DNA of 64,000 bases from Frigoribacterium sp. CG_9.8 (GTDB lineage Bacteria > Actinomycetota > Actinomycetes > Actinomycetales > Microbacteriaceae). The notes under the pieces are model-generated. The model did no database searches and was not told the DNA's origin. It saw nothing but the letters and a program-made list of their open reading frames with translations. Numbering within the stretch: position 1 is the first letter of the stretch; each line of letters opens with the position of its first letter. The DNA is taken from the NCBI RefSeq assembly GCF_015751965.1, contig NZ_JADOVH010000001.1:124001-188000 (forward strand), written 5' to 3'. The position numbers and the translations under genes are program-made. This document shows, one piece after another, positions 1 through 64,000 of the stretch.

Positions 1-1119
1 CTGTGTGTGCTGTTCACCACTCTCAGCCCGTACTTCTTTACCGAGCGTAATTTTGCGAACCTGATGACCCAGGCCGCAACGCTCGTCATGCTCGCCATGG
101 CTCTGGTCTTCGTCATCCTGCTCGGAGAAATCGACCTCTCGGCCGGGGTGACCTCCGGGGTTGCCATGTCACTGTTTGTGGTGCTCTCCAACCCGGGTGG
201 CCTCGCGATGAACTGGGTTCTGGCGCTGCTCATCTCGCTGGCCACCGGTGTGGTGATCGGCCTGTTCATCGGGTTCTTTGTTGCTCGAGTCGGGATCCCC
301 TCGTTCGTGGTGACCCTCGGTCTGTTCCTGGGGTTCCAGGGACTCCAGCTCATCATCATCGGCGATGGCGGTCTCTATCGAATCCAGCAGCCGGAGATCA
401 TCGCCATCCAGAACAGCAACCTCCCGGTGTGGGGCGGATGGGTCATGCTCGCCCTGATCCTCACCATCACGCTGGTGACAACGCTCCTCGACCGGCGTCG
501 GAGATCACGGGCCGGTGTTGCCAGTCGCACGATCGCCCTGCTCTGGATCCGGCTCGCAATAATTGCCGTGCTCGGAGGCGTAGTCGTCGGTCTGCTCAGC
601 CAGAACCGCGGCACCGGATTCCTTGCGGTGTCCGGAGTGCCGATCGTTGTTCCCATCACCCTCCTGGTGCTGTGGATCGGCACCTTCGTACTGGACCGCA
701 CCAAGTTCGGTCGGTATCTCTATGCCGTCGGCGGCAATCCCGAGGCCGCACGTCGTTCAGGGATCAAGGTCGTCGGCATCAAGTGGGCCGCCTTCGTGGT
801 GTGCTCGACGCTCGCCGTCATCTCCGGCGTCTTCAGTGCAAGCAAAGTCGGATCAGTGGATGCCGCGTTCGGCCGCGATATCGTCCTGAGCGGTGTTGCT
901 GCTGCTGTCGTCGGCGGAGTGAGCCTCTTCGGCGGTCGCGGGCGTCTGATCCATGCTGCCGTCGGGGCACTCGTGATCGCCGTCATCACCAACGGACTCG
1001 GCCTGCTCAATCTCCCGGGCGGCGTGAACTTCCTCGTCACCGGTGGCGTGCTCATCCTTGCTGCAACTGTCGATGCGGTGTCGCGGGTGCGAGCGGGCGG
1101 GTCGATTCTGCGCAGCTAG
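1..1119 (+). CDS. sugar ABC transporter permease, 5'-truncated
   Basis: The reading frame is open to the left edge, so the gene starts outside the window; the GTG at position 7 is probably internal. About 370 residues are visible. They form a strongly hydrophobic protein with around nine or ten membrane segments, of the BPD_transp_2 type used by XylH, RbsC and MglC permeases. The C-terminal part has the family's conserved GGNPEAARRSGI stretch (about residues 244-255) and the SGVAAAVVGGVSLFGGRGR segment (about 295-313). It would form the membrane pore for uptake of a pentose or similar sugar, working with an ATPase and binding protein expected upstream. Substrate cannot be told from sequence. 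Confidence 0.88.
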   Translation: MCVLFTTLSPYFFTERNFANLMTQAATLVMLAMALVFVILLGEIDLSAGVTSGVAMSLFVVLSNPGGLAMNWVLALLISLATGVVIGLFIGFFVARVGIPSFVVTLGLFLGFQGLQLIIIGDGGLYRIQQPEIIAIQNSNLPVWGGWVMLALILTITLVTTLLDRRRRSRAGVASRTIALLWIRLAIIAVLGGVVVGLLSQNRGTGFLAVSGVPIVVPITLLVLWIGTFVLDRTKFGRYLYAVGGNPEAARRSGIKVVGIKWAAFVVCSTLAVISGVFSASKVGSVDAAFGRDIVLSGVAAAVVGGVSLFGGRGRLIHAAVGALVIAVITNGLGLLNLPGGVNFLVTGGVLILAATVDAVSRVRAGGSILRS

Positions 1120-1257
1120 CATCTGGACCATCACGGCCGTGCGCGGACATGCTCCTACGCGCGGCCGTGGTGGTTTGCGCGGCGGCCGGGACTGCGCTGC
1201 TCGAAGAAGATGGGCAGTGCAGGGAATAGTCGGCAGCTGAGGCCGTTAGTCCTATAA

Positions 1258-2487
1258 GTGACGACTACCCTGCATCCCGGAGATTCCCTTTCGCGACGGC
1301 AGCGGCTCGTCTACGTCATAGTGCTCGGTGCGCTCACCGCTCTCGGTCCATTTACGATCGACCTCTACCTGCCCGCATTCCCCGCCCTGCAAAGAGATCT
1401 CTCGGTGTCACCGACGATCATCCAGCTCACACTCACCGCGACGACCCTCGGATTCGCGTTCGGCCAGCTGCTCGTTGGTCCGTGGAGCGACAAGGTGGGC
1501 CGGCGTACCCCTCTCATCGTGGCAAGTTCCGTGCACGTGCTCGCCAGCCTCGGGGCCGTGCTCTCTCCCGACATCGTCTGGCTCGGATTCTTCCGGGTGC
1601 TGCAGGGTATGGGTGCCGCCGCTGGAGGGGTTGTGGCGATGGCGCTGGTGCGCGACCTGTTCGGCGGTGTGCCGCTGGTGCGGATGCTGTCCAGGCTCGC
1701 GCTGGTGAGCGGGCTTGCCCCCATCTTTGCTCCGGTGATCGGTTCGCAGCTTTTGCGCTTCGTCGACTGGCGCGGAATTTTTGTCTTTCTCACTGTATAC
1801 GGGGTGCTCGTGGTGTTCGCCGCGGTCTTCCTGATTGTCGAGACCCTGCCGCCCGCCCGCCGGGCCGACACCGGGCACAGCACCGCACGCGAGCGCTACG
1901 GAGCGATCTTCAGCGATCGCATCTTTGTGGGGGTGGCCATTATCGGCGCGATGACCTTCTCCGGATTGTTCGCCTATCTTTCCTCTTCCTCTTTCCTGTT
2001 CCAGGAGGTCTACGGACTCAACGCGCAAGAGTTCGGACTGCTGTTCGCCATCAATTCCCTCGGCGTCGTGGCCGGTGTGCAGGTGAGCTCGCGACTCGTT
2101 CGCCGGGTCGGACCGCAGTGGATCCTCGCCTTCTCGACGCTGGTGCTGCTCATCTCATCGCTCACCATCGTGCTCCTCGATACGCTCAACGTGGGGCTGC
2201 TCGGCATCCTGATCCCGCTCTGGTTCTACATCGCGGCCTGCGGTTTTGGTTTTCCGCTTGTTCAGGTGCTTGGACTGGTGAACCATGCCGGTGAGGCTGC
2301 CACCGCGGCATCCGTTCTGGGAGCGGTGAACTTCGGGTTCGCCGGGCTCGTCTCGCCACTCGTCGGCCTGTTCGGCATCCACAGCGCGGTACCGATGGCT
2401 ACGGTGATGGCGTCGACTGCGGCGGTGTCGGTGATCGCCCTGTGGAGTGTGGTGCGTCCGCGCACAGTGCCAGCACTCGGGCGCTGA
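1258..2487 (+). CDS. Bcr/CflA-type MFS drug efflux transporter
   Basis: A 409-residue major facilitator protein with about 12 membrane helices. Residues 23-45 contain the TALGPFTIDLYLPAFPAL segment typical of the Bcr/CflA subfamily, and the loop after helix 2 has the MFS signature GPWSDKVGRR (about residue 74). These pumps export chloramphenicol-like or other small drugs by proton antiport. Start is GTG at 1258, preceded by TAGTCC a few bases upstream and no clear Shine-Dalgarno sequence. The stop is two bases before the ATG of the PAP2 phosphatase gene, so the two are probably cotranscribed. Substrate is unknown. Confidence 0.88.
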   Translation: MTTTLHPGDSLSRRQRLVYVIVLGALTALGPFTIDLYLPAFPALQRDLSVSPTIIQLTLTATTLGFAFGQLLVGPWSDKVGRRTPLIVASSVHVLASLGAVLSPDIVWLGFFRVLQGMGAAAGGVVAMALVRDLFGGVPLVRMLSRLALVSGLAPIFAPVIGSQLLRFVDWRGIFVFLTVYGVLVVFAAVFLIVETLPPARRADTGHSTARERYGAIFSDRIFVGVAIIGAMTFSGLFAYLSSSSFLFQEVYGLNAQEFGLLFAINSLGVVAGVQVSSRLVRRVGPQWILAFSTLVLLISSLTIVLLDTLNVGLLGILIPLWFYIAACGFGFPLVQVLGLVNHAGEAATAASVLGAVNFGFAGLVSPLVGLFGIHSAVPMATVMASTAAVSVIALWSVVRPRTVPALGR

Positions 2488-2489
2488 CC

Positions 2490-3182
2490 ATGTCAGCTCC
2501 AGAGCGCCAGGCGGCGCAGATTAGCCGGCGCTGGCCGCTCGTGAGCGGAGGCATGGCCGTGCTGCTCGTCGCTGGTCTCGGGGCGGTCATTGCCTACCGG
2601 GAGAACAACCTGCCGTTTTCCTTCGATCTCGCCTTCCTCGGGGAGCTGGTCGAGCACCGATCCGCATTCTGGACCGTACCGGCACTGGTGATGAACAACA
2701 TCGGCGGTGGCATCATCGGCACCATCGTCGTGCCGCTCGCGGTCATCCTGCTCCTGCTGCTGTTCCGGATGCGATGGGCCGCCGGATATTTTGCGATCGC
2801 GACGATTGTGAGCGCGGGTCTCGTGCAGCTGCTCAAGAACCTCTACGGAAGGCCGCGCCCGGTGGACATGCTGGTGGCAGCGGATCCCGGGTCGTTCCCG
2901 TCCGGGCATGTGGCTAATGCCGCCACCATGACCGTGGTGCTTGCGCTGGTGTTGCGCCGGGTCTGGATCTGGGCCGCGGGCGTGGTCTACACGGTGATCA
3001 TGCTTCTCAGCCGCACCTACCTCGGGGCGCACTGGCTGAGCGACACCGTCGGGGGACTCGTGCTCGGCAGCGCGGTCGCGGTGATCGTCTGGGCGCCGCT
3101 CGCCCACCGGCTGTTCACGGAGCGGGAGAACCGCGTCGGGCCGGTCCATCCGACCGAGGCCGAACCACCCGCCACCCGCTAA
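2490..3182 (+). CDS. PAP2-superfamily membrane phosphatase
   Basis: A 230-residue integral membrane phosphatase. All three PAP2 motifs are visible: KNLYGRPRP (K116 to P124), PSGH (137-140) and SRTYLGAHWLSD (174-185, with catalytic H181 and D185). Such enzymes dephosphorylate undecaprenyl pyrophosphate or phosphatidic acid at the outer face of the membrane. I chose the ATG at 2490, two bases after the transporter stop, over an in-frame ATG at 2442 that lies inside the transporter gene. Whether the substrate is undecaprenyl-PP or a lipid phosphate cannot be decided. Confidence 0.85.
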   Translation: MSAPERQAAQISRRWPLVSGGMAVLLVAGLGAVIAYRENNLPFSFDLAFLGELVEHRSAFWTVPALVMNNIGGGIIGTIVVPLAVILLLLLFRMRWAAGYFAIATIVSAGLVQLLKNLYGRPRPVDMLVAADPGSFPSGHVANAATMTVVLALVLRRVWIWAAGVVYTVIMLLSRTYLGAHWLSDTVGGLVLGSAVAVIVWAPLAHRLFTERENRVGPVHPTEAEPPATR

Positions 3183-3191
3183 CGTCAGGGT

Positions 3192-4469
3192 ATGAGAATC
3201 CTCCTTATCGGCGCCGGTGGCGTGGGCAACGCGATCGCGAAGATCGCTGCCCGTCGTACATTCTTCGAGACCATGGTCGTCTGCGATTACGACCTCGCAC
3301 GAGCAGAGGCGACTATCGCCTGGATCGAGGCGAAGCACGGTGCGCAGGGAACACGATTTGTGGCGGCCCGGATTGACGCCTCCGATCCGGACGACGTTGC
3401 CGCCGTCGCGATGGCCCACGCGGTGACCCATGTGATGAATGCCGTGGAGCCCAAGTTCGTGCCGACGATTTTCGCTGGCGCGCTCGCCGCAGGGGCGGAC
3501 TACCTCGATATGGCGATGAGCCTGTCCGAGCCGCATCCGTCCGATCCGTATTCCGAGACCGGGGTGAAGCTCGGTGACGACCAGTTCGCCCAGGCTCCCG
3601 ATTGGGAGCTGGCCGGGCGCCTCGCACTCGTCGGCATCGGGGTCGAGCCGGGCCTCAGCGACGTGTTCGCCCGCTACGCCGCCGACCACCTATTCAGCGA
3701 GATCGACGAACTCGGAGTGCGCGACGGCGCGAACCTCGTGGTGCGCGATGACCTGGGCAACGAGATCTTTGCGCCCTCATTCAGCATCTGGACCACCATC
3801 GAAGAGTGCCTCAATCCGCCGGTGATCTGGGAAAAGGATCGCGGCTGGTACACGACAGAACCATTCAGTGAACCGGAGATATTCGAATTTCCCGGGGGTA
3901 TCGGCCCGGTCGAGTGCGTCAATGTTGAACACGAAGAAGTGCTCTTGATGCCGCGCTGGGTCGACGCCAAGCGCGCGACCTTCAAGTACGGTCTCGGTAA
4001 CGAGTTCATCGGCATTCTCAAGACCCTGCATCAGCTCGGGTTGGATAAGACAGCGCCGGTGCGGGTGCGCTCCGCCGGCGGCCCGGTCGAGGTGGCTCCG
4101 CGCGATGTGGTGGCCGCCGGGCTGCCCGACCCGGCAAGCCTCGGGCCGCGGATGAGCGGCACGACCTGTGCCGGCCTCTGGGTCACCGGACTAGGGCTCG
4201 ATGGCGCGCCGAAGGCCGTGTACCTCTTCCATCTCGCCGATAACGAGTGGACGATGGCCGAGTACGAGTCCCAGTGCGTGGTCTGGCAGACCGCGCTCAA
4301 CCCGGTGATCGCACTCGAACTGCTCTCCACCGGGGCGTGGAGTGGTATCGGGGTACTCGGCCCGGAAGCCTTCGACGCTGAGCTTTTTCTCGACCTCATG
4401 GCACTTCCCGAGGCGCAGGGCGGCTACGGCCAGGCCTGGGGGCTCGAGGATCGCACCGTGCGGGTGTGA
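3192..4469 (+). CDS. saccharopine dehydrogenase family oxidoreductase
   Basis: A 425-residue protein beginning with a Rossmann nucleotide-binding motif (GAGGVGNAIAKI, residues 7-18), as in saccharopine dehydrogenase and carboxynorspermidine synthase (Lys9/LYS1-like) proteins. The catalytic C-terminal half (from about residue 125) is continuous with the family. Members reduce an imine formed from an aldehyde and an amino acid; the physiological substrate here is unknown. The start ATG lies exactly six bases after TAACGT, which overlaps the stop of the phosphatase gene, so it may be transcribed leaderless from its own promoter. It is followed by tRNA-Ser on the opposite strand. Confidence 0.82.
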   Translation: MRILLIGAGGVGNAIAKIAARRTFFETMVVCDYDLARAEATIAWIEAKHGAQGTRFVAARIDASDPDDVAAVAMAHAVTHVMNAVEPKFVPTIFAGALAAGADYLDMAMSLSEPHPSDPYSETGVKLGDDQFAQAPDWELAGRLALVGIGVEPGLSDVFARYAADHLFSEIDELGVRDGANLVVRDDLGNEIFAPSFSIWTTIEECLNPPVIWEKDRGWYTTEPFSEPEIFEFPGGIGPVECVNVEHEEVLLMPRWVDAKRATFKYGLGNEFIGILKTLHQLGLDKTAPVRVRSAGGPVEVAPRDVVAAGLPDPASLGPRMSGTTCAGLWVTGLGLDGAPKAVYLFHLADNEWTMAEYESQCVVWQTALNPVIALELLSTGAWSGIGVLGPEAFDAELFLDLMALPEAQGGYGQAWGLEDRTVRV

Positions 4470-4530
4470 TGGAAGGCTCGTCATACTGAGCCACACCCGG
4501 TTGTGGCCGGGCGGCCGTGCAGATCGTATG

Positions 4531-4615
4531 CGGAGAATGGGGGATTCGAACCCCCGAGGGCTTGCACCCAACACGCTTTCCAAGCGTGCGCCATAGGCCA
4601 CTAGGCGAATTCTCC
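4531..4615 (-). tRNA. tRNA-Ser(GGA)
   Basis: The reverse strand folds as an 85-nt cloverleaf with a long variable arm, typical of serine tRNA. The acceptor stem is GGAGAAT with ATTCTCC, the discriminator is G, the anticodon loop is TTGGAAA with anticodon GGA, and the T arm is GGGTTCGAATCCC. CCA is not encoded. Confidence 0.97.
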
Positions 4616-4699
4616 TGGCCAGCCTGAGCTGGAGACCAACATATAGCGTACCCGACCGTGGCACCGGTCGGAGACGATCGGGCGTTGATGCGGCTAAGC

Positions 4700-4797
4700 T
4701 GTCGGAGGCTCCTCGCGTGGCGCCACCCAGGCCAATTCCCCCAGGACGGAAACGTAGCAAGGGTAACCGGGCTCTGGCGGGTGCGCGAGGAGCCGCT
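4700..4797 (+). ncRNA. ffs: bacterial small SRP (4.5S) RNA
   Basis: The conserved SRP domain IV is visible: CAGG, then a GGAA tetraloop, then AGCA on the opposite side (4742-4759). It is enclosed by a long stem whose base pairs GGCTCCTCGCG (4707-4717) with CGCGAGGAGCC (4784-4794). This RNA binds Ffh and targets nascent membrane proteins to the membrane. Exact ends are approximate. Confidence 0.93.
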
Positions 4798-4848
4798 ACA
4801 TTTTCGGGCACGCAGGTTGCGTCGGGGCGTGGAGCCTAGGCTTGCTTT

Positions 4849-6948
4849 GTGACCCGCAGCATCTACATCACCTCCATCGAAGGTCATGCCGGCAAGTCGA
4901 CGGTAGCCCTCGGCGTTCTCGATACGCTCAGCCATGAAACCGGACGGGTTGGGGTGTTCCGCCCGGTCGCCCGGTCGAGCGACGAGCGCGACTACGTGCT
5001 TGAGATGCTGCTCGCCCATGATGGTGTCGACCTCGACTACGACGAGTGTGTCGGCGTGAGCTACGACGACGTGCATGCCGATCCGGAAGCCGCGCTCAGT
5101 CAGATCGTCTCGCGCTTCAAGGCCGTCGAACGCCAGTGTGACGCCGTCGTGATCCTCGGCTCGGACTATACGGATGTCGGCAGCCCGACCGAACTCGGAT
5201 TCAACGCGCGCATCGCCGCCAACCTCGGGGCTCCGGTGCTTCTGGTGCTCGGTGGCCAACAGGCGGATGCCGCGGGCAGCCGCAGCCCCGATGACCTGCG
5301 CCAGGTCTTCACGCTCGCCCGCCAGGAGCTCGACAGCGCACACGCCCACATGCTCGGAATCGTGATCAACCGCGCCGATCCGCACCGGATGGGGGCGATC
5401 ATCGAGGCCGTCGAGGCGGAGAGTGCTCACCTGCCGGTCTGGGCGATTCCGGAGGACCGCTTTCTCATCGCCCCCAGCATCGCCTCGCTCATGGAGGCGG
5501 TCGGCGGCACCCTGATCAAGGGCGATCCTGCGCTACTCGGCCGTGAGTCGCTCGGCGTGGTCGTAGCGGCGATGTCGATGGAAAATGTGCTGACCCGACT
5601 CATCGAGGGCGCCGTCGTCGTCGTTCCGGGAGACCGGGCGGATGTGCTGCTCGCCGTGCTGATGGCCAACGCCGCCGAGACCTTCCCCTCCGTTGCCGCA
5701 ATCATCCTCAACGGGGGTTTCGAGCTTCTGCCCCAGATCGCGCTGCTCATCGACGGTCTCGACAACACCCTTCCGATCATCCGCAACTCCCTCGGAACCT
5801 ACGACACCGCACTGCGGATCACACAAACCCGCGGGCGCCTCGCCCCGGAATCCTCACGTAAATACGACACCGCACTCGCGCTGTTCGAGCAATATGTTGA
5901 TGCGGACGTGCTGCTGCGACTGCTCGATGTGAGCCGCACCGACGTGGTCACCCCGCTCATGTTCGAATACGACCTGCTCGACCGGGCCCGCTCTGCTCCC
6001 CAGCACATCGTGCTGCCCGAGGGCTCCGACGACCGCATCCTGAAAGCGGCCTCCACGCTGTTGCGGCGCAGCGTGGCACACCTGACGATCCTGGGCGATG
6101 AGAGTGAGATCCGCACGCGGGCGATCGACCTCGGGCTCGATATTGCGGATGCCGCGATCCTGAGCCCCTTCGATGCGGAGCTGCGCGAGCGGTTCGCGGT
6201 GGAATACGCCCGGCTCCGCGCCCACAAGGGGTTGAGCCTTGAAGAAGCCCGCGACACCGTGACGGATGTCTCCTACTTCGGCACGATGATGGTGCACCTT
6301 GGCCTCGCCGATGGCATGGTCTCGGGGGCCGCGCACACGACCGCGCACACCATCCGGCCCGGGTTCGAGATCATCAAGACCGATCCCGGTGTCTCGGTGG
6401 TGTCGAGTGTGTTCCTGATGTGTCTCCAGGACCGGGTGCTCGTCTACGGCGACTGCGCCGTCAATCCCGACCCGAATGCCGACCAGCTCGCCGACATTGC
6501 GATCTCGTCAGTGACCACGGCCATCCAGTTCCAGATCGAGCCGCGGATCGCGATGCTGTCGTACTCGACCGGCGCCTCGGGAGCCGGAGCGGACGTCGAG
6601 AAGGTGCGCACCGCGACAGAGCTCGTGCGCTCGCGTCGGCCGGACCTGCTCGTCGAGGGGCCGATCCAGTATGACGCTGCTGTGGATGCCGCGGTCGGCA
6701 GGTCCAAAATGCCGGGCTCCGAGGTGGCCGGCCGGGCGACGGTATTCATCTTCCCCGATCTCAACACCGGCAATAACACCTACAAAGCGGTGCAGCGCAG
6801 TGCGGGGGCGGTAGCGATCGGGCCGGTGCTGCAGGGCCTCCGCAAGCCAATCAACGACCTCTCGCGTGGGGCTCTCGTGCAGGACATCGTGAATACGGTG
6901 GCGATCACGGCGATCCAGGCCCAGGCGATGCATGGGGACGTGCGATGA
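4849..6948 (+). CDS. pta: phosphate acetyltransferase (long form)
   Basis: A 699-residue enzyme interconverting acetyl-CoA and acetyl phosphate. It has the three parts of long Pta proteins: an N-terminal P-loop domain (GHAGKSTVALGVLD, about residues 12-25), a central DRTGG-type domain, and a C-terminal PTA_PTB catalytic domain from about residue 375 with VEGPIQYDAAVD and the FPDLNTGNNTYKAVQRS segment. The GTG start is exactly six bases after TAGGCT (4837-4842) with no Shine-Dalgarno, suggesting a leaderless mRNA. It overlaps ackA by four bases (ATGA), so the two are translationally coupled in the acetate pathway. Confidence 0.96.
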   Translation: MTRSIYITSIEGHAGKSTVALGVLDTLSHETGRVGVFRPVARSSDERDYVLEMLLAHDGVDLDYDECVGVSYDDVHADPEAALSQIVSRFKAVERQCDAVVILGSDYTDVGSPTELGFNARIAANLGAPVLLVLGGQQADAAGSRSPDDLRQVFTLARQELDSAHAHMLGIVINRADPHRMGAIIEAVEAESAHLPVWAIPEDRFLIAPSIASLMEAVGGTLIKGDPALLGRESLGVVVAAMSMENVLTRLIEGAVVVVPGDRADVLLAVLMANAAETFPSVAAIILNGGFELLPQIALLIDGLDNTLPIIRNSLGTYDTALRITQTRGRLAPESSRKYDTALALFEQYVDADVLLRLLDVSRTDVVTPLMFEYDLLDRARSAPQHIVLPEGSDDRILKAASTLLRRSVAHLTILGDESEIRTRAIDLGLDIADAAILSPFDAELRERFAVEYARLRAHKGLSLEEARDTVTDVSYFGTMMVHLGLADGMVSGAAHTTAHTIRPGFEIIKTDPGVSVVSSVFLMCLQDRVLVYGDCAVNPDPNADQLADIAISSVTTAIQFQIEPRIAMLSYSTGASGAGADVEKVRTATELVRSRRPDLLVEGPIQYDAAVDAAVGRSKMPGSEVAGRATVFIFPDLNTGNNTYKAVQRSAGAVAIGPVLQGLRKPINDLSRGALVQDIVNTVAITAIQAQAMHGDVR

Positions 6949-8102
6949 CCCAGATCTTTGTGGTCAACTCCGGTTCTTCCTCGATCAAATACCAGCTCAT
7001 CGATGTCGAGACCGAGGAGGTCGCGCTGAGTGGCCTGATCGAGCGGATCGGCGAGCCCGGATCCGGAACCGCAGACCACGAGGCCGGAATGCGGCAGGTG
7101 CTCGAGAAGCTGGGGTCGGCTACGCAGATCGTCGCGGTCGGTCATCGGGTGGTGCACGGCGGATCGACCTTCGACCGGGCGACCCTCGTGACCGCGGAGG
7201 TGGAGTCGCAGATCGATGAACTCTCGGCCCTCGCACCGCTGCACAATCCGGCGAACCTGCAGGGCATCCGCGCCGCACGCAAGGCGCTTGCGGACGTGCC
7301 TCATGTCGCCGTCTTCGACACGGCATTCCACCAGACGCTGCCCGCCGCCGCCTACACCTACGCGATCGACGCAGGGCTCGCCGAAAAATACCGGGTGCGG
7401 CGCTACGGATTCCACGGAACCTCACACAAATACGTCTCCGAGCAGGCGGCCATTTTTCTCGATCGGCCGCTGTCCGAGCTCAAGACCATCGTGTTACACC
7501 TCGGCAACGGGGCATCCGTCGCGGCGATCGATGGCGGAGTCTCCGTCGAGACCAGCATGGGGATGACCCCGCTCGAGGGGCTCGTCATGGGAACCCGATC
7601 CGGCGATGTCGACCCGGCCGTGCTCATCCACCTGCATCGGGAGGCGGGACTCGGCTTCGACGAACTCGATACCCTGCTCAACCGCAAGAGCGGACTTCTC
7701 GGGCTCACCGGCAGCGGCGACATGCGAGACGTGCAGGATGCCGCGTCGAGGGGGGACGCGACGGCGGAAGCCGCGCTCGCCGTCTATCGGCATCGCGTTC
7801 GCCGGTACATCGGTGCCTATATCGCGCACCTGGGTGGGCTCGACGCGCTCGTGTTCACCGCAGGAGTGGGAGAGAACAACGTGCTACTGCGTCGGCGTAC
7901 GCTCGCCGGGCTGGAGTTTCTCGGCATCTCGGTCGACCCCGATCGCAACGAGCTCGTCTCGCGTGCGGCCCGTTTCATCTCGCCACACGGTTCGCCAGTC
8001 GCGGTGCTGGTGATCCCCACCAACGAGGAGTTGGAGATCGCCCGCCAGGTCTACGCGCTGGTGCGTTTTCCCCGCCCAGGTGTCAACTTCGCAGCTTCCT
8101 GA
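6945..8102 (+). CDS. ackA: acetate kinase
   Basis: A 385-residue cytoplasmic enzyme that transfers phosphate between acetyl phosphate and ADP. Family motifs are present in order: VVNSGSSSIKYQ at the N-terminus, VGHRVVHGG, HNPANL, YGFHGTSHKYV, VLHLGNGAS, and GMTPLEGLVMGTRSGDVDP. The length is near the family norm of about 400. The start ATG overlaps the pta stop (ATGA), which fixes the start and indicates a pta-ackA operon for overflow acetate metabolism. Confidence 0.97.
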   Translation: MTQIFVVNSGSSSIKYQLIDVETEEVALSGLIERIGEPGSGTADHEAGMRQVLEKLGSATQIVAVGHRVVHGGSTFDRATLVTAEVESQIDELSALAPLHNPANLQGIRAARKALADVPHVAVFDTAFHQTLPAAAYTYAIDAGLAEKYRVRRYGFHGTSHKYVSEQAAIFLDRPLSELKTIVLHLGNGASVAAIDGGVSVETSMGMTPLEGLVMGTRSGDVDPAVLIHLHREAGLGFDELDTLLNRKSGLLGLTGSGDMRDVQDAASRGDATAEAALAVYRHRVRRYIGAYIAHLGGLDALVFTAGVGENNVLLRRRTLAGLEFLGISVDPDRNELVSRAARFISPHGSPVAVLVIPTNEELEIARQVYALVRFPRPGVNFAAS

Positions 8103-8159
8103 TCGGACTGACGCTGCGAAGATGACCCTTCGGTGGCTGGTTGGACGGCTGGTTCGGTA

Positions 8160-8816
8160 CTAGTCGAGCGGGAGAGCGGCAAGTGCTTCGGTGATGGGTG
8201 TCTGGCCCGAGATCACTTCGAACTGTCGTCCGACGCCGGAAACATCCACCAGCAGCGCGAGGATGATGGCGGCAACATCCGCTCGGGCAATGCTGCCCCG
8301 GTCAACAGTCTTGCCCACGGTCACGAGCGCGGTGGGCTCTTCGTCCGTGAGGGCACCGGGGCGCACGATCGTCCAATCGAGCTCCCGCTGCCGTACCGCA
8401 GCATCCGCTTCACTCTTCGCTCGCAGATAAATCTGGAATACGTCGTCAGAGTCCGCGTCGAACCCGTCAGCGCCCATCGACGAGACCACGATCATGCGCC
8501 GGACTCCCGCACGCACGGAGGCGTCGGCGAGCAGGATGGCGCCATCGCGGTCGAGCATCAGCTTGCGGTCGGCGTTGCTGTTAGCGCCGGCTCCGGCTGC
8601 GAATACTGTGGCGTCTGCCCCGGCGAGAGCCGCGGCGACTTGGTCGATGGTCGAGTGTTCGAGGTCGAGCACGAGCGGCACGGCTCCGGCGGCTCGAATG
8701 TCCGCCGCTTGGGCGGGGTTTCGAATGATGCCGACTGGCTCGTGGCCTGCATCCGCGAGCTGGCGAGAGAGTAACAGGGCAATCTTTCCGTGCCCCCCGG
8801 CAATGAGAATACGCAT
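8160..8816 (-). CDS. NAD(P)-binding atypical SDR family protein
   Basis: A 218-residue Rossmann protein that starts MRILIAGGHGKIALLLSRQL, the glycine-rich NAD(P)-binding turn of atypical short-chain dehydrogenases such as YwnB, YhfK and NmrA-like proteins. VVSSMGA and DWTIVRPGALTDEEP follow the usual order for this family. The function may be a flavin or quinone reductase, or an epimerase-like activity. The start ATG is exactly six bases downstream of TACGGT on the reverse strand, so a leaderless transcript is likely. It is convergent with ackA and divergent from dnaX. Confidence 0.82.
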   Translation of the reverse strand: MRILIAGGHGKIALLLSRQLADAGHEPVGIIRNPAQAADIRAAGAVPLVLDLEHSTIDQVAAALAGADATVFAAGAGANSNADRKLMLDRDGAILLADASVRAGVRRMIVVSSMGADGFDADSDDVFQIYLRAKSEADAAVRQRELDWTIVRPGALTDEEPTALVTVGKTVDRGSIARADVAAIILALLVDVSGVGRQFEVISGQTPITEALAALPLD

Positions 8817-8900
8817 ACCTCAACCGTACGCCCCTGCATAACTCGCGTAGTTTGGGTCGGCTCCGGTGCGCACCCCGGTGATTCCGGATGGGCGCCGACC

Positions 8901-8940
8901 TGCGCCAACCTGCGCCAACCTGCGCCAACCTGCGGCAACC
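8901..8940. repeat. 10-bp tandem repeat between the SDR gene and dnaX
   Basis: Three exact copies of TGCGCCAACC followed by TGCGGCAACC, with a further partial unit before 8901. The array lies in the divergent intergenic region, about 30 bp upstream of the dnaX -10 element. It may be a slippage-prone spacer; no protein-binding role can be shown. Confidence 0.9.
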
Positions 8941-8979
8941 ACCTTCGGCCGCGTCGGTGGCTGGCGGTAGTCTTGACCG

Positions 8980-11031
8980 GTGGTCACCGCCCTGTATCGC
9001 CGTTATCGGCCAGAGACTTTCGCCGAGCTGATCGGGCAGTCGCAGGTGACCGATCCGCTGCGCACCGCCCTGCGAAATGACCGGGTCAACCACGCGTATC
9101 TCTTCAGCGGACCGCGCGGCTGCGGCAAGACCACATCCGCCCGCATCCTGGCTCGCTGCCTGAACTGTGCCGAGGGCCCGACCGACACCCCGTGCGGAAT
9201 CTGCCCGAGTTGCATCGAGCTGAGCCGTGATGGCGGTGGATCGATGGATGTTGTCGAAATCGATGCCGCAAGTCACAACGGAGTCGACGACGCTCGTGAT
9301 CTGAGGGAGCGCGCCGTGTTCGCCCCGGCCCGGGATCGCTACAAGATCTTCATCCTCGACGAGGCGCACATGGTGACACCTCAGGGATTCAATGCGCTCC
9401 TCAAGATCGTCGAGGAGCCGCCGGAGCACGTCAAGTTCATCTTCGCGACGACCGAGCCGGAGAAGGTCATCGGCACCATCCGGTCGCGAACCCACCACTA
9501 TCCGTTTCGGCTTGTTCCGCCCGCGCAGATGCTTGAGTACGTGCAGTCGCTCTGCGTGAGTGAGCACGTGGATGTCGAGGCCGGCGTGCTCCCGCTCGTG
9601 GTGCGTGCCGGTGGCGGATCTGTTCGCGACACTCTGTCTCTGCTCGACCAGCTCATCGCCGGATCCGAAGGCTCATCCGTGCAATACGAGCGTGCGGTGG
9701 CCTTGCTCGGGTACACCCACGGTGCCCTGCTCAGCGAGGTCGTCGACGCGCTCGGTGCTCGGGATGCCTCGGCCGCATTCGCCGCGATCGACCGCGTGAT
9801 TCAAACCGGCCAGGATCCACGTCGGTTCGTCGAGGATCTGCTCGAACGGTTGCGTGACCTCATTATCGTGAGCGCGACGGGCCAGGGAGCTGCGGCTGTT
9901 CTGCGCGGTGTCCAAGCCGATGAGCTCGACCGGATGGCTCAGCAGGCAAGCAGATTTGGTACCGCGGAGCTTTCGCGGGCTGCGGATGTCGCCAATGCGG
10001 CCCTCACCGAGATGACTGGCGCGACATCCCCCCGCCTCCATCTCGAACTCATGATCGCGCGGGTGCTCGTGCCCGCCAGCGATGAGACCAACCGTGGCGC
10101 CCTCGCGCGCGTCGAGCGACTGGAACGTCGCATCGGTGTCGTCGACCCGGCGGCACCCGCCGCCACTGCCCCGGCTGCTCGAGTAGCGAGTGCCGTAATA
10201 GAAACCCCCAACGCTCACGGAGCACGTACCGGCGAGAGTGTCGAGGCTCCCGCTCTTTCCAGCGAGGCTCCCGCCTTTTCCAGCGCGCCTCCCGCCCTCT
10301 CCAGCGCGCCTCCCGGCCCGGTCTACGGGTTCAGGCCGGCCGATACCCCGGAGCCGGCTCCAGTTGCTCCTGTCCTGCCGAGCGTCGTCACCTTCCAGCA
10401 GGTGAAGGACAGCTGGCCCGAGATCCTCGAGCGGATCGAGAAAGCCAAGCGCAGCGCGTGGATGGTTGTATACACAGCGACGCCACTCGCTCTGCGCGAC
10501 GGCAACATCCTCGACCTCTCGTTCGCGAGCCAGACTGATGTGGACGCGCTCAAGCAGCGCACGACCCCCGGCGAGGGCGTCTCCGATTTCCTCAAGCAGG
10601 CGGTCTACGACGTTCTCGGATTCCGACCGCTGCTAACTGCACGCGCGGAAGCGGCCCGGGTGGACGAGCCCTTCGCGCCATCCGAAGCCCCTGCCGCGCC
10701 GCAACAGCAACAGCAGCAGCAGGAGGCGCCTGAGCCGACCGCGCCGGACATCGAGCCGCCGGTCCCCTCCGGTGCCACGTGGGAGACCGCGGTGATCACG
10801 GACGCCGAGCCAGAAACTAAGCCAAGGACCATGCCAGAGCCGAAGCGGATGCCCCCGCCGGTCGCCACGCAGGCTGAGAAGCCGGAGCGGGCGGCACCGA
10901 AACGTGCGGCTCCGGTCGCGACCGCCGACGGTAAGCAGCGCTACGGCGAATCCGTGGTGCGCGAGATCCTCGGGGCAAGCTTCATCGAAGAACAGACCGT
11001 GCCCCCCCGGGTCGCCCCGAGAGAGCAGTAG
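8980..11031 (+). CDS. dnaX: DNA polymerase III subunit gamma/tau
   Basis: A 683-residue clamp-loader ATPase. The N-terminal AAA+ module has Walker [13 protein letters not shown] (residues 45-56), four zinc-ligand cysteines (in LARCLNC to CGICPSC, about 60-80), Walker B FILDEAHM and sensor 1 FATTEPEKV. Domain III follows. From about residue 400 there is a proline/alanine-rich linker containing a roughly 21-bp in-frame tandem repeat (10,237-10,320) and a run of seven glutamines. A tau-like C-terminal domain comes after (about 470-560). The GTG start is six bases after TAGTCT (8968-8973), so translation may be leaderless. recR follows after two bases. Confidence 0.96.
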
Positions 11032-11033
11032 CC

Positions 11034-11633
11034 GTGTACGACGGAATCGTCCAGGACCTGATCGATGAGCTCGGCCGTCTGCCCGGCATCGGCCCGAAGT
11101 CAGCGCAGCGCATCGCCTTCCACATTCTGCAGACCGAGACTTTCGATGTCACCCGCCTCGCCGAGATCCTCATGACGGTCAAGGAAAAGGTGCGTTTCTG
11201 CGACGTGTGCGGCAATGTAACGGAGCAAGAGCTCTGCGGCATCTGCCGCGATCCGCGTCGTTCGCCCGCGACGATCTGCGTGGTCGAAGAGGCGAAGGAC
11301 GTCGTGGCGATTGAGCGCACCCGCGAGTTCAAGGGGCTCTATCACGTGCTCGGTGGCGCCATCAGCCCAATCGACGGCATCGGACCGGATGACCTGCGCA
11401 TCCGCCAGCTGATGCAGCGACTTGCCGATGGGGTGGTGACCGAGGTGATTATCGCGACCGATCCCAATCTCGAGGGTGAGGCGACGGCCACCTATCTGTC
11501 GCGAATGCTCATGCATCTCGACCTGCGGGTCACGCGGTTGGCCTCGGGGCTCCCGGTCGGCGGTGATCTCGAATACGCCGATGAGGTGACCTTGGGTCGC
11601 GCGTTTGAGGGCCGTCGCCTAGTAGAGAATTAG
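11034..11633 (+). CDS. recR: recombination mediator RecR
   Basis: A 199-residue protein of standard length. It has the helix-hairpin-helix start [18 protein letters not shown], a four-cysteine zinc finger ([16 protein letters not shown], about residues 57-72) and a Toprim domain (VVEEAKDV, and [17 protein letters not shown]). With RecF and RecO it helps load RecA at gapped DNA. The GTG start lies two bases after the dnaX stop, the usual dnaX-recR arrangement. Confidence 0.96.
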
Positions 11634-11747
11634 ATCGAAAACCAAGTCAAAAACCAGGCCCCACGTCACAGAGCCGGCACACACCCGAGCAGCATTTAGG
11701 ATGGGGAGTCGGCCAGCAGTCGGCATCCCTACCCCCAGGAGTACCAC

Positions 11748-14110
<2,363 letters not shown>

Positions 14111-14137
14111 CTCGGTGCGGGCTCATGCACCGAACAA

Positions 14138-14188
14138 GCGTCAGGTGATGTAACAGGCGTCAGGTGATGTAACGCGCGTCAGGTGATG
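14138..14188. repeat. 19-bp tandem repeat at the 3' end of the L,D-transpeptidase gene
   Basis: Units beginning GCGTCAGGTGATG start at 14,138, 14,157 and 14,176. The third unit contains the C-terminal codons and stop of the leftward transpeptidase gene. The two outer copies look like duplications of the gene's end into the gap before asd. They carry no recognisable terminator. Confidence 0.85.
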
Positions 14189-14902
14189 CTGATAGGCGTG
14201 CCAAGCGGCAGCAGCTTCGCGAGTGCAGTGATGGCGTCATTCGATATCCGGATGCAGCCATGGCTGGCCGATTGCCCGATACTCGCTGCGTCATCGGTGC
14301 CATGCAAGCCAATTTGGCCGGGTCCGCCGCCGAAGCTGCTCAGCACTTCGGAAAAAGCGGAGAGGCCAAATGCGAAGGGACCATAGCCCGAGTTGGTCGG
14401 AGCGAGAAGCTCGGTGAGAAAGAAATTGCCGAGTGGAGTGGGAGTGCCTCCGGTGCCGGTCGCGACGGGGTAGGTCTTCACAAGAACATCGTTGTTGTAC
14501 AGCGAGAGGGTTTTCTCAGCGACGGATACCTGGAGGCTGTAGGTGAGGTTCGCCAGGGTGACCGAGCTCGCCAGTATCCAGCCCGTGCTGCCGTTGGGGC
14601 GTTGTGGTACCTGCACTTGAATCCACTTGCCCTGGGTCTTCACGACCAAAAAGGTCAGCGGCGCGCCCTGTGCTTGCGGATTACCGAGGGTGGACCATGA
14701 CCGCTCCGTCCGGTGTCTCAAACACTCGCACGTTCGGTCCCGTTGCCGTGGCAGCGCTGCCGATCGATGGTGCTGGTGCGCTGGCGGTGGCAACAGGAGA
14801 TTCAGTCCTGTCGTCGCGCCGGATTTCCGGTGCGCATCCGGTGAGCAGGAGTACGGCGATCATGAGGGCACCGATGGTGGCTGCGAAGCGGCCTGATGGC
14901 AT
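14179..14902 (-). pseudogene. L,D-transpeptidase lipoprotein, split by a frameshift
   Basis: Two frames together make one protein. The first, from ATG at 14,902, has a lipoprotein signal (MIAVLLLTGC) and runs to VRVFETPDGA before going out of frame and stopping at 14,681. The second resumes with SWSTLGNPQAQGAPLTFLVV and ends with a YkuD catalytic domain containing HGTDDAAS and SHGCIR, the active-site cysteine motif. Removing one base from the CC at 14,701-14,702 (a G in the coding sense) restores the frame as PDGASWSTLGNP. YkuD enzymes make 3-3 peptidoglycan cross-links. The break could be a real inactivation, slippage or a sequencing error. Confidence 0.8.
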
Positions 14903-15018
14903 TGTGTCTTTCGAAAACGGGGAATGGATCGGATGCTGCGGAACGACTCCCGCAAACAGCACAGATCCGCTGGACATGGTTTGCGCAACCGATGCCCAGC
15001 GGATCCAGTGATTGTTCA

Positions 15019-15987
15019 CTAGCCTGCGAAGCTGGCCTTGCCCGAAATCGGGGTGGCCGGAGCGGCGATGGCGGTGCCGTCAGCAACGACCGTGACTTCG
15101 ACGCGTGCACCACTGCGAGCATCGGAGTTGGCGGTAAGGGTGTAGGTGCCGAGGGTCGCGTTCGGGAGAACGAACTTGACAGTTACCGCACCGTTTTCGT
15201 CTGCGACGATCGGGTCTCCGTAGCTGTTACCCGACTCGCCTGTTCCGTATCCTGGCTGCACGGACTCACCGGGAATGAAGCCGGTGATCGTCACGGTCAC
15301 ACCCGCGCCCGTGGTGAACTCGGATAGCGTGACCGAGGTCGCCGATGCTGTCGCCGTCGACTCTGGCGTGAACACGCTTGTCACACCGTTCCAGGTCATA
15401 GAAGAGATCGTTGCTGACGTGCCTGGGTTGACGAACGCACCATAGGCGAGGATCGAGACATCCTCGCCGAGGGCGGCCGCGAACGCGGTGAGCGTCGCGG
15501 AATCGCCTGCGTCGTAAGCGGTGCCGTTGCCATTCGGGGCGTCGGCGGCAGCGATTGCCTGGGAGGTGATCCACGTACCGGAAACTGACGGCTGTCCGGC
15601 AACCTCCGGTCGGAGCGTGGTGAACCCGTCGGTTCCAGCAGCGAAGACCGGCACTTGGAAGTAGGCATTCCCGCTTTCGACCCGCAAATCGGCGTCCGTG
15701 ACGAGACCGACGAGGCCAGACGTCGGAGTGTTGCCGTTCAGAATCTGACCGGTGACTACCAGCCCCGAAGCCGAATCCGAGACCGTAGTGGCGGGGGTGG
15801 CGTTCCCCTTGAACCAGTTCCTCGCGTACGGGGATGCTTCAGTTCCGAAGTCCGCGGCCTTCACGTAATTGGTTGTCGGAGTCGGAGTCGGAGTCAGAGT
15901 CGGCATCGCCGCAGCCGCGGTGAGGGCGCTCGATCCTCCGATGAGGGCGAGAACTGCGCCCGTGGCGATTATGCGCTTGATTTTCAT
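15019..15987 (-). CDS. secreted protein of unknown function with signal peptide
   Basis: A 322-residue exported protein. Residues 1-28 form a signal peptide (MKIKRIIATGAVLALIGGSS, then a cleavage site near AAAA). A short Thr-Pro repeat (TPTPTPTT) is encoded by a hexanucleotide GGAGTC repeat near 15,885. The mature part is rich in Thr, Ser, Gly and Ala with beta-strand-like patterning and has no cysteine. The last about 90 residues resemble an immunoglobulin-like beta domain (VTITGFIPGESV, ending in YTLTANSDARSGARVEVTV). It resembles the large surface proteins of Microbacteriaceae, but no function is known. There is no LPXTG or other anchor at the C-terminus. Confidence 0.78.
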   Translation of the reverse strand: MKIKRIIATGAVLALIGGSSALTAAAAMPTLTPTPTPTTNYVKAADFGTEASPYARNWFKGNATPATTVSDSASGLVVTGQILNGNTPTSGLVGLVTDADLRVESGNAYFQVPVFAAGTDGFTTLRPEVAGQPSVSGTWITSQAIAAADAPNGNGTAYDAGDSATLTAFAAALGEDVSILAYGAFVNPGTSATISSMTWNGVTSVFTPESTATASATSVTLSEFTTGAGVTVTITGFIPGESVQPGYGTGESGNSYGDPIVADENGAVTVKFVLPNATLGTYTLTANSDARSGARVEVTVVADGTAIAAPATPISGKASFAG

Positions 15988-16178
15988 GCAGTGTCCGTTC
16001 GTCTGGTGAAGGCAACCGGCGAAAGGGGATGGCCCGGGAATGGAGATCCGCTCGAGTTTCGCGTTGACGCCCTCAGTACAGAGGAATTATTACGATAAAG
16101 CCATTCCTTTTTTCCCCGCACACGGGGTGCGAGCCTGTGCATGGACAAGGGCCAGATTCCCCGCCGTAAACTGGGGAT

Positions 16179-17660
16179 GTGACTATTTCAGGCAAAACCG
16201 TCGATGTCGTGCTGATCGGCGGCGGCATCATGAGCGCCACCCTCGGCGCCCTCATCAAGCAACTCCAGCCCGACTGGAGTATGCAGATCTTCGAAAGACT
16301 CGGCGATGTGGCGCTCGAGAGCTCCAACCCGTGGAACAACGCCGGCACCGGCCACTCCGCTCTGTGTGAACTCAACTACACGCCGGAAAAAGCTGACGGC
16401 TCAATAGACATCTCCGGCGCTGTGAAGGTGAACGAGCAATTTCAGGTGTCGCGCCAATTCTGGTCTTACTTCATCGGCAAAGATCTGCTGCCAGATCCGC
16501 AGGCCTTCATCAACCCGGTGCCGCACATGAGCTTCGTCTGGGGCACTGAGAATGTCGACTACCTGCGCCGTCGGCAGGAGGCGCTCGCCGGGCATCCGCT
16601 ATTCGCCGGGATGGAGTTCAGCGATGACCCGAAGGTGATCCGCTCCTGGGTGCCCGCCATGATCCCGGGACGTCGCAAAGACCAGCCCATCGCTGCGACC
16701 CGCATCGATGCGGGAACCGACGTGGATTTTGGGGCACTCACTCACGGGTTGTTCGACTATCTCACCTCCCACAGTGCTGCGCTGATCACCGAGCACGCGG
16801 TCACGAACATCACTCGCCAGAAAGACGGTTTGTGGCGCTTGCGTGTAGTGCAGGAGGTCGGAGGCACCCCCCAGGATGTGCGCGCCCGTTTCGTCTTCGT
16901 CGGGGCTGGCGGCGGCGCACTTCGGCTACTGCAAAAGTCGGGAATCCCCGAGATCAAGGGCTTTGGCGGATTCCCGGTGAGCGGCGAATTTCTCCGCACC
17001 GACAATCCGGAGGTCGTCGCGCGCCACCAGGCGAAGGTGTATGGCAAGCCTGCGCTTGGCGCACCGCCGATGTCGATGCCACACCTCGACACGCGGGTCG
17101 TTAACGGCGAAGCGAGCCTGATGTTCGGGCCCTACGCCGGCTTCAACACCAAGTTTCTCAAGAACGGATCTTGGTTCGACCTGTTCGCTACGATCCGCCC
17201 GCACAACCTCATCCCCATGATCGCTGCCGGTGCCTCGAATCTGGGCCTCGTGCGCTATCTTGTGTCGCAACTTGCCGCATCGAAGTCGACGAAGTTCACG
17301 GAGCTGCGGGAATTCATGCCGACCGCCGACCCAAAGGACTGGTACAGCATCACCGCAGGACAGCGAGTGCAGGTGATCAAGAAAGACAAGGAGAAGGGCG
17401 GCGTGCTCCAGTTCGGCACCGAGGTCATCACCTCCGCAGACGGCTCCATCGCCGGATTGCTCGGTGCATCGCCCGGGGCATCCACTGCCGTTCCGATCAT
17501 GCTTGATGTACTCGCTCGCTGCTTCCCCAACCGCATCGCGGGCTGGACACCGAAACTGCGCGAGATGGTACCGACGTACGGGCAGTCGCTCTCAGAGGAC
17601 CCCACGCTTGCCATGAAGACGCTCGGATCCACCAAGAAGGCGCTGGAGATCGCGCAGTAG
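16179..17660 (+). CDS. mqo: malate:quinone oxidoreductase
   Basis: A 493-residue FAD-dependent enzyme that oxidises malate to oxaloacetate and passes electrons to the quinone pool at the inner membrane face. The N-terminal FAD motif VVLIGGGIMSATLGALI and the family segment SSNPWNNAGTGHSALCELNYTP are both clear. The length matches the family. The GTG start is exactly six bases after TAAACT (16,167-16,172), suggesting a leaderless transcript. It is monocistronic and divergent from the secreted protein gene. Confidence 0.95.
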   Translation: MTISGKTVDVVLIGGGIMSATLGALIKQLQPDWSMQIFERLGDVALESSNPWNNAGTGHSALCELNYTPEKADGSIDISGAVKVNEQFQVSRQFWSYFIGKDLLPDPQAFINPVPHMSFVWGTENVDYLRRRQEALAGHPLFAGMEFSDDPKVIRSWVPAMIPGRRKDQPIAATRIDAGTDVDFGALTHGLFDYLTSHSAALITEHAVTNITRQKDGLWRLRVVQEVGGTPQDVRARFVFVGAGGGALRLLQKSGIPEIKGFGGFPVSGEFLRTDNPEVVARHQAKVYGKPALGAPPMSMPHLDTRVVNGEASLMFGPYAGFNTKFLKNGSWFDLFATIRPHNLIPMIAAGASNLGLVRYLVSQLAASKSTKFTELREFMPTADPKDWYSITAGQRVQVIKKDKEKGGVLQFGTEVITSADGSIAGLLGASPGASTAVPIMLDVLARCFPNRIAGWTPKLREMVPTYGQSLSEDPTLAMKTLGSTKKALEIAQ

Positions 17661-17753
17661 AGAGCCGATACGCAAGAAATCATTGTGAAACGGGGTACAT
17701 CTTCGTTGGGCCCGATGTCAGACTGAGTTCGGGCTTAAACAGGAGGGAACCGC

Positions 17754-19010
17754 ATGCCCCTCGGACTGTCGACGCAACTCACGCCAAAGCAACTCGCGCC
17801 AAAGCAACTCAGGCCAAACCAACTCACGCCGCGCATCCCGAGCCGGTCATTCGACGGTGCACTCAACGCGGTGGCCTACACGTGCCTCATATGCGCGGTC
17901 GTGTCGACTGTGGCTTTCCAGCTTTTCCGTCCCTCCGCGATTCTCTGGCCCGCCATGGTGGCGATCGCTCCGATGCTCATTTTGCTTTTTCTGAGTGCTC
18001 GCACGCGAGACATCTGTTTTTCGATCGCGTACCTGCTAGTGGGGGCCTCCTGCACGTTTCTATTCGTGCTGACCTTCTACTTGCAGAGTCCCGCGCTCAT
18101 CGAGAGCGACGCGCTCGCCCTCCCGATGGTTGCGCTCGTCATGGTGGGCGGATCCGCCAGCCATCTCGCGCAGAGGCTGGCATGGTGCACAGCCGGTTAT
18201 CTCTGTGCGGAGATCAGCGCTGGCACGGCCATCGTCTTGACGGACCAGCCCTGGAAGTTTGACGCCACGACTCTTCTTGCGTACGCCGTCGTCTCGCTCA
18301 TCTTCATTGTCAGCTGTATCAGTCGCCGCAGTTCGCGCCGCTTCCAGCCGATGTTGCATCGAGCCGGCCGCGATGAGCAGCTTGCTGAGATGAGACACCG
18401 CATCGAGGTCAAGGCCGCGTCGATGTTGCACGACACCGTGCTGAGCCATCTCAGTGCCATTGCAAACTCGGTCGAGAATGACCTTGATCCAGATCTTCGT
18501 GTACAGGTCGATCACGATCTCGAGATTCTGAGCGGGGATGAGTGGCTCACCGAAGCCGAGCCTCGGGTTGACCCAGCCCTCCAGCAGCGCTGGGAGCAGT
18601 CTCCGGTCTACGGTGCAATCACCGAAGCTCGCATTTTCGGACTCGAGATCGAATGCACTGGCGACTTCGACGCGGTGTCGCGGCTCGGTGCAGAGCCCTC
18701 CGGCGCTCTCGGCCTCGCGGTAAAACAGTGCCTCGTCAATGTGCTTCACCATTCGGGACTCACCCGGGCAGAGGTCGCTGTGTTCGATTCGGAAGCGGAT
18801 GTCTCGGTGATGGTGATCGACGCCGGTCGTGGATTTAACGTGGCGGAAACGGCTCCCGACCGTCTCGGCATCCGCAATTCGGTGCGCTACCGCATCGAGG
18901 CTGTCGGCGGCACGGTGCAGCTCTGGTCTACTGTCGGCCGTGGCACATCCATCATGATCAGCGTGCCATCGCGCTCTTCTGAACACTCCCCGGGAGTGGA
19001 TTCGTCGTGA
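17754..19010 (+). CDS. membrane sensor histidine kinase (HATPase_c)
   Basis: A 418-residue kinase. After a repetitive N-terminus (a 15-bp tandem repeat at 17,775-17,830 encodes Q-L-x-P-K units) come about six membrane segments (residues 40-190). A dimerisation helix with LHDTVLSHL (about residue 225) supplies the likely phosphoacceptor histidine. A C-terminal ATPase domain follows, with N-box-like QCLVNVLHHSG and G-box DAGRGF. The layout fits NarL/DesK-type kinases. It overlaps the next gene by four bases (GTGA), and a response regulator follows two genes down. No sensing motif for a particular signal is seen. Confidence 0.82.
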   Translation: MPLGLSTQLTPKQLAPKQLRPNQLTPRIPSRSFDGALNAVAYTCLICAVVSTVAFQLFRPSAILWPAMVAIAPMLILLFLSARTRDICFSIAYLLVGASCTFLFVLTFYLQSPALIESDALALPMVALVMVGGSASHLAQRLAWCTAGYLCAEISAGTAIVLTDQPWKFDATTLLAYAVVSLIFIVSCISRRSSRRFQPMLHRAGRDEQLAEMRHRIEVKAASMLHDTVLSHLSAIANSVENDLDPDLRVQVDHDLEILSGDEWLTEAEPRVDPALQQRWEQSPVYGAITEARIFGLEIECTGDFDAVSRLGAEPSGALGLAVKQCLVNVLHHSGLTRAEVAVFDSEADVSVMVIDAGRGFNVAETAPDRLGIRNSVRYRIEAVGGTVQLWSTVGRGTSIMISVPSRSSEHSPGVDSS

Positions 19011-20170
19011 CCACTCTCGAACGTACGCGTCAGCAACTCGACCCGGTGGGAACTGCCGGGGCGGCTCCGGTCGCGATCTTCCTGTGCTCGGGTGCGCTGC
19101 TATATGCGACCTTCATGACGCTGCGCAGCCAGAGTGAAATCTCCCATCCGGTGTTCGCGCTCCTCGCCCTTGCGTTGCTCGGTATCGCCGCACTCATCAT
19201 CATCTGCGCCGTGACCCCCACCCGTGCCCCGCTCACCAGAGGCACCCATGTGGCAGCGCATGCCATTGCTTTGGCTGCGATCGTCTGCGAGGCACTCGGA
19301 CAGTTTGGATCCAACGCCTTTATTCGAACCGACTGGGGTCCGGTGACCTTCGGGGTCCTCCTGGTGGCGCTCGGCCCCTACCGCCCCGCTCGGGAGATCG
19401 CGTCCTGCGGGGTGTGTTCGGCGATCGTGATCGGCGTCATCACCTTCCTGCAGGTACCGTCCTTCGTCACTCCCGGTCCGGCTCTCGCCTTTATCGCGCT
19501 TGCCGTCACTCCGATGCTCGCGCTGTGCCTTTCGGCCGCAGCGTTCTCGCACGGGGTCGTCGCGTCAATCGAGCGGTGGCAGGCGCAGGCAGAGGAGACA
19601 TCCGTGAGCCTGGTACGCGAGCTCCGAACCGGGATCGCTCGATCAGTACAGCAGGACCGCGTCACCATCCTCAATCGTGACGTCCTGCCGTTCTTCACCG
19701 GGGTGCTTGCGCGAGGCACAGTCTCGGATATCGACCGGGATCGTGCGCGCTCGATCGCCGAATCGATCCGTCAGGTGATGGTCGAAGAGGTGGACCGCTC
19801 CTGGCTCGAGTCCCTCGTAGAATCTGGCGGGGTCCAGCGCCGGAATCGCCCGGGGGCAGCCCGCGTGGTGGTGAGTGACCCGCACCGCGTGGCTCCTGCG
19901 ATGACGGTCAGCCAGCGCACCGCGATCCGCGCGTTCCTCGTGGCGTTCACAGACATCCCGGACTTCACTCGCGATCAGCTGCGAATTATCTTCACTGACT
20001 TCCAGGGTCGCCGTGAGGGGATCATCACCGCGCAATTGCCATTCTTCGACTCCGCGATGCGGTCCGCGTTCGCTCCATTTTTCGCTGTCTTACGTGCTGT
20101 TTTCGCCAATTTGGAGGTCGAATACATCCGACCCGAGCTCACACTAAGGTTCTCCTATGACGACGCCTAG
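19007..20170 (+). CDS. membrane protein paired with the sensor kinase, kinase-like but without catalytic motifs
   Basis: A 387-residue protein with about five N-terminal membrane segments (residues 20-185) and a cytoplasmic half with long helices (residues 195-275). The overall plan resembles the preceding kinase, but I see no histidine box and no HATPase N or G boxes. It starts with GTG overlapping the kinase stop and overlaps the response regulator start. This fixed position suggests an accessory sensor or a degenerate kinase that dimerises with the upstream one. That is inference; the protein is not recognised. Confidence 0.65.
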   Translation: MTTLERTRQQLDPVGTAGAAPVAIFLCSGALLYATFMTLRSQSEISHPVFALLALALLGIAALIIICAVTPTRAPLTRGTHVAAHAIALAAIVCEALGQFGSNAFIRTDWGPVTFGVLLVALGPYRPAREIASCGVCSAIVIGVITFLQVPSFVTPGPALAFIALAVTPMLALCLSAAAFSHGVVASIERWQAQAEETSVSLVRELRTGIARSVQQDRVTILNRDVLPFFTGVLARGTVSDIDRDRARSIAESIRQVMVEEVDRSWLESLVESGGVQRRNRPGAARVVVSDPHRVAPAMTVSQRTAIRAFLVAFTDIPDFTRDQLRIIFTDFQGRREGIITAQLPFFDSAMRSAFAPFFAVLRAVFANLEVEYIRPELTLRFSYDDA

Positions 20171-20831
20171 CCCGGTTTCGGGTGACCCCGTGCGCCGCGT
20201 GCGGCTCGCCATTCTCGACGACCACGAGGTGCTTCTCGACAGCCTGTCGAGCTGGATTGGCGCAAACGCCCCCGATTTCGACCTCGTGCTGAGTGCGGGC
20301 AGCTGGGTGCAGCTCGTGCACAGCGATAACTTTCCGACCGAGCTCGTCTTCATCGATTTTCAGCTCAAAGAATCGGTGTCGATCGAGGCGCGGGTGCGTA
20401 CCTGCCGGGCCGCCGGGGCAAAGGTCATTGTGTTATCGAGCCTCGATACGCGTGAGGCGCGCGAGCGGGCACTGAAGGCGGGGGCATCCGCTTTTCTTTC
20501 CAAGGCTATTCCGATGCGCGAGGTGATGGATAGCGCTCGGGAAGTGATGGGCGTCGAGGCCGGGGAGAATATGCAGAAGGACTGGAGACCGCTGCCGGTC
20601 GGTGCGTTGCACCAGCTGCGTCCCAAGTTGAGCCGTGGCGAGGAACAGGCATTTAAACTCTATGTGGTCGGTTTCAGCACCATCGAAGTCGCCAGTCAAA
20701 TGAATGTGCAGTACGAGACCGCCAAGACCTACCTGCGTCGGGTGCGGGAAAAATATACCAAAGCAAACAGACCGGCAAGCAAAAAAGCGGATCTGATCCG
20801 CCGGGCCGCCGAGGACGGATATCTCCAATAG
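20157..20831 (+). CDS. LuxR/NarL-like response regulator
   Basis: A 224-residue regulator. The receiver domain has the acidic pair in LAILDDHEV (residues 16-24), the probable phospho-acceptor D in VFIDFQL (about 64), and the conserved Ser/Thr and Lys in VIVLSSLD and AFLSKAI. A C-terminal helix-turn-helix follows a linker (LSRGEEQAFKLYVVGFST to YETAKTYLRRVREKY, about 158-200), as in NarL proteins though somewhat diverged. It is the natural partner of the kinase upstream. It overlaps its upstream neighbour by 14 bases and the thymidine kinase gene by one base. Confidence 0.85.
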   Translation: MTTPSPVSGDPVRRVRLAILDDHEVLLDSLSSWIGANAPDFDLVLSAGSWVQLVHSDNFPTELVFIDFQLKESVSIEARVRTCRAAGAKVIVLSSLDTREARERALKAGASAFLSKAIPMREVMDSAREVMGVEAGENMQKDWRPLPVGALHQLRPKLSRGEEQAFKLYVVGFSTIEVASQMNVQYETAKTYLRRVREKYTKANRPASKKADLIRRAAEDGYLQ

Positions 20832-21511
20832 TGGCAAAGCTCTATTTTCGCTACGGCGCGATGAACAGCGGTAAGAGCACGGCGATGCTCCAGGCCGCGT
20901 ACAACTATGAGGAGCGCGGACAGCAAGTGCTGTTGGCGAAGCCATCCGTCGACACCCGAGGTGACGGTGGCATCGTCTCGCGGCTTGGTGTTGCGCGTCC
21001 GGTCGACTTCGTCATTGCTCCGGATGACGATGTCTTCTCCCTGTTCGAGAGTCAGCGCGCTCGTGTTCTCACCGCGACCGGCGTGAACGTGAGCTGCCTG
21101 CTCGTTGATGAGGCGCAGTTTCTCAGCGAGACGCAGGTGGACGACCTGCTGCGGATTGCGATCATCGAGCAAGTGCCGGTGCTGGCCTACGGCATCCGCA
21201 CCGACTTCCAGACTGTGGCATTTCCCGGGAGCCGCCGCCTACTAGAGATCGCCCACTCACTCGAGGAGCTGAAGACGATCTGCCGCTGCGGCCGCAAAGC
21301 TGTATTCAACGCGCGCAAGGTCGATGGGCGATTCATCTTCGATGGCGACCAGGTTGCTATCGATGGGGCACTCGAAGTGACGTACGAGTCTCTCTGTGGC
21401 GCCTGCTACCTCGAAGAGAGTCACGGCCGGCTCGGTAGTGATCGTCGCCGAGTGCTCGTCGATCAGCCTCCCACGGTCTACGGATCGGCGCCCGACGCGG
21501 ACTTTGAGTAG
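20831..21511 (+). CDS. tdk: thymidine kinase (class II)
   Basis: A 226-residue cytoplasmic enzyme that phosphorylates thymidine for salvage. Key motifs are the P-loop GAMNSGKSTAML (residues 9-20), the Walker B DEAQFL, the lasso segment with AYGIRTDFQ, and zinc-ligand cysteines in CRCG and CGAC. The GTG start shares its first base with the stop of the response regulator gene, so tdk appears cotranscribed with a two-component system, which is unusual for a salvage enzyme. Confidence 0.93.
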   Translation: MAKLYFRYGAMNSGKSTAMLQAAYNYEERGQQVLLAKPSVDTRGDGGIVSRLGVARPVDFVIAPDDDVFSLFESQRARVLTATGVNVSCLLVDEAQFLSETQVDDLLRIAIIEQVPVLAYGIRTDFQTVAFPGSRRLLEIAHSLEELKTICRCGRKAVFNARKVDGRFIFDGDQVAIDGALEVTYESLCGACYLEESHGRLGSDRRRVLVDQPPTVYGSAPDADFE

Positions 21512-22469
21512 AGGTCGGACCGCCCTGTCCCTGTGGGGATTACTTGGCCGGGTTCACTGCCCCGCGCGGGTTACCTCCTCCCCTCGAGTTGTCTGAAATA
21601 GCGGCGATAGGTGCTGGATTGGCGGCCCGTTCAGGTGACCCGGCACACGTTGTGGACTGGATGCTCGCGGACTGGGGAAACCGCCAGTCTGTGCAGATCT
21701 CGTGTGCCGCGCAGCCATCAGCGAAATCCCCCCGCCTTCGTGCCGCGGATACTTATGCCAATGGGCTTCCGTGCCGGCCACTGCACACATCAGATCTCGA
21801 CCGTACCGTGTGAGGGCTTCGTTCAACGGCCCCCAGTGCGAACCTGGACCAGCGCGGCCGGCTGCTCCGACTCAGGATGCCTCCATCGGCGTTCGGCTGT
21901 CGCAGCACGGCCGCGCTTCTGCTAGGCATTCCCGGTCCGTGGCGAGGTAAAGGTGACCAGGCGATCCATGTTGGCGTTGCAGCGAATACGCGAGCGCCCC
22001 CTGCCAGCGGACTGATCGGTGAGCGGCTGAATATTCACGCCAACGACGCGGAGGATGTGGCAAGAATTCCTCGCACGATCGCCATCTGCACCTGGTGTGA
22101 TCTTGCCGAGACTGGCAATTTTGCACGCCTTGAGTCCGGCTGAGATATCTCTCATTGCGCCAAGAACAGTTGTCCGTGATAAGTCAGGCCTTCTTTGTTT
22201 AGTGCACCAGCAGATTCTCAGCCGATCGATGGGTTCAGACTTCGCTTGTGATGACGCTAATCTCGGCTGGAAGCAGCATTTTATTGAACTTCCCACTCGA
22301 AGTGCAGGTGCAGGTGCCGGTCCCGGTGAGGGTGGTGATGGTGCTGCGTTGGGGTGTATGTCCTTGCGCGACATCATCCACTGCCTGAAAAGATACTTCA
22401 TCCGCGAGGTCCTCCACCTTGTCTGCCCGGCTGAAAACGCATTCCTGAAAACCAGTTGTCAACTATAGG
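21512..22469. other. intergenic stretch without a supported gene
   Basis: About 960 bp with no open frame that shows protein-like composition or a recognised motif on either strand. A GT-rich stretch (near 22,290-22,345) gives repetitive peptides in two frames. The region sits at the start of an accessory zone and probably consists of decayed genes. Confidence 0.5.
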
Positions 22470-22727
22470 AGCATCAACGCGGCAGCCGAGATCGTGATGG
22501 GGCTCTATAAGAACGATGCCGTGGCCAAGGGCTCACCGTTCTGGAACGGTGTGTGGAAGACCTTGGCCGATGCCAAGTAGCTGACCTTCGATTGGGTCGA
22601 TTTGTACAACAATCGGCGTCTGCACAGTGCTCTCGGAAACGTTCCGCCCGAGGAATTCGGGCTCGCCTATTACGATGAAATCAACGCCCCATCAACCGGT
22701 GCGGCCGCTCATAGATCAGCGGCATGA
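22470..22727 (+). pseudogene. IS3-family transposase (OrfB) C-terminal remnant
   Basis: Translation in one frame gives the end of an IS3-type integrase: NAAAEIVMGLYKNDAV, then an in-frame stop after KTLADAK, then TFDWVDLYNNRRLHSALGN and VPPEEFGLAYY. The YNNRRLHSALG block is the typical OrfB C-terminus with the last catalytic-domain helices. The upstream DDE residues are missing. It is a truncated and nonsense-mutated IS relic with no complete inverted repeats visible. Confidence 0.88.
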
Positions 22728-22797
22728 AAACCGGGGGCGCTTCACTGCAAAGAAGCGTGGACAGTCTGAAAGCGAGACCACATTGTGGCTGTTTTCA

Positions 22798-23739
22798 TCA
22801 TTCGACGACCAGTACGCGGGTGCCGTCTTCTAGTTTCGAGATCGCGTTGTCGCCGGCGGCGTTGAGGCGGATGCACGCGTGGCTGACTGCCCCGGTATTG
22901 ACCGCGCTCCAATGGAGGCCCACTAGCCCTTGGTCGGGGCCGAAGGGACGGTCGGCTACGGAGGAATGTGCGGCAGTGAGGTAAATCTGGTGGCCGGTCA
23001 CTTGCTTCGGGTCGCGGTAGCGCGCTTGAAGATAGGTGAGCCCCAGCGGGGTGGCGGTGTCAGCCTTTCCCACTCCAACGGAGTAGGTGGCGGTCACCGT
23101 GCCGTCCGCGGTGTTGATAATCGAAAGTTTCTGCGTGCTGATATTGACTAGTGCGTGCTGGCGCACGGGGGCCCCGGCGACCAATTGATCGGTGCGCACC
23201 CACGCCATCGTTTGGGATGCAGCGATTCCGGTGCCGGAGGCACTGGGCAGTTGTCTTCTACTGGGCGTTAGGATCTCGGCCCATCCATCGTCGTGGACAA
23301 CGACGGGAACAACCACAGTGCGGGCGCCTAGAAAATTCAGGAACGGCAGGGACGCGACAGGTGCCCCTGAGCGGTCTGCACCATATAGCGGCGTCAGGTC
23401 CGCCTTGAGGGTGAAGGTCTCACCAAGCAGGGGCAAGCTCGCCGCCACCGCGGCGTCCAAGAGTCCGGAGATGACAGCGTTGTAGTTCGCGTCCGGCAGC
23501 GTGGCAAGGGTTGCCGCATCCGGCTGAATGTAGGCAGGGGTTGCCGATGTGCTTGGTGTCGTCGGTGCGCTTGGTGTTGCCGATGCGCTTGGTGTTAAAT
23601 TTGCCGATGGTCGATGTGTCGGTGCCACTGAGAGTGGTACCGGGTCTGCTGTGTTCGCCACCGCCACGAGCACAGTACCCGCACCCGCCACCACTGCGAT
23701 GGCTGCCGCAATCAGAATCCAACGACTCGACCTAGACAT
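22798..23739 (-). CDS. secreted L,D-transpeptidase (YkuD) protein
   Basis: A 313-residue exported protein. A signal anchor (WILIAAAIAVVAGAGTVLVA, residues 6-25) is followed by a Ser/Thr/Pro/Ala linker with repeats encoded by GGTGTT-rich DNA. A C-terminal YkuD domain ends with the catalytic block SHACIRL. The usual motif is SHGC, so Ala replaces Gly, but the catalytic His and Cys are kept. Start is taken at 23,739, which has GGAAGAGA just upstream, rather than an upstream in-frame ATG at 23,772. It likely cross-links peptidoglycan. It is separate from the frameshifted copy at 14,179-14,902 and lies next to a secreted repeat protein. Confidence 0.8.
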   Translation of the reverse strand: MSRSSRWILIAAAIAVVAGAGTVLVAVANTADPVPLSVAPTHRPSANLTPSASATPSAPTTPSTSATPAYIQPDAATLATLPDANYNAVISGLLDAAVAASLPLLGETFTLKADLTPLYGADRSGAPVASLPFLNFLGARTVVVPVVVHDDGWAEILTPSRRQLPSASGTGIAASQTMAWVRTDQLVAGAPVRQHALVNISTQKLSIINTADGTVTATYSVGVGKADTATPLGLTYLQARYRDPKQVTGHQIYLTAAHSSVADRPFGPDQGLVGLHWSAVNTGAVSHACIRLNAAGDNAISKLEDGTRVLVVE

Positions 23740-23820
23740 TCTCTTCCTTCGCGTAAAACGACTCAGGGCCACCGGCCACTATCCCCAGCCGGGGCGCCAC
23801 ATACGCTTAGCAGTCGAATC

Positions 23821-24591
23821 TCAACCCGAAACAAAAGGTAGCTTGACTACCGGAGTCGAACCGGCCAAGACGGTGTTTCTGATCGACACTGTGCAGGTGA
23901 CAGTGTTTCCTCCGCCGTTACCGGATCCGTTGCACTGGTTAACCGTGACGGGCAAAGCGGAGGTGATCGTGGACGGGCCGACGGTGCACTGCACGCGAAT
24001 GACACCACCACCACCGTTCCCAGATCCGTTGCACTGGGTGACGGTAGCGCCCGTGGTGTTCGCCGGGAAGGGATCACATCTGAGGGTCGAGCCCGTGCCG
24101 CCGCCAGCGCCCGATCCAACGCACTGGTTCACTGTCGCAGCGGTTGGGGTGATCGTCCCGGTAATGTTGTTGAGGATCGTTACGCTGCAGATCACATTGC
24201 TGCCACCGCCCAGGCCGGAGCCGTTGCACTGGTCCGCCGACTTCGTGAGAGTTGGGAAATTCTGGGTTAGTAGGATGCAGGTGACCGGCGGTGGCGCACC
24301 GGCAGCACCATGGCAATCGTTGGTGACCACCGTTGAGCTGACGGCGCCGGTGGCCAGGTTGAGGTTGTTCGTGATTGTGATTTCACAGACCACCGCTTGC
24401 CCGCCACCATTGTCAGTTCCGTTGCACTGATTGACCGCCGGGGAACCCGGGGCAGCGGAGGCCGTTGGGAGATGACCCCCCATGAGCGCACCCACCCCAA
24501 GGAAAAGCCCGAGGGTAAGAATTGTGATCCGTCGAAGACTGTTCGAGTCCCGGATATCCGGCAAACGCATCGGCACGTATTTATCTGTCAT
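23821..24591 (-). CDS. secreted Cys/Gly repeat protein (QCNGSGNGGG repeats)
   Basis: A 256-residue protein with a signal peptide (hydrophobic about residues 22-44, ending ASAAPG). The mature part is made of about six degenerate repeats of 35-40 residues, each beginning like VNQCNGSGNGGGNTVTC with two cysteines about 12-14 residues apart. The repeats are followed by short beta-strand stretches such as VSIRNTVLAG. Such repeats occur in actinobacterial surface proteins of unknown role. Paired cysteines suggest one disulfide per repeat outside the cell. Start has GGAG seven bases upstream. Possible function in cell envelope structure is inference. Confidence 0.75.
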   Translation of the reverse strand: MTDKYVPMRLPDIRDSNSLRRITILTLGLFLGVGALMGGHLPTASAAPGSPAVNQCNGTDNGGGQAVVCEITITNNLNLATGAVSSTVVTNDCHGAAGAPPPVTCILLTQNFPTLTKSADQCNGSGLGGGSNVICSVTILNNITGTITPTAATVNQCVGSGAGGGTGSTLRCDPFPANTTGATVTQCNGSGNGGGGVIRVQCTVGPSTITSALPVTVNQCNGSGNGGGNTVTCTVSIRNTVLAGSTPVVKLPFVSG

Positions 24592-25053
24592 TTGAGGGCT
24601 CCGTAGGTTCGTTGCACGCTAGCACGGTATGAACGAGCGGATAGCCAAAACATCCAGTGAGAAACTATTTTTTTCCCAGAACCGCGCTTAATGTACGGGT
24701 CGGATACCGGACCACTTGAGGTAGTCGGTGCCAGACCGCGGAGGTGGGACCCGTCCCGCCCCCACCGCAGCGTTTCCAGTTCCTGTTCCTGTCCCTGTCC
24801 CTGCGCCTCCCGCTGCGCCTGGGTTGTGGTTTGTGCCATTCGCAAGAGTCACGCTGCGATCAGAGCGCTCCAAGCGGCTGGGGGAGCGCTGGGGTAAGCA
24901 ACCATGGGGTTTTGTCCTTCAGCACTCGTACGGGGATAGCTCTTTCATAGCATTGACCTGAAGAAACAATCTGGTCGCCGATGTTCTCGGCGGACTGCGT
25001 TTTGCCGCGTACGATCGCCATCTGACCACCCAGCCCTCCTCAGGAGTGCATAC
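24592..25053. other. intergenic stretch, low-complexity, no supported gene
   Basis: About 460 bp. It contains a C/T-rich hexanucleotide run (CCTGTT and CCTGTC units near 24,770-24,815) that would encode a Gly-Thr repeat on the reverse strand. No frame has a convincing start, ribosome site and composition. Confidence 0.45.
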
Positions 25054-25170
25054 GTGTCGACAACGTCATGGATCGGCATCGTTCTTGTTGCGATCGCTGC
25101 AGGGGTAGCCCAGTTCATACCAGGAGCCACGACCGCCTGTATTGTGCTCTTGTTTTTGTTCCTGGGCTGA
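25054..25170 (+). CDS. 38-residue putative membrane peptide
   Basis: A short frame begins with GTG and is preceded by CAGGAG at seven bases. The peptide starts MSTTSWIGIVLVAIAAG, then PGATTACIVLLFLFLG: almost wholly hydrophobic with a Pro-Gly break, so it would form one or two membrane helices. It matches no family I know. It could be a small stress-type membrane protein or a chance frame. Confidence 0.4.
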   Translation: MSTTSWIGIVLVAIAAGVAQFIPGATTACIVLLFLFLG

Positions 25171-25469
25171 CCAGTCGTCGCCGCATGGCGAGGGGCGCGG
25201 AAGGCAGCGAGCTGAATCTAGATTTGAGCAACCCCTCAATTCCAGCTGAAGGGCGAGGTTCGCTCGGGCGTGGGGGTCGCCAGTGACGCATCACGCGGAA
25301 CACGTGGTCGTTCGGCGGATTGGCCCCGGCCGGGCGCCACAAAGCCTCCGGATTCGTGCGGTGTGATCTCGTTTCGTTTCGAGAACAGCCCGTCGCATCT
25401 TGATGAGTTGCCCCACTGCATTGGAAGCTGCAAACCATATGTCGGGAACTGTGTCGTAGCCTCGATGTC
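25171..25469. other. intergenic stretch, nothing recognised
   Basis: About 300 bp between the small membrane frame and the NUDIX fragment. Frames on both strands lack start signals and known motifs. Confidence 0.4.
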
Positions 25470-25751
25470 ATGCCTGTTCGTCGGTACGTCAGGGAGATTC
25501 GTGGACCGGTCGGGTTTGGGCCACTGATCCTGCCCGGCGTGAGTGCAGCGGTAATTGACCTCACCGGCCGCTATTTGCTTGCTCGGCACGTGGCGGGCGA
25601 CCAATGGGCATTCGTCGGCGGCGGTATCAAACCGCTCGAGGATCCTCGGGCAGCGTTGTGCAAGGAAGTGGCAGAGGAGTTGACCGCCGTCGAGCCGGAC
25701 GTGAACGGGCTCGATTCAGCTCACAGGGCACCATGTCACGCGATCACCTAA
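25470..25751 (+). pseudogene. NUDIX hydrolase, C-terminally truncated
   Basis: The 93-residue frame contains the start of a NUDIX domain: GVSAAVIDLTGRYLLARH, then the NUDIX box region GGIKPLEDPRAALCKEVAEEL (about residues 49-70) with Lys and Thr in place of the usual Arg and Gly. After the box the sequence loses family character and stops, about 50 residues short of a normal NUDIX protein. The next gene begins 11 bases later. It is probably a decayed gene; a diverged short protein is less likely. Confidence 0.65.
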
Positions 25752-25762
25752 GAAACAGCAGC

Positions 25763-26308
25763 ATGGACTTTACATTTACCGCGATTGATCTGCCCGCTGA
25801 CCACCCTGCGCTTGTGCAGTTCATGCTGTCGAACGAGTTCCCCTTCCATATCAACGCCAGACCGACCCGCACTGATCTTGAGCGGAAGATTTCCGAGGGA
25901 GCATTCGGCGGCCCCGATCACGCGAGCTTCTGGGTCCAATCAGAGTCCGAAGGGCGTTTGGGCCTGGTGATCCTTGAAGACCTGCTCGACGACGCACCCC
26001 TGTTCGACCTGCGGCTATCCTCGGCCGCACGGGGCCGCGGGTTGGGCGCGCCCATTCTGCAGGCCCTCACCGCTGAGGTAGTCCAGCGGTGGCCGAACGT
26101 CAATCGCTTTGAGGGGCAGACCCGCGAAGACAACATCGCGATGCGCAAGACTTTCCTTCGCGCAGGGTTCATCAAGGAAGCGCACTATCGCGAGGGCTGG
26201 CCGGTGACCGGCGCACACCCGTTGGCATCGGTGGCCTATGCAATCCTTCGTCGAGATTGGGAAACGGGCGAGACGACAACTTTCATTTGGGAAGACCTCA
26301 CCATTTGA
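25763..26308 (+). CDS. GNAT family N-acetyltransferase
   Basis: A 181-residue acetyltransferase. The central acetyl-CoA-binding motif is seen as LRLSSAARGRGLGAPILQALTAEV (about residues 79-102, with the R-G-x-G-x-G/A pattern), followed by VNRFEGQTREDNIAMRKTFLRAGF, the usual motif B. The substrate is unknown. I place the start at 25,763 because the family begins near DFTFTAIDL; an in-frame ATG at 25,733 adds ten residues. Confidence 0.8.
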   Translation: MDFTFTAIDLPADHPALVQFMLSNEFPFHINARPTRTDLERKISEGAFGGPDHASFWVQSESEGRLGLVILEDLLDDAPLFDLRLSSAARGRGLGAPILQALTAEVVQRWPNVNRFEGQTREDNIAMRKTFLRAGFIKEAHYREGWPVTGAHPLASVAYAILRRDWETGETTTFIWEDLTI

Positions 26309-26470
26309 GCGCTCACCGTTCCCGTACGGGATTCCGCTTTTGATACAACTTCGGCGCCTTCCGTGACGAGAGGAGAACGCCTCTGATGTGTCGGGTGGAC
26401 CCACGGGTCCGTGTGCGCCCTGCGATTACGCGGCAATTTCTGTCAACCGATAGCGTGAACAGATGGATAA

Positions 26471-26908
26471 GGTGCAACGTCGCACGAGTACGTCACTGCC
26501 TACTCCGACTGCGGTTGGGCAAGTGGTAAGAGCTGCACGTGGGCGATCACGATCGCCGATGAGTTCGCGGGCGCCATCAGTCTCGATGGCATCGGCTCTG
26601 GCCAAGCCACGATCGGCTACTGGATGGCAGTTCCGTTTCGCGGCCGCGGCCTGCTCACCGAGGCTGCTCACGCCGTCGTTGAGTTCGGATTTGACAGCGC
26701 ACCCGCAGGTCTCGGCCTCGTACGAATCGAGTGGCATGCCTATGCCGGCAATGTTGCATCCGCTCGTGTCGCCCGCCGTGTCGGCTTTCACTTCGAAGGG
26801 ACACTTCGCCTTGGTGCCGCGGGACGCAATGGCAGGGAAGATGATTGGGTAGCAGGCATGCTCGTCGGAGATAGGGAAAAATCACCAGCCTGGTCGATAC
26901 TTCCCTGA
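26471..26908 (+). pseudogene. RimJ/RimL-like GNAT acetyltransferase, N-terminal truncated
   Basis: After an in-frame TAA at 26,468, the frame reads CTWAITIADEFAGAISLDGI, then the acetyl-CoA loop GYWMAVPFRGRGLLTEAAH and GLVRIEWHAYAGNVASARV, then RRVGFHFEGTLR. This is the middle and C-terminal part of a RimJ-type N-acetyltransferase. The first 30-50 residues and a start codon are missing. Internal ATGs would give a product without the N-terminal strand, so it is treated as a remnant. Confidence 0.72.
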
Positions 26909-27271
26909 TGCTCGTTCTGACCCAGGCGCGGGTTCCCTTGTGGTTTCGGACCGCAGCCTGCTGGTCTACGGAGCGGTTGTGGTGGCCTGCGACCAGACGA
27001 CCATCCAACGGCCATATCGCGTTCAACGAGCGCACGAAGTCTCTCTCACTCGATATTCGCCACAGTCATATCGTCGATGTTCACAGGGCCCGTTTATCAG
27101 CAGCGGCGACCGCTGACCTGTACCGAGGGGACCAACCCGCGGGTGCTAAACATGCCCAGGGATGCGCCGCTGAGGGATGTCCCGCTGAGGGTCGGCGCGG
27201 CACAGCTCACAGGTAGCGCCAGAAGCCGCCGTTGCCTGCCCTGTTGTGGTAATACCGCGGTAGCATCTGGT
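26909..27271. other. intergenic stretch before the toxin-antitoxin pair
   Basis: About 360 bp without a supported gene. A GCCGCTGAGGGATGTCCC-like direct repeat lies near 27,167-27,195. The last part holds TAGCAT at 27,261-27,266, a possible -10 for the antitoxin. Confidence 0.45.
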
Positions 27272-27502
27272 GTAAAACTCAAAGTCAGTCTGCCGGACGA
27301 GGATGTGGCCGTCCTCGACGAATTTGTTCGCACTGCCGGCCTCTCCTCACGGTCGGCCGGGTTGCACCATGCCGTGCGCATGCTGCGCCTTCCCAAACTT
27401 GAAGCGGATTACGAGGCCGCCTGGAACGAGTGGGAGGAATCAGGTGACCACGCAGCGTGGAGTGTGACCACCTCTGACGGTATCGCCGATGCTGCGCGGT
27501 GA
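27272..27502 (+). CDS. MazE-like antitoxin, start codon unclear
   Basis: A 76-residue frame from a GTA codon: VKLKVSLPDEDVAVLDEF, then SSRSAGLHHAVRMLR, then an acidic tail with AAWNEWEESGDHAAW. This closely follows the ribbon-helix-helix MazE antitoxins of actinobacteria, whose proteins normally begin MKL at exactly this place. Here the expected ATG or GTG is GTA. The nearest in-frame ATG is 120 bases upstream (27,152) and would add 40 unrelated residues. Overlap of 14 bases with the toxin gene supports a TA operon. Confidence 0.68.
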   Translation, partial: VKLKVSLPDEDVAVLDEFVRTAGLSSRSAGLHHAVRMLRLPKLEADYEAAWNEWEESGDHAAWSVTTSDGIADAAR

Positions 27503-27836
27503 GATCCGGCTCGTGGATCTGGATCCTGCGCGCGGAAGCGAGGCCAACACACGACGTCTGGTGGTGATCGTCAGCAACGATCGCGCCAACTCGATCGCGA
27601 CCCAGCTGGGCCGCGGAGTGATCACCGTCGTGCCGGTCACCAGCAACACCGACCGGATCTTCCCCTTTCAAGCCCTGCTGCTCGCCAGTACGACCGGGCT
27701 ACCTCTGGACTCCAAGGCCCAGGCCGAGCAGGTGCGCTCCATCGCCGTCGAGCGGTTAGGCGCGATGCTCGGGCGGGCCCCTGCAGATGTCATGGCGCGG
27801 GTCGACGACGCATTGCGTCTTCACCTTCAGCTGTAA
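27489..27836 (+). CDS. MazF/PemK-family toxin (endoribonuclease)
   Basis: A 115-residue protein. MLRGEIRLVDLDPARGSE is the typical MazF N-terminus, followed by RLVVIVSNDRAN, VVPVTSNTDRIFPFQALL and SKAQAEQVRSIAVERL, the conserved strand and helix carrying catalytic contacts. MazF toxins cut mRNA at short sequences and halt growth. The gene overlaps the antitoxin frame by 14 bases, so expression is coupled. The target sequence cannot be predicted. All core motifs look intact. Confidence 0.88.
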   Translation: MLRGEIRLVDLDPARGSEANTRRLVVIVSNDRANSIATQLGRGVITVVPVTSNTDRIFPFQALLLASTTGLPLDSKAQAEQVRSIAVERLGAMLGRAPADVMARVDDALRLHLQL

Positions 27837-27852
27837 CGCCACCGCTCAACGT

Positions 27853-27890
27853 AAAAAAGGACCGGGATGATTTTTCAACCGTCCCGATCC
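27853..27890 (-). terminator. rho-independent terminator for tRNA-Pro
   Basis: Reading leftward, GGATCGGGAC pairs with ATCCCGGTCC (with a mismatch) across a short A-rich loop and is followed by TTTTTT. It lies about 55 bases past the tRNA 3' end and also sits at the convergent end of the toxin gene. Confidence 0.8.
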
Positions 27891-27943
27891 TTCTTGATTC
27901 ACTCTGCCGGAAATATTCTGGCTATTTCCGGATTCACCCTCTG

Positions 27944-28017
<74 letters not shown>

Positions 28018-28054
28018 ATACCCGCATGCGAACGAATCCGCAGCACGAGCCTTG

Positions 28055-29017
28055 TCAAGAATAGCTGATATCTCGAGCCGTCAGCGTCAACAGCGTCGCC
28101 TCTGGGGGGCAGGCGAAGCGCACCGGGGCGTAGATGGATGTGCCGAGCCCGGCCGAGACGGAGAGGTAGGCGGTGCGACGGGCGTGCGTCCACAGGCTGA
28201 GGCCCTTGACTTGGTCACGCGGAATGTCGCAGTTGGTGACCAGGGCACCGTAGCCGGGCACACAGACCTGTCCGCCGTGAGTGTGGCCGGCGACGATGAG
28301 CTCTGAGCCGTAGGTGACGAGCGCGTTCAACACGCGCTGGTACGGAGAGTGTGTGAGGCCGATAGTCACCGGTTGCGACCCGCCCGGTTCATCCGCCCAG
28401 CCCACGTTTTCGTGCATCTCCTCCAGCGCTACGGAAAGTTGTGCAAGGTTGTCCCAGCCCATGTGGGCATCGCCCACACCAACGAATTCGAGGTGGGAGC
28501 CCTTGATGCTCATCGCTCGTGCGGTGTTGTTCAGGTCGAGCCAGCCGAGTCCCTCGAAAAAGGAGGTGAGTCTGGCAGTGTCGAGTCCCGGCTGGGAGTG
28601 AACCACCCGCCTGGGTGCGGTGAAGTACGTGAACGGATTCTTCGCCACCGGTCCGAAGTAGTCGTTCGAGCCGTGCACGAAGATACCGGGGATCGCGCGG
28701 AACGGCTCGAGCGCATACTCGATACCCTCGATGCCACGCTCGTGACCGAGATTGTCACCGGTGTTGAGCACGAGATTGGGTTTGTATACAGCCAGGCTCC
28801 GGATCCACTCCTGTTTCTTCCGCTGCCAGGGTGCCATGTGCAGGTCAGCGAGATGAAGGACGGTGAGCGGGCGGGCTCCCGGCTGCAGCACCGCAAGCGT
28901 CTGAGTACGTAGGGTGAACCGATTGCGCTCCACCAGGGTTCCCCAGGCCAGTGTGCCGAGACCGATAGCGGCCAGCGCTATCGCAACCGAGCTGGCCCGT
29001 TGGGATGCCTGACTCAC
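28055..29017 (-). CDS. membrane-anchored metallophosphoesterase
   Basis: A 320-residue phosphoesterase with one N-terminal membrane helix (about residues 8-27) and the calcineurin-like metal-binding motifs in order: LHLADLHM (Asp, His), LNTGDN, GSNDYF (the usual GNHD with Ser for Asn and Asn for His), LTHSP and VAGHTHGGQ. It resembles YaeI/YkoQ-type enzymes. GTG at 29,017 overlaps the stop of the penicillin-binding protein gene by three bases (GTGA), giving a PBP-phosphoesterase operon common in actinobacteria. Substrate is not known. Confidence 0.86.
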
Positions 29018-31671
29018 TTGGGGCAGGCCGTCAGACCCGGATCGCTTCCATCCGGATTGCCGTAGACGGTCAGGCTGACCGGATCGCTCTTCGTGACCGC
29101 TGACCCGGATGATGGGTTGGAGGCCTGCACGTTGCATTTACTGTCGGATTGCACGGGCGATGGATTGCCCTTCGTCCACTGGTAGCTGATCTTGGCTGGA
29201 TCGAAGCCTGCTGCCACTAACGCCTGAGTAGCCTGCACGCGGCTCAACCCGACAACTTTCGGCATTGTGACGGCGAGGCTACCGTCGCTGGTGAAGACGG
29301 TGACGTTGGTGCCGGATGGCACCTTCGAACCCGAGTCCGGATCGGTGCGGGTCACGCGCCCAGCTGGCAGCGCGGATGCTTCCGGTCCACCATTCGTGTA
29401 CTGGAATTTGAGACTCGTCAGCAGGTTCTCGGCTTGGGAGGAGGTCTGGCCGACCACGCTCGGCACGATTGAGGATGATCCGCCGAGCATTGCATCCGAT
29501 ACGTCGGGGAAGGTCCGCTCGCCCTTGTAGGCGGGCATGGCGTTGACCGACCTGATCAGTGCCTTCATAATCGCGAACCGCGAGGAAGTGTAATAATTTT
29601 GCCGGGTGGTGGGGTTGACGAAGTTCCTCAGGCTGGTCTGGGCGCTGTCGATATTGCCTGTCCAGACCGACGACCCGACCTTCGTGGTGGTGGATATCAC
29701 CCAGTCCTGGTGAGCCGTTGGCGAGGTTCCCGTTTTGCCTCCGATGGCGACCCCGTCGTAGGGGTTCGATGGCCGGCTGGTGCCGCCGGTCATGCTGCCA
29801 GCCATTGCATTTGCGACAGCGGCGGCAACATCCGCGCTCATGGCCTGATTGCAGGTGACGGGTTGTCCGGGGAGCGTCTTGCCGTCCGGGTTGACGACGC
29901 GGTCGATGATGATCGGGGTGCAGTGCAAGCCGGCGCCCCCGATTGTCGCTGCGACAGCAGCCATCGTCAGCGGCGCCTGCTCATTAGTGCCGAGGATGTT
30001 CGACGGACTGACATCGAGATCGCGGGCGAAGTCCGCTCGGTGTGCTCCCATGCTCTTCGCGGTGTCGCGGATGGAACAGAGGTCCTGCTGCGTCGCCATC
30101 TGCATGAAGGCGTTGTTCACGGATCCCATCAAGGCAGATTTCACGGTCATGTAGCCACCGCCGGACCCGCCGTCGTTTACCAGTTTGAATGGCGCGGTCG
30201 GGATAGCCCCCGGGTCGCATGGAGCGGTGAACTGCGAGCCGACGTAGGTTTTCGGACCGCGCCCGTCGACGAGGTCATTCAGCCCTTTGCCACTCTCCAA
30301 CCAATTGGCGAGGTCGATCACCTTGTAGGTGGAGCCGGTTTCGAATCCGTTAGCCCCACCGTATGGGGCGTCGACGCTGAGGTTGTAGGCGCTGGTCGTG
30401 GTGGTTTCGGGCGCGGCACCGTCGTCGAACATTTTGTTCTGGGCCATCACGATGATCTTGCCTGTGCCCACTTCGACCGTATTCGCGGTCGAACCGAGCC
30501 GGAACCGGGTCTCCTCGGCGGGGGTCTGAGTCTGGAGAACCTGCTGCTGCTGCTCGATGAGATCGAGGTCGACCGTGGTGTAGATCTTGTATCCACCCTT
30601 GTCCCAGTTGGCACGTCGTTCGGCGGCGTTGGCACCGAGCGACTCGACGACCGGCACGGCACCCTTGTTGACCGGCAGCCTATCGGCGGCTTTGATCACT
30701 CCGAGGGCATAGTCGCAGGCGGCTGCCGCGCTTCGCGGGGTTGCGGTGCGGCATCCGTTGGCGACAGCGCTCGGCTTCATGTACGACTCGATCTTGGTCG
30801 CTACGGCATCGTCGTATTGCTTTTGGGTGATGTTCTTCGCATCGAGCATCGCCGCCAGAATCTGGTCGCGGCGGTCCTTGTTTGCCGGATAGGTCTTCGG
30901 ATCTGACAGCCCCTGAGTATTGGGGTTCTGCACGATCGCAAGCAGGCTCGCTGCCTGGGGAAGGGTCACGTCTTTGGCGTGCACGCTGAAGTACTGGAGC
31001 GCAGCGGATTCGACGCCATAGGTCGTGGAGCCCATGCCGACAATATTGAGGTAGCCGAGCAGAACCTCCTTCTTGGTGTATGCCTTGTCGAGCCCGATCG
31101 CGAGCTTCATCTCCCGCAGCTTGCGGTCATATGAATAGCCGTTGGCCTGCTTGATCGCGTCTTCGCGTTGCTTCGCCTGGTCTTTCCCGGTATATACAGC
31201 GGTGAACGCCTGCTGAACCAGGATGTTCTTCACCAGTTGCATGTCGAGAGTGGAGCTTCCGCTCTGCTGCCCGCCCTCACCGTTTCTCACCAGGGCGCGC
31301 GCGATCGACTGGAGGTCGACACCGCCGTGGGTGTAGAAGCGGCGGTCCTCGCCGGCAACAGCGGCCTGCTTGAGCAGGGGCGATACGTCGTCCCAGCCCA
31401 CGACCTGCCGGTTCTGCTTGTAGATCGTGGCGAGCAGCACGTCCTTGCCACCGCTCTTTCCGAAAATCTGGTTCTGCTGGGCTTGCGTGCCGATCTTGAT
31501 CGAGTCGGGCAGGTTCTCGAAGATGCCGATGGAGCCCTGCGCCGTCATGCTGGTGACAGCGAGGGCCGGGGTGACCATTGCGGTGACGAGGACTCCGGCG
31601 AGAACGCTGAACCCGAGGAGGCCGAGTACGCCGCCGAGCACGCCGGATGGCTTCAATTTTTGGGCAGACAT
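29014..31671 (-). CDS. class A penicillin-binding protein with PASTA domains
   Basis: An 885-residue bifunctional murein synthase. After an N-terminal membrane helix (about 15-40) comes a GT51 glycosyltransferase with VAGEDRRFYTHGGVD and GSSTLDMQLVKN. The transpeptidase domain shows GSTYK (active Ser), SVNNAF and KTGTS. Two PASTA domains follow near residues 735-885 (starting VPSVVGQTSSQAE and MPKVVGLSRVQAT). It builds and cross-links peptidoglycan outside the membrane. ATG is exactly six bases after TACCCT on the reverse strand with no Shine-Dalgarno, so a leaderless start is likely. It is divergent from the DUF4177-like gene. Confidence 0.93.
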   Translation of the reverse strand: MSAQKLKPSGVLGGVLGLLGFSVLAGVLVTAMVTPALAVTSMTAQGSIGIFENLPDSIKIGTQAQQNQIFGKSGGKDVLLATIYKQNRQVVGWDDVSPLLKQAAVAGEDRRFYTHGGVDLQSIARALVRNGEGGQQSGSSTLDMQLVKNILVQQAFTAVYTGKDQAKQREDAIKQANGYSYDRKLREMKLAIGLDKAYTKKEVLLGYLNIVGMGSTTYGVESAALQYFSVHAKDVTLPQAASLLAIVQNPNTQGLSDPKTYPANKDRRDQILAAMLDAKNITQKQYDDAVATKIESYMKPSAVANGCRTATPRSAAAACDYALGVIKAADRLPVNKGAVPVVESLGANAAERRANWDKGGYKIYTTVDLDLIEQQQQVLQTQTPAEETRFRLGSTANTVEVGTGKIIVMAQNKMFDDGAAPETTTTSAYNLSVDAPYGGANGFETGSTYKVIDLANWLESGKGLNDLVDGRGPKTYVGSQFTAPCDPGAIPTAPFKLVNDGGSGGGYMTVKSALMGSVNNAFMQMATQQDLCSIRDTAKSMGAHRADFARDLDVSPSNILGTNEQAPLTMAAVAATIGGAGLHCTPIIIDRVVNPDGKTLPGQPVTCNQAMSADVAAAVANAMAGSMTGGTSRPSNPYDGVAIGGKTGTSPTAHQDWVISTTTKVGSSVWTGNIDSAQTSLRNFVNPTTRQNYYTSSRFAIMKALIRSVNAMPAYKGERTFPDVSDAMLGGSSSIVPSVVGQTSSQAENLLTSLKFQYTNGGPEASALPAGRVTRTDPDSGSKVPSGTNVTVFTSDGSLAVTMPKVVGLSRVQATQALVAAGFDPAKISYQWTKGNPSPVQSDSKCNVQASNPSSGSAVTKSDPVSLTVYGNPDGSDPGLTACPK

Positions 31672-31721
31672 AGAATCAGGGTAAGGGATAATCGTCCTGT
31701 CGAACCTGAAGGGATGTTCCG

Positions 31722-31883
31722 ATGACCACCTGGGAATACATCACGACACCGCTAATCGTGCACAATACCGCCGCAATTCTCAACAACTGGGGCTCGCAGG
31801 GCTGGGAGCTCGTGCAGGTCGTCACCGGACCAGAAGGTGGCCTCGTCGCCTACCTCAAGCGCGAACTGAAGGGCGAGAAATAA
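31722..31883 (+). CDS. DUF4177-like small protein
   Basis: A 53-residue protein: MTTWEYITTPLIVHN, then NNWGSQGWELVQVV and GLVAYLKREL. The W-E-Y start and GxxGWELV core are those of DUF4177, a family of unknown function. It starts divergently from the PBP gene and its stop overlaps the RidA start (TAATG), so both are one operon. Confidence 0.85.
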   Translation: MTTWEYITTPLIVHNTAAILNNWGSQGWELVQVVTGPEGGLVAYLKRELKGEK

Positions 31884-32344
31884 TGTCCGCAGTCTCTGAC
31901 TCCCTTGCCGCCCTTGGGCTCGAACTGCCCGCGATCGCAGCACCAGCCGGCGTCTATATTCCGGCGGTTGTCAGCGGCAACCTCGTCTTCACTTCGGGCC
32001 AGCTCCCCTTCATCTCCGGCGCGTTGCCCGCCACCGGCAAGGTCGGGGCGGCCGTCTCGGCTGAGGACGCCAAGAGCTACGCCGCAACCTGCGTGCTCAA
32101 CGGTCTCGCCGCGGTGCAGTCTGCGATCGGATCGCTGGATCGGGTCACCCGCGTCGTGAAGGTCGTCGGCTTCGTGGCATCGGACCCCGCCTTCACCGGC
32201 CAGCCGGGAGTCATCAACGGGGCATCGGAACTCCTCGGGAAAATCTTCGGCGACGCGGGCGTGCATGCACGCAGTGCCGTCGGGGTCGCAGCTCTTCCCC
32301 TCGACTCTCCCGTCGAGGTGGAGCTGATCGTCGAATTCCTGTAG
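31883..32344 (+). CDS. RidA family enamine/imine deaminase
   Basis: A 153-residue RidA (YjgF/Rid) protein. It keeps VSGNLVFTSGQLPF near residues 30-45 and the C-terminal VHARSAVGVAALPLDSPVEVE, which holds the arginine that binds the carboxylate of 2-aminoacrylate-type substrates. Rid proteins hydrolyse reactive enamines released by PLP enzymes. The start ATG overlaps the upstream stop. It is convergent with acs, with 12 bases between the stops and no hairpin terminator. Confidence 0.88.
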   Translation: MSAVSDSLAALGLELPAIAAPAGVYIPAVVSGNLVFTSGQLPFISGALPATGKVGAAVSAEDAKSYAATCVLNGLAAVQSAIGSLDRVTRVVKVVGFVASDPAFTGQPGVINGASELLGKIFGDAGVHARSAVGVAALPLDSPVEVELIVEFL

Positions 32345-32355
32345 CGTCTCGAGGT

Positions 32356-34317
32356 CTACTTCAGCCGGTCGCTGATGATTTGCATCACCGAGGTGTCGGC
32401 GAGCGTGGTCGTATCGCCGATGTCCCGGCCCTCCGCCACATCCTGCAGCAGCCGTCGCATGATCTTGCCCGAGCGGGTCTTGGGCAACTCGGCGACGATG
32501 AACACCTCCCGCGGCCGCGCGATTGCACCGATCTGCTCGGTAACGTGTCGGCGCAGCAGCGCGCTGGCATCATCCGTGGTGTAGGTGTCGACATGCTCAC
32601 TCCGCAGGATCACGAAGGCGACAACGGCCTGGCCGGTTGCCTCATCCGCGGCGCCGACGACGGCCGATTCCGCAACGATCGGATGCGACACGAGCGCGGA
32701 CTCGATTTCCGCCGTCGACAGCCGATGGCCGGAGACATTCATCACGTCGTCGACGCGGCCGAGCAGCCAGATGTCACCGTCCTCATCGAGGCGCGCACCA
32801 TCGCCGGCAAAGTACAGCGGACCCGTCGTGAACTTCGACCAGTAGGTCTCCACGAAGCGCTCCGGGTCTCCCCAGATTCCGCGAAGCATCGCGGGCCAGG
32901 GTTCGGTGACCACCAGCAGTCCACCGCCACCGGGCGGCACACCATTGCCAGAATCATCGAGCACGTCGATCGAGATTCCTGGCAGGGCAGCTTGCGCTGA
33001 GCCCGGCTTGAGGGTTGTGACACCGGGTAGCGCTGACACCATGATCGCCCCGGTCTCCGTCTGCCACCACGTATCGACGATCGGGGTGGTGCCCGCACCG
33101 ATCACGTCGCGATACCAGACCCAGGCCTCCGGATTGATCGGCTCGCCCACACTGCCGAGCAGGCGAAGGGAGCTGAGGTCGAAGTCATCCGGTATCTGTC
33201 GCCCGAGCTTCATGAAGGAACGGATCGCCGTCGGCGCCGTATAGAAGATGGTCACGCCGTACTTCTGGATGATCTCCCACCACCGACCACCGTGCGGCGC
33301 ATCCGGAGTGCCCTCATAGAGCACCTGAGTCGCGCCATTGGCCAGCGGGCCGTAGACGACGTAGCTGTGGCCGGTGATCCAGCCGACATCCGCCGTGCAC
33401 CAGTAGACGTCCGACTCGGGGTGGAGGTCGAACACGTTCTTGTGGGTGAACGCGACCTGGGTGAGGTATCCGCCGCTCGTGTGCAGGATCCCTTTCGGCT
33501 TACCGGTAGTGCCGGAGGTGTAGAGGATGAACAGCGGTGTCTCGGCGGCAAAGCCCTGAGCCTCATGTTCGCTCTCTGCTGCAGCAATAGCCTCGTGCCA
33601 CCAGAGGTCGCGGCCGTCGATCCAGTCGACCTCATTGTTGCCGCGCTTGACCACCAGCACGTTCTGCACAGTGTGATCCCCCGGCTTGGCGAGGGCGGCA
33701 TCCACTGCCGGCTTGAGCGCGCTGACCTTGCCCTTGCGCCATCCGCCATCGGCAGTGATCACGAGTTTCGCCTCTGCATCGTCAACCCGGGAGCGGATGC
33801 TGTCGGCGCTGAATCCGCCGAAGATCACGGAGTGCACCGCTCCGATTCGAGCCACGGCGAGCATCGCGATGACGGCCTCGGGGACCATCGGTAGGTAGAC
33901 CGCAACCCGGTCACCCTTGCCAATTCCTAGGGAAATGAGCAGATTGGCTGCGCGTTTGACTTCCGCCGTGAGTTCGGAGTAGCTGATGTCCCGGCTATCG
34001 CCCGGCTCACCCTCCCAGTGCAGAGCGATGCGGTCGCCGTTTCCGGCGAGCACGTGTCGGTCGAGACAGTTGTACGCGACGTTGAGCTCGCCGTCTTCGA
34101 ACCAGGTGGCGAAGGGGGCATTGGACCAGTCGAGATCCTTCGTGAAGTCCGTGCTCCAGTGCAGAAGTTCACGCGCTTGGGCGGACCAGAAACCGAGTCG
34201 ATCCGCGGAGGCCTCGTCGTATAGAGAGGCTGTGGCCACGGCATCCGCTCGGAATTTCGGGCTTGGCGGAAAACGCCGCTCTTCGTGCTGGAGGCTGTCA
34301 ATGGAAGTGTTGGGCAT
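32356..34317 (-). CDS. acs: acetyl-CoA synthetase
   Basis: A 653-residue ANL-superfamily enzyme that converts acetate, ATP and CoA to acetyl-CoA. The P-loop-like A3 motif is YTSGTTGKPKGI, then WWQTETG, then YFAGDGARLDEDG with GRVDDVMNVSGHRLSTAEIE, and a C-terminal PKTRSGKIMRR with the catalytic lysine that is a known acetylation site in this family. I use the ATG at 34,317, which has GAGGGA about six bases upstream, over an in-frame ATG at 34,332. With pta-ackA the cell has both routes for acetate. Confidence 0.95.
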   Translation of the reverse strand: MPNTSIDSLQHEERRFPPSPKFRADAVATASLYDEASADRLGFWSAQARELLHWSTDFTKDLDWSNAPFATWFEDGELNVAYNCLDRHVLAGNGDRIALHWEGEPGDSRDISYSELTAEVKRAANLLISLGIGKGDRVAVYLPMVPEAVIAMLAVARIGAVHSVIFGGFSADSIRSRVDDAEAKLVITADGGWRKGKVSALKPAVDAALAKPGDHTVQNVLVVKRGNNEVDWIDGRDLWWHEAIAAAESEHEAQGFAAETPLFILYTSGTTGKPKGILHTSGGYLTQVAFTHKNVFDLHPESDVYWCTADVGWITGHSYVVYGPLANGATQVLYEGTPDAPHGGRWWEIIQKYGVTIFYTAPTAIRSFMKLGRQIPDDFDLSSLRLLGSVGEPINPEAWVWYRDVIGAGTTPIVDTWWQTETGAIMVSALPGVTTLKPGSAQAALPGISIDVLDDSGNGVPPGGGGLLVVTEPWPAMLRGIWGDPERFVETYWSKFTTGPLYFAGDGARLDEDGDIWLLGRVDDVMNVSGHRLSTAEIESALVSHPIVAESAVVGAADEATGQAVVAFVILRSEHVDTYTTDDASALLRRHVTEQIGAIARPREVFIVAELPKTRSGKIMRRLLQDVAEGRDIGDTTTLADTSVMQIISDRLK

Positions 34318-34675
34318 TGGTATCCCTCGCAAAGTCAGCGGGCGTCGGTGCCCGCACAGAGTTGTAGTCCGATCCTAAACCGACCGCGGGTTGCGCCCGA
34401 TTGCGTCCAATCTGAGAATGTCCTCCGATCGTGCGAATTGCCCTCTTGTGTCCGCCAACTCCACGCGTAAACTGGTGGTCGTTGAATGCAAATTTAACGT
34501 GCAACGCGCAGAGATTCCCCCCAATCCAGCGTTGCTGTGGCGGCGTCGGTTCCCCCAACAGGCGCCGCCCCTCTATCTCCCCGTCTTCTCCCTCCCCAGG
34601 GCTCGTGGTGAGACGGTTTCCCCAAGTCGTCACCTCGTGCACGGGGTGCAAGACGGTCGGCGGTACCGTCGTCGG
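34318..34675. other. gap between acs and the pilus cluster
   Basis: About 360 bp. It holds the acs ribosome site and, at the right end, TACCGT (34,664-34,669) six bases before the cpaF start. The frame of cpaF stays open through the gap without protein-like sequence. No other feature is seen. Confidence 0.5.
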
Positions 34676-35731
34676 ATGTCGGCTGCCGATCCAGATGAAC
34701 CACCCGCTCCGCCCATGTTGGGGCAGGATCGATTTGTCGTCTGCAGGCCGGGGTCGGAACGCATGACCACGGCGCGCCGGCGGTCGATCGCTGGCTTCGG
34801 GCTCGACGAATTTGGTCCGCTCTCCGACTTTGTCACCGACGCGGCGGTCACGGATGTCTTCGTCAATGGCCCGGGAGAAGTCTGGGTTGACCGCGGAGGC
34901 GGCGCCATGCGGCAGGAGCCCATCGGCTGGGATGAGGGCACGCTGCGTGATCTCGCGGTGCGCCTTATCGGGCTCGGCGGGCGGCACATCGACGAGGCCA
35001 CCCCCTGCGTGGATGTACGGCTGTACGATGGCATCCGCATCCACGCGGTTCTCCCACCGATCTCTACGGGCGGAACCCTGCTCTCGATCCGACTTCCTCG
35101 GGTGGAGAAACTCGGACTCGATGACCTGGATGCAGCGGGATTCTTCTCCCGAATCGAACTGCGAACGGTGCAGGATTTGGTGCTTCGGCGCCAGAACCTT
35201 CTCATCACTGGCGCCGGTGGCAGCGGCAAGACCACCCTGCTCGCGGCGCTGCTGTCGAGCGCGAACCGCAGCGATCGCATCATCGCCATCGAAGACGTCA
35301 GCGAACTGCGCGTGACGCATCCGCACTTCGTCTCCCTCGAGGCGCGACAGGCGAATCTCGAGGGTGCCGGGCAACTCGGGCTCGAACGCCTGGTGCGGGA
35401 GGCGCTGCGGATGCGCCCTGACCGGCTTGTGCTCGGCGAATGTCGCGGCGCAGAGATCCGAGAGCTTCTCGCCGCGCTCAACACCGGCCACGACGGGGGA
35501 GCCGGCACCCTTCACGCCAACTCACTCGACGACGTGCCGGCGCGGATTGAAGCACTCGGAGCACTAGCCGGAATGAGCCCGACCGCAATCGCACGGCAGA
35601 CGGTGAGCGCGATTGGTACCGTGCTGCATCTGCAGCGCGACCGGGACACCCGTCAGCTCGCCCAAATCGGTAGATTCGCGCTCGATCGACGTGATCGCCT
35701 GTGCATGGTGCCGTCCGATGTCGCGCCGTAA
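34676..35731 (+). CDS. CpaF/TadA-type pilus assembly ATPase
   Basis: A 351-residue secretion ATPase of the tad (Flp pilus) family. Residues 40-110 form the N-terminal domain with FVNGPGEVWVDRGGG. The ATPase core has Walker A TGAGGSGKTTLL (about 178-189), Walker B-like LVLGECRGAEIRELLAALNTGH and the His-box GTLHANS. The start at 34,676 is preferred because TACCGT lies exactly six bases upstream. It overlaps the next gene by 14 bases. It powers assembly of a small pilus or related secretion structure. Confidence 0.9.
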   Translation: MSAADPDEPPAPPMLGQDRFVVCRPGSERMTTARRRSIAGFGLDEFGPLSDFVTDAAVTDVFVNGPGEVWVDRGGGAMRQEPIGWDEGTLRDLAVRLIGLGGRHIDEATPCVDVRLYDGIRIHAVLPPISTGGTLLSIRLPRVEKLGLDDLDAAGFFSRIELRTVQDLVLRRQNLLITGAGGSGKTTLLAALLSSANRSDRIIAIEDVSELRVTHPHFVSLEARQANLEGAGQLGLERLVREALRMRPDRLVLGECRGAEIRELLAALNTGHDGGAGTLHANSLDDVPARIEALGALAGMSPTAIARQTVSAIGTVLHLQRDRDTRQLAQIGRFALDRRDRLCMVPSDVAP

Positions 35732-36719
35732 GCCTTCCGAAGACCTCGAGTCCCTCGCGGCGGTGGTGCAACGTCTTGGGGTGTTACTCGCGGCGGGAGT
35801 TGCGCCTGCTTCGGGTTGGGGCCACGTCGCTGTCGCGGCGCGTGGGCAGGCAGCTGCCGGAGCCTGCTGGGTCGCCGACGTCGCCGCTCGTGGCGGCTCT
35901 GTAGCCGAGGCGATTGCTGCGGTCGCCGGGTCTGCTGGCCCAGGCGGGGCGCCGAGCATGAGCGGGGCGCCGAGCATGCGCAGAGCGGGCAGCCGGGGCA
36001 GACCCGACACGGATGGATCGGCGTGGAGGGGGCTCGCCGCGGCCTGGCTCGTGGCCAGCGATGCAGGCGCACCCCTGGCCCCGACACTCGCACGGTTCGC
36101 TGACACCCTCCGGTCGCTCGCCCAGAACCAGCGGGACATCGACACCGCACTCGCCGGGCCCAGTGCGACGGCCCGGATGGTGATGGTGCTGCCGGTGATC
36201 GGAATCCTGTTCGGGATGGCCCTCGGTTTCGACTCGATCCGTGTGCTGTTCACTACGCCGCCCGGACTGCTGTGCCTCGGGTTCGGAACCGCGCTGATGC
36301 TGCTTGCGCAACTCTGGAACCGTCGCCTGCTGCACGGTGCTCGCCCGGCGAACCTCACCCCCGGTCTCGCACTCGACCTCATGGCCATCGCTGTGTCCGG
36401 CGGCGCATCCCTGCCCCGCGCAGAGCGGGCGGTCGCGAATGCCCGCCAGAGGTGCGGGATCGATTCCGATGGGAGCGATGCCGCGATCGCTGAGGTGCTC
36501 GAGCTCAGCCGTCGGGCGGGTATCCCGGCAGCGGCGCTATTGCGTGCTGAGGCAATCGAGGCGCGTCGCGCTGCCAAGAGTGCGGGGGAGCGCACGGCCG
36601 CAACTCTCGCGGTGACCCTGATGCTGCCGCTCGGGCTGTGTGTCCTCCCCGCCTTCATGGTGCTCGGAGTCGCCCCGCTGCTGATCGCTGTCATCTCGTC
36701 CACAGTGACCGGATTGTGA
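35718..36719 (+). CDS. TadB/TadC-like pilus inner-membrane protein
   Basis: A 333-residue membrane protein with two type II secretion F-like regions. Three or four membrane segments are clear (about residues 150-200 and 300-333). The N-terminal part is Ala/Gly rich and contains small imperfect repeats (GGAPSMSGAPSMR). It likely forms the membrane platform for the CpaF ATPase. Actinobacterial clusters usually have TadB and TadC as separate genes; here one gene is visible with features of both. Start overlaps cpaF. Confidence 0.75.
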   Translation: MSRRKPSEDLESLAAVVQRLGVLLAAGVAPASGWGHVAVAARGQAAAGACWVADVAARGGSVAEAIAAVAGSAGPGGAPSMSGAPSMRRAGSRGRPDTDGSAWRGLAAAWLVASDAGAPLAPTLARFADTLRSLAQNQRDIDTALAGPSATARMVMVLPVIGILFGMALGFDSIRVLFTTPPGLLCLGFGTALMLLAQLWNRRLLHGARPANLTPGLALDLMAIAVSGGASLPRAERAVANARQRCGIDSDGSDAAIAEVLELSRRAGIPAAALLRAEAIEARRAAKSAGERTAATLAVTLMLPLGLCVLPAFMVLGVAPLLIAVISSTVTGL

Positions 36720-36822
36720 GATCACCGCACTGATCTGCAGCTGCCAGCAGGTATGGCTCGCTCTGACTTGCAGCATAAAGAGGTCCGGCAGTTCGTCGGT
36801 CGCTTGATGAGAGGAATGACTG

Positions 36823-37002
36823 ATGCTGAAGAAACTGTTATCGAGACTCAGCCCGGACGATGGAGCCGCGACTGCCGAATACGCGATCGCAACCCTCGCG
36901 GCTGTCGGGTTTGCCGGGCTGCTCGTCGCGATCCTGCGCAGCGACGAGGTGCGGGGCATGCTCACTGAGATTGTGCACCGTGCGCTCACCTTCGCGGGGT
37001 GA
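36823..37002 (+). CDS. Flp-like pilin (DUF4244)
   Basis: A 59-residue protein: MLKKLLSRLSPDDGAATAEYAIATLAAVGFAGLL and so on (given in part). The pattern is a short basic leader, G-A-A-T-A-E-Y, then a hydrophobic helix, as in the DUF4244 pilins of actinobacteria, where a prepilin peptidase cuts before the helix and Glu is conserved. It would be the pilus subunit. Confidence 0.85.
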   Translation: MLKKLLSRLSPDDGAATAEYAIATLAAVGFAGLLVAILRSDEVRGMLTEIVHRALTFAG

Positions 37003-37012
37003 GGCGGTCTCG

Positions 37013-37345
37013 ATGGAGGGCAAGGGTGACAGCGGCAGCGTTTCGGCGGAGTTCGCCACCGTCATCCCCGCGGTCATACTCGTGCTGGCAGCGTGCCTCG
37101 CCGGCTTGCAACTCTCCAGCCAACAATTGCAGCTTCAGCAGGTCGCGACCATGGAGGCGCGCAGTGTGGCTCGCGGGGAGCCGGTCGGCGAGGCGGCCGT
37201 TCTCGTGCCGGGAGCGACCCTGCGGGTGGAACATCGGGGGGAGTTGGTCTGCGTCATAGCATCCGTTGCCAGTTCGAAGACTTCGGGCTTGATCGCCGCG
37301 TTTCCGGTGAGCGCCTGGAGCTGCGCGTTCGACGGCGGCCGCTGA
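37013..37345 (+). CDS. TadE-like minor pilin
   Basis: A 110-residue protein with an N-terminal membrane helix (SAEFATVIPAVILVLAACLA, about residues 10-29) preceded by a short leader with Gly-Ser, typical of TadE-like pseudopilins. The rest is a small extracytoplasmic domain with two cysteines. It starts 10 bases after the pilin stop. Confidence 0.8.
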   Translation: MEGKGDSGSVSAEFATVIPAVILVLAACLAGLQLSSQQLQLQQVATMEARSVARGEPVGEAAVLVPGATLRVEHRGELVCVIASVASSKTSGLIAAFPVSAWSCAFDGGR

Positions 37346-37731
37346 TGATCCGGGTCTGGCCTGGCGAACGAGGGTCAGGATCGGTGCTCGCGGTGGCGAT
37401 CATTGCTGCCGTGCTCGTGTTGTTTTCGCTACTTCTGCCGCTCGTCGCGGTGTTTTCCGTTTCCCAACGGGTGGTGGGAACGGCGGATGCTGCAGCGCTC
37501 GCTGCTGCGGATGTCGCGGTCGGCATCCGCTCCGGAAGCCCGTGCGAAGCGGCAGCAACTGTCGCAGTAGCCAACACAGCGCGACTGCACGGATGCCTCG
37601 TTGACGGCTCCACTGCTACGGTGCGTGTCACTGCCTCCGTGCTCGGTTTCGAGGTGTCTGCACAGGCCACCGCGGGGCGCCCACCCGGCGAATCAGCGGT
37701 GCATGCGGGGCGTACCGGGGGCACCGGATGA
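37345..37731 (+). CDS. Rv3654c-like TadE-family protein
   Basis: A 128-residue protein with one N-terminal membrane helix (GSVLAVAIIAAVLVLFSLLL, residues 11-30), then V-G-T-A-D-A-A-A-L-A-A-A-D, the hallmark of secretion-neighbourhood TadE-like proteins found with actinobacterial Flp loci. Two cysteines lie in the C-terminal half. It overlaps the previous stop (TGATG), ending the pilus operon. Confidence 0.8.
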   Translation: MIRVWPGERGSGSVLAVAIIAAVLVLFSLLLPLVAVFSVSQRVVGTADAAALAAADVAVGIRSGSPCEAAATVAVANTARLHGCLVDGSTATVRVTASVLGFEVSAQATAGRPPGESAVHAGRTGGTG

Positions 37732-37895
37732 AGCCATGTTTATGTTTCTGTGTGTATGGTGTGCGTGTCGGGACTACAACCGATATCTCCGATCCGCGGT
37801 GCGTAGCATCAGCGGAGCCGCCCTAGGCTGGGCGAGGTTTGGTTCCACCCGGAGACCAACAGAGGCGGCGGGAGTCGCAGTAGTCGAGGAGTCAC

Positions 37896-40838
37896 GTGTC
37901 TGGCACGAAGAAACTGGTCATAGTCGAGTCGCCCGCAAAGGCGAAGACGATTGCCCAGTACCTGGGTGACGGATATGAGGTGCTGGCCTCGGTCGGTCAC
38001 ATCCGTGACTTGATCGAGCCGAAGAACCTGCCGCCGGAGCTCAAAAAAGGCTCGCTCGGCAAATTCTCCATTGATGTCGAAAATGGTTTTCTTCCGTACT
38101 ATGTGGTCTCCGATCAGAAGAAGAAGACGGTCGCCGAACTGAAGCGTGCCCTCAAGGGTGCCGACGAGCTCTACCTCGCAACTGATGAGGACCGCGAGGG
38201 CGAGGCCATCGCGTGGCACCTCCTCGACGAACTGAAACCCAAGGTTCCGGTCAAGCGAATGGTCTTCCACGAGATCACCAAAGAAGCGATCGAGCGCGCC
38301 CGCGACAGCACCCGTGACATCGACACCGCCCTCGTCGATGCCCAAGAAACCCGCCGCATTCTCGACCGTCTATACGGCTATGAGATCTCGCCGGTGCTCT
38401 GGCGCAAGGTCGGCCCCGGACTCTCCGCCGGGCGGGTGCAGTCTGCCGCCACCCGTCTCGTCGTCGACCGGGAGCGCGAGCGTCTCGCTTTTGTTGCGGC
38501 CGGCTATTGGGATCTGTCGGCGCTGCTTGCAGCATCCGACGGATCAACTCCATTCGAGTCCCGCCTTGCCCGCCTCGACGGAGCGCGCGTTGCCAGCGGT
38601 CGTGACTTTGATGACAGGGGACAACTCAAATCATCGTCCACTGGCAGGGCGGATGCCATCGCTCTCGACGAGCAGGCCGCGACCGCGCTTGCCGAGGCGC
38701 TGCGCGACCCGGCGGTCTCAGTCGTCGTGTCCGCAGTCGACTCGAAGCCCTATACGCGTCGACCGGCGGCGCCCTTCAGCACCTCGACACTTCAGCAGGA
38801 AGCCGCTCGCAAGCTGCGCTTCACCGCGCGCCAGACCATGAGCGTGGCGCAGGGTCTGTACGAAAACGGCTACATCACCTATATGCGAACGGATTCGCTC
38901 AACCTCTCCCAGCAGGCGATGACCGCCGCTCGCAGCCAAGCGGCGTCGCTGTACGGCGCCGAAAGTGTGTCCGAAAAGCCGCGCACCTACACGAGCAAAA
39001 GCAAGAATGCGCAAGAGGCTCACGAGGCGATCCGTCCCGCTGGGGACACTTTTCGTACCCCCGGCCAGCTCGAGGGCACCCTGCGCGGCAACGACTGGAA
39101 ACTGTATGACCTCATCTGGAAGCGCACTGTCGCCTCGCAGATGGCTGACGCCAAGGGAATGACCGCGTCCGTGGTCATCACTGCCGGACCGGTGCAGGGC
39201 ACGACCATGGCCGAGTTCGCCGCGAGTGGCACCGTGATCACCTTCCGCGGATTCCTCCAGGCCTATGAGGAAAGCCGGGACGAAGAGCGCAACGACGCTG
39301 CCGAGCCCACCGAAGCAAAACTCCCCCCACTCACTGTCGGCCAAAAACTGACCGTCGCAGAAGTGGAGGCAAAGGGACACGAGACCAGCGCGCCGCCGCG
39401 CTACACCGAGGCGAGCCTCGTCAAGACACTCGAAGAGCTGGGGATCGGGCGCCCCTCGACCTACGCGTCAATCATCTCGACCATCATCGACCGCGGCTAC
39501 GTGACCCCCCGTGGTAGCGCACTTGTGCCGAACTGGATCGCCTTTTCTGTGGTTCGACTGCTCGAAGATTTTTTCTCCGATCTGGTGGAATACGACTTCA
39601 CCGCAGCCATGGAAGACGACCTCGACCGCATCGCGGATGGCAAAGAGGACCGCGTTGAATGGCTGACCAGCTTCTACTTCGGCAGCGAAAAACACCGCGG
39701 TCTGCGAAATGTCATCGATAACATGGGCGAGATCGACGCGAAGAGCATCAACTCGATCAAGCTCGATGACGAGGTGACCCTGCGCATCGGCAAGTACGGC
39801 CCGTACCTTGAGGTCGTGGATGCGGATGGCGCACCGGAGGCAGTCCCCCGCCGCGTGAACATCCCCCCGGAGCTTGCCCCGGATGAACTCACGGTCGCGA
39901 AAGCCCATGAGCTGATCGACGCGCCCGTTGTGGTGGACCGCGTGATTGGCATCAACCCCGAAAACGGCAAGAGTGTGGTCGCGAAAGACGGCCGGTTCGG
40001 GCCGTACATCACCGAAGTCGACCCCGAACCCGAACCAGTACCCGAACCCGATGCTGTTGCGCCGGTCGAAATCGCGGTCGTCGAGCCCGTCGTCGACCCC
40101 GCTACCGGCGAGATCATCGAGCCGAAGAAGAAGCGGGCCGCGCCCAAAAAAGCGGCCGCGGCAAAGCAGCGAACGGCCTCCATCTTCAAGTCAATGGATC
40201 TCGCGACCGTTGATCTCATTACCGCTCTTCGCTTGCTTGCGCTGCCGCGCATCGTGGGCCAGGACCCGGAGAGTGGTGAGGAGATCACCGCCCAGAACGG
40301 GAAGTTTGGCCCCTATCTCAAGAAGGGTGTCGACACGCGATCACTTACCGGGGAAGATCAGATCTTCGAGATCGACCTTCCCGCGGCGATTGAGCTGTAT
40401 GCCCAGCCCAAGTATGGTGCGCGCCAAGCATCCAGTGCCCTCAAGGAGTTCGATGCCGACCCCGTCAGTGGCAAGCCGATTCGTATCAAGGACGGCCGTT
40501 TCGGTGCCTATGTGACCGATGGCGTGACGAATGTGACGATTCCCCGGGGGGAGACGATCGAAGAGATCGACTTCGAGCGCGCGGTGCAGATGCTCGCCGA
40601 TAAGCGTGCGAAGGGACCGACGGTCAAGACGACCGCGGCGAAGAGGCCGGCCGCAAAGAAGCCGGTCGTAAAAAAGCCAGTCGTAAAAAAGCCGGCCGCA
40701 AAGAAGCCGGTCGCGAAGAAGCCAGCGGTTAAGAAGCCTGCCGCGACGAAGTCCACTGCGACGAAGCCCGCGGCGAAGACGGTGGCGGCGAAGAAGGTGG
40801 CGGCGAAGTCGTCCCCGGCCTCCGAGTCGGCGCAGTAG
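37896..40838 (+). CDS. topA: DNA topoisomerase I (type IA)
   Basis: A 980-residue enzyme that relaxes negative supercoils. The Toprim domain is at the N-terminus (VIVESPAKAKTIAQYLG, then DEDREGEAIAW), the active-site tyrosine is in YITYMRTDSLNLS, and four short topoisomerase C-terminal repeats (e.g. GKFGPYLKKG, GRFGAYVTDG) follow. The last about 75 residues are Lys/Ala/Pro repeats (KKP and AAK units), typical of actinobacterial TopA and needed for processivity there. It lacks zinc fingers. GTG start has GAGGAG upstream. Confidence 0.96.
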   Translation: MSGTKKLVIVESPAKAKTIAQYLGDGYEVLASVGHIRDLIEPKNLPPELKKGSLGKFSIDVENGFLPYYVVSDQKKKTVAELKRALKGADELYLATDEDREGEAIAWHLLDELKPKVPVKRMVFHEITKEAIERARDSTRDIDTALVDAQETRRILDRLYGYEISPVLWRKVGPGLSAGRVQSAATRLVVDRERERLAFVAAGYWDLSALLAASDGSTPFESRLARLDGARVASGRDFDDRGQLKSSSTGRADAIALDEQAATALAEALRDPAVSVVVSAVDSKPYTRRPAAPFSTSTLQQEAARKLRFTARQTMSVAQGLYENGYITYMRTDSLNLSQQAMTAARSQAASLYGAESVSEKPRTYTSKSKNAQEAHEAIRPAGDTFRTPGQLEGTLRGNDWKLYDLIWKRTVASQMADAKGMTASVVITAGPVQGTTMAEFAASGTVITFRGFLQAYEESRDEERNDAAEPTEAKLPPLTVGQKLTVAEVEAKGHETSAPPRYTEASLVKTLEELGIGRPSTYASIISTIIDRGYVTPRGSALVPNWIAFSVVRLLEDFFSDLVEYDFTAAMEDDLDRIADGKEDRVEWLTSFYFGSEKHRGLRNVIDNMGEIDAKSINSIKLDDEVTLRIGKYGPYLEVVDADGAPEAVPRRVNIPPELAPDELTVAKAHELIDAPVVVDRVIGINPENGKSVVAKDGRFGPYITEVDPEPEPVPEPDAVAPVEIAVVEPVVDPATGEIIEPKKKRAAPKKAAAAKQRTASIFKSMDLATVDLITALRLLALPRIVGQDPESGEEITAQNGKFGPYLKKGVDTRSLTGEDQIFEIDLPAAIELYAQPKYGARQASSALKEFDADPVSGKPIRIKDGRFGAYVTDGVTNVTIPRGETIEEIDFERAVQMLADKRAKGPTVKTTAAKRPAAKKPVVKKPVVKKPAAKKPVAKKPAVKKPAATKSTATKPAAKTVAAKKVAAKSSPASESAQ

Positions 40839-40858
40839 GCGTCGGTGCGAAGCGCGAC

Positions 40859-41476
40859 ATGACCGGTTTGTTCATCACGTTCGAGGGCGGTGACGGATCG
40901 GGCAAGTCGACCCAGGCGAGCCTGCTCGCGGACTGGCTCACGGCATCCGGTCGCACTGTGACTCGCTCGCGTGAGCCCGGTGGCACCGAACTCGGGCTCG
41001 AGCTGCGGGAGATCGTGCTGCACCGCCGAGGGCACATCGCTCCCCGCGCCGAGGCGCTGATCTATGCCGCCGATCGCGCGCACAATATCGCTACGAAGGT
41101 GCGGCCGGCGATCGAGCGCGGAGAGATCGTGATCCAGGACCGCTACCTCGACTCCTCGGTTGCGTACCAGGGCGCTGGGCGCGTGCTCGACCCCATCGAG
41201 GTTCGGGATATCTCGCTCTGGGCGACCGAGGGCTTCATGCCAGATCTCACGATCCTGCTCGATCTCGACGAGACGATCGGCCGAGCACGCCTCGATGAGG
41301 CCCGGACCCAATATGACAGGCTCGAGGCGGAGGAGAACGACTTCCACTCCCGCGTGCGGGCCGGATTCCTCGCACTCGCTGAGGCCGAGACGCACCGTTT
41401 CCTGGTGCTCTCGGCCACCGCTTCGATCGAGTCGATCGCCGAGGCCATTCGCGCTCGGGTGACTCCGCTTTTGTAG
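40859..41476 (+). CDS. tmk: thymidylate kinase
   Basis: A 205-residue enzyme that phosphorylates dTMP. FITFEGGDGSGKSTQ is the P-loop; RSREPGGTELG, VIQDRYLDSSVAYQGAGR and the later LID follow the family order. It lies 20 bases after topA and about 45 bases before holB, the common actinobacterial topA-tmk-holB order. Confidence 0.95.
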   Translation: MTGLFITFEGGDGSGKSTQASLLADWLTASGRTVTRSREPGGTELGLELREIVLHRRGHIAPRAEALIYAADRAHNIATKVRPAIERGEIVIQDRYLDSSVAYQGAGRVLDPIEVRDISLWATEGFMPDLTILLDLDETIGRARLDEARTQYDRLEAEENDFHSRVRAGFLALAEAETHRFLVLSATASIESIAEAIRARVTPLL

Positions 41477-41521
41477 CACCAGCCGGGAAACCCGGTCAGC
41501 TGCTCCGCTTAGGCTTGGCGC

Positions 41522-42697
41522 ATGACCGCGTGGGACGAATTGACCGGCCAGTCGGAGGCGATCGCGACCTTCCGCGCGGCCGCTGCAGACTCGACCCTCG
41601 GTGACTCCCCGATCGGCGACTCGGCGATGACCCATTCCTGGCTCATCACGGGTCCACCCGGGTCGGGCCGCTCCAACCTTGCCTACGCCTTCGCGACGGC
41701 GCTGCTCAGTCCGGCTGCGACAGGTAAAGTCAGCGATCCGGATGGTGACGAAACCACCCGCCGCCAGGTCGCCGCCCGCACCCACCCCGACCTCGCAGTG
41801 CTGAGCACCGAGGGCGTGATCATCAAGATGGATGACGTGCGCCGGCTGGTCTCCAGCTCCAACTTCTCGCCCTCGGTGAGTCGCTATCGCGTGATCGTGA
41901 TCGAGGACGCCGACCGAATGCAGGAGCGCACCTCCAATGTGCTGCTCAAGGCGCTCGAAGAGCCGCCGCCGAGAACGGTGTGGATCCTCTGTGCGCCGAG
42001 CGAAGCCGACCTGCTGCCGACCATCCGTTCCCGGGTGCGTACCGTGCGACTGCGGGTACCGGATGTCGCCGAGGTTGCCGAACTCATCGCCAGGCGGGAC
42101 GAGGTGGATATCGCTACCGCCACCCGGGCCGCCCGTGAGTCGCAGAGCCACATCGGCATGGCCCACCGCCTCGCCACCAACGAGGAGGCCCGGCGCCGCC
42201 GCGAGCAGACCCTCCAGCTTGCGCTCGGCATCCGTTCCGTGTCTGGGGCAGTGATCGCTGCGGCGAAACTGCTCGAACTCGCGGGGGAGGATGCCAGGGC
42301 CATCACCGAAGAGCGCGACGCCGAGGAGCGCGAGAGCGCGTTGCGGTCTCTTGGCATCGAACCGGGAGGCACCATTCCGCCGGCGCTCCGAGCCCAGTTG
42401 CGCGCTCTCGAGGAGGACCAGAAGAGACGTGCGACCCGCAGCCTGCGCGATGGCATCGACCGAATCATGGTCGACCTACTCTCGCTCTACCGCGACATCC
42501 TGCTGATGCAACTCGACGCCGGCACCGAGCCGATCAATCTCGCTATCCTCTCTCAGCTGACCGCCGCGAGTGGGGCTTCGACTGCCGCCGAGACCCTCGC
42601 GACAATGGACGCCATTGCCACCGCCCGCAAGCGCATCGAGGGGAACGTCGCTCCGGCCCTCGCCCTCGAAGCCATGCTGATCTCCACCGCCCGCTAA
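41522..42697 (+). CDS. holB: DNA polymerase III delta' subunit
   Basis: A 391-residue clamp-loader subunit. It has the AAA+ fold with ITGPPGSGRSNLAYAFA in place of a perfect Walker A (Arg-Ser for Lys-Thr/Ser), and VIVIEDADRMQERTSNVLLKALEEPPP, which is characteristic for delta'. The missing Walker A lysine fits delta' proteins that do not hydrolyse ATP. The ATG is exactly six bases after TAGGCT (41,510-41,515), pointing to its own leaderless transcript despite the gene cluster. Confidence 0.93.
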   Translation: MTAWDELTGQSEAIATFRAAAADSTLGDSPIGDSAMTHSWLITGPPGSGRSNLAYAFATALLSPAATGKVSDPDGDETTRRQVAARTHPDLAVLSTEGVIIKMDDVRRLVSSSNFSPSVSRYRVIVIEDADRMQERTSNVLLKALEEPPPRTVWILCAPSEADLLPTIRSRVRTVRLRVPDVAEVAELIARRDEVDIATATRAARESQSHIGMAHRLATNEEARRRREQTLQLALGIRSVSGAVIAAAKLLELAGEDARAITEERDAEERESALRSLGIEPGGTIPPALRAQLRALEEDQKRRATRSLRDGIDRIMVDLLSLYRDILLMQLDAGTEPINLAILSQLTAASGASTAAETLATMDAIATARKRIEGNVAPALALEAMLISTAR

Positions 42698-42719
42698 ATC
42701 TTCACCGCTCGTTTAAGGG

Positions 42720-44264
42720 ATGCCTGTGACAACCAAAACCACCCGTACCGTATTGACCGCTGCCGGGCTGGTTATCGCCCTTGCGCTCAGCGGCTGTGTC
42801 GCGTCATTCCTGCCGAAGACGCCAGACACACGGTCAACACCGACGGCTGAGCGCGTAGCTGCTGAGCTTGAGCCGTTCTACACACAGATATTGAAATGGA
42901 AGCCCTGCGAGGGGGAAGGCTTCCAGTGCACAACCGTCACAGCGCCGATGGACTGGAAAAATCCCGCGACCAAGTCGATCGATCTGGCGCTCATCCGCAA
43001 GACCGCCACTGGCACTGCTCTCGGTTCGCTGCTGGTCAATCCGGGTGGTCCGGGCGCATCGGGATATGACTTCGTGAGGGACAGCCTCGACTACGCGGTC
43101 GACGCAAAATTGAAGCAGAACTACGACATTGTGGGCTTCGATCCACGCGGGGTAAACAAGTCCTCGGCGGTCAAGTGCTATCAGGACCCGTCTGAGATGG
43201 ATAAATTCCTCTTCGGCGTCTCAGCCAATCCCTTCGGCTCAGACGCGTGGATCGCCGACCAGCGGATCAACAACACCGCATTCGGCGCGGCCTGCCTCAA
43301 ATACACCGGGGATCTGCTCGGTTTCATCGACACCGACAGCGCCGCTCGGGACCTCGACCTGCTGCGTGCGACACTCGGCGATAAAAAGCTCAACTACCTC
43401 GGGTACTCCTACGGCACCCTGCTTGGCGCGACTTACGCCGCGCTTTACCCGAAAAAGACCGGCCGCCTGGTTCTCGATGGTGCCCTCGACCCGGCGACCA
43501 GCAGCTTCGACGTGGGGGCAACCCAAGCCCAGGGCTTCGAGAGCGCACTGCGCGCGTATATCAAAGACTGCTTGACCGGCAAAGAGTGTCCATTCACAGG
43601 GTCTGTAGACGACGCCATGACCGACATCCGTTCCCTGCTCGAAGGCCTCGATGCCAGTCCGTTGCGCGCCAAGGATGGCCGTGAACTCTCCAGCGGTGCC
43701 ATGTTCACTGCGATCATTACCCCGCTGTATAACAAGGTCAACTGGCCGAATCTCACCCAGTTGTTCAGCAGTGTGATGAAGGGTGACGCGTCGGTGGCAT
43801 TCCAACTGGCAGACAGCTACTACGGACGCAAAGCCAACGGCAGCTATACCGATAATTCGACCGAGGCATTCATCGGCATCAACTGCCTCGACTACACGAC
43901 CGAGTCCACGACTGATGCGAGCTTGAAAGTGGATGCGGCGACGCTCGCGTCTCTTGCGCCGACCCTCGGCCCCCAGCTCTCGTACGACACATCGTGTGCC
44001 TCTTGGCCGTTCGAGCCCACGCGCACGCGCGGACCGATTTCGGCGGATGGCTCGGCACCCATCCTCGTCGTCGGCACCACGAACGATCCGGCGACCCCCT
44101 ACGTGTGGGCGAAGGCCCTCGCGAAGGAGCTGCAGAATGGGCACCTCCTCACCTACCGCGGTGAAGGCCACACGGCCTACAACAAGTCCAACTCGTGCGT
44201 GAACAACACGGTCGATGATTTCTTCGTCGACGGCACCGTGCCCAAAAAAGACCCGCAGTGCTGA
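42720..44264 (+). CDS. secreted alpha/beta-hydrolase lipoprotein (tripeptidyl aminopeptidase-like)
   Basis: A 514-residue protein with a lipoprotein signal (LVIALALSGC, lipobox cysteine at about residue 24). The alpha/beta-hydrolase core shows NPGGPGASGYDF (oxyanion region), GFDPRGVNKS, nucleophile elbow GYSYGTLLG, a late Asp in TTNDPATPY and His in GEGHTAY. The C-terminal block is the TAP-like domain of Streptomyces tripeptidyl aminopeptidases. It would release short peptides or esters outside the membrane. It begins 22 bases after holB. Confidence 0.88.
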   Translation: MPVTTKTTRTVLTAAGLVIALALSGCVASFLPKTPDTRSTPTAERVAAELEPFYTQILKWKPCEGEGFQCTTVTAPMDWKNPATKSIDLALIRKTATGTALGSLLVNPGGPGASGYDFVRDSLDYAVDAKLKQNYDIVGFDPRGVNKSSAVKCYQDPSEMDKFLFGVSANPFGSDAWIADQRINNTAFGAACLKYTGDLLGFIDTDSAARDLDLLRATLGDKKLNYLGYSYGTLLGATYAALYPKKTGRLVLDGALDPATSSFDVGATQAQGFESALRAYIKDCLTGKECPFTGSVDDAMTDIRSLLEGLDASPLRAKDGRELSSGAMFTAIITPLYNKVNWPNLTQLFSSVMKGDASVAFQLADSYYGRKANGSYTDNSTEAFIGINCLDYTTESTTDASLKVDAATLASLAPTLGPQLSYDTSCASWPFEPTRTRGPISADGSAPILVVGTTNDPATPYVWAKALAKELQNGHLLTYRGEGHTAYNKSNSCVNNTVDDFFVDGTVPKKDPQC

Positions 44265-44342
44265 ATGGGCGGTGCCGAGGGGCATCCGTATGATCGAGCC
44301 ACCAGGTTTGCGCAAAGTTGCACGCGGCGCAAGGATACTCGT

Positions 44343-44984
44343 ATGACCATCGACAATCCGCGTGCCGGGCTGCGGGAGCGTAAGCGTCTAGCCACCGCCC
44401 GCGCGATCGAGATGGCGGCACTTACCCTGGTCGCAGAAACCGGGCTCGACCACGTGACCGTTGATGAAATCAGTCGCGTCGCCGACATCTCGCCGCGCAC
44501 GTTTTTCAACTACTACGCGTCCAAGGAGTCTGCCCTGGTGGGTGAAACACCCGAGCCGCCAACCGCCGATGCAGTTCAGGCCTATGTTTATGCCGCGAGC
44601 GGGAGTGTGTTCGATGGGCTCAGTGCGCTCCTCGCCGCAGCGGTCGAAGGGAGGTCCACCGACACGGAGCTGATGCTGAAGCGCCGCAGCCTGCTCAAGC
44701 ATTACCCCCAGCTCTTCGCGATGCGGATGGCGGCCATGCGCGAGTATGAGGAACGGCTACGCGAGATAGTCGCGCAGCGCCTCGTGGCGGATGACCCGGC
44801 CCTCGCCGACGACTCCGATGTGTTGCTCAGCCGATCCCGCCTCATTACCAACGTGGCGTTCGGAGCGATGAAGCACGCGTGGGTGTGTTGGGCAGACAAC
44901 CAAGGCGGCACGTCTCTGGCCGACCGGCTCAAGGATTCCTTCGACGAACTGGGTCGCATTCTCCGACCGGTGCCCGCAGCCTGA
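44343..44984 (+). CDS. TetR family transcriptional regulator
   Basis: A 213-residue regulator. The N-terminal helix-turn-helix is VTVDEISRVADISPRTFFNYYASKESAL (shown in part; residues 42-69). The C-terminal ligand domain is diverged, as normal. I choose the ATG at 44,343 because the upstream in-frame ATG at 44,265 would add 26 residues that do not fit the family. No operator is identified. It is the last host gene before the tRNA used by the element. Confidence 0.85.
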   Translation: MTIDNPRAGLRERKRLATARAIEMAALTLVAETGLDHVTVDEISRVADISPRTFFNYYASKESALVGETPEPPTADAVQAYVYAASGSVFDGLSALLAAAVEGRSTDTELMLKRRSLLKHYPQLFAMRMAAMREYEERLREIVAQRLVADDPALADDSDVLLSRSRLITNVAFGAMKHAWVCWADNQGGTSLADRLKDSFDELGRILRPVPAA

Positions 44985-45027
44985 TCGGCTAAGCTTTCAG
45001 GCGTTGCCTGCGAGAAATTGCGTGCAC

Positions 45028-45100
45028 GCCGCCTTAGCTCAGTCGGTAGAGCATCTCACTCGTAATGAGAAGGTCGTCAGTTCGATTCTGACAGGCGGCT
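45028..45100 (+). tRNA. tRNA-Thr(CGT), probable integration target
   Basis: A 73-nt cloverleaf. The acceptor pairs GCCGCCT with AGGCGGC, the discriminator is T, the anticodon loop is CTCGTAA with anticodon CGT, and the T arm has CAGTTCGATTCTG. CCA is not encoded. It separates host genes from the phage-like element, and element DNA begins directly after its 3' end, as for tRNA-integrating phages that restore the tRNA end. Confidence 0.96.
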
Positions 45101-45113
45101 CATATAAACAAAG

Positions 45114-45143
45114 GGATCGGGGCCTATCGGCTCCGGTCCTTTT
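45114..45143 (+). terminator. rho-independent terminator of tRNA-Thr
   Basis: GGATCGGGGCC pairs with GGCTCCGGTCC (two G-T pairs allowed) around a TATC loop and is followed by TTTT. It lies 14 bases past the tRNA end. Confidence 0.75.
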
Positions 45144-45150
45144 GTCTGTC

Positions 45151-45234
45151 GTGGGGAATTCGTGGGGAATTGGCTGCCAGCGATTGACTGTAATTCCCCG
45201 CATGGGGAGCTGGCGTGGGGAATCGTGGGGAAAG
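45151..45234. repeat. five GTGGGGAA-type repeats, candidate integrase arm sites
   Basis: Copies are GTGGGGAATT at 45,151 and 45,162, the inverted GTAATTCCCC at 45,190, GTGGGGAATC at 45,215 and GTGGGGAAAG at 45,225. A cluster of short direct and inverted repeats 50-130 bp from the tRNA end is what tyrosine integrases use as arm sites. The integrase itself is not in the window. The role is inference. Confidence 0.55.
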
Positions 45235-45270
45235 TTGGCAGTCATCATCCAGGCCTGCGATCATCGAGGC

Positions 45271-45525
45271 ATGCTCTTCATATTCATACTCATCATCCTG
45301 GTCCTTGGCTTCTTCGGCTTCGTCATCATGTCCCTCATCTTCATGAAAGAGCCGAGCAAGAAGTACGTGGCCCGTTTCGCTGCCAAGGAGGCGGCAGCCC
45401 TCGAGTTGAATCGAGCGCAGTATCGGGCCGCCAACCCACCCCCCACCGAGGAGCAGCTCATCGAGCAGGCTGCGATGGCTCTGCGGATCCAGCGGGCGGC
45501 TGAGCAGCGCCTAGCGGCCGAATAG
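45271..45525 (+). CDS. small membrane protein at the left end of the element
   Basis: An 84-residue protein. Residues 1-25 form one membrane helix (MLFIFILIILVLGFFGFVIM), followed by a charged, Ala/Glu-rich helical tail. It matches no family I know. The start at 45,271 is used because the longer frame would run through the tRNA. Its 3' end overlaps the convergent connector gene by 15 bases. Its place beside the attachment site would suit a superinfection or envelope-acting accessory gene, but this is speculation. Confidence 0.6.
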   Translation: MLFIFILIILVLGFFGFVIMSLIFMKEPSKKYVARFAAKEAAALELNRAQYRAANPPPTEEQLIEQAAMALRIQRAAEQRLAAE

Positions 45526-45945
45526 GTCGGATAGATCCAGGGTTGGCTCATGCGAGCGCAGGCGCGTGTTCACGATCGCGTAGAGGGCCTCGTCGCGCGC
45601 GGCGCGTGCATCTTCTGCGTCAGCCTGCTTCGCGTAGCTCTCTGCGACCTGCAGGAGGTCGCGGCCCTTGCCCAGCGTGTTGATCGTGAAGCCATCGGCA
45701 CCGATCGACTGGCCAGCGATCGTGAGAGACAGTGCAAGCTGCTTGATGAGCACTGAGCAGGCGCGGGTGACGTTGCCGTTGGCCAGTTGGAGTGAGATGG
45801 AGATGGCCACATCGGCGAAGTATTTGTAGTCACCTTGACCGACAACGATCGGGCTCAGCGGAACCGAGCTGTCGTCCCCGAGGAGGAGACGAACTTGAGC
45901 GATTGGGGATGTCGCTTCGAGGGGGGTCACGCCAGGATTCGCCAT
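45511..45945 (-). CDS. head-tail connector-like protein
   Basis: A 144-residue protein beginning with a short N-terminal arm and PIAQVRLLLGDDSS, a pattern seen in phage head-closure and connector proteins. The rest is helical (residues 40-130) with a C-terminal acidic tail. Its position directly after the capsid gene supports the assignment. It has its own late-type promoter and is the last leftward gene before the tRNA. No tail gene follows. Confidence 0.6.
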   Translation of the reverse strand: MANPGVTPLEATSPIAQVRLLLGDDSSVPLSPIVVGQGDYKYFADVAISISLQLANGNVTRACSVLIKQLALSLTIAGQSIGADGFTINTLGKGRDLLQVAESYAKQADAEDARAARDEALYAIVNTRLRSHEPTLDLSDLFGR

Positions 45946-45951
45946 GGCATC

Positions 45952-45984
45952 AGTCTAAGGGCCTTCCCAGCAAACGCCCAGAAA
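45952..45984 (-). promoter_or_regulatory. late-type promoter of the connector gene
   Basis: On the reverse strand TTTCTG (45,984-45,979), 21 bases, TAGACT (45,957-45,952), then six bases to the ATG. The spacer holds GGCGTTTGCTGGGA, shared with the other late promoters. The distance predicts a leaderless mRNA. Confidence 0.65.
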
Positions 45985-45991
45985 TAAGTCA

Positions 45992-46022
45992 GGCTCCCGG
46001 CGGTGTTGTCACGCCGGGAGCC
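45992..46022 (-). terminator. hairpin upstream of the connector gene
   Basis: GGCTCCCGGCG pairs perfectly with CGCCGGGAGCC around a nine-base loop. Leftward, it is followed by TGACTTATTT, so it may end transcripts coming from the capsid gene just before the next promoter. Confidence 0.65.
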
Positions 46023-46081
46023 CGCTGTACGAGGAAGGAGGGGCCTGCGTACCCTCCCAGGATACTCACAGAATCTTAGAT

Positions 46082-46091
46082 TAGCCAGCTA
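46082..46091 (+). promoter_or_regulatory. TAGCCAGCTA site, capsid-connector gap
   Basis: Exact TAGCCAGCTA, flanked as TTAGCCAGCTAA. It lies between the two hairpins that separate the capsid and connector transcription units. One of nine similar sites in the element; candidate operator. Confidence 0.5.
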
Positions 46092-46100
46092 ACGCGAGAA

Positions 46101-46125
46101 GGCCCCGGCAAATAGCGCCGGGGCC
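46101..46125 (-). terminator. terminator after the major capsid gene
   Basis: GGCCCCGGC pairs with GCCGGGGCC around a seven-base loop, starting 20 bases past the capsid stop. No long T-run follows, so efficiency is uncertain. Confidence 0.65.
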
Positions 46126-46144
46126 TCTCATTGTGCGTTGCTGG

Positions 46145-47341
46145 CTACAGCGGGCGGGTGATCGCTCCGCCAGTTCCGTTCGAGTGAACGATGTGCAGCT
46201 CGGCCCAGAGGACCGCGCCGTCGATGTTCCGCAGGCGGTACGCCAGCGAGTCGGACTCGAACGAGCCCTCGAAGGGGCTGATCGAGCCGGCGCCGACGTA
46301 GGAGCCCTGGAGGTTCTGCACGCGCAGCTCCGGGGTCTCGTATCCGCGCAGCTTGAGGAACTCGATGACCGGGCGACGGGTGGAGCCCGGCTTCGGAACG
46401 AGCGACCAGGTGTTGTCCAGAATGCGCTCGGACTCAACGAGGGTCACGTTTCCGAGGACCGTGTTGTAACGGCCACCATCTTCGACGTAGCCACCGCTGG
46501 TGACGTGCAGCACCTGGCGGTTCATCTGGAAGTCCCAGAAGCGACGAGTCCCGATCGGCACGAACAGGTTGTAGCCTGACGCCTCGCCGATGCGGTTGCC
46601 CTTGATCTTGCGACGCGAGCGCTGGAAGATCGCTTCCTCGATGGCCTCGGGCGACAGCTTCGCGTTGGCCGGGATGGTGGTCCCGTCCGGCGAGGTTCCG
46701 GCGCTGAGTGCGCTAACGGCGGTAGCCGACAGGAGAGCGTCGAAGAACTCGGCGATCTTTCCATCGGTCGACACGCTGAGCAGCTCGCCCGGCAGGGCCT
46801 CGAAGAAACCAACGGTGTCGTTGATCTGCGCTTCCCAGGTCCAGTCGAACCGGAGACCGCGCTTGCGGAGCTTCTGGTAGAAGCTCTCGATCCCGCCGGT
46901 CATGGAGACCATCGGGAAGAGTCCGCCCTCGGGGATGACCAGCGGCTCGCCGTGCTTGCCGAGGCCAGCACCGCGCATGTTCGACTCGTTGTACTCGAGG
47001 TCGGGATCGGTGGCGTCGCCTTCGCCCCAGTAGAGCGAGTACAGCGCGACGGGACGGAAGTCCTTGACCGTGCGAACGCCCGCCCAGTCTCCGAGGGAGT
47101 GGACCGCCTTGTCGTACTGCGGCACGAACTCGATGTTGATGGCGTGCGTGAGGTTCACGCTCGCGTCGGTCGAGCTAACGGCCTCGCGGAGCGTTCCGTC
47201 GGCAACGTAGTCGCCGGCCATCGCGCTGCGGAAGAGCTTCTGCGCTTCCTTGACCTTGCTCTTCGACACGCCGGGCTGCGGGTGCAGACGACGGTCAAGG
47301 GTGAACTGGTCGCGGTACTCCCGCGCCTTGAACTCGGCCAT
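46145..47341 (-). CDS. phage major capsid protein
   Basis: A 398-residue protein in the position of the major head protein. The N-terminal about 60 residues are helical and charged (MAEFKAREYRDQFTLDRR), followed by an alpha/beta region rich in aromatic residues (ALYSLYWGEGDATDPDLEYN). The size, order after decoration protein and protease, and the C-terminal strand pattern fit a HK97-fold capsid protein of actinophages. Its ATG overlaps the stop of the decoration gene, so expression is coupled. I cannot name the closest phage. Confidence 0.82.
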   Translation of the reverse strand: MAEFKAREYRDQFTLDRRLHPQPGVSKSKVKEAQKLFRSAMAGDYVADGTLREAVSSTDASVNLTHAINIEFVPQYDKAVHSLGDWAGVRTVKDFRPVALYSLYWGEGDATDPDLEYNESNMRGAGLGKHGEPLVIPEGGLFPMVSMTGGIESFYQKLRKRGLRFDWTWEAQINDTVGFFEALPGELLSVSTDGKIAEFFDALLSATAVSALSAGTSPDGTTIPANAKLSPEAIEEAIFQRSRRKIKGNRIGEASGYNLFVPIGTRRFWDFQMNRQVLHVTSGGYVEDGGRYNTVLGNVTLVESERILDNTWSLVPKPGSTRRPVIEFLKLRGYETPELRVQNLQGSYVGAGSISPFEGSFESDSLAYRLRNIDGAVLWAELHIVHSNGTGGAITRPL

Positions 47342-47757
47342 TATGCGGTCACTCCGATCTTGATGGGGCGAACGGTCCCGCGAACGAGGTATCCGCTCGG
47401 CTCGTTGACGACACCGAAGTAGGTGTTGCCGGTAGCGGTGATGCTGAGAGTGCCATCGGCCGCGACGAAGTACACCGGTACTCCGGGGACGGTTCCGGCG
47501 ACAGCACCAGTGATGGGGAACTCGAAGGTTCCGGTCGTGTAGACCGAAGACTCGAGTGCGCCCTGGCCGTTGTCACCCTGCGGGAGGCCCGAGATGGTGA
47601 TGCCGGCGACAGTGATCGAAGTCTTCTGTCCGGGCGTTCCGCTCAGGGTCACGCCGGGGCGAGTTCCCTGCATGACGGCGACGCGAGGAAGCGTCGGGAC
47701 GGCGAGCGTCCATACCTCACGGGTGGATTCGATGTCTGCGAAGACTTGTGCGCCCAT
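47341..47757 (-). CDS. capsid decoration (DUF2190-like) protein
   Basis: A 138-residue protein, nearly all beta strand and Gly/Thr/Val rich (ITVAGITISGLPQGDNGQG, FEFPITGAVAGTVPGVPVYF). The last stretch is the typical DUF2190 pattern of small head-decoration proteins that stabilise HK97-type shells. ATG at 47,757 overlaps the protease stop (TAATG), so I prefer it to the in-frame ATG at 47,766. Confidence 0.7.
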   Translation of the reverse strand: MGAQVFADIESTREVWTLAVPTLPRVAVMQGTRPGVTLSGTPGQKTSITVAGITISGLPQGDNGQGALESSVYTTGTFEFPITGAVAGTVPGVPVYFVAADGTLSITATGNTYFGVVNEPSGYLVRGTVRPIKIGVTA

Positions 47758-48677
47758 TAGTTCCACTCCATTCCGAGTGCGTAGCTTTCGTTGTCCGAAC
47801 CGGACTCAACGCGGCGTCCGCCGGTGTTGGTCGACTCGGTGAGAGACGTGATGGCTTCTGCCTTGATCTTCTTGGCGTCTTCGAGCGCAGCGGTGATGTC
47901 ATCGCCCTTCGCAGCGGCGGCCAGGAGGGCCGTTTCCTGCGTGGGGAAGACATCGGCCTTGCTGACCAGATCGGAGGCTGCCGCGTATGCCGCGATCGCT
48001 TCCGTGATGGTCGGCTCTGCCTCAGTGCCGGCGGCCTTGGCGGCCTCGGCAGCTTCGGCAGCTAGCTTCTGCTCAGAGACGAACGCGAGGACCGGGGCGA
48101 GAGCTTCGGCTACTGACTTGTCGACCAGTGCCTTCATTTCCTCGGGGGTCATGCTTTCCTCTTTTCTTTCGTCTGCCAAGGCGGCAGTACGGGCTGATTC
48201 GAGGAGCGACATTGCTCTCTCGGAAACTTTGTCGCCGAGGCTGGAGCCTTCAAGGCCGCCGTAGCCCACCATGTCGACGCCATTGGTGCGGTGGGCGATC
48301 AGCTCGGTGATGTTGCCCTCCTTGTCGGCCTTGCCGAGCGCGAAGATCGACAGGGCAACGTGCGGGGCAACCTCTTCAACGAAGTCGGCGTAGCGGGGGA
48401 GCGGCAGAAGCTCGGAGACGAGGGCACCATTCGGGCCTTCGTTCGGGTCCCAGCTAGCCCCGTCAGGGTAGGTGCCAAGGAGGTCCCGCGGGTCGCGGTT
48501 CTCGTCATGGTTAATGTAGGCCTTCATGCCGGCCGGGAAGGCGACGGGGCCGTAGTTCTCGAGGACCTGGGCGCTGTACTTGCCGCTGGAGCCCTGGCCG
48601 GGGACGGCGAGGATTGCGCGCCAACGGCCGGTCGCCGTCTTGGTTGCGGGCTGCGCTGCTTCGATAAGTACCTTCAC
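47757..48677 (-). CDS. capsid maturation protease with C-terminal scaffold
   Basis: A 306-residue protein with two parts. The first about 150 residues form a protease-like domain: GKYSAQVLENYG, then AYINHDE (likely catalytic His) and HVALSIFALG (likely catalytic Ser). From about residue 165 the sequence is a Glu/Ala/Lys-rich helix (EEMKALVDKSVAEALAPVL), as in fused scaffolding domains. It would cut itself and the capsid N-terminus during head maturation. GTG start sits seven bases after TAGGAT. Confidence 0.78.
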   Translation of the reverse strand: MKVLIEAAQPATKTATGRWRAILAVPGQGSSGKYSAQVLENYGPVAFPAGMKAYINHDENRDPRDLLGTYPDGASWDPNEGPNGALVSELLPLPRYADFVEEVAPHVALSIFALGKADKEGNITELIAHRTNGVDMVGYGGLEGSSLGDKVSERAMSLLESARTAALADERKEESMTPEEMKALVDKSVAEALAPVLAFVSEQKLAAEAAEAAKAAGTEAEPTITEAIAAYAAASDLVSKADVFPTQETALLAAAAKGDDITAALEDAKKIKAEAITSLTESTNTGGRRVESGSDNESYALGMEWN

Positions 48678-48684
48678 GCAGCCA

Positions 48685-48717
48685 ATCCTATGCGAACTCC
48701 CAGGAAACGTCCAGAAA
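48685..48717 (-). promoter_or_regulatory. late-type promoter of the protease-capsid unit
   Basis: TTTCTG (48,717-48,712), 21 bases, TAGGAT (48,690-48,685), then seven bases to the GTG start. The spacer holds GACGTTTCCTGGGAGTT, close to the other late promoters. A leaderless transcript is predicted. Confidence 0.68.
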
Positions 48718-48722
48718 GCAAA

Positions 48723-48732
48723 AAGCCAGCTA
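48723..48732 (+). promoter_or_regulatory. AAGCCAGCTA site at the portal gene end
   Basis: One mismatch to TAGCCAGCTA. It contains the TAG stop codon of the portal gene and lies five bases upstream of the next late promoter box. Confidence 0.42.
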
Positions 48733-50292
48733 TTTTGAGATGCCCTTCTTACGGACGTCGTTTCCGTTTACGCCACTTCCGCCTGCCGGATTGTTCTTGC
48801 CCTGGTCGGGAGCTGCAGTGGATTTGTTGAGGCCCTGGTCGGCTGGGGCTCCTGGAGCACCGGGCATGACGGTCGGGGGCGGAGGCGCATTGGCTGCCTT
48901 GATCTTCGACTGCGCCTTGAGGGAGGTGAGAGTGTTCGGCTGGATCCAGTCGATGGGCACTGCGTTGCCCGTGATTTCCAGCAGCTCTGAGATGCGCTCC
49001 TCGATGGGGCCGGGCAGGTAGAGGCCGCTGTCGAGCGCGAGGATCAGCGCCTGCAGCTCGCGGTATTCTTCGCTGGCGTCCGAGAGAGAAGAGAAGAAGA
49101 CGTCATTGGCATCAAGCTCGGCGCCCATCCAGGTCAGGACGCGGCGGTCGAACTCAACGTGGCGGCTGCGGCGGCTCTCCATGGCGAGTCGGGTGGGGAG
49201 GTCGAGGGTGGCGGCTGAGCCGTATCCGCCAGAGCCGGATGCGCCGGGGTTCGAGGAGATGGAGACGACGGATACCTCGAGTGCCGAGGCGACGATCGCC
49301 AGGAGGGCGTGTCCCGAGTCGAAGTCGTAGCCCTTGCCGGCAGTGGGCAGCGGGGTGAGCGCGTTGGCGCCGATCAAGGTTGCGCCAGCGTCGGATGGCG
49401 TGGCGATCCGGGCGGCGGCGTTGTCGGTTTCCTTCTTGGAGCCGGTAGCGATCTGGAAGGCGAACTGCGCCATCGCGTCCGACATGACCTTGCCGTTCAT
49501 CACGAAGTCGCGGTAAATCTTGGCCCAGGCGTATGCGGTCAGGCCATCGGGAGCACCGAAGGCCCAGCCGACCTGCGTGTTGACGTGCTGGTCGAAGATA
49601 ACCTTTTTCGTCGGGGCGATTTCATCATGCTCGACCTTGATTTTGAATCCTGGCTTGTTGCGGCGCTTGTCGGCCAGGTCGGTATAGATCCACTCCTTGA
49701 CGGATTCGCCCTCTCGCTTCCTCGAGTAGTCGGTGTAGTCGATCCGGTAGGCGATGATTTCGTCTGCTCGCAGCGGGTTGAATGCGATCGAGCCAACCTG
49801 CTCGATGAAGGTGGGCTCGAGGGAGTGGTCGGACGGGTCGCCGATGACGAGGTATATCGAGTCGGTGAACAGCGCGCTCTCACGCTCGTCGTGGGCCTGC
49901 GGTCCGAAGAAGTTGCGCTGGTTCAACAGGTCGGCGACGTATTTCTTGGTCTGCTTCGTATAGCCACTACCGCTCGGCAGCGCGTTGTCGCTGTAGTGGA
50001 TATTGCCACTCCAGATGTTGTTAGTTCGCAGCCGCATGCCTCGCTGCATGTGGACGTTGCCGAGGGACTCGCGGAGCTTCCGCGACCACTCCTTGAGTTC
50101 GTCGAGCGAGGGGCCAGTGTGCAGGTCTCCCATTCCGCCGATGACCTTGGCCCAGCCGATGTCTTCCCCAGCGAGCATCGCGTTCCAGGAGAGCTGCTCG
50201 CGCAAGCTCTGGTTGATCGTCTGCGACTGGTCGAGGACTGTTTCGAGGAGTCCGACACGTTCTTCGGAGAGTTTCAAGGTGTTTTCGGCCAT
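48730..50292 (-). CDS. phage portal protein
   Basis: A 520-residue protein between terminase and protease genes, the normal place and size for a portal. It has a helical N-terminus (LETVLDQSQTINQSLREQLS), a long alpha/beta middle (about residues 60-400) and a disordered, Pro/Ala/Gly-rich C-terminus (PPPPTVMPGAPGAPADQGL). Twelve copies would form the DNA gate of the head vertex. The ATG lies seven bases after TAAAGT with no Shine-Dalgarno. Confidence 0.82.
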   Translation of the reverse strand: MAENTLKLSEERVGLLETVLDQSQTINQSLREQLSWNAMLAGEDIGWAKVIGGMGDLHTGPSLDELKEWSRKLRESLGNVHMQRGMRLRTNNIWSGNIHYSDNALPSGSGYTKQTKKYVADLLNQRNFFGPQAHDERESALFTDSIYLVIGDPSDHSLEPTFIEQVGSIAFNPLRADEIIAYRIDYTDYSRKREGESVKEWIYTDLADKRRNKPGFKIKVEHDEIAPTKKVIFDQHVNTQVGWAFGAPDGLTAYAWAKIYRDFVMNGKVMSDAMAQFAFQIATGSKKETDNAAARIATPSDAGATLIGANALTPLPTAGKGYDFDSGHALLAIVASALEVSVVSISSNPGASGSGGYGSAATLDLPTRLAMESRRSRHVEFDRRVLTWMGAELDANDVFFSSLSDASEEYRELQALILALDSGLYLPGPIEERISELLEITGNAVPIDWIQPNTLTSLKAQSKIKAANAPPPPTVMPGAPGAPADQGLNKSTAAPDQGKNNPAGGSGVNGNDVRKKGISK

Positions 50293-50299
50293 GCAGCTT

Positions 50300-50332
50300 A
50301 CTTTAGGCTAGTTTTCAGCCCATTCACAGAAA
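50300..50332 (-). promoter_or_regulatory. late-type promoter of the portal gene
   Basis: TTTCTG (50,332-50,327), 21 bases, TAAAGT (50,305-50,300), then seven bases to the ATG. The spacer is more diverged than in the other three but keeps GCTG at the same place. Confidence 0.6.
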
Positions 50333-50334
50333 CT

Positions 50335-50344
50335 TGGCCAGCTA
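50335..50344 (+). promoter_or_regulatory. TGGCCAGCTA site at the terminase gene end
   Basis: One mismatch to TAGCCAGCTA. It includes the TAG stop codon of the large terminase gene and lies two bases from the portal promoter box. Confidence 0.42.
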
Positions 50345-52156
50345 CAACGGGCTGCCCACGCTGTTTCTCTTCTGGTTCAACAGTTCCCAGGGGTCACGGA
50401 AGTACGTGTCTCCCCTTTTTGCCTGGTTGATCGGGTCGTCGATGCCGGGAAGGAGCGCTGCGGCATAGCTGCAAGTGTCCGCCGCGTCAGGAGACTTGAA
50501 CCCGCGCTTCTTCATCGACTCCTTCGACTCAATCAGGATGGCGCCGTGGGGTAGGGACTCCTCGTAGATGATGTCGCCGAGCTGCTCGATCAGCAGGGCA
50601 TCGTTCGGGTCGATGTCGATGGTGCCGTGTTCCATGCGCTCGCGCAGCTTGTCGTACTGGTGGGCGCGGTCGTTCTTCCAGACCATGACGTCAGGGCTTG
50701 AGCGGGATCCGAGCATCTCCACGATGATGTAGGGCCGCACGGCACCTTTCAAGTCGATCGAGAAGAGCGCGTCGACGAGGCCCTTACCAACACCGGATGC
50801 GTCAATGCGGACCTGGGTGACGCGCTGCTCGAGCGCGTGCTGATGGACAAGGGTTGCTTGCCCGACGGTCTTGACGATGTTGCCGTTGCCGTCGTTCTCC
50901 ACGCGGTCGGAGAACGGCCGGCCGCGGAATGACTCGATGAACCGGATCCGCATGCCGTCGACGACCCCGACATCCCCCAGCTCACTTGTGACGTGGCCGT
51001 CTTCGTGGGTGACCTCGACCCACTCGTACATGAGCCCGGACTCGGAGGTGTAGCAGAACGTGGAGTCGCCGGTCTCGGCGCGCGCGACGTCGACGGCGAG
51101 CACCCGACGGGAATCGTCTGCCACGAAGCATGTCGCGTCGCGTCCCTTGCCGAGGGCGAACTCGGTGAAGAGGTTGTTGCCCGAGTCGTAGGCGAACATC
51201 CCGAGGACACGCGAGCGGTAGCGCGGGGAGTCTTCGCCGTACTCCAGGCGTTTCTCCTCGACGTAGGTGGGGCCGGATAGCGCGCGGAGGGCGTCGGCCG
51301 ACATTCCGAGCCCAAAGGGCAGCTTGTCGTGCTCGGCTTTCCGCTCACACCCTTCGACGCAGCGCCCGCCGCCGTGGAAGTTGGGGGAGTCCAGTACGGA
51401 AATAGCGTGCAAATCCCAGCTCGCGCCGTACTCTTCGCCAGTCTTGTCGTTGATCTTGCCGGAGAAGATCGCGCCGAGCCGGGAGGCTGGGTTCGTCGGG
51501 TTGGCGATGAGGAGTCGGCGTGAGGTGTCGTTGGAGGTGATGTTGGAGAGCGAATCGATCATGGCCTCGTTGAGGCCGACCGCCTCGTCCCCGATCGCCA
51601 GGACGTACTGCGCGTGGATTCCCTGGAAGGCGTCTTCCTTGTGGTCCGGGGGCTTGCGGCCCTGGGCGACGAGCACGCCAAGCGAGGTCTTCCACTCGTC
51701 GTTACCGGTGATGTAGCCGGGCAGTGCATGGTCGGGCCAGCCCGTCGTGTCCTTGCCGTCCTTCTGCAGCCGTAGGTACTCCTTGTTGCGCTCGATGCTC
51801 TTGGCCATGAGCCCGCGGATTTCCCGCCAGAGAATCGCCTTGACCTGGGCGGCGGAGGGTGCGGTTGTGGCGACGAAGGAGCTGCCGAGGGGATGAATGT
51901 CAATCCACCATGCAACTAGCACTGCCGAGAGGAAGGACTTGCCGACACCATGGCCGGCGCGGACGGCGATCGACTTCTTAGTGCCGCGGGCGATCGCGTA
52001 AGCAATCTCGCACTGCTTCCACCAGAGGTCGACACCGAGAATGTCCTTGGCCCAGAGCACCGGATCGGTGAGGTACTGGGCCTTGCGGGCGTCTGTCTCG
52101 AGGCCGTCGACAACTCGGGGGAGCAAAGAGGCGAGGTAGCCAGTGTTGGCGCTCAT
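50342..52156 (-). CDS. terminase large subunit
   Basis: A 604-residue packaging motor. The ATPase has Walker A AVRAGHGVGKSFL (GHGVGKS at 68-74), and Walker B LAIGDEAVG (about 190). The C-terminal nuclease shows VLAVDVARAETGDSTF and VRIDASGVGKGLVDAL, the RNase H-like acidic residues. It translocates DNA into the head and cuts it. ATG overlaps the stop of the small subunit gene (ATGA), so the two are coupled. The protein looks complete. Confidence 0.92.
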   Translation of the reverse strand: MSANTGYLASLLPRVVDGLETDARKAQYLTDPVLWAKDILGVDLWWKQCEIAYAIARGTKKSIAVRAGHGVGKSFLSAVLVAWWIDIHPLGSSFVATTAPSAAQVKAILWREIRGLMAKSIERNKEYLRLQKDGKDTTGWPDHALPGYITGNDEWKTSLGVLVAQGRKPPDHKEDAFQGIHAQYVLAIGDEAVGLNEAMIDSLSNITSNDTSRRLLIANPTNPASRLGAIFSGKINDKTGEEYGASWDLHAISVLDSPNFHGGGRCVEGCERKAEHDKLPFGLGMSADALRALSGPTYVEEKRLEYGEDSPRYRSRVLGMFAYDSGNNLFTEFALGKGRDATCFVADDSRRVLAVDVARAETGDSTFCYTSESGLMYEWVEVTHEDGHVTSELGDVGVVDGMRIRFIESFRGRPFSDRVENDGNGNIVKTVGQATLVHQHALEQRVTQVRIDASGVGKGLVDALFSIDLKGAVRPYIIVEMLGSRSSPDVMVWKNDRAHQYDKLRERMEHGTIDIDPNDALLIEQLGDIIYEESLPHGAILIESKESMKKRGFKSPDAADTCSYAAALLPGIDDPINQAKRGDTYFRDPWELLNQKRNSVGSPL

Positions 52157-52686
52157 CCCTGCTCGATTCGCCGTTCGATGGTGTCGACTGCGGCGGGCAG
52201 CGCCATGAGGAATACCTCGTGAAGCTCGGCACTGGGGACGGCGGGGTAGCGCCGGGCCAGCTCATCGGCTGCGGAGAACATGGTGGCCTGGATTGCGGCG
52301 AGCATGATGCGTGCCTGGCCGTCGAGGACGATGTTCGCAGCTTCCTCGGGGCTCATGCGGTGCTTGGCGAGGGCGTCCTGCTTCATCTTGAGCGCCTGGA
52401 GCGCGGCCTTGATGTGCTGCACGCTACCGGCAGCGACCCACTCACGCAGCGAGGCAAGGATGTCGTTGATCGACTCCAGAATGAGCTGCTCCTGCTCGAA
52501 GAACGTCGCCCAATTGCGGGACTCAAGCAGGTCTCGCACGCGCTGTATCGTCTGCTCCGGGGGGATCGTGCCGCCAACGGCCGCTGACATCTCCTTGCCG
52601 CTGAGACCGTCTGAGGCGGCGCGCAGGAGCTTGCGGTCTATAGGCCCGTTGGCCAGCCCACGGCTATATTCCAGCTCTTTGCTCAC
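52153..52686 (-). CDS. probable terminase small subunit
   Basis: A 177-residue helical protein directly before the large terminase, overlapping it by four bases. The N-terminal part (RKLLRAASDGLSGKEMSAAVG) could form a DNA-binding helix-turn-helix, and a long coiled region follows (residues 60-150). No strong family motif is seen; the call rests mainly on position and size. GTG start is six bases after TAGAAT. Confidence 0.7.
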   Translation of the reverse strand: MSKELEYSRGLANGPIDRKLLRAASDGLSGKEMSAAVGGTIPPEQTIQRVRDLLESRNWATFFEQEQLILESINDILASLREWVAAGSVQHIKAALQALKMKQDALAKHRMSPEEAANIVLDGQARIMLAAIQATMFSAADELARRYPAVPSAELHEVFLMALPAAVDTIERRIEQG

Positions 52687-52692
52687 CGCGCC

Positions 52693-52725
52693 ATTCTAAG
52701 GCAACTCCCAGCGAACGCCCAGAAA
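52693..52725 (-). promoter_or_regulatory. late-type promoter of the terminase unit
   Basis: TTTCTG (52,725-52,720), 21 bases, TAGAAT (52,698-52,693), then six bases to the GTG start. The spacer holds GGCGTTCGCTGGGAGTT. It directly abuts the terminator of the upstream gene. Confidence 0.68.
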
Positions 52726-52753
52726 CCCCCGACAGGGCCAAGTCTGTCGGGGG
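52726..52753 (-). terminator. terminator after the DGQHR gene
   Basis: CCCCCGACAG pairs perfectly with CTGTCGGGGG around an eight-base loop, starting eight bases past the stop. Leftward it is followed by TTTCTG, which also forms the first box of the terminase promoter. Confidence 0.85.
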
Positions 52754-52760
52754 CTGGTCT

Positions 52761-54131
52761 CTACTTCGCCGCCTTGGCGCGTGTCAGCTCGGGGCGGAGG
52801 ATCGCATCTGTCTGCTCATCAGTCAGTTCTTCGGGTTCGGGCTCGGGAGCTGGCTTCGGGCGAGCCTTCGGCTTGGCGTCGAGGAACTTCGGCCCATCAA
52901 TTGCCCAGCTCACGAAGTGGTCAACGACCTGTACGGCGTCCTGCCGGCGCGAGGAGGGAGCAGACATGCCGGGCACGAAGCTCGGCATCCCAACCCGCTC
53001 CAGGAGCAGGCTATTCTCGTGGATCGGCACCTCCAGGTGCGGGGCAAGCTTGGCGAAGAAGTCCTCCACCATCTGCGCTGAAAAGGCGTGCTCTACTGTC
53101 AGGTTGTGATAAGTCGCAGCTAGGATCCGCCAGAAGACTGGCGAGCCGAGCAGCGAGGTCTCGCGGAGCTGGTCCGGGGTGATCTGCCCGTTCAGGATCG
53201 CAGCTAGTGGCGGGAAGGAGCGCACGAGCAGGTCGAAGAACTCCTCAGAGTTCACCTCGACGTCGCGGTCGCTCATCTGCGACTCGACCCGCTTACCGAT
53301 CCGGCCCTCATAACCCACACTGAGCGCGCGCACGGTCTCGATAACGTGCTTGGCGGTGGTGACGTAGGGCGACTTCTTCGGCAGCCGGTCGGTTTCTTTC
53401 TCTGTGCGGTTGGTGAGAAGCGGGTGGTTGAGTACGTTCTCGAGGGCGCGGTTGACGGCCTTGCGTGAGTCGAAGCGCGCACGGACGGAGGCGGTAATAC
53501 CCTTCGCGTTCTCGGCAATGTCGTAGAACGCCTGGCGGTACTTTGCCGGGTCGCCCTCGACCATCACTTGCACGGGAATGTGTTCGCTGGTGAATCGCTT
53601 GGCCTGCAGTTCAAGCCCGGCCTTCTTCTTCTCGAAGTCGCGGAGTGCGTTGGTGTCCTGGTTTCGGCGTGCCGAAATGATCGACTCGCTGGTCTTGGCG
53701 ATGTCCGCGTTGATCCCGTCCAGCGCCTCGTACATGCCAAGAATGCGGTGCTGGCCGTCCAGGATATGTAAGTCACTGGTGGCAGTGCGCTGGTAGCTGA
53801 TGCTGCCGAATGCAATGCCAGCGTCCTCGGCGGTCGCGGATACGAACTCGAAGGGGCGCTCTCCGCGGAGGATGATGCCTGGCACGACCCACTCGGGTGC
53901 GCTACGCAAGTAGGCAGCAAAATCGGAGGCGTGCTTGGGTGTGATGCGCCGGTTTCCGACGGTCAGTACTGCGGGGTTCGGCCGCGGGACGAGCGCAAGG
54001 ATCTGCAGCAGGGAGAGGTCGAGGAGATAGTTGGTCCGGCCGCCCTGGATGAAGCGGGTCCCGTAATAGACATCAGTCGTGCTGTACCCGGTAGCGGCAG
54101 GCAGCGCGGATAAGTCAAGAGTCATGATCAT
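52761..54131 (-). CDS. DGQHR-domain (DndB-like) protein
   Basis: A 456-residue protein with the diagnostic HILDGQHRI at residues 122-130, the core of the DndB/DGQHR family. The family also expects RRITPKHASDFAAYL, a segment seen here at 61-75. DndB acts as a regulator in DNA phosphorothioation systems, and DGQHR proteins also occur alone in phages and defence islands. No dndACDE or pbe genes are in the window. The C-terminus is Pro/Glu/Lys rich. The ATG at 54,131 lies seven bases after TATAGA; a second ATG at 54,125 has GGA upstream and is an alternative. Confidence 0.78.
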   Translation of the reverse strand: MIMTLDLSALPAATGYSTTDVYYGTRFIQGGRTNYLLDLSLLQILALVPRPNPAVLTVGNRRITPKHASDFAAYLRSAPEWVVPGIILRGERPFEFVSATAEDAGIAFGSISYQRTATSDLHILDGQHRILGMYEALDGINADIAKTSESIISARRNQDTNALRDFEKKKAGLELQAKRFTSEHIPVQVMVEGDPAKYRQAFYDIAENAKGITASVRARFDSRKAVNRALENVLNHPLLTNRTEKETDRLPKKSPYVTTAKHVIETVRALSVGYEGRIGKRVESQMSDRDVEVNSEEFFDLLVRSFPPLAAILNGQITPDQLRETSLLGSPVFWRILAATYHNLTVEHAFSAQMVEDFFAKLAPHLEVPIHENSLLLERVGMPSFVPGMSAPSSRRQDAVQVVDHFVSWAIDGPKFLDAKPKARPKPAPEPEPEELTDEQTDAILRPELTRAKAAK

Positions 54132-54138
54132 TCCGATT

Positions 54139-54171
54139 TCTATAGGTCGATATATCCGTGTATTACAGTAT
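54139..54171 (-). promoter_or_regulatory. possible promoter of the DGQHR gene
   Basis: ATACTG, 21 bases, TATAGA (54,144-54,139), then seven bases to ATG at 54,131. The spacing equals that of the four late promoters but the spacer sequence is not shared. Nearby direct repeats (TTACAGTATTG and TCACAGTGTTA) may be operators. Confidence 0.4.
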
Positions 54172-54205
54172 TGCGCCGTAAATCACAGTGTTACCATCCT
54201 GTTAC

Positions 54206-54215
54206 TAGCTGGCTA
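54206..54215 (-). promoter_or_regulatory. TAGCCAGCTA site upstream of the DGQHR gene
   Basis: Exact match on the reverse strand (reads TAGCTGGCTA on the plus strand), 75-84 bases before the DGQHR start, in the gap toward the divergent gene. Confidence 0.5.
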
Positions 54216-54335
54216 AGTTTGTCAAGCCCTCACGTATATGGACAGGGGCAAGTCTGTGTAGAGTCTCAGGAAGAGCGCGGCCACATTCACCGGGCTTGGT
54301 ATTGAAAGCTAAAACTAAAGAGGACGTCAACAGCC

Positions 54336-54581
54336 ATGCAGCAGAACACCACCGCCCCACTTCCCGCAATTGGCGGAGATGACTTCATCGTCTACCCCGG
54401 GAGCAATGGAACGGTGTTCATCGAGCGCGTGAGGCCATCAGGGGTGCGTGATGGCAACTCGATCTTCCAGTTCGATGCCCGCCATCTCTTCACGATCATG
54501 TTCCCGCTGGTGTTTCAGCTCATGGTCACTGTCCACCGCGTCCCGATCGGCAAGCTCATGGCCATGTTGCATCTCGGGTGA
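54336..54581 (+). CDS. orphan rightward small gene with own terminator (moron-like)
   Basis: An 81-residue protein (MQQNTTAPLPAIGGDDFIVY at the start). The N-terminal half is polar; the C-terminal half has a hydrophobic stretch (LFTIMFPLVFQLMVTV, about residues 51-66). No family is recognised. It is the only plus-strand gene inside the leftward cluster, has AGAGGA 11 bases upstream of the ATG and is followed by a strong terminator. This independent unit resembles phage moron genes, which are often expressed from the prophage. Confidence 0.6.
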   Translation: MQQNTTAPLPAIGGDDFIVYPGSNGTVFIERVRPSGVRDGNSIFQFDARHLFTIMFPLVFQLMVTVHRVPIGKLMAMLHLG

Positions 54582-54593
54582 TCGAGTAAAAGA

Positions 54594-54621
54594 AAAAGAC
54601 CCCCACAACGAGGGGTCTTTT
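54594..54621. terminator. bidirectional terminator between the small gene and the dNMP kinase gene
   Basis: AAAAGACCCC pairs with GGGGTCTTTT around an eight-base loop. The A-run and T-run at the two sides make it usable from both directions, closing both the rightward small gene and the leftward operon. Confidence 0.88.
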
Positions 54622-54636
54622 CTTCGCCTGGAACGT

Positions 54637-54646
54637 TAGCCAGCTA
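54637..54646 (+). promoter_or_regulatory. TAGCCAGCTA site at the end of the leftward operon
   Basis: Exact match. It contains the TAG stop codon of the dNMP kinase gene and lies 15 bases before the terminator. Confidence 0.5.
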
Positions 54647-55291
54647 TCGGCTGAGTGCCACCTGTGGACCGCTCTGGCCGAAGCGCTGATCGACGTAGGC
54701 GTACAGGTCCTCGAGCGTGCCGGTGTTCGGGATGGTGACCTGGAAGTCGTCGCTGCTGACACCGCTTTCGCTTGAGTGGCTGTCGGTGTTGGTGGCAATG
54801 CTAGGGCGGTCGACCCAGGCGGTGATCGGGGAAGCGCCGACGATGCGATCGAACATCGTGACCTCGTTCTGGAAGCGGACGCCCGTGAGGACAACGCTGT
54901 GGCCCTCAGCGACGGCTGCGTTCATGCGGCGTACCGCAATGTCGGTCCAGACGTCTTTGCCGAGGAGGTCGCGGCCGACCTCGGTGCCAAAGCGCTGCAG
55001 GAGCCCGCGGACTTCCGGCTCCTTCTTCGCCTCGACGTACCCGACCCGGCCCACCAGGTCTGCGTAGCGAATCTCCTGTGTCTCCCTGATGCGAGAGAAG
55101 CCGAGGCGGGTGCTCATCTCCTCCTGCATCCGCACTCCGATGCCGATGAGGGGGTTGAGGGTCATCATCGCCGCGTGGAGTGGGTCGGACATGCCGAACT
55201 TGACGAAGCCGTACTTGTTGACGAGGCGGTCGGCCACTTCGTCCTTGCCTGAGCGCAGGCGCCCGCCGAGGCCGATTACTTGGGGGGTCAT
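54644..55291 (-). CDS. deoxynucleoside monophosphate kinase
   Basis: A 215-residue P-loop kinase. IGLGGRLRSGKDEVADRL (residues 6-23) is the nucleotide-binding loop, followed by KYGFVKFGMSDPLH as in phage dNMP kinases of the T4 gp1 and actinophage type. It would raise dNTP pools for element replication. ATG overlaps the stop of the nucleotidase gene by four bases. It is the last gene of the 15-gene leftward operon. Confidence 0.8.
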   Translation of the reverse strand: MTPQVIGLGGRLRSGKDEVADRLVNKYGFVKFGMSDPLHAAMMTLNPLIGIGVRMQEEMSTRLGFSRIRETQEIRYADLVGRVGYVEAKKEPEVRGLLQRFGTEVGRDLLGKDVWTDIAVRRMNAAVAEGHSVVLTGVRFQNEVTMFDRIVGASPITAWVDRPSIATNTDSHSSESGVSSDDFQVTIPNTGTLEDLYAYVDQRFGQSGPQVALSR

Positions 55292-55842
55292 TTGAGCGCC
55301 TCCATGACGGCTTCGCGCCAGTTGAACCAGCCACGGAGCCGCACGAGGCCCTCGGTGTGGCGGTTGTGGGGTTGGGATACGAGGATCTGCGTCCAGGTCG
55401 GGGTAGCGATGCCAGTGATTTCGCCCTTGTCGTCGAAGAGCACGTCGCCACGGATCATCGTCTTATCGGAGGTGATGATAGTGCGCCTGGACCACTCGGT
55501 GCCGAGGTGGTCTTCGACCCAGCGCAGTTTGTCGGACGCGCAGGTCGGGTTGGAGACCCAGGGGCTTGTGACCAGGAAGACCTCGTGCCCGTCCATGACC
55601 ATCTCCTGTAGCGCGCGGATGGCGCCCGTGATGGGCTGCAGCTCGGCGTAGAAGGAGTGCTCAGCCATGATCGCGTGGATGATCTTCTTCTCAGCCGGCG
55701 TGCGTCCGGTCGTGAGGTCGAAGCTCTCATGCTGGTGGGAGCGCGGGATATTCTCGGCTCCCTGAGTGCGGTTGAGGGCCGAGTCGTAGCGGCTGGACCA
55801 GTCGGCGATCGTGTCGTCGAGGTCTACGAGAATTCGGGTCAT
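55288..55842 (-). CDS. 5'(3')-deoxyribonucleotidase-like HAD phosphatase
   Basis: A 184-residue HAD protein. RILVDLDDTIADW has the catalytic DxDxT (D7, D9, T11), VFLVTSPW the second motif, and GDVLFDDKGE the third. This matches the NT5C family of deoxyribonucleotidases carried by phages. It may trim dUMP or dTMP pools together with the dNMP kinase. ATG overlaps the upstream stop. Confidence 0.82.
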   Translation of the reverse strand: MTRILVDLDDTIADWSSRYDSALNRTQGAENIPRSHQHESFDLTTGRTPAEKKIIHAIMAEHSFYAELQPITGAIRALQEMVMDGHEVFLVTSPWVSNPTCASDKLRWVEDHLGTEWSRRTIITSDKTMIRGDVLFDDKGEITGIATPTWTQILVSQPHNRHTEGLVRLRGWFNWREAVMEALK

Positions 55843-56165
55843 GCGCTGTATCTGATCTTCTTGGGTGGGTAGTCGCCGAAGCGGACTTTGGCCGCAACCT
55901 TCTGCTTGCGGAGGTAGGCGCGGCGCTCCATCAGGTGGTGCGCTGCAGCGATTACTTCTGCCTCGCTGGGAACCCAATAGAGGTTGCACGGGTCTGTTGT
56001 TTGGATAATGCCGTAGCTGTCGCTGATCCATCTCGAGCCGCACCAGGTCTTGGTGCGGAGCTGGATCATCGGCTGCTCCCCGAGGTGGTGGTAGACCCGG
56101 AAGAACTGGCCCTCGGGCAGTTCCGGCATGGCGGCAGGCTCGGGCGCCGGGCGACTGTTCTTCAT
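55839..56165 (-). CDS. hypothetical phage protein, 108 residues
   Basis: MKNSRPAPEPAAMPELPEGQ starts a soluble protein with one cysteine pair (WCGSRW and DPCNLYW) and a basic C-terminus (YLRKQKVAAKVRFGDYPPKK). No family is recognised. It overlaps both neighbours by four bases and so is part of the coupled operon. An in-frame ATG at residue 13 is an alternative start. Confidence 0.65.
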   Translation of the reverse strand: MKNSRPAPEPAAMPELPEGQFFRVYHHLGEQPMIQLRTKTWCGSRWISDSYGIIQTTDPCNLYWVPSEAEVIAAAHHLMERRAYLRKQKVAAKVRFGDYPPKKIRYSA

Positions 56166-56365
56166 CCGGTGATCCTTCGGTAGGAGGTGAAGTTGTCGGC
56201 CAGCTCGTAGCGCTTCCGGCCGGTCTGGCCGGACTCGAGCGTGTAGAGGGCACCGTTGGCGCTGGCGTTCTCGTGGATGGCGGTGATCTTCCAGGTCAGG
56301 GCGCCGGGGCTCTCGACCAACGTCACGTAGTCACCGACCTGTGGGGTGTCCTGGTCGGAAGTCAT
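56162..56365 (-). CDS. hypothetical phage protein, 67 residues
   Basis: MTSDQDTPQVGDYVTLVESP, then TWKITAIHENASANGALYTL. The V-G-D-Y-V and K-I-T-A-I pattern suggests a small SH3-like beta-barrel as in many phage and transcription-associated mini-proteins. Function unknown. ATG overlaps the upstream stop (ATGA). Confidence 0.62.
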   Translation of the reverse strand: MTSDQDTPQVGDYVTLVESPGALTWKITAIHENASANGALYTLESGQTGRKRYELADNFTSYRRITG

Positions 56366-56544
56366 TCGGTCACCTCGGTGCAGCCCATGTCCTTCATCAT
56401 CTGATCGAAGAATTCCTCCGTCATCATGAGGCATCCCCGCTCGTTGATGTGGGGGACGTACTGGCGTCCATCGGGGGCGATGTAGGTGCGCTCGCGCGGG
56501 GTGCGGAGCGTCTCACCTTCGCGGTACTTCTCATCGGGGGTCAT
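56362..56544 (-). CDS. hypothetical phage protein, 60 residues
   Basis: Starts MTPDEKYREGETLRTPRERT, then APDGRQYVPHINERGCLMMT. Charged and soluble, with a Met-rich C-terminal helix (EEFFDQMMKDMGC). Not recognised. ATG overlaps the upstream stop by four bases. Confidence 0.6.
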   Translation of the reverse strand: MTPDEKYREGETLRTPRERTYIAPDGRQYVPHINERGCLMMTEEFFDQMMKDMGCTEVTE

Positions 56545-56708
56545 GCTGCGGCCTGTTCGTGGTTGTCGATCGGGCGGAGGGTGATGACACCGCTGGTGGG
56601 GTCACTGTAGACGAGGTAGATGCCGGGGGCGGGTGGCAGGTACTTGGTCAGCGAGACGCGCCCGCGGGTGTCGGGGAGGACGGAGCCGAGGGGCTTGTTG
56701 GCGCTCAC
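56541..56708 (-). CDS. hypothetical phage protein, 55 residues
   Basis: GTG start overlapping the upstream stop (GTGA). The peptide reads VSANKPLGSVLPDTRGRVSL, then KYLPPAPGIYLVYSDPTSG. The G-S-V-L-P-D-T-R-G-R-V-S-L-T-K stretch resembles the strand-turn-strand of AbrB/MazE-type DNA-binding proteins, but the match is weak. Function unknown. Confidence 0.55.
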   Translation of the reverse strand: MSANKPLGSVLPDTRGRVSLTKYLPPAPGIYLVYSDPTSGVITLRPIDNHEQAAA

Positions 56709-57127
56709 GAGATGGTCTGCCCGAAGTAGCGATCCCCGACGATGATCTGCGGGTTGGGGTTGTGGGCGCCGGTGTAGCCGCCGTAGTGGAGTCGGCCGGA
56801 GTGGGTGCGGCCAAGGTGGGCCTCGAGGCCAGCGAGCGTATTGGGCTCGCAGATCTTCGTGCGGAGCGTCTGGATGACGCGCGGGTCGGTGATCTTGACC
56901 TGGGCTTCGGTCGAGTAGCGACCCTGGACGACCTTCGGTTCGAGGAGCAGCTCGATTGGGATGTAGCCGGCGGCGATTGCCTTGGTCTCGAAGTTGTGGT
57001 GCTCCTTGCTGGCAGCGATGGCGCGCTGGCCGGCTTCGATGATCTGCTTTTCGAGGAAGGCGATTTGGCTGCGCAGCTCGGCCTTGTTCATGGCCTTGGT
57101 GTCGGTGAGGATGGGCGAGTCGGTCAT
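56705..57127 (-). CDS. hypothetical phage protein, 140 residues
   Basis: After a start at 57,127 (overlapping the exonuclease stop) comes a helical coiled-coil-like part (NKAELRSQIAFLEKQIIEAG, about residues 14-33), then a mixed alpha/beta part ending HNPNPQIIVGDRYFGQ. No family recognised. Its place between exonuclease and small proteins gives no clear role. Confidence 0.6.
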   Translation of the reverse strand: MTDSPILTDTKAMNKAELRSQIAFLEKQIIEAGQRAIAASKEHHNFETKAIAAGYIPIELLLEPKVVQGRYSTEAQVKITDPRVIQTLRTKICEPNTLAGLEAHLGRTHSGRLHYGGYTGAHNPNPQIIVGDRYFGQTIS

Positions 57128-57891
57128 GCTGTTACTCCTTCTGGGGCGGGTGTTGGGGTGGTGTCGTGTGTGGGCCATGAGGTCTCCAGGACCGCGGTCG
57201 GGTCAGTGCCTTTGCGGAGCCACTTCTGCAGGTCGGCCTGCTGAGTGGCGTACCAGCCGCGCTGGCTGTTGTGGAGCTGCGCGACGGACTGCGTGGGGGT
57301 TGTGGCGACCTGGGGGGCGTAGCGGGCGAGGACTGCCTGGATGATCCGGCCGGAGGCGATGGCGTCGAAGGAGGCGTCGTGAGCCTGTTCCTCGGTGAGC
57401 AGAATGCCGTACCGGGCGGCGGTAGGGGTGAGCTTGCGCTGGCCTTTGCCTTTGAGGAAGCGGTTGAAGTGCTTGTCGAGGACCAGGGAGTCGAGGACCT
57501 TGATTCCGTTCTCGCCGAAGGGGAGCGGTGCGACTGACTGGCGGCGGAGGTGGGCGTTCAGCATCGAGAGGTCGAAGCTGATGTTGTGGCCGCCGAGTGG
57601 GAGCGGATTGGGGTTCTGCGGGCCGCAGAGTGCATGTATGAGGCTGGCGATTTCGAGGGTCACCGCGTCGAGGTCCTGGCGGATGCCGGGGGTTTCGGCG
57701 AGGCGTTCGGTGGTCCAGCCGTGGACGTCGGAGGCGCCTGTGGGGATGTCGATGCCGGGGTTGACGATCCATTCCTGCTCGCGGGCGACGGTGCCGTCGG
57801 CGGTGAGGAAGCCGAAGTAGGCGGTGACGATGAGGTCGTTGGCGGTGGAGACTCCCGAAGTTTCCAAATCGAATACGGCCATGTCGATCAT
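57124..57891 (-). CDS. DEDDh 3'-5' exonuclease (DnaQ-like)
   Basis: A 255-residue exonuclease. The metal-binding residues are D8 and E10 in VFDLETSG, D107 in GHNISFDLSML, and H171 with D176 in EEQAHDASFDAIASG, completing the DEDDh set. It could proofread, process RNA primers or degrade DNA for the element. It overlaps both neighbours by four bases. Confidence 0.88.
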   Translation of the reverse strand: MIDMAVFDLETSGVSTANDLIVTAYFGFLTADGTVAREQEWIVNPGIDIPTGASDVHGWTTERLAETPGIRQDLDAVTLEIASLIHALCGPQNPNPLPLGGHNISFDLSMLNAHLRRQSVAPLPFGENGIKVLDSLVLDKHFNRFLKGKGQRKLTPTAARYGILLTEEQAHDASFDAIASGRIIQAVLARYAPQVATTPTQSVAQLHNSQRGWYATQQADLQKWLRKGTDPTAVLETSWPTHDTTPTPAPEGVTA

Positions 57892-58157
57892 TCGGACACC
57901 ACCCAGTCGGCCAGTTCGCGGACCCAGGCGTCTACCTCAGCGGCGTATTCGGGCGCCTGCTCGCGCACCTTGAGGACGAGCTTGCGCTGGGCTTCGGCCA
58001 GGCCGGAGATAATGCTGAGGGTATTGGTGTCGTGGTCAACGGTGCCGCCCTGGTTGGGGATCGGGGTGCCGCGCGTCTCCAGCTCGAAGTCGGCGAGGTT
58101 GTTCATCACTCCTTCACGGATCTGGAGGAGGATTCTGGCTGGCAGTTTGTCGGTCAT
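57888..58157 (-). CDS. hypothetical phage protein, 89 residues
   Basis: Starts MTDKLPARILLQIREGVMNN; helical, with ISGLAEAQRKLVLKVREQ and a C-terminal acidic helix ending WVRELADWVVSE. No family is recognised. It overlaps the small membrane protein stop and the exonuclease start. Confidence 0.6.
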   Translation of the reverse strand: MTDKLPARILLQIREGVMNNLADFELETRGTPIPNQGGTVDHDTNTLSIISGLAEAQRKLVLKVREQAPEYAAEVDAWVRELADWVVSE

Positions 58158-58303
58158 TTTGTGGGCTCCGCGAGGATGAGGATGTACAGGACAATGACGG
58201 CGACGGCCGCCACGGGGGCGAGGGCAGTGCTGGCGGCCCGAATGATGCGGGCTGCGCGCTCGCGCTTGCGCCAGGCGCGGATGTCGAGCTGCTTGGCCTT
58301 CAC
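58154..58303 (-). CDS. small membrane protein, 49 residues
   Basis: GTG start overlapping the upstream stop by two to four bases. A basic N-terminal half (WRKRERAARIIRAAS) is followed by one membrane helix (VAAVAVIVLYILILAE, about residues 31-46). It may be a holin-like or regulatory peptide; too short to tell. Confidence 0.58.
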   Translation of the reverse strand: MKAKQLDIRAWRKRERAARIIRAASTALAPVAAVAVIVLYILILAEPTK

Positions 58304-58545
58304 TGGGCAACTCCGGTGAGGGCTTCGACGATCGCGTCGCGGAGGTCGTCCCAGGACAGCGCGGGGTCGGCGCTGTCGAGGGCGTCTTCGATGTTGCCTT
58401 GCCAGCCGCTATTGCCGAGGGGGCACTTGCCGGAGAAGCCTTCGCCTTCGTCCAGGAGGGCGGTGAAGATTTCAGCGAGGTAGCCGCCGAGGGTGGTGAC
58501 GCCCTCCACGTCGTCCTGCTCGATGTGGGCGGTGAGGACGCTCAT
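58300..58545 (-). CDS. hypothetical acidic phage protein, 81 residues
   Basis: Starts MSVLTAHIEQDDVEGVTTLG; strongly acidic (DDV, EGE, EDALDSADPALSWDDLRD). Acidic phage mini-proteins are sometimes inhibitors that mimic DNA, but no known inhibitor motif is present. ATG overlaps the RNA ligase stop (ATGA). Confidence 0.6.
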   Translation of the reverse strand: MSVLTAHIEQDDVEGVTTLGGYLAEIFTALLDEGEGFSGKCPLGNSGWQGNIEDALDSADPALSWDDLRDAIVEALTGVAQ

Positions 58546-59240
58546 GCTGCGGCCTCATCGGTGGTCTGGGGGAGCAGGTCGTGGGCGTTGCGGGGGCTGG
58601 TCTTGGCGGGGGCTTCGTCGTCTTCGAGGGTGACCTTGAAGGAGGTCCGCGCGGCGATGTGGAGGATCACGATACCTTCGGCTTTGGGAAACTTAGTGGC
58701 GAAGGAGCCGCGGGAGGCGAGGAGCGTGAGGGAGCGTTCGATCCAGCGGTCGCTGTACGGGCCGGCGTAGAGGACGGGGACGACGCCGAGGCCGAATACC
58801 TTGGTGTGGTCGATCGCGTCGAAGCCTTCGGCGGTGTGTGCCCAGCGGTGGGCGTTGAAGAGGGAGAAGCGCTTGTCGCCGTGGGTGAGGCCGTAGCCGC
58901 GCTGGATGCCGGAGCCCCACCATTCGCCGTAGTGGGTGCCTTCGCCGAGGGTTTCGACGAGCCTCTCAGCGTTGTCGCTGACCCAGCCGGCGAAGCCGTA
59001 GTTGTCGGTGGTCTTGCCGGGGGTGATGAATTTGTTGCGGGACTGGGCGTAGACGTGGTGCTCGACGTCGGGGGTGGCGTGGTTGACGACGATGGCGGTG
59101 CGGTCGTAGTCGGGGAAGAGGTTTACGCCGCGGGGGTGTCCAACGATGGCGATAGCGGCGTTGGTTCCGTCGAGCTTTTCTGTGATGAGTATGTCGCGGT
59201 TGAGCCTGGCGATCTTCGGGAAGGGCTGGAATTCGGTCAT
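58542..59240 (-). CDS. RNA ligase family protein (Rnl2/DRB0094-like)
   Basis: A 232-residue nucleotidyltransferase. EKLDGTN (residues 21-27) is motif I with the adenylated lysine K22. Downstream HYGEWWGSG and FSLFNAHRW occupy the place of motifs III and IIIa, EGIVI is motif IV and SFKVTL with the last lysine is motif V. Phage RNA ligases repair tRNAs cut by host anticodon nucleases. No polynucleotide kinase partner is seen nearby. The start overlaps the zinc-ribbon gene by four bases. Confidence 0.82.
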   Translation of the reverse strand: MTEFQPFPKIARLNRDILITEKLDGTNAAIAIVGHPRGVNLFPDYDRTAIVVNHATPDVEHHVYAQSRNKFITPGKTTDNYGFAGWVSDNAERLVETLGEGTHYGEWWGSGIQRGYGLTHGDKRFSLFNAHRWAHTAEGFDAIDHTKVFGLGVVPVLYAGPYSDRWIERSLTLLASRGSFATKFPKAEGIVILHIAARTSFKVTLEDDEAPAKTSPRNAHDLLPQTTDEAAA

Positions 59241-59356
59241 GACTGGTATCCGATCTTGGTGGGTTTGTCGCAGATAGGGCATCCGAAGATGTCGGGCCTG
59301 GTGGTGAAGGGGCACATTTGCTGGCCGCATCTGCAGGCTGGGGGCGGAAGGAGCAT
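59237..59356 (-). CDS. zinc-ribbon-like mini-protein, 39 residues
   Basis: MLLPPPACRCGQQMCPFTT, then GCPICDKPTKIGYQS. Five cysteines (C-x-C, C, C-x-x-C) suggest one zinc site. Start and stop overlap both neighbours (TGATG and ATGA). Function is unknown; it could be an accessory for the RNA ligase, but that is a guess from position. Confidence 0.6.
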   Translation of the reverse strand: MLLPPPACRCGQQMCPFTTRPDIFGCPICDKPTKIGYQS

Positions 59357-59535
59357 CAGCGGGCGAGGCGCTCTGCTTCGTAGCGGCGGAGGTGTTCGCC
59401 CTTGAGGAGCTGGACCTGGTTGAAGTAGGTGCGGGCGTCGGGGGTGGCGCCGCGTTCCTGGGCTATGCGGGCGGCTTCGCGCTTGCGGAGCTGCTTGGCG
59501 GTTAGGGGCTGGCGCGGGGGGTTGCGGAGGAGCAT
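59356..59535 (-). CDS. basic helical mini-protein, 59 residues
   Basis: MLLRNPPRQPLTAKQLRKRE, then RTYFNQVQLLKGEHLRRY. Highly charged with Arg/Lys/Glu, likely two helices. It may bind nucleic acid. It starts one base into the stop of the sponge-like gene (TGATG). Not recognised. Confidence 0.58.
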   Translation of the reverse strand: MLLRNPPRQPLTAKQLRKREAARIAQERGATPDARTYFNQVQLLKGEHLRRYEAERLAR

Positions 59536-59807
59536 CAGGCGGTAGCTTTGGTGCCGCTGTAGTCGGTGGGGGTCTTCTGTGGGACGCCGTGGAGGGCGAT
59601 GGCCTGGTTGGTCCAGAACTTCGCCTGCTCGAGGGCGGTGAGGGCGAGGGACTGTTCGCGGTTGACGTGGGTGTTGTCGAGGATGAAGCCGGCCTGGAGG
59701 CTGAACCGCGCGCGGCTCTGATGGAGGGCGGCTGCTGCGGCTTCGTTGGCGAGGGTGTCGAAGCGGGAGAGGACTTCGTTGCGGTGCTGGGGGGTGGTGG
59801 CGGTCAT
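59535..59807 (-). CDS. Acb2/Tad1-like cyclic nucleotide sponge (predicted anti-defence)
   Basis: A 90-residue helical protein. Residues 49-71 read NREQSLALTALEQAKFWTNQA(I), closely matching the conserved hairpin core of the Acb2/Tad1 family (REKSLALTxLEEAxxWANAAIA). The preceding helix (residues 8-40, HRNEVLSRFDTLANEAAAAAL) matches the first arm of the hairpin. Acb2 and Tad1 oligomers bind cyclic di- and trinucleotides or gcADPR and silence CBASS or Thoeris defence. It is the first gene of the leftward operon and has CAGGAG upstream. Ligand specificity cannot be read from sequence. Confidence 0.7.
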   Translation of the reverse strand: MTATTPQHRNEVLSRFDTLANEAAAAALHQSRARFSLQAGFILDNTHVNREQSLALTALEQAKFWTNQAIALHGVPQKTPTDYSGTKATA

Positions 59808-59824
59808 GTGGACTCCTGTGCATT

Positions 59825-59834
59825 TAGCGGGCTA
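59825..59834 (-). promoter_or_regulatory. TAGCCCGCTA site upstream of the sponge gene
   Basis: Palindromic variant of the element-wide site (CC or GG centre), 18 bases upstream of the ATG of the first leftward gene, so a bound protein would block the operon. Confidence 0.45.
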
Positions 59835-60276
59835 TTTGCGGCTGTTCCCCACTCTGGGGCATGCGGGGCAGTTGTGCAAGAAAGGGGGGGAAGGAATTTT
59901 TTTAGGAGGCTATTGCTTCGCGGTGGATGGTGGGGTAAGTGGGGCAATGACGGCAGTGATGAGGGGATTTTTTTCACACCTGCGCCCGCCCTGTTTCTGC
60001 GCCCCCTGGTGCGCTAATCGGAGGTGTTTGCGTCGCGCGCGTGTTTCCTTGTTTTGGTTTTTTTCGAGCGTGTGTGTGTGTGGGTGTGTGCGCCCCCCCG
60101 TGTGTCGCGCGCGCGTCCTTCTTTCCGCTAGCCTTCCCACTAGGTCGATTTGACTTTGGGATAGCGGCCGGGGTAGTGTCATGTTTGTTGGTTCGGCCGG
60201 AGGGTTCGGCAGGGTCGGCGGTTCGGCTTTATCGCCGGAATGGACACGCTCATCTCCCCCCGTGGAGTGTGCGGAG

Positions 60277-60375
60277 GACTTGTTTCCCTATTCCTATGGC
60301 AACTAGGCTGGACTTGACAGGGCCTAGTGAACGTGCTAGGTTAGTGTTTGTAAGGCAAGCGGTTCGGAAAGTTCG
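60277..60375 (+). promoter_or_regulatory. rightward promoter repeat, copy 1
   Basis: TTGACA (60,314-60,319), 17 bases, TAGGTT (60,337-60,342): a good sigma-70-type promoter. It lies in a block starting GGAGGACTTGT that recurs about 265 bp downstream. Confidence 0.7.
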
Positions 60376-60536
60376 GGCCGCGGATTATTTAGTACGTCAC
60401 GGCACGCCATGACTCGCATCGGGTTGAATTGTCACACAACAGGGCATCGGACGATGAGCACGAGGATATGGCTGTACGTGAAAGCTACGCCATGCAATAC
60501 AGGCTGGACACACCCACGATTCCCAGGATGAGGGTG

Positions 60537-60640
60537 GAGGACTTGTCTCCTTAGCCATATCTAGGTCAACTAGGTGGAATTGCAAACGGCTAGCGGATGT
60601 GCTAGGTTAGTAAACGTAACAAGCCAGAACGGAATGTCGG
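60537..60640 (+). promoter_or_regulatory. rightward promoter repeat, copy 2
   Basis: TTGCAA (60,580-60,585), 17 bases, TAGGTT (60,603-60,608). The flanks GGAGGACTTGT, TCAACTAGG, GTGCTAGGTTAGT and CGTAA are shared with copy 1. The duplication and the conserved -10 support function. Confidence 0.65.
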
Positions 60641-60986
60641 GAGACGTACCTGAAAGGTCACAAAGTAGGCCCGAATATGGGCAAAGTACGCCAGAACTCC
60701 GACATACCTGCAAAGTATGGCGGTCGGCTGGTAAGGATTCTGACTCCCCGGTGTGACTACACCGGCTAATGAGCCAAATGTGTAGCGGTAGCTACCAAAG
60801 GATCATGCGCAAACTCCGTTGAAATACACGGTATGCGGAATTGGTGAACTGGTGTTCGTCGAGTAAGCGGGTTGCTCCCGCTACAGCCTCGGCCTAAGCC
60901 AACTGACAAACCGCACAGACATGGTGAGGAATCGAAACGAATCGCACTTAGCATGCGACCAACGTTCTAACACCCACATAGAAAAT

Positions 60987-60996
60987 TAGCTGGCAA
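60987..60996 (-). promoter_or_regulatory. TTGCCAGCTA site in the control region
   Basis: One mismatch to TAGCCAGCTA on the reverse strand. Forty bases from another site at 61,030. Confidence 0.4.
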
Positions 60997-61029
60997 TATG
61001 CCACAGAACCCGACTTGCAAAGAGCGTTC

Positions 61030-61039
61030 TGGCCAGCTA
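61030..61039 (+). promoter_or_regulatory. TGGCCAGCTA site in the control region
   Basis: One mismatch to TAGCCAGCTA, same variant as the site at 50,335. With the site at 60,987 it forms an inverted pair. Confidence 0.4.
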
Positions 61040-61468
61040 TCAGGGCAGGGGGCGCGAAAGCGGCCACCCCATACCCACATTGCAATAGACCGCCCCCGAT
61101 CGAATGTCAGGGGGCAAGTCGTCAGGCCACCGTATCTGACACCAGAAGACTGACAACGGACTTCTGTAGGCATCCACTTTGAATGATGCAGCCTTTGCAG
61201 GGCACCCCTACGGCGCTAAATAACTACCAACCGAATGAACGCTCAACGTGCCGCGATTGACTTGTCTCGCCGCGATTCGGACCGCGAACTGAGAAACGCA
61301 ATGAGTACCAATTCTTTAGCACGAACAAGGCGCGGCTAACACAGCCGCGGATCGGCCACGGAGCACAGTGGCAGGCCCACGCCCTCACCTCAGAGTGAGC
61401 ATCGGTTAGACCGAGCGTGGGCCACGCAGTACAGCCCACCAAACCCACAACACCCCAAGGAGCACCCC

Positions 61469-61648
61469 ATGATGCAGTCCCTCGTCGGCAAAGCCGTATC
61501 TTTCAACGAATTCATGCCCGACCTCGAAGGCTTCGACGCCCAGGGGACTGTAACCCGCGTCAACGTGAACTACGTCTACGTCACCGCCGAAGACGGCTCC
61601 ATGCACCGCCTCGACCGCACCATCGATTCCTACGAGATTGGACAGTAG
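61469..61648 (+). CDS. hypothetical protein, 59 residues, first rightward gene
   Basis: Starts MMQSLVGKAVSFNEFMPDLE, then GTVTRVNVNYVYVTAEDGS. Beta-rich with an SH3-like pattern (short strands, acidic turns). AAGGAG lies seven bases before the ATG. Not recognised. Confidence 0.65.
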   Translation: MMQSLVGKAVSFNEFMPDLEGFDAQGTVTRVNVNYVYVTAEDGSMHRLDRTIDSYEIGQ

Positions 61649-61652
61649 AACC

Positions 61653-61778
61653 ATGCCCACGCCCAACATGCAGAACCGCCGGCCGAACCCGAAGTCTTCC
61701 AAGCCCGCCAAACGCGCCACACAGGCCCGGAATCAAGCCCGGACCCTCAAGTACCAACCCACCACTAAAAACCGCTAG
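61653..61778 (+). CDS. basic hypothetical protein, 41 residues
   Basis: MPTPNMQNRRPNPKSSKPAK, then ATQARNQARTLKYQPTTKNR. Very rich in Arg, Lys, Asn and Pro, probably disordered and nucleic-acid binding. It begins four bases after the previous stop. No strong ribosome site of its own. Confidence 0.5.
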   Translation: MPTPNMQNRRPNPKSSKPAKRATQARNQARTLKYQPTTKNR

Positions 61779-61843
61779 GTTAACCACACAGCCCCGGCAG
61801 CAGCACACCTCTCACAGACGAGGTGCCGGGGCGCGACCCGCCA

Positions 61844-61853
61844 TTAGCGGGCT
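61844..61853 (-). promoter_or_regulatory. TAGCCCGCTA site between rightward genes
   Basis: Same palindromic variant as at 59,825, located 27 bases upstream of the ATG at 61,881, between two rightward genes. Confidence 0.45.
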
Positions 61854-61880
61854 ATCTGAAATAAGGCCAAGGAGCCGACT

Positions 61881-62327
61881 ATGTTCTCTGCCATCATCAA
61901 CACCCCCGGATACCTCTCCGAGCAAGAAGAAGTCCCACTTTTCGACACTGCCCGTGAAGCGTGGAAGTACCTCGAAACCGAGTACCAGCAGCAGTGCGAC
62001 GGCATCGACGCCTATGCCAGGCCTCGCTCGATTCTCCAATTCGCCACGGCATGGCAGCAGAACGTCTCCGGCTACGTCTACACCTCCACGCCCGGAATCG
62101 GCCACGACAACGACCTCGGCCGCGTCTTCTCTGTCACCGACGTCCCGAACCCGTGGATCCAGCCCGAGCCTGCCCAGAACCCCGAAAGCGTCCAGTGCTC
62201 GTCCTGCGGACAGGACTGGTCCCGAACTGACCTCGCTGAGGCCGTAGAGCACACCCGCTACAGCCACCCCACCCCGTCCGACCTCCTCGCCGCCTTCTAC
62301 ACCATCATCGACACCAAGGGACTCTGA
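61881..62327 (+). CDS. hypothetical protein with zinc-finger-like C-terminus, 148 residues
   Basis: Starts MFSAIINTPGYLSEQEEVPL. Residues 104-128 contain CSSCGQDWSRTDLAEAVEH (Cys-x-x-Cys and a following His near AVEHTRYSH), resembling a C2H2-type site. The rest is acidic and helical. AAGGAG lies upstream. No family recognised. Confidence 0.65.
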   Translation: MFSAIINTPGYLSEQEEVPLFDTAREAWKYLETEYQQQCDGIDAYARPRSILQFATAWQQNVSGYVYTSTPGIGHDNDLGRVFSVTDVPNPWIQPEPAQNPESVQCSSCGQDWSRTDLAEAVEHTRYSHPTPSDLLAAFYTIIDTKGL

Positions 62328-62330
62328 GCC

Positions 62331-62954
62331 ATGACAATCCAGCGCACCTACAACACGTCCGCCCCGTACATCCCGACCGCAGCAGAAGACCCTAGCGACG
62401 GCGCAGCAGTCCTGCGTCTACTGGCAGAGTCCCCGCTCGACTTCCACACCTGCCAGCCCTGCGACGACGGCAGCATCGTCATCATCTCCGCTGGTGGCGG
62501 CATGGGTGACATTCTCGACACCTCCAACGCCGTCGCCCTCACCGAACTGGCCGCATCGTGGACCGGTGCCCACGTCCACCACGGCATGTATGACTACACC
62601 TCAGTCTGCATCGAGCCGTCGCTCTGGGCACCCGAAGATGAGCACCTCATCGACATGCTCGACACTGCCCGGAGCTTCGCCGACTACCCCATCCTCGACG
62701 AGTCCGACTACTCAGAGCGTGAGCTGGCCGCATTCACCGAAGAATTCGCGTGGAACACCTCCCGGCTCTACGACGGCCGCGACGAAACGCACCCGCTCTA
62801 CGCCAAAGCAGGCGAAGTCGCCATGGACCTGTACTACGGCTACTCCGACCCCGGCTACATCTCGATTGAGCACGTCGAGCGGTGCTGGCGCTTCGCCGCC
62901 GACGACTCGGCCCGTGAGTTCCAGAACTGCACCACCATCCACCACCACCAGTAG
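62331..62954 (+). CDS. hypothetical acidic protein, 207 residues
   Basis: Starts MTIQRTYNTSAPYIPTAAED. The middle has GSIVIISAGGGMGDILDTS and a hydrophobic patch; the whole is strongly acidic (many Asp and Glu) with few Lys. Ends with four His in a row, broken by Gln. Starts four bases after the previous stop. Not recognised. Confidence 0.65.
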   Translation: MTIQRTYNTSAPYIPTAAEDPSDGAAVLRLLAESPLDFHTCQPCDDGSIVIISAGGGMGDILDTSNAVALTELAASWTGAHVHHGMYDYTSVCIEPSLWAPEDEHLIDMLDTARSFADYPILDESDYSERELAAFTEEFAWNTSRLYDGRDETHPLYAKAGEVAMDLYYGYSDPGYISIEHVERCWRFAADDSAREFQNCTTIHHHQ

Positions 62955-62968
62955 ACAGGACACCGAAA

Positions 62969-63124
62969 ATGTGCGAGGACTACCCCTGCTGCGGCCACGA
63001 GCCCGGCGACTGTAACGGCCAGCTCTACGGCTCCGACGAGTCGATCAAGAACGACGAGATGGCCCGAATGATCCGCAACGACCGCTATGCCATCTGGGGC
63101 CGCATGTCCCAGGACGACTACTAA
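62969..63124 (+). CDS. Cys-rich hypothetical protein, 51 residues
   Basis: MCEDYPCCGHEPGDCNGQLY: five cysteines and one His in the first 16 residues, then a charged helical tail (NDEMARMIRNDRYAIWGRMS). Could bind one zinc ion. Many actinophages carry a similar small protein starting MCEDYPCCGHE-like, but its function is unknown. Confidence 0.68.
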   Translation: MCEDYPCCGHEPGDCNGQLYGSDESIKNDEMARMIRNDRYAIWGRMSQDDY

Positions 63125-63155
63125 CCCGTCAAGTCACTAGACACCAAGGAGCAAC

Positions 63156-63827
63156 ATGAGCACCAACTGGAACACCAACGACGACTACACCATCCGCTGG
63201 GCCGAGACCGAGGATCCCCGCGTCCTCCTCGTGATGATGCTCGACTCTGAGCCGTCCAGCCCCGACTATGACGGTCAAGCCCCAACCCTCATGGCCTACG
63301 AGTACGGATCCCGTGCCGACTTCACGCAGATCGGCGGCAAGTCCGACATCCCCGACGCTTGGGAGCGTGCGTTCAAGGAGTGGCGCGACGAGGCTCTCGC
63401 CGACCGTTTCGTCCGCATCTTCCACGGCGTCCGAGCTGTCCACCACCTCAGCAGCAGCGTTGACCGCTACTCGTGGGCCATCGTCTTCGACGCTCCCGAC
63501 TGGAGAGCCGACATGGGCATCGAGGACAGCACCGAACTCACCCGCGACGACCTCTCCTCCGACGTGGAGGCATACCTCGACAGCGACGTGTACGGCATCG
63601 GCTACGCCGTCTCCACCACCCGAACCACCACCGAGCTGCCCGTCGATTTCGCTGGCGATACCCCCACCGCCCAGGACTGGGACATGACCATCGAGTGCTG
63701 GGGCTTCTACGGGCAGGACTACGCCCAGTCCGAGGCCGAGTCCGGCAACTACACCTCCACCGACCTCCCCCCGATGCTCGACCACACCGACCCCGCAAAC
63801 CCCGACAAGGAGCTACAGAGCGCATGA
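63156..63827 (+). CDS. hypothetical acidic protein, 223 residues
   Basis: Starts MSTNWNTNDDYTIRWAETED. A soluble, Asp/Glu-rich protein with alternating strands and helices, many Tyr and Trp and only one or two cysteines. No catalytic motif seen. AAGGAG precedes the ATG. It overlaps the next gene by four bases. Confidence 0.65.
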   Translation: MSTNWNTNDDYTIRWAETEDPRVLLVMMLDSEPSSPDYDGQAPTLMAYEYGSRADFTQIGGKSDIPDAWERAFKEWRDEALADRFVRIFHGVRAVHHLSSSVDRYSWAIVFDAPDWRADMGIEDSTELTRDDLSSDVEAYLDSDVYGIGYAVSTTRTTTELPVDFAGDTPTAQDWDMTIECWGFYGQDYAQSEAESGNYTSTDLPPMLDHTDPANPDKELQSA

Positions 63828-63976
63828 AGTGCAAACACCCCGGCACCAACCACTCCACCGACATCACAACCGTCTGGCATGGAGCCCCGGCCCCGCTCAC
63901 CCTCTGCGGCTACCACGCCTCAAAGATCAGCCCCGCAACCTTCGCCGAACTACGAGCCACAGGAGTAATCAAGTGA
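63824..63976 (+). CDS. hypothetical protein, 50 residues
   Basis: MKCKHPGTNHSTDITTVWHG, then LCGYHASKISPATFAELRAT. Two Cys and three His arranged C-x-H and C-x-x-H suggest one metal site. ATG overlaps the previous stop. Confidence 0.6.
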   Translation: MKCKHPGTNHSTDITTVWHGAPAPLTLCGYHASKISPATFAELRATGVIK

Positions 63977-64000
63977 GCACCTTCCCCCTCGACAGCCTCA
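63973..64000 (+). CDS. start of a further gene, cut by the window end
   Basis: GTG at 63,973 overlaps the preceding stop (GTGA) and opens a frame reading VSTFPLDSL up to the edge. Overlap in the same manner as its neighbours supports it, but nine codons allow no assignment. Confidence 0.4.

Follow-up and report, generated by a model that had tools for sequence, protein, structure and literature searches.

Head and packaging genes beside a tRNA-Thr gene

The window, a stretch of 64,000 nucleotides of Frigoribacterium sp. CG_9.8 DNA (window coordinate + 124000 = coordinate on its contig, C1), contained head and packaging genes next to a tRNA gene. The features of this half were:

45028–45101, plus strand: tRNA-Thr(CGT), the attachment gene, complete at attL (ARAGORN; Rfam tRNA, 73.4 bits)
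45057–45148, plus strand: attL, 45 identical bases of the 3′ part of the tRNA and then a similar hairpin-bearing stretch
45150–45232, plus strand: four direct repeats of CGTGGGGAA (at 45150, 45161, 45214 and 45224), candidate integrase arm sites
45511–45945, minus strand: adaptor-like protein of 144 aa, with which the head half ends (PHROG of unknown function, 8e-5)
46145–47341, minus strand: major capsid protein (phrog_133, 1.7e-15; Pfam Phage_capsid_4, 1.2e-14)
47341–47766, minus strand: decoration/cement protein (weak matches, 3.9e-5 and 3.7e-5)
47757–48677, minus strand: head maturation protease (4.4e-19)
48730–50292, minus strand: portal protein (2.5e-66)
50342–52156, minus strand: terminase large subunit (1.1e-19)
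52153–52686, minus strand: possible terminase small subunit, 177 aa (position; weak relatives)
52761–54131, minus strand: DndB-like protein (Pfam DndB, 4.3e-31)
54644–59807, minus strand: remaining leftward cluster, with dNMP kinase, 5′ nucleotidase, exonuclease-like and RNA-ligase genes
61881–64000, plus strand: start of a rightward cluster, which continues past the window

The original prediction of an intact head module was borne out for capsid, protease, portal and large terminase; the decoration protein had a weak match, the small terminase was placed by position, and the predicted connector is probably an adaptor, since the relative of the 144-aa protein in phage Cassita lies directly upstream of a gene annotated as head-to-tail stopper. 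The 177-aa ORF gave no match in family profile searches, including PHROG and Pfam. From its position, and from a weak relative that immediately precedes the terminase-position gene in phage CMP1, it is possibly the small terminase subunit. A DndB-like gene adjoined the terminase in three relatives also.

The module ended at the tRNA-Thr as predicted, 410 bp from the end of its last gene. The candidate arm repeats were also real: CGTGGGGAA occurred at both ends of the element, and in 100 kb scanned its copies beyond the four were one at C1:235625, beside the integrase, and one within the protease gene, at window position 47940.

The far end of the element and its integrase

The element ran 48 kb beyond the window before the tRNA 3′ end recurred, and extended from C1:169057 to ~235804 (~66.7 kb). 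Past the start of the rightward cluster the order was:

helicase, exonuclease, Sak4-like and primase genes
endolysin, tail protein, tape measure, tail tube and connector-position genes, minus strand, followed by the xis candidate, integrase and attR
C1:234287–234478, minus strand: xis candidate, a small HTH_17 protein
C1:234525–235667, plus strand: tyrosine integrase (PF00589, 3.3e-23)
C1:235760–235852: attR, the second copy

The integrase retained GLRWGE, HDLRH and LGH...Y motifs, which we take to be its catalytic motifs. The att core was duplicated at both ends, the tape measure was 1879 aa long, and no breaks were visible in the head genes, tail genes or endolysin gene. Searching to the right of position 64,000, as had been proposed, thus recovered integrase, tape measure, tail tube, tail proteins and endolysin, and no holin; neither a certain small terminase nor a certain repressor gene was identified in the element. 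The left flank and tRNA were matched in all 13 genus genomes scanned for an empty site, and the right flank was not found in the 14 loci of genus relatives that were read (~1.5 kb past the tRNA). The att copies, arm repeats, integrase and gene content indicate that the element is very probably an apparently complete temperate siphophage prophage, integrated into tRNA-Thr(CGT), with attP, integrase and xis between its head and tail genes. Judged from gene order, the cassette lies inside the late gene cluster, between the 144-aa adaptor-like gene and a DUF6093 gene, the first of the tail half.

Capsid-forming phage-inducible islands are without tail genes and rely on the tails of a helper, and they likewise have an attachment site adjoined by their own genes for capsid and packaging. 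The original prediction had proposed such an island, and within the window alone the head module does stop at a tRNA with arm repeats. However, the window stops inside the element, which is ~66.7 kb long and whose far end carried tail tube, tape measure, tail protein and endolysin genes beside integrase and attR, the outcome named in advance as counting against an island; an island borrowing tails is extremely improbable. The two halves are far apart in the chromosome and might instead belong to separate adjacent elements, the left half being a remnant that bears head genes and the right half the tail end of a different prophage, but a single att pair brackets both, many phages have relatives of both within a single genome (as a single run in CMP1, Cassita, Pan2, Jojan60 and Commonplace), and both are close to one and the same Leifsonia prophage; this reading is very unlikely too. 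Deletion of tail genes, another suggested alternative, was rejected, as the head and tail modules matched that Leifsonia aquatica relative gene by gene and the tape measures were similar in length. The alternative listed last, an unusual attP that separates the head from the tail genes, is the one supported, and it recurs in related phages.

Position of the integrase in related phages

No relative came from scanning viral_contigs with portal, integrase or capsid as single proteins; searches with alignments found 25, 5 and 7 loci there and two in genome_contigs. Among 398 same-family genomes the portal matched three, its own and two with weak partial matches (E 4.7e-4 and 9.0e-4). A portal profile matched only the own genome in the family (1/398) and in the genus (1/13), and five of 394 in the class, the own genome included. 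The other four (G594, G644, G481 and G577) were compared by tblastn only; in G481, capsid and tail tube matches were close together and an integrase-like match lay ~24 kb upstream of the portal. Plasmids searched with the capsid gave no match.

A recombinase lay at the head-tail junction in all seven non-redundant records (the Frigoribacterium prophage counted) with a recombinase, a capsid and a tail-tube gene; the gene order was unbroken in two, which are apparently complete circles, and was read from prophage or contig ends in five. The junction recombinases differed among records, several being of tyrosine types and one a serine recombinase. In G779 (IMG/VR 3300042934_000727; G780 is a near copy in a Microbacterium MAG) and G792 (3300017651_000001) the order capsid, adaptor, integrase (opposite strand), DUF6093 and tail was unbroken, and both had repeated ends, suggesting circular genomes; in this they differ from the Frigoribacterium element. 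The G779 integrase was 45% identical to that of the Frigoribacterium prophage. G794 and G796 had a recombinase at the same junction and G778 the serine recombinase. No end repeat was found in these three (longest 8, 9 and 11 nt, respectively, in the outer 400 bases), so their junction was read from contig ends. Contig ends alone prove little, since G786, where a search turned up no recombinase, likewise had capsid genes at one contig end and the tape measure toward the other.

The prophage of Leifsonia aquatica H1aii (NZ_AYMR01000009.1, ~260.96–335.6 kb) had the same split layout, with 76% identity in capsid, 66% in portal, 79% in large terminase, 66% in tail tube and 54% in tape measure. Its tyrosine integrase was unrelated, and its att, a 17-bp repeat, lay in the 3′ end of an ABC ATPase gene and not in tRNA-Thr; a tRNA-Arg near the same end makes this att site less certain. 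An HTH_17 gene lay between integrase and tail genes in the Frigoribacterium prophage (26.5 bits), the Leifsonia prophage (38.5 bits) and G779 (20.7 bits), of which only Leifsonia passed the curated cut-off of 27.

In Clavibacter phage CMP1 and Microbacterium phage Cassita the head and tail modules were related to these and ordered alike; they were contiguous, with other cargo near the junction and no integrase among the features shown. Their portals were ~32% (CMP1) and ~28% (Cassita) identical to that of the Frigoribacterium prophage. The prophage thus shares head/tail gene order with CMP1-like phages (Cimpunavirus), but portal identity of ~32% and tape measure identity of 36–38% over part of the length fall short of genus-level similarity, and in searches with portal, tape measure and capsid every named phage stayed below 60%. 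The nearest named integrase (43% identical) was that of Microcystis phage MinS1, which had distant capsid, portal and tape measure relatives, an integrase outside the structural genes and no palindrome sites of the kind described below. In a literature search that covered few subscription papers, this placement of integrase and attP was not described in the available parts of PMC4936722 and PMC6471424.

A dispersed palindrome and expression of the two halves

A palindrome, TTAGCNNGCTAA, was found at 17 sites in the prophage, 15 of them between genes:

46081–46092, minus strand: exact TTAGCNNGCTAA site, between the capsid and adaptor genes
54205–54216, minus strand: operator-like site, one mismatch
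54636–54647, minus strand: operator-like site, one mismatch
59824–59835, minus strand: operator-like site, one mismatch
61844–61855, plus strand: operator-like site, one mismatch
C1:190885–234884: 12 further sites, beyond the window

Against <1 site expected, there were 17 in the prophage and none in the 73 kb of host flank scanned. TCGA-rich words overwhelmed a palindrome count over the whole genome (the motif was third in the Frigoribacterium prophage and outside the six listed for Leifsonia and G779), and the analysis relied in its place on intergenic words and permuted half-sites; the palindrome ranked first of 60 half-site permutations. It recurred in four relatives, with 16 sites in the Leifsonia prophage, and sites in relatives lay at matching junctions; a fifth relative, G792, had a variant core, TTAGTNNACTAA. 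Other recombinase-bearing members had different dispersed words, as might be expected of immunity groups.

The inverted repeats of phiC31 are short, genome-dispersed sites that lie mostly between genes. Stoperators of mycobacteriophages are likewise brief sequences scattered through the phage genome, largely in intergenic positions, according to the part of PMC9283540 available. Unlike both, the Frigoribacterium motif is a palindrome; it looks like a putative phage-wide operator. No convincing regulator ORF was seen in the central region (window 59.8–61.9 kb), where a lone plus-strand gene of 81 aa between two operator-like sites matched no Pfam family. BLAST gave no match for the candidate repressor, an XRE protein (C1:191067–191315), in Leifsonia, in G779 or in the examined part of G778.

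Cluster K mycobacteriophages have start-associated sequences (available part of PMC3203893), and the palindromes might be start-associated or transcription-related elements rather than repressor operators. Several sites lay shortly before start codons, and the 17 as a whole leaned to one orientation, GCTAA being exact in the half next to the downstream gene at 14 of 17 sites and TTAGC in the other half at 4 of 17 (orientation assigned from the downstream or containing gene). However, only 0–2 sites occurred in MinS1 and in phages whose viewed stretch lacked an integrase (CMP1 2, Cassita 1), and the other recombinase-bearing members used other words, so that this explanation is possible but rather unlikely.

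Integration at tRNA-Thr(CGT) would open the phage circle between head and tail genes, so that head genes adjoin attL, and tail and lysis genes attR, until excision. The integrase and the small HTH protein would cut the phage out and so make the late cluster whole again. Less certainly, a phage repressor on the dispersed sites might keep both halves silent in the lysogen. From this gene order we infer that excision may be a gate on late gene expression; that a complete head-to-tail transcript requires excision is speculative. The tail half could, with somewhat better than even prospects, have its own promoter at the xis-integrase gap, the split having no effect on late expression and the site being a tolerated insertion spot. 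Cargo genes at or near the junction in four of five relatives without an integrase in the stretch viewed mark it as an insertion-tolerant place, and a 47-bp gap before xis showed by eye a TACACT box and then an operator-like site, but a scan for promoters of sigma-70 type gave no consensus promoter in the xis-integrase gap.

It is a doubtful proposition that integration is a switch on virion building, in which the head-to-tail unit is complete only after excision, fast-diversifying repressor sites (TTAG-NNNN-CTAA in most members) silence both halves, and the junction is a docking slot for exchanged tyrosine and serine integrase cassettes. If so, an unexcised prophage would be unable to express heads and tails as one unit. 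The split layout makes it testable whether excision itself assembles the late operon. The layout mimics a tail-less satellite, and it warns that capsid-forming islands should not be called when just one end of a prophage is in view. The phages form a temperate group, at least partly actinobacterial (Leifsonia, a Microbacterium MAG), in which dissimilar lysogeny cassettes occupy one slot in the late cluster and the palindrome variants among relatives are candidate immunity groups.

Head genes at the tRNA-Thr and tail genes at the far end

The window (C1:124001–188000, C1 being contig NZ_JADOVH010000001.1) lies within a 2.85-Mb assembly. Gene calls next to its tRNA-Thr bore out the original prediction of a phage head and packaging module. 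From 45511, genes for adaptor-like, major capsid, decoration, maturation protease, portal and large terminase proteins followed one another, all transcribed leftward; beyond these, a DndB-like protein and genes of nucleotide metabolism extended the leftward cluster to 59.8 kb.

Window 45028–45101: tRNA-Thr(CGT) gene
Window from 45511, leftward: adaptor-like protein, 144 aa
Window 52153–52686, leftward: possible small terminase subunit
Window 52761–54131, minus strand: DndB-like protein (4.3e-31), between terminase and nucleotide genes

Relatives of the DndB-like protein occupied the same neighbourhood in a prophage of Leifsonia aquatica H1aii (72%) and in two related records, G779 (IMG/VR 3300042934_000727; 43%) and G778 (42%). 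A 90-aa protein (window 59535–59807, minus strand) matched the Acb2/Tad1 hairpin domain just above the cut-off (1.5e-6), and is a possible counter-defence protein against cyclic-nucleotide signalling.

Searching the genome with the att region detected a second copy at C1:235760–235852. The two copies were identical over 45 bases of the tRNA's 3′ portion and similar in the hairpin-containing stretch that follows; their cores were ~66.7 kb apart, and the element extended past the 64-kb window end. The DNA right of 64,000 up to this second tRNA 3′ copy was checked and contained integrase, tail tube, tape measure and endolysin genes, in the following arrangement.

C1:234525–235667, plus strand: tyrosine integrase, adjoining attR
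C1:234287–234478, divergent from the integrase: HTH_17-like protein, 63 aa, just below the Pfam cut-off; candidate excisionase (xis)
Minus strand, first gene of the tail half after xis: DUF6093 protein
Minus strand, after DUF6093: two connector-position proteins (PHROGs of unknown function)
Minus strand, after these: two tail tube proteins
Minus strand, between tail tube and tape measure: chaperone-position protein, no family match
Minus strand, after the chaperone-position gene: tape measure, 1879 aa
Minus strand, after the tape measure: tail proteins, then endolysin

No holin was identified in the element, and its middle carried helicase, exonuclease, Sak4-like and primase genes. CGTGGGGAA repeats were found four times beside attL, once beside the integrase and a sixth time inside the protease gene; the four-to-one distribution over the two ends fits the arm sites proposed earlier for an integrase at tRNA-Thr.

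The head module, ending at the tRNA without tail genes, had foremost been read as a capsid-making island borrowing tails. The tail tube, 1879-aa tape measure, tail proteins and endolysin beside attR contradict both that description and that reading. The alternative of an unusual attP between head and tail genes held up: the att site divides the prophage there, and the order recurs in relatives. Read along the minus strand, the excised circle would run from terminase through portal, protease, decoration, capsid and adaptor to attP, and from there past the integrase (encoded on the other strand) to xis, DUF6093, the connectors, tail tube, tape measure and endolysin, with about 2.0 kb from adaptor stop to DUF6093 start. 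Judged from its sequence, the element is a prophage with all major modules, divided by its own att site.

Two genus relatives carried the tRNA-Thr 3′ end again, 12–18 kb away from the tRNA locus (G076 C1:488860 and C1:491449; G191 C3:456992), a hint that tRNA-Thr may be an integration hotspot for other elements.

The head–tail slot in relatives

Portal alignment of the genome collection yielded two relatives, the Leifsonia prophage and a Microbacterium metagenome-assembled genome, G780, a near copy of G779. On one Leifsonia contig (NZ_AYMR01000009.1) lay head genes (261.5–268.7 kb), tape measure (323.5–329.1 kb) and a tyrosine integrase different from ours (334.4–335.6 kb). The prophage (260962 and 335594) sits where an ABC ATPase gene ends, a 17-bp repeat occurring both at that 3′ terminus and next to the integrase; this att site is less certain because a tRNA-Arg is nearby. 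Read by eye, the frame right of the repeat looked like that of a membrane protein, which might be the ATPase's cognate permease; the prophage may thus have come between two genes that work together.

G779 (70,184 bp, its two terminal 178-base stretches nearly identical) and G792 (IMG/VR 3300017651_000001; 67,936 bp, 123-bp end repeat) had the unbroken order capsid, adaptor, integrase (opposite strand), DUF6093, connectors, tail. In G794, G796 and G778 the head and tail genes occupied opposite contig ends, one of which also held the recombinase (in G778 a 482-aa serine recombinase); no end repeat was found in these three records. A recombinase thus lay in the head–tail slot in all seven non-redundant records having recombinase, capsid and tail tube (ours, Leifsonia, G779, G792, G794, G796 and G778), of which two were seen directly, two had att-repeat support and three were read from contig ends; G793, with the same integrase–capsid spacing, was counted with G792. 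G795 comprised a tail half with adjoining integrase and no capsid match. Neither recombinase family was found in 12 further records (G781–G791 and G797), several of them fragments; among these, G786 likewise had capsid gene and tape measure apart, the former at one contig end and the latter toward the other. G779 gave an extra sub-threshold resolvase match at 44564–44782, within the junction.

Relatives of both modules ran together in CMP1 (Clavibacter), Cassita (Microbacterium), Pan2 (Pseudanabaena), Jojan60 (Stenotrophomonas) and Commonplace (Curtobacterium), indicating that head and tail modules belong together. No integrase was among the features viewed, covering part of each record. Except in Jojan60, other genes (fibre or minor tail genes, hydrolases, GIY-YIG or HNH endonucleases) lay at or near the junction, inserted between capsid and adaptor in Cassita but after a DUF6093-like gene in CMP1; the insertion point shifted by one or two genes. 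Among named phages MinS1 had the integrase nearest to ours (43%), but outside the structural genes.

A dispersed palindrome

The palindrome TTAGCNNGCTAA emerged from words overrepresented in intergenic DNA. Allowing up to one mismatch, the prophage contained 17 sites (<1 expected), 15 of them between called genes, and the 73 kb of host DNA scanned on its flanks contained none; two-mismatch sites were in slight excess (19 vs about 11–12 expected).

Window 46081, 54205, 54636, 59824 and 61844: TTAGCNNGCTAA sites
C1:190885–234884: 12 more TTAGCNNGCTAA sites
C1:191067–191315, plus strand: XRE-type HTH protein, 82 aa (HTH_31, 2.4e-9)

Among half-site permutations (n=60), TTAGCNNGCTAA ranked first, with 17 sites in our prophage, 16 in Leifsonia and 9 in G779. 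The runner-up had 5, 4 and 4, and medians were 1, 0 and 0. An unrestricted palindrome count put it only third in our prophage, where TCGA-rich coding words came out ahead; for Leifsonia and G779 the six palindromes listed did not include it. Other relatives had 11 (G796), 6 (G795), 2 (G792), 1 (G778) and no sites (G794). G792 carried 15 sites of a variant, TTAGTNNACTAA, and G794 and G778 other repeated intergenic words (GCGGAGTCTAAG and CTTAATTCTGG, respectively), perhaps these members' own dispersed sites. In 40–50 kb scanned of each named phage, CMP1 and Pan2 had two sites, Cassita one, and Jojan60 and Commonplace none; MinS1 and G791 (32.5 kb) had none.

Sites at the xis–integrase and tail tube–chaperone junctions were shared by ours, Leifsonia and G779, one after the capsid gene by ours and G779, and one at the connector–xis junction by ours and Leifsonia. 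In the orientation that we assigned, the half next to the downstream gene was exact in 14 of 17 sites and the other half in 4. We read the sites as probable operators for the phage's own regulator, with specificity differing between members. The XRE protein, whose gene is preceded by operator-like sites at distances of 31 and 171 bp, is a candidate repressor; its candidacy is weakened by the lack of a BLAST relative in Leifsonia or G779. The two divergent gene clusters are separated by an A+T-richer stretch of about 1.2 kb with no convincing gene (window 60.2–61.4 kb); several operator-like sites lie in or beside it, and it is a possible control region or origin.

Proposed working of the divided prophage

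That actinobacteria harbour temperate siphophages is well established. According to a passage of PMC7194413, most temperate siphoviruses among the mycobacteriophages carry their integration genes mid-genome. No description of attP between head and tail genes was found in the part of the literature covered.

From their families, integrase and excisionase would insert the prophage at tRNA-Thr and release it again; the tRNA stays intact at attL. With moderate confidence, we infer that both halves would be silenced through the regulator sites that follow the capsid gene or lie around xis or within the central region. With attP in the midst of the late cluster, one transcript spanning head and tail genes might conceivably arise only after excision. 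A promoter at the xis–integrase gap, which we rate higher than such gating, would render excision unnecessary for late expression. On the gene order of these genomes, the head–tail split itself is more than a quirk of a single genome.
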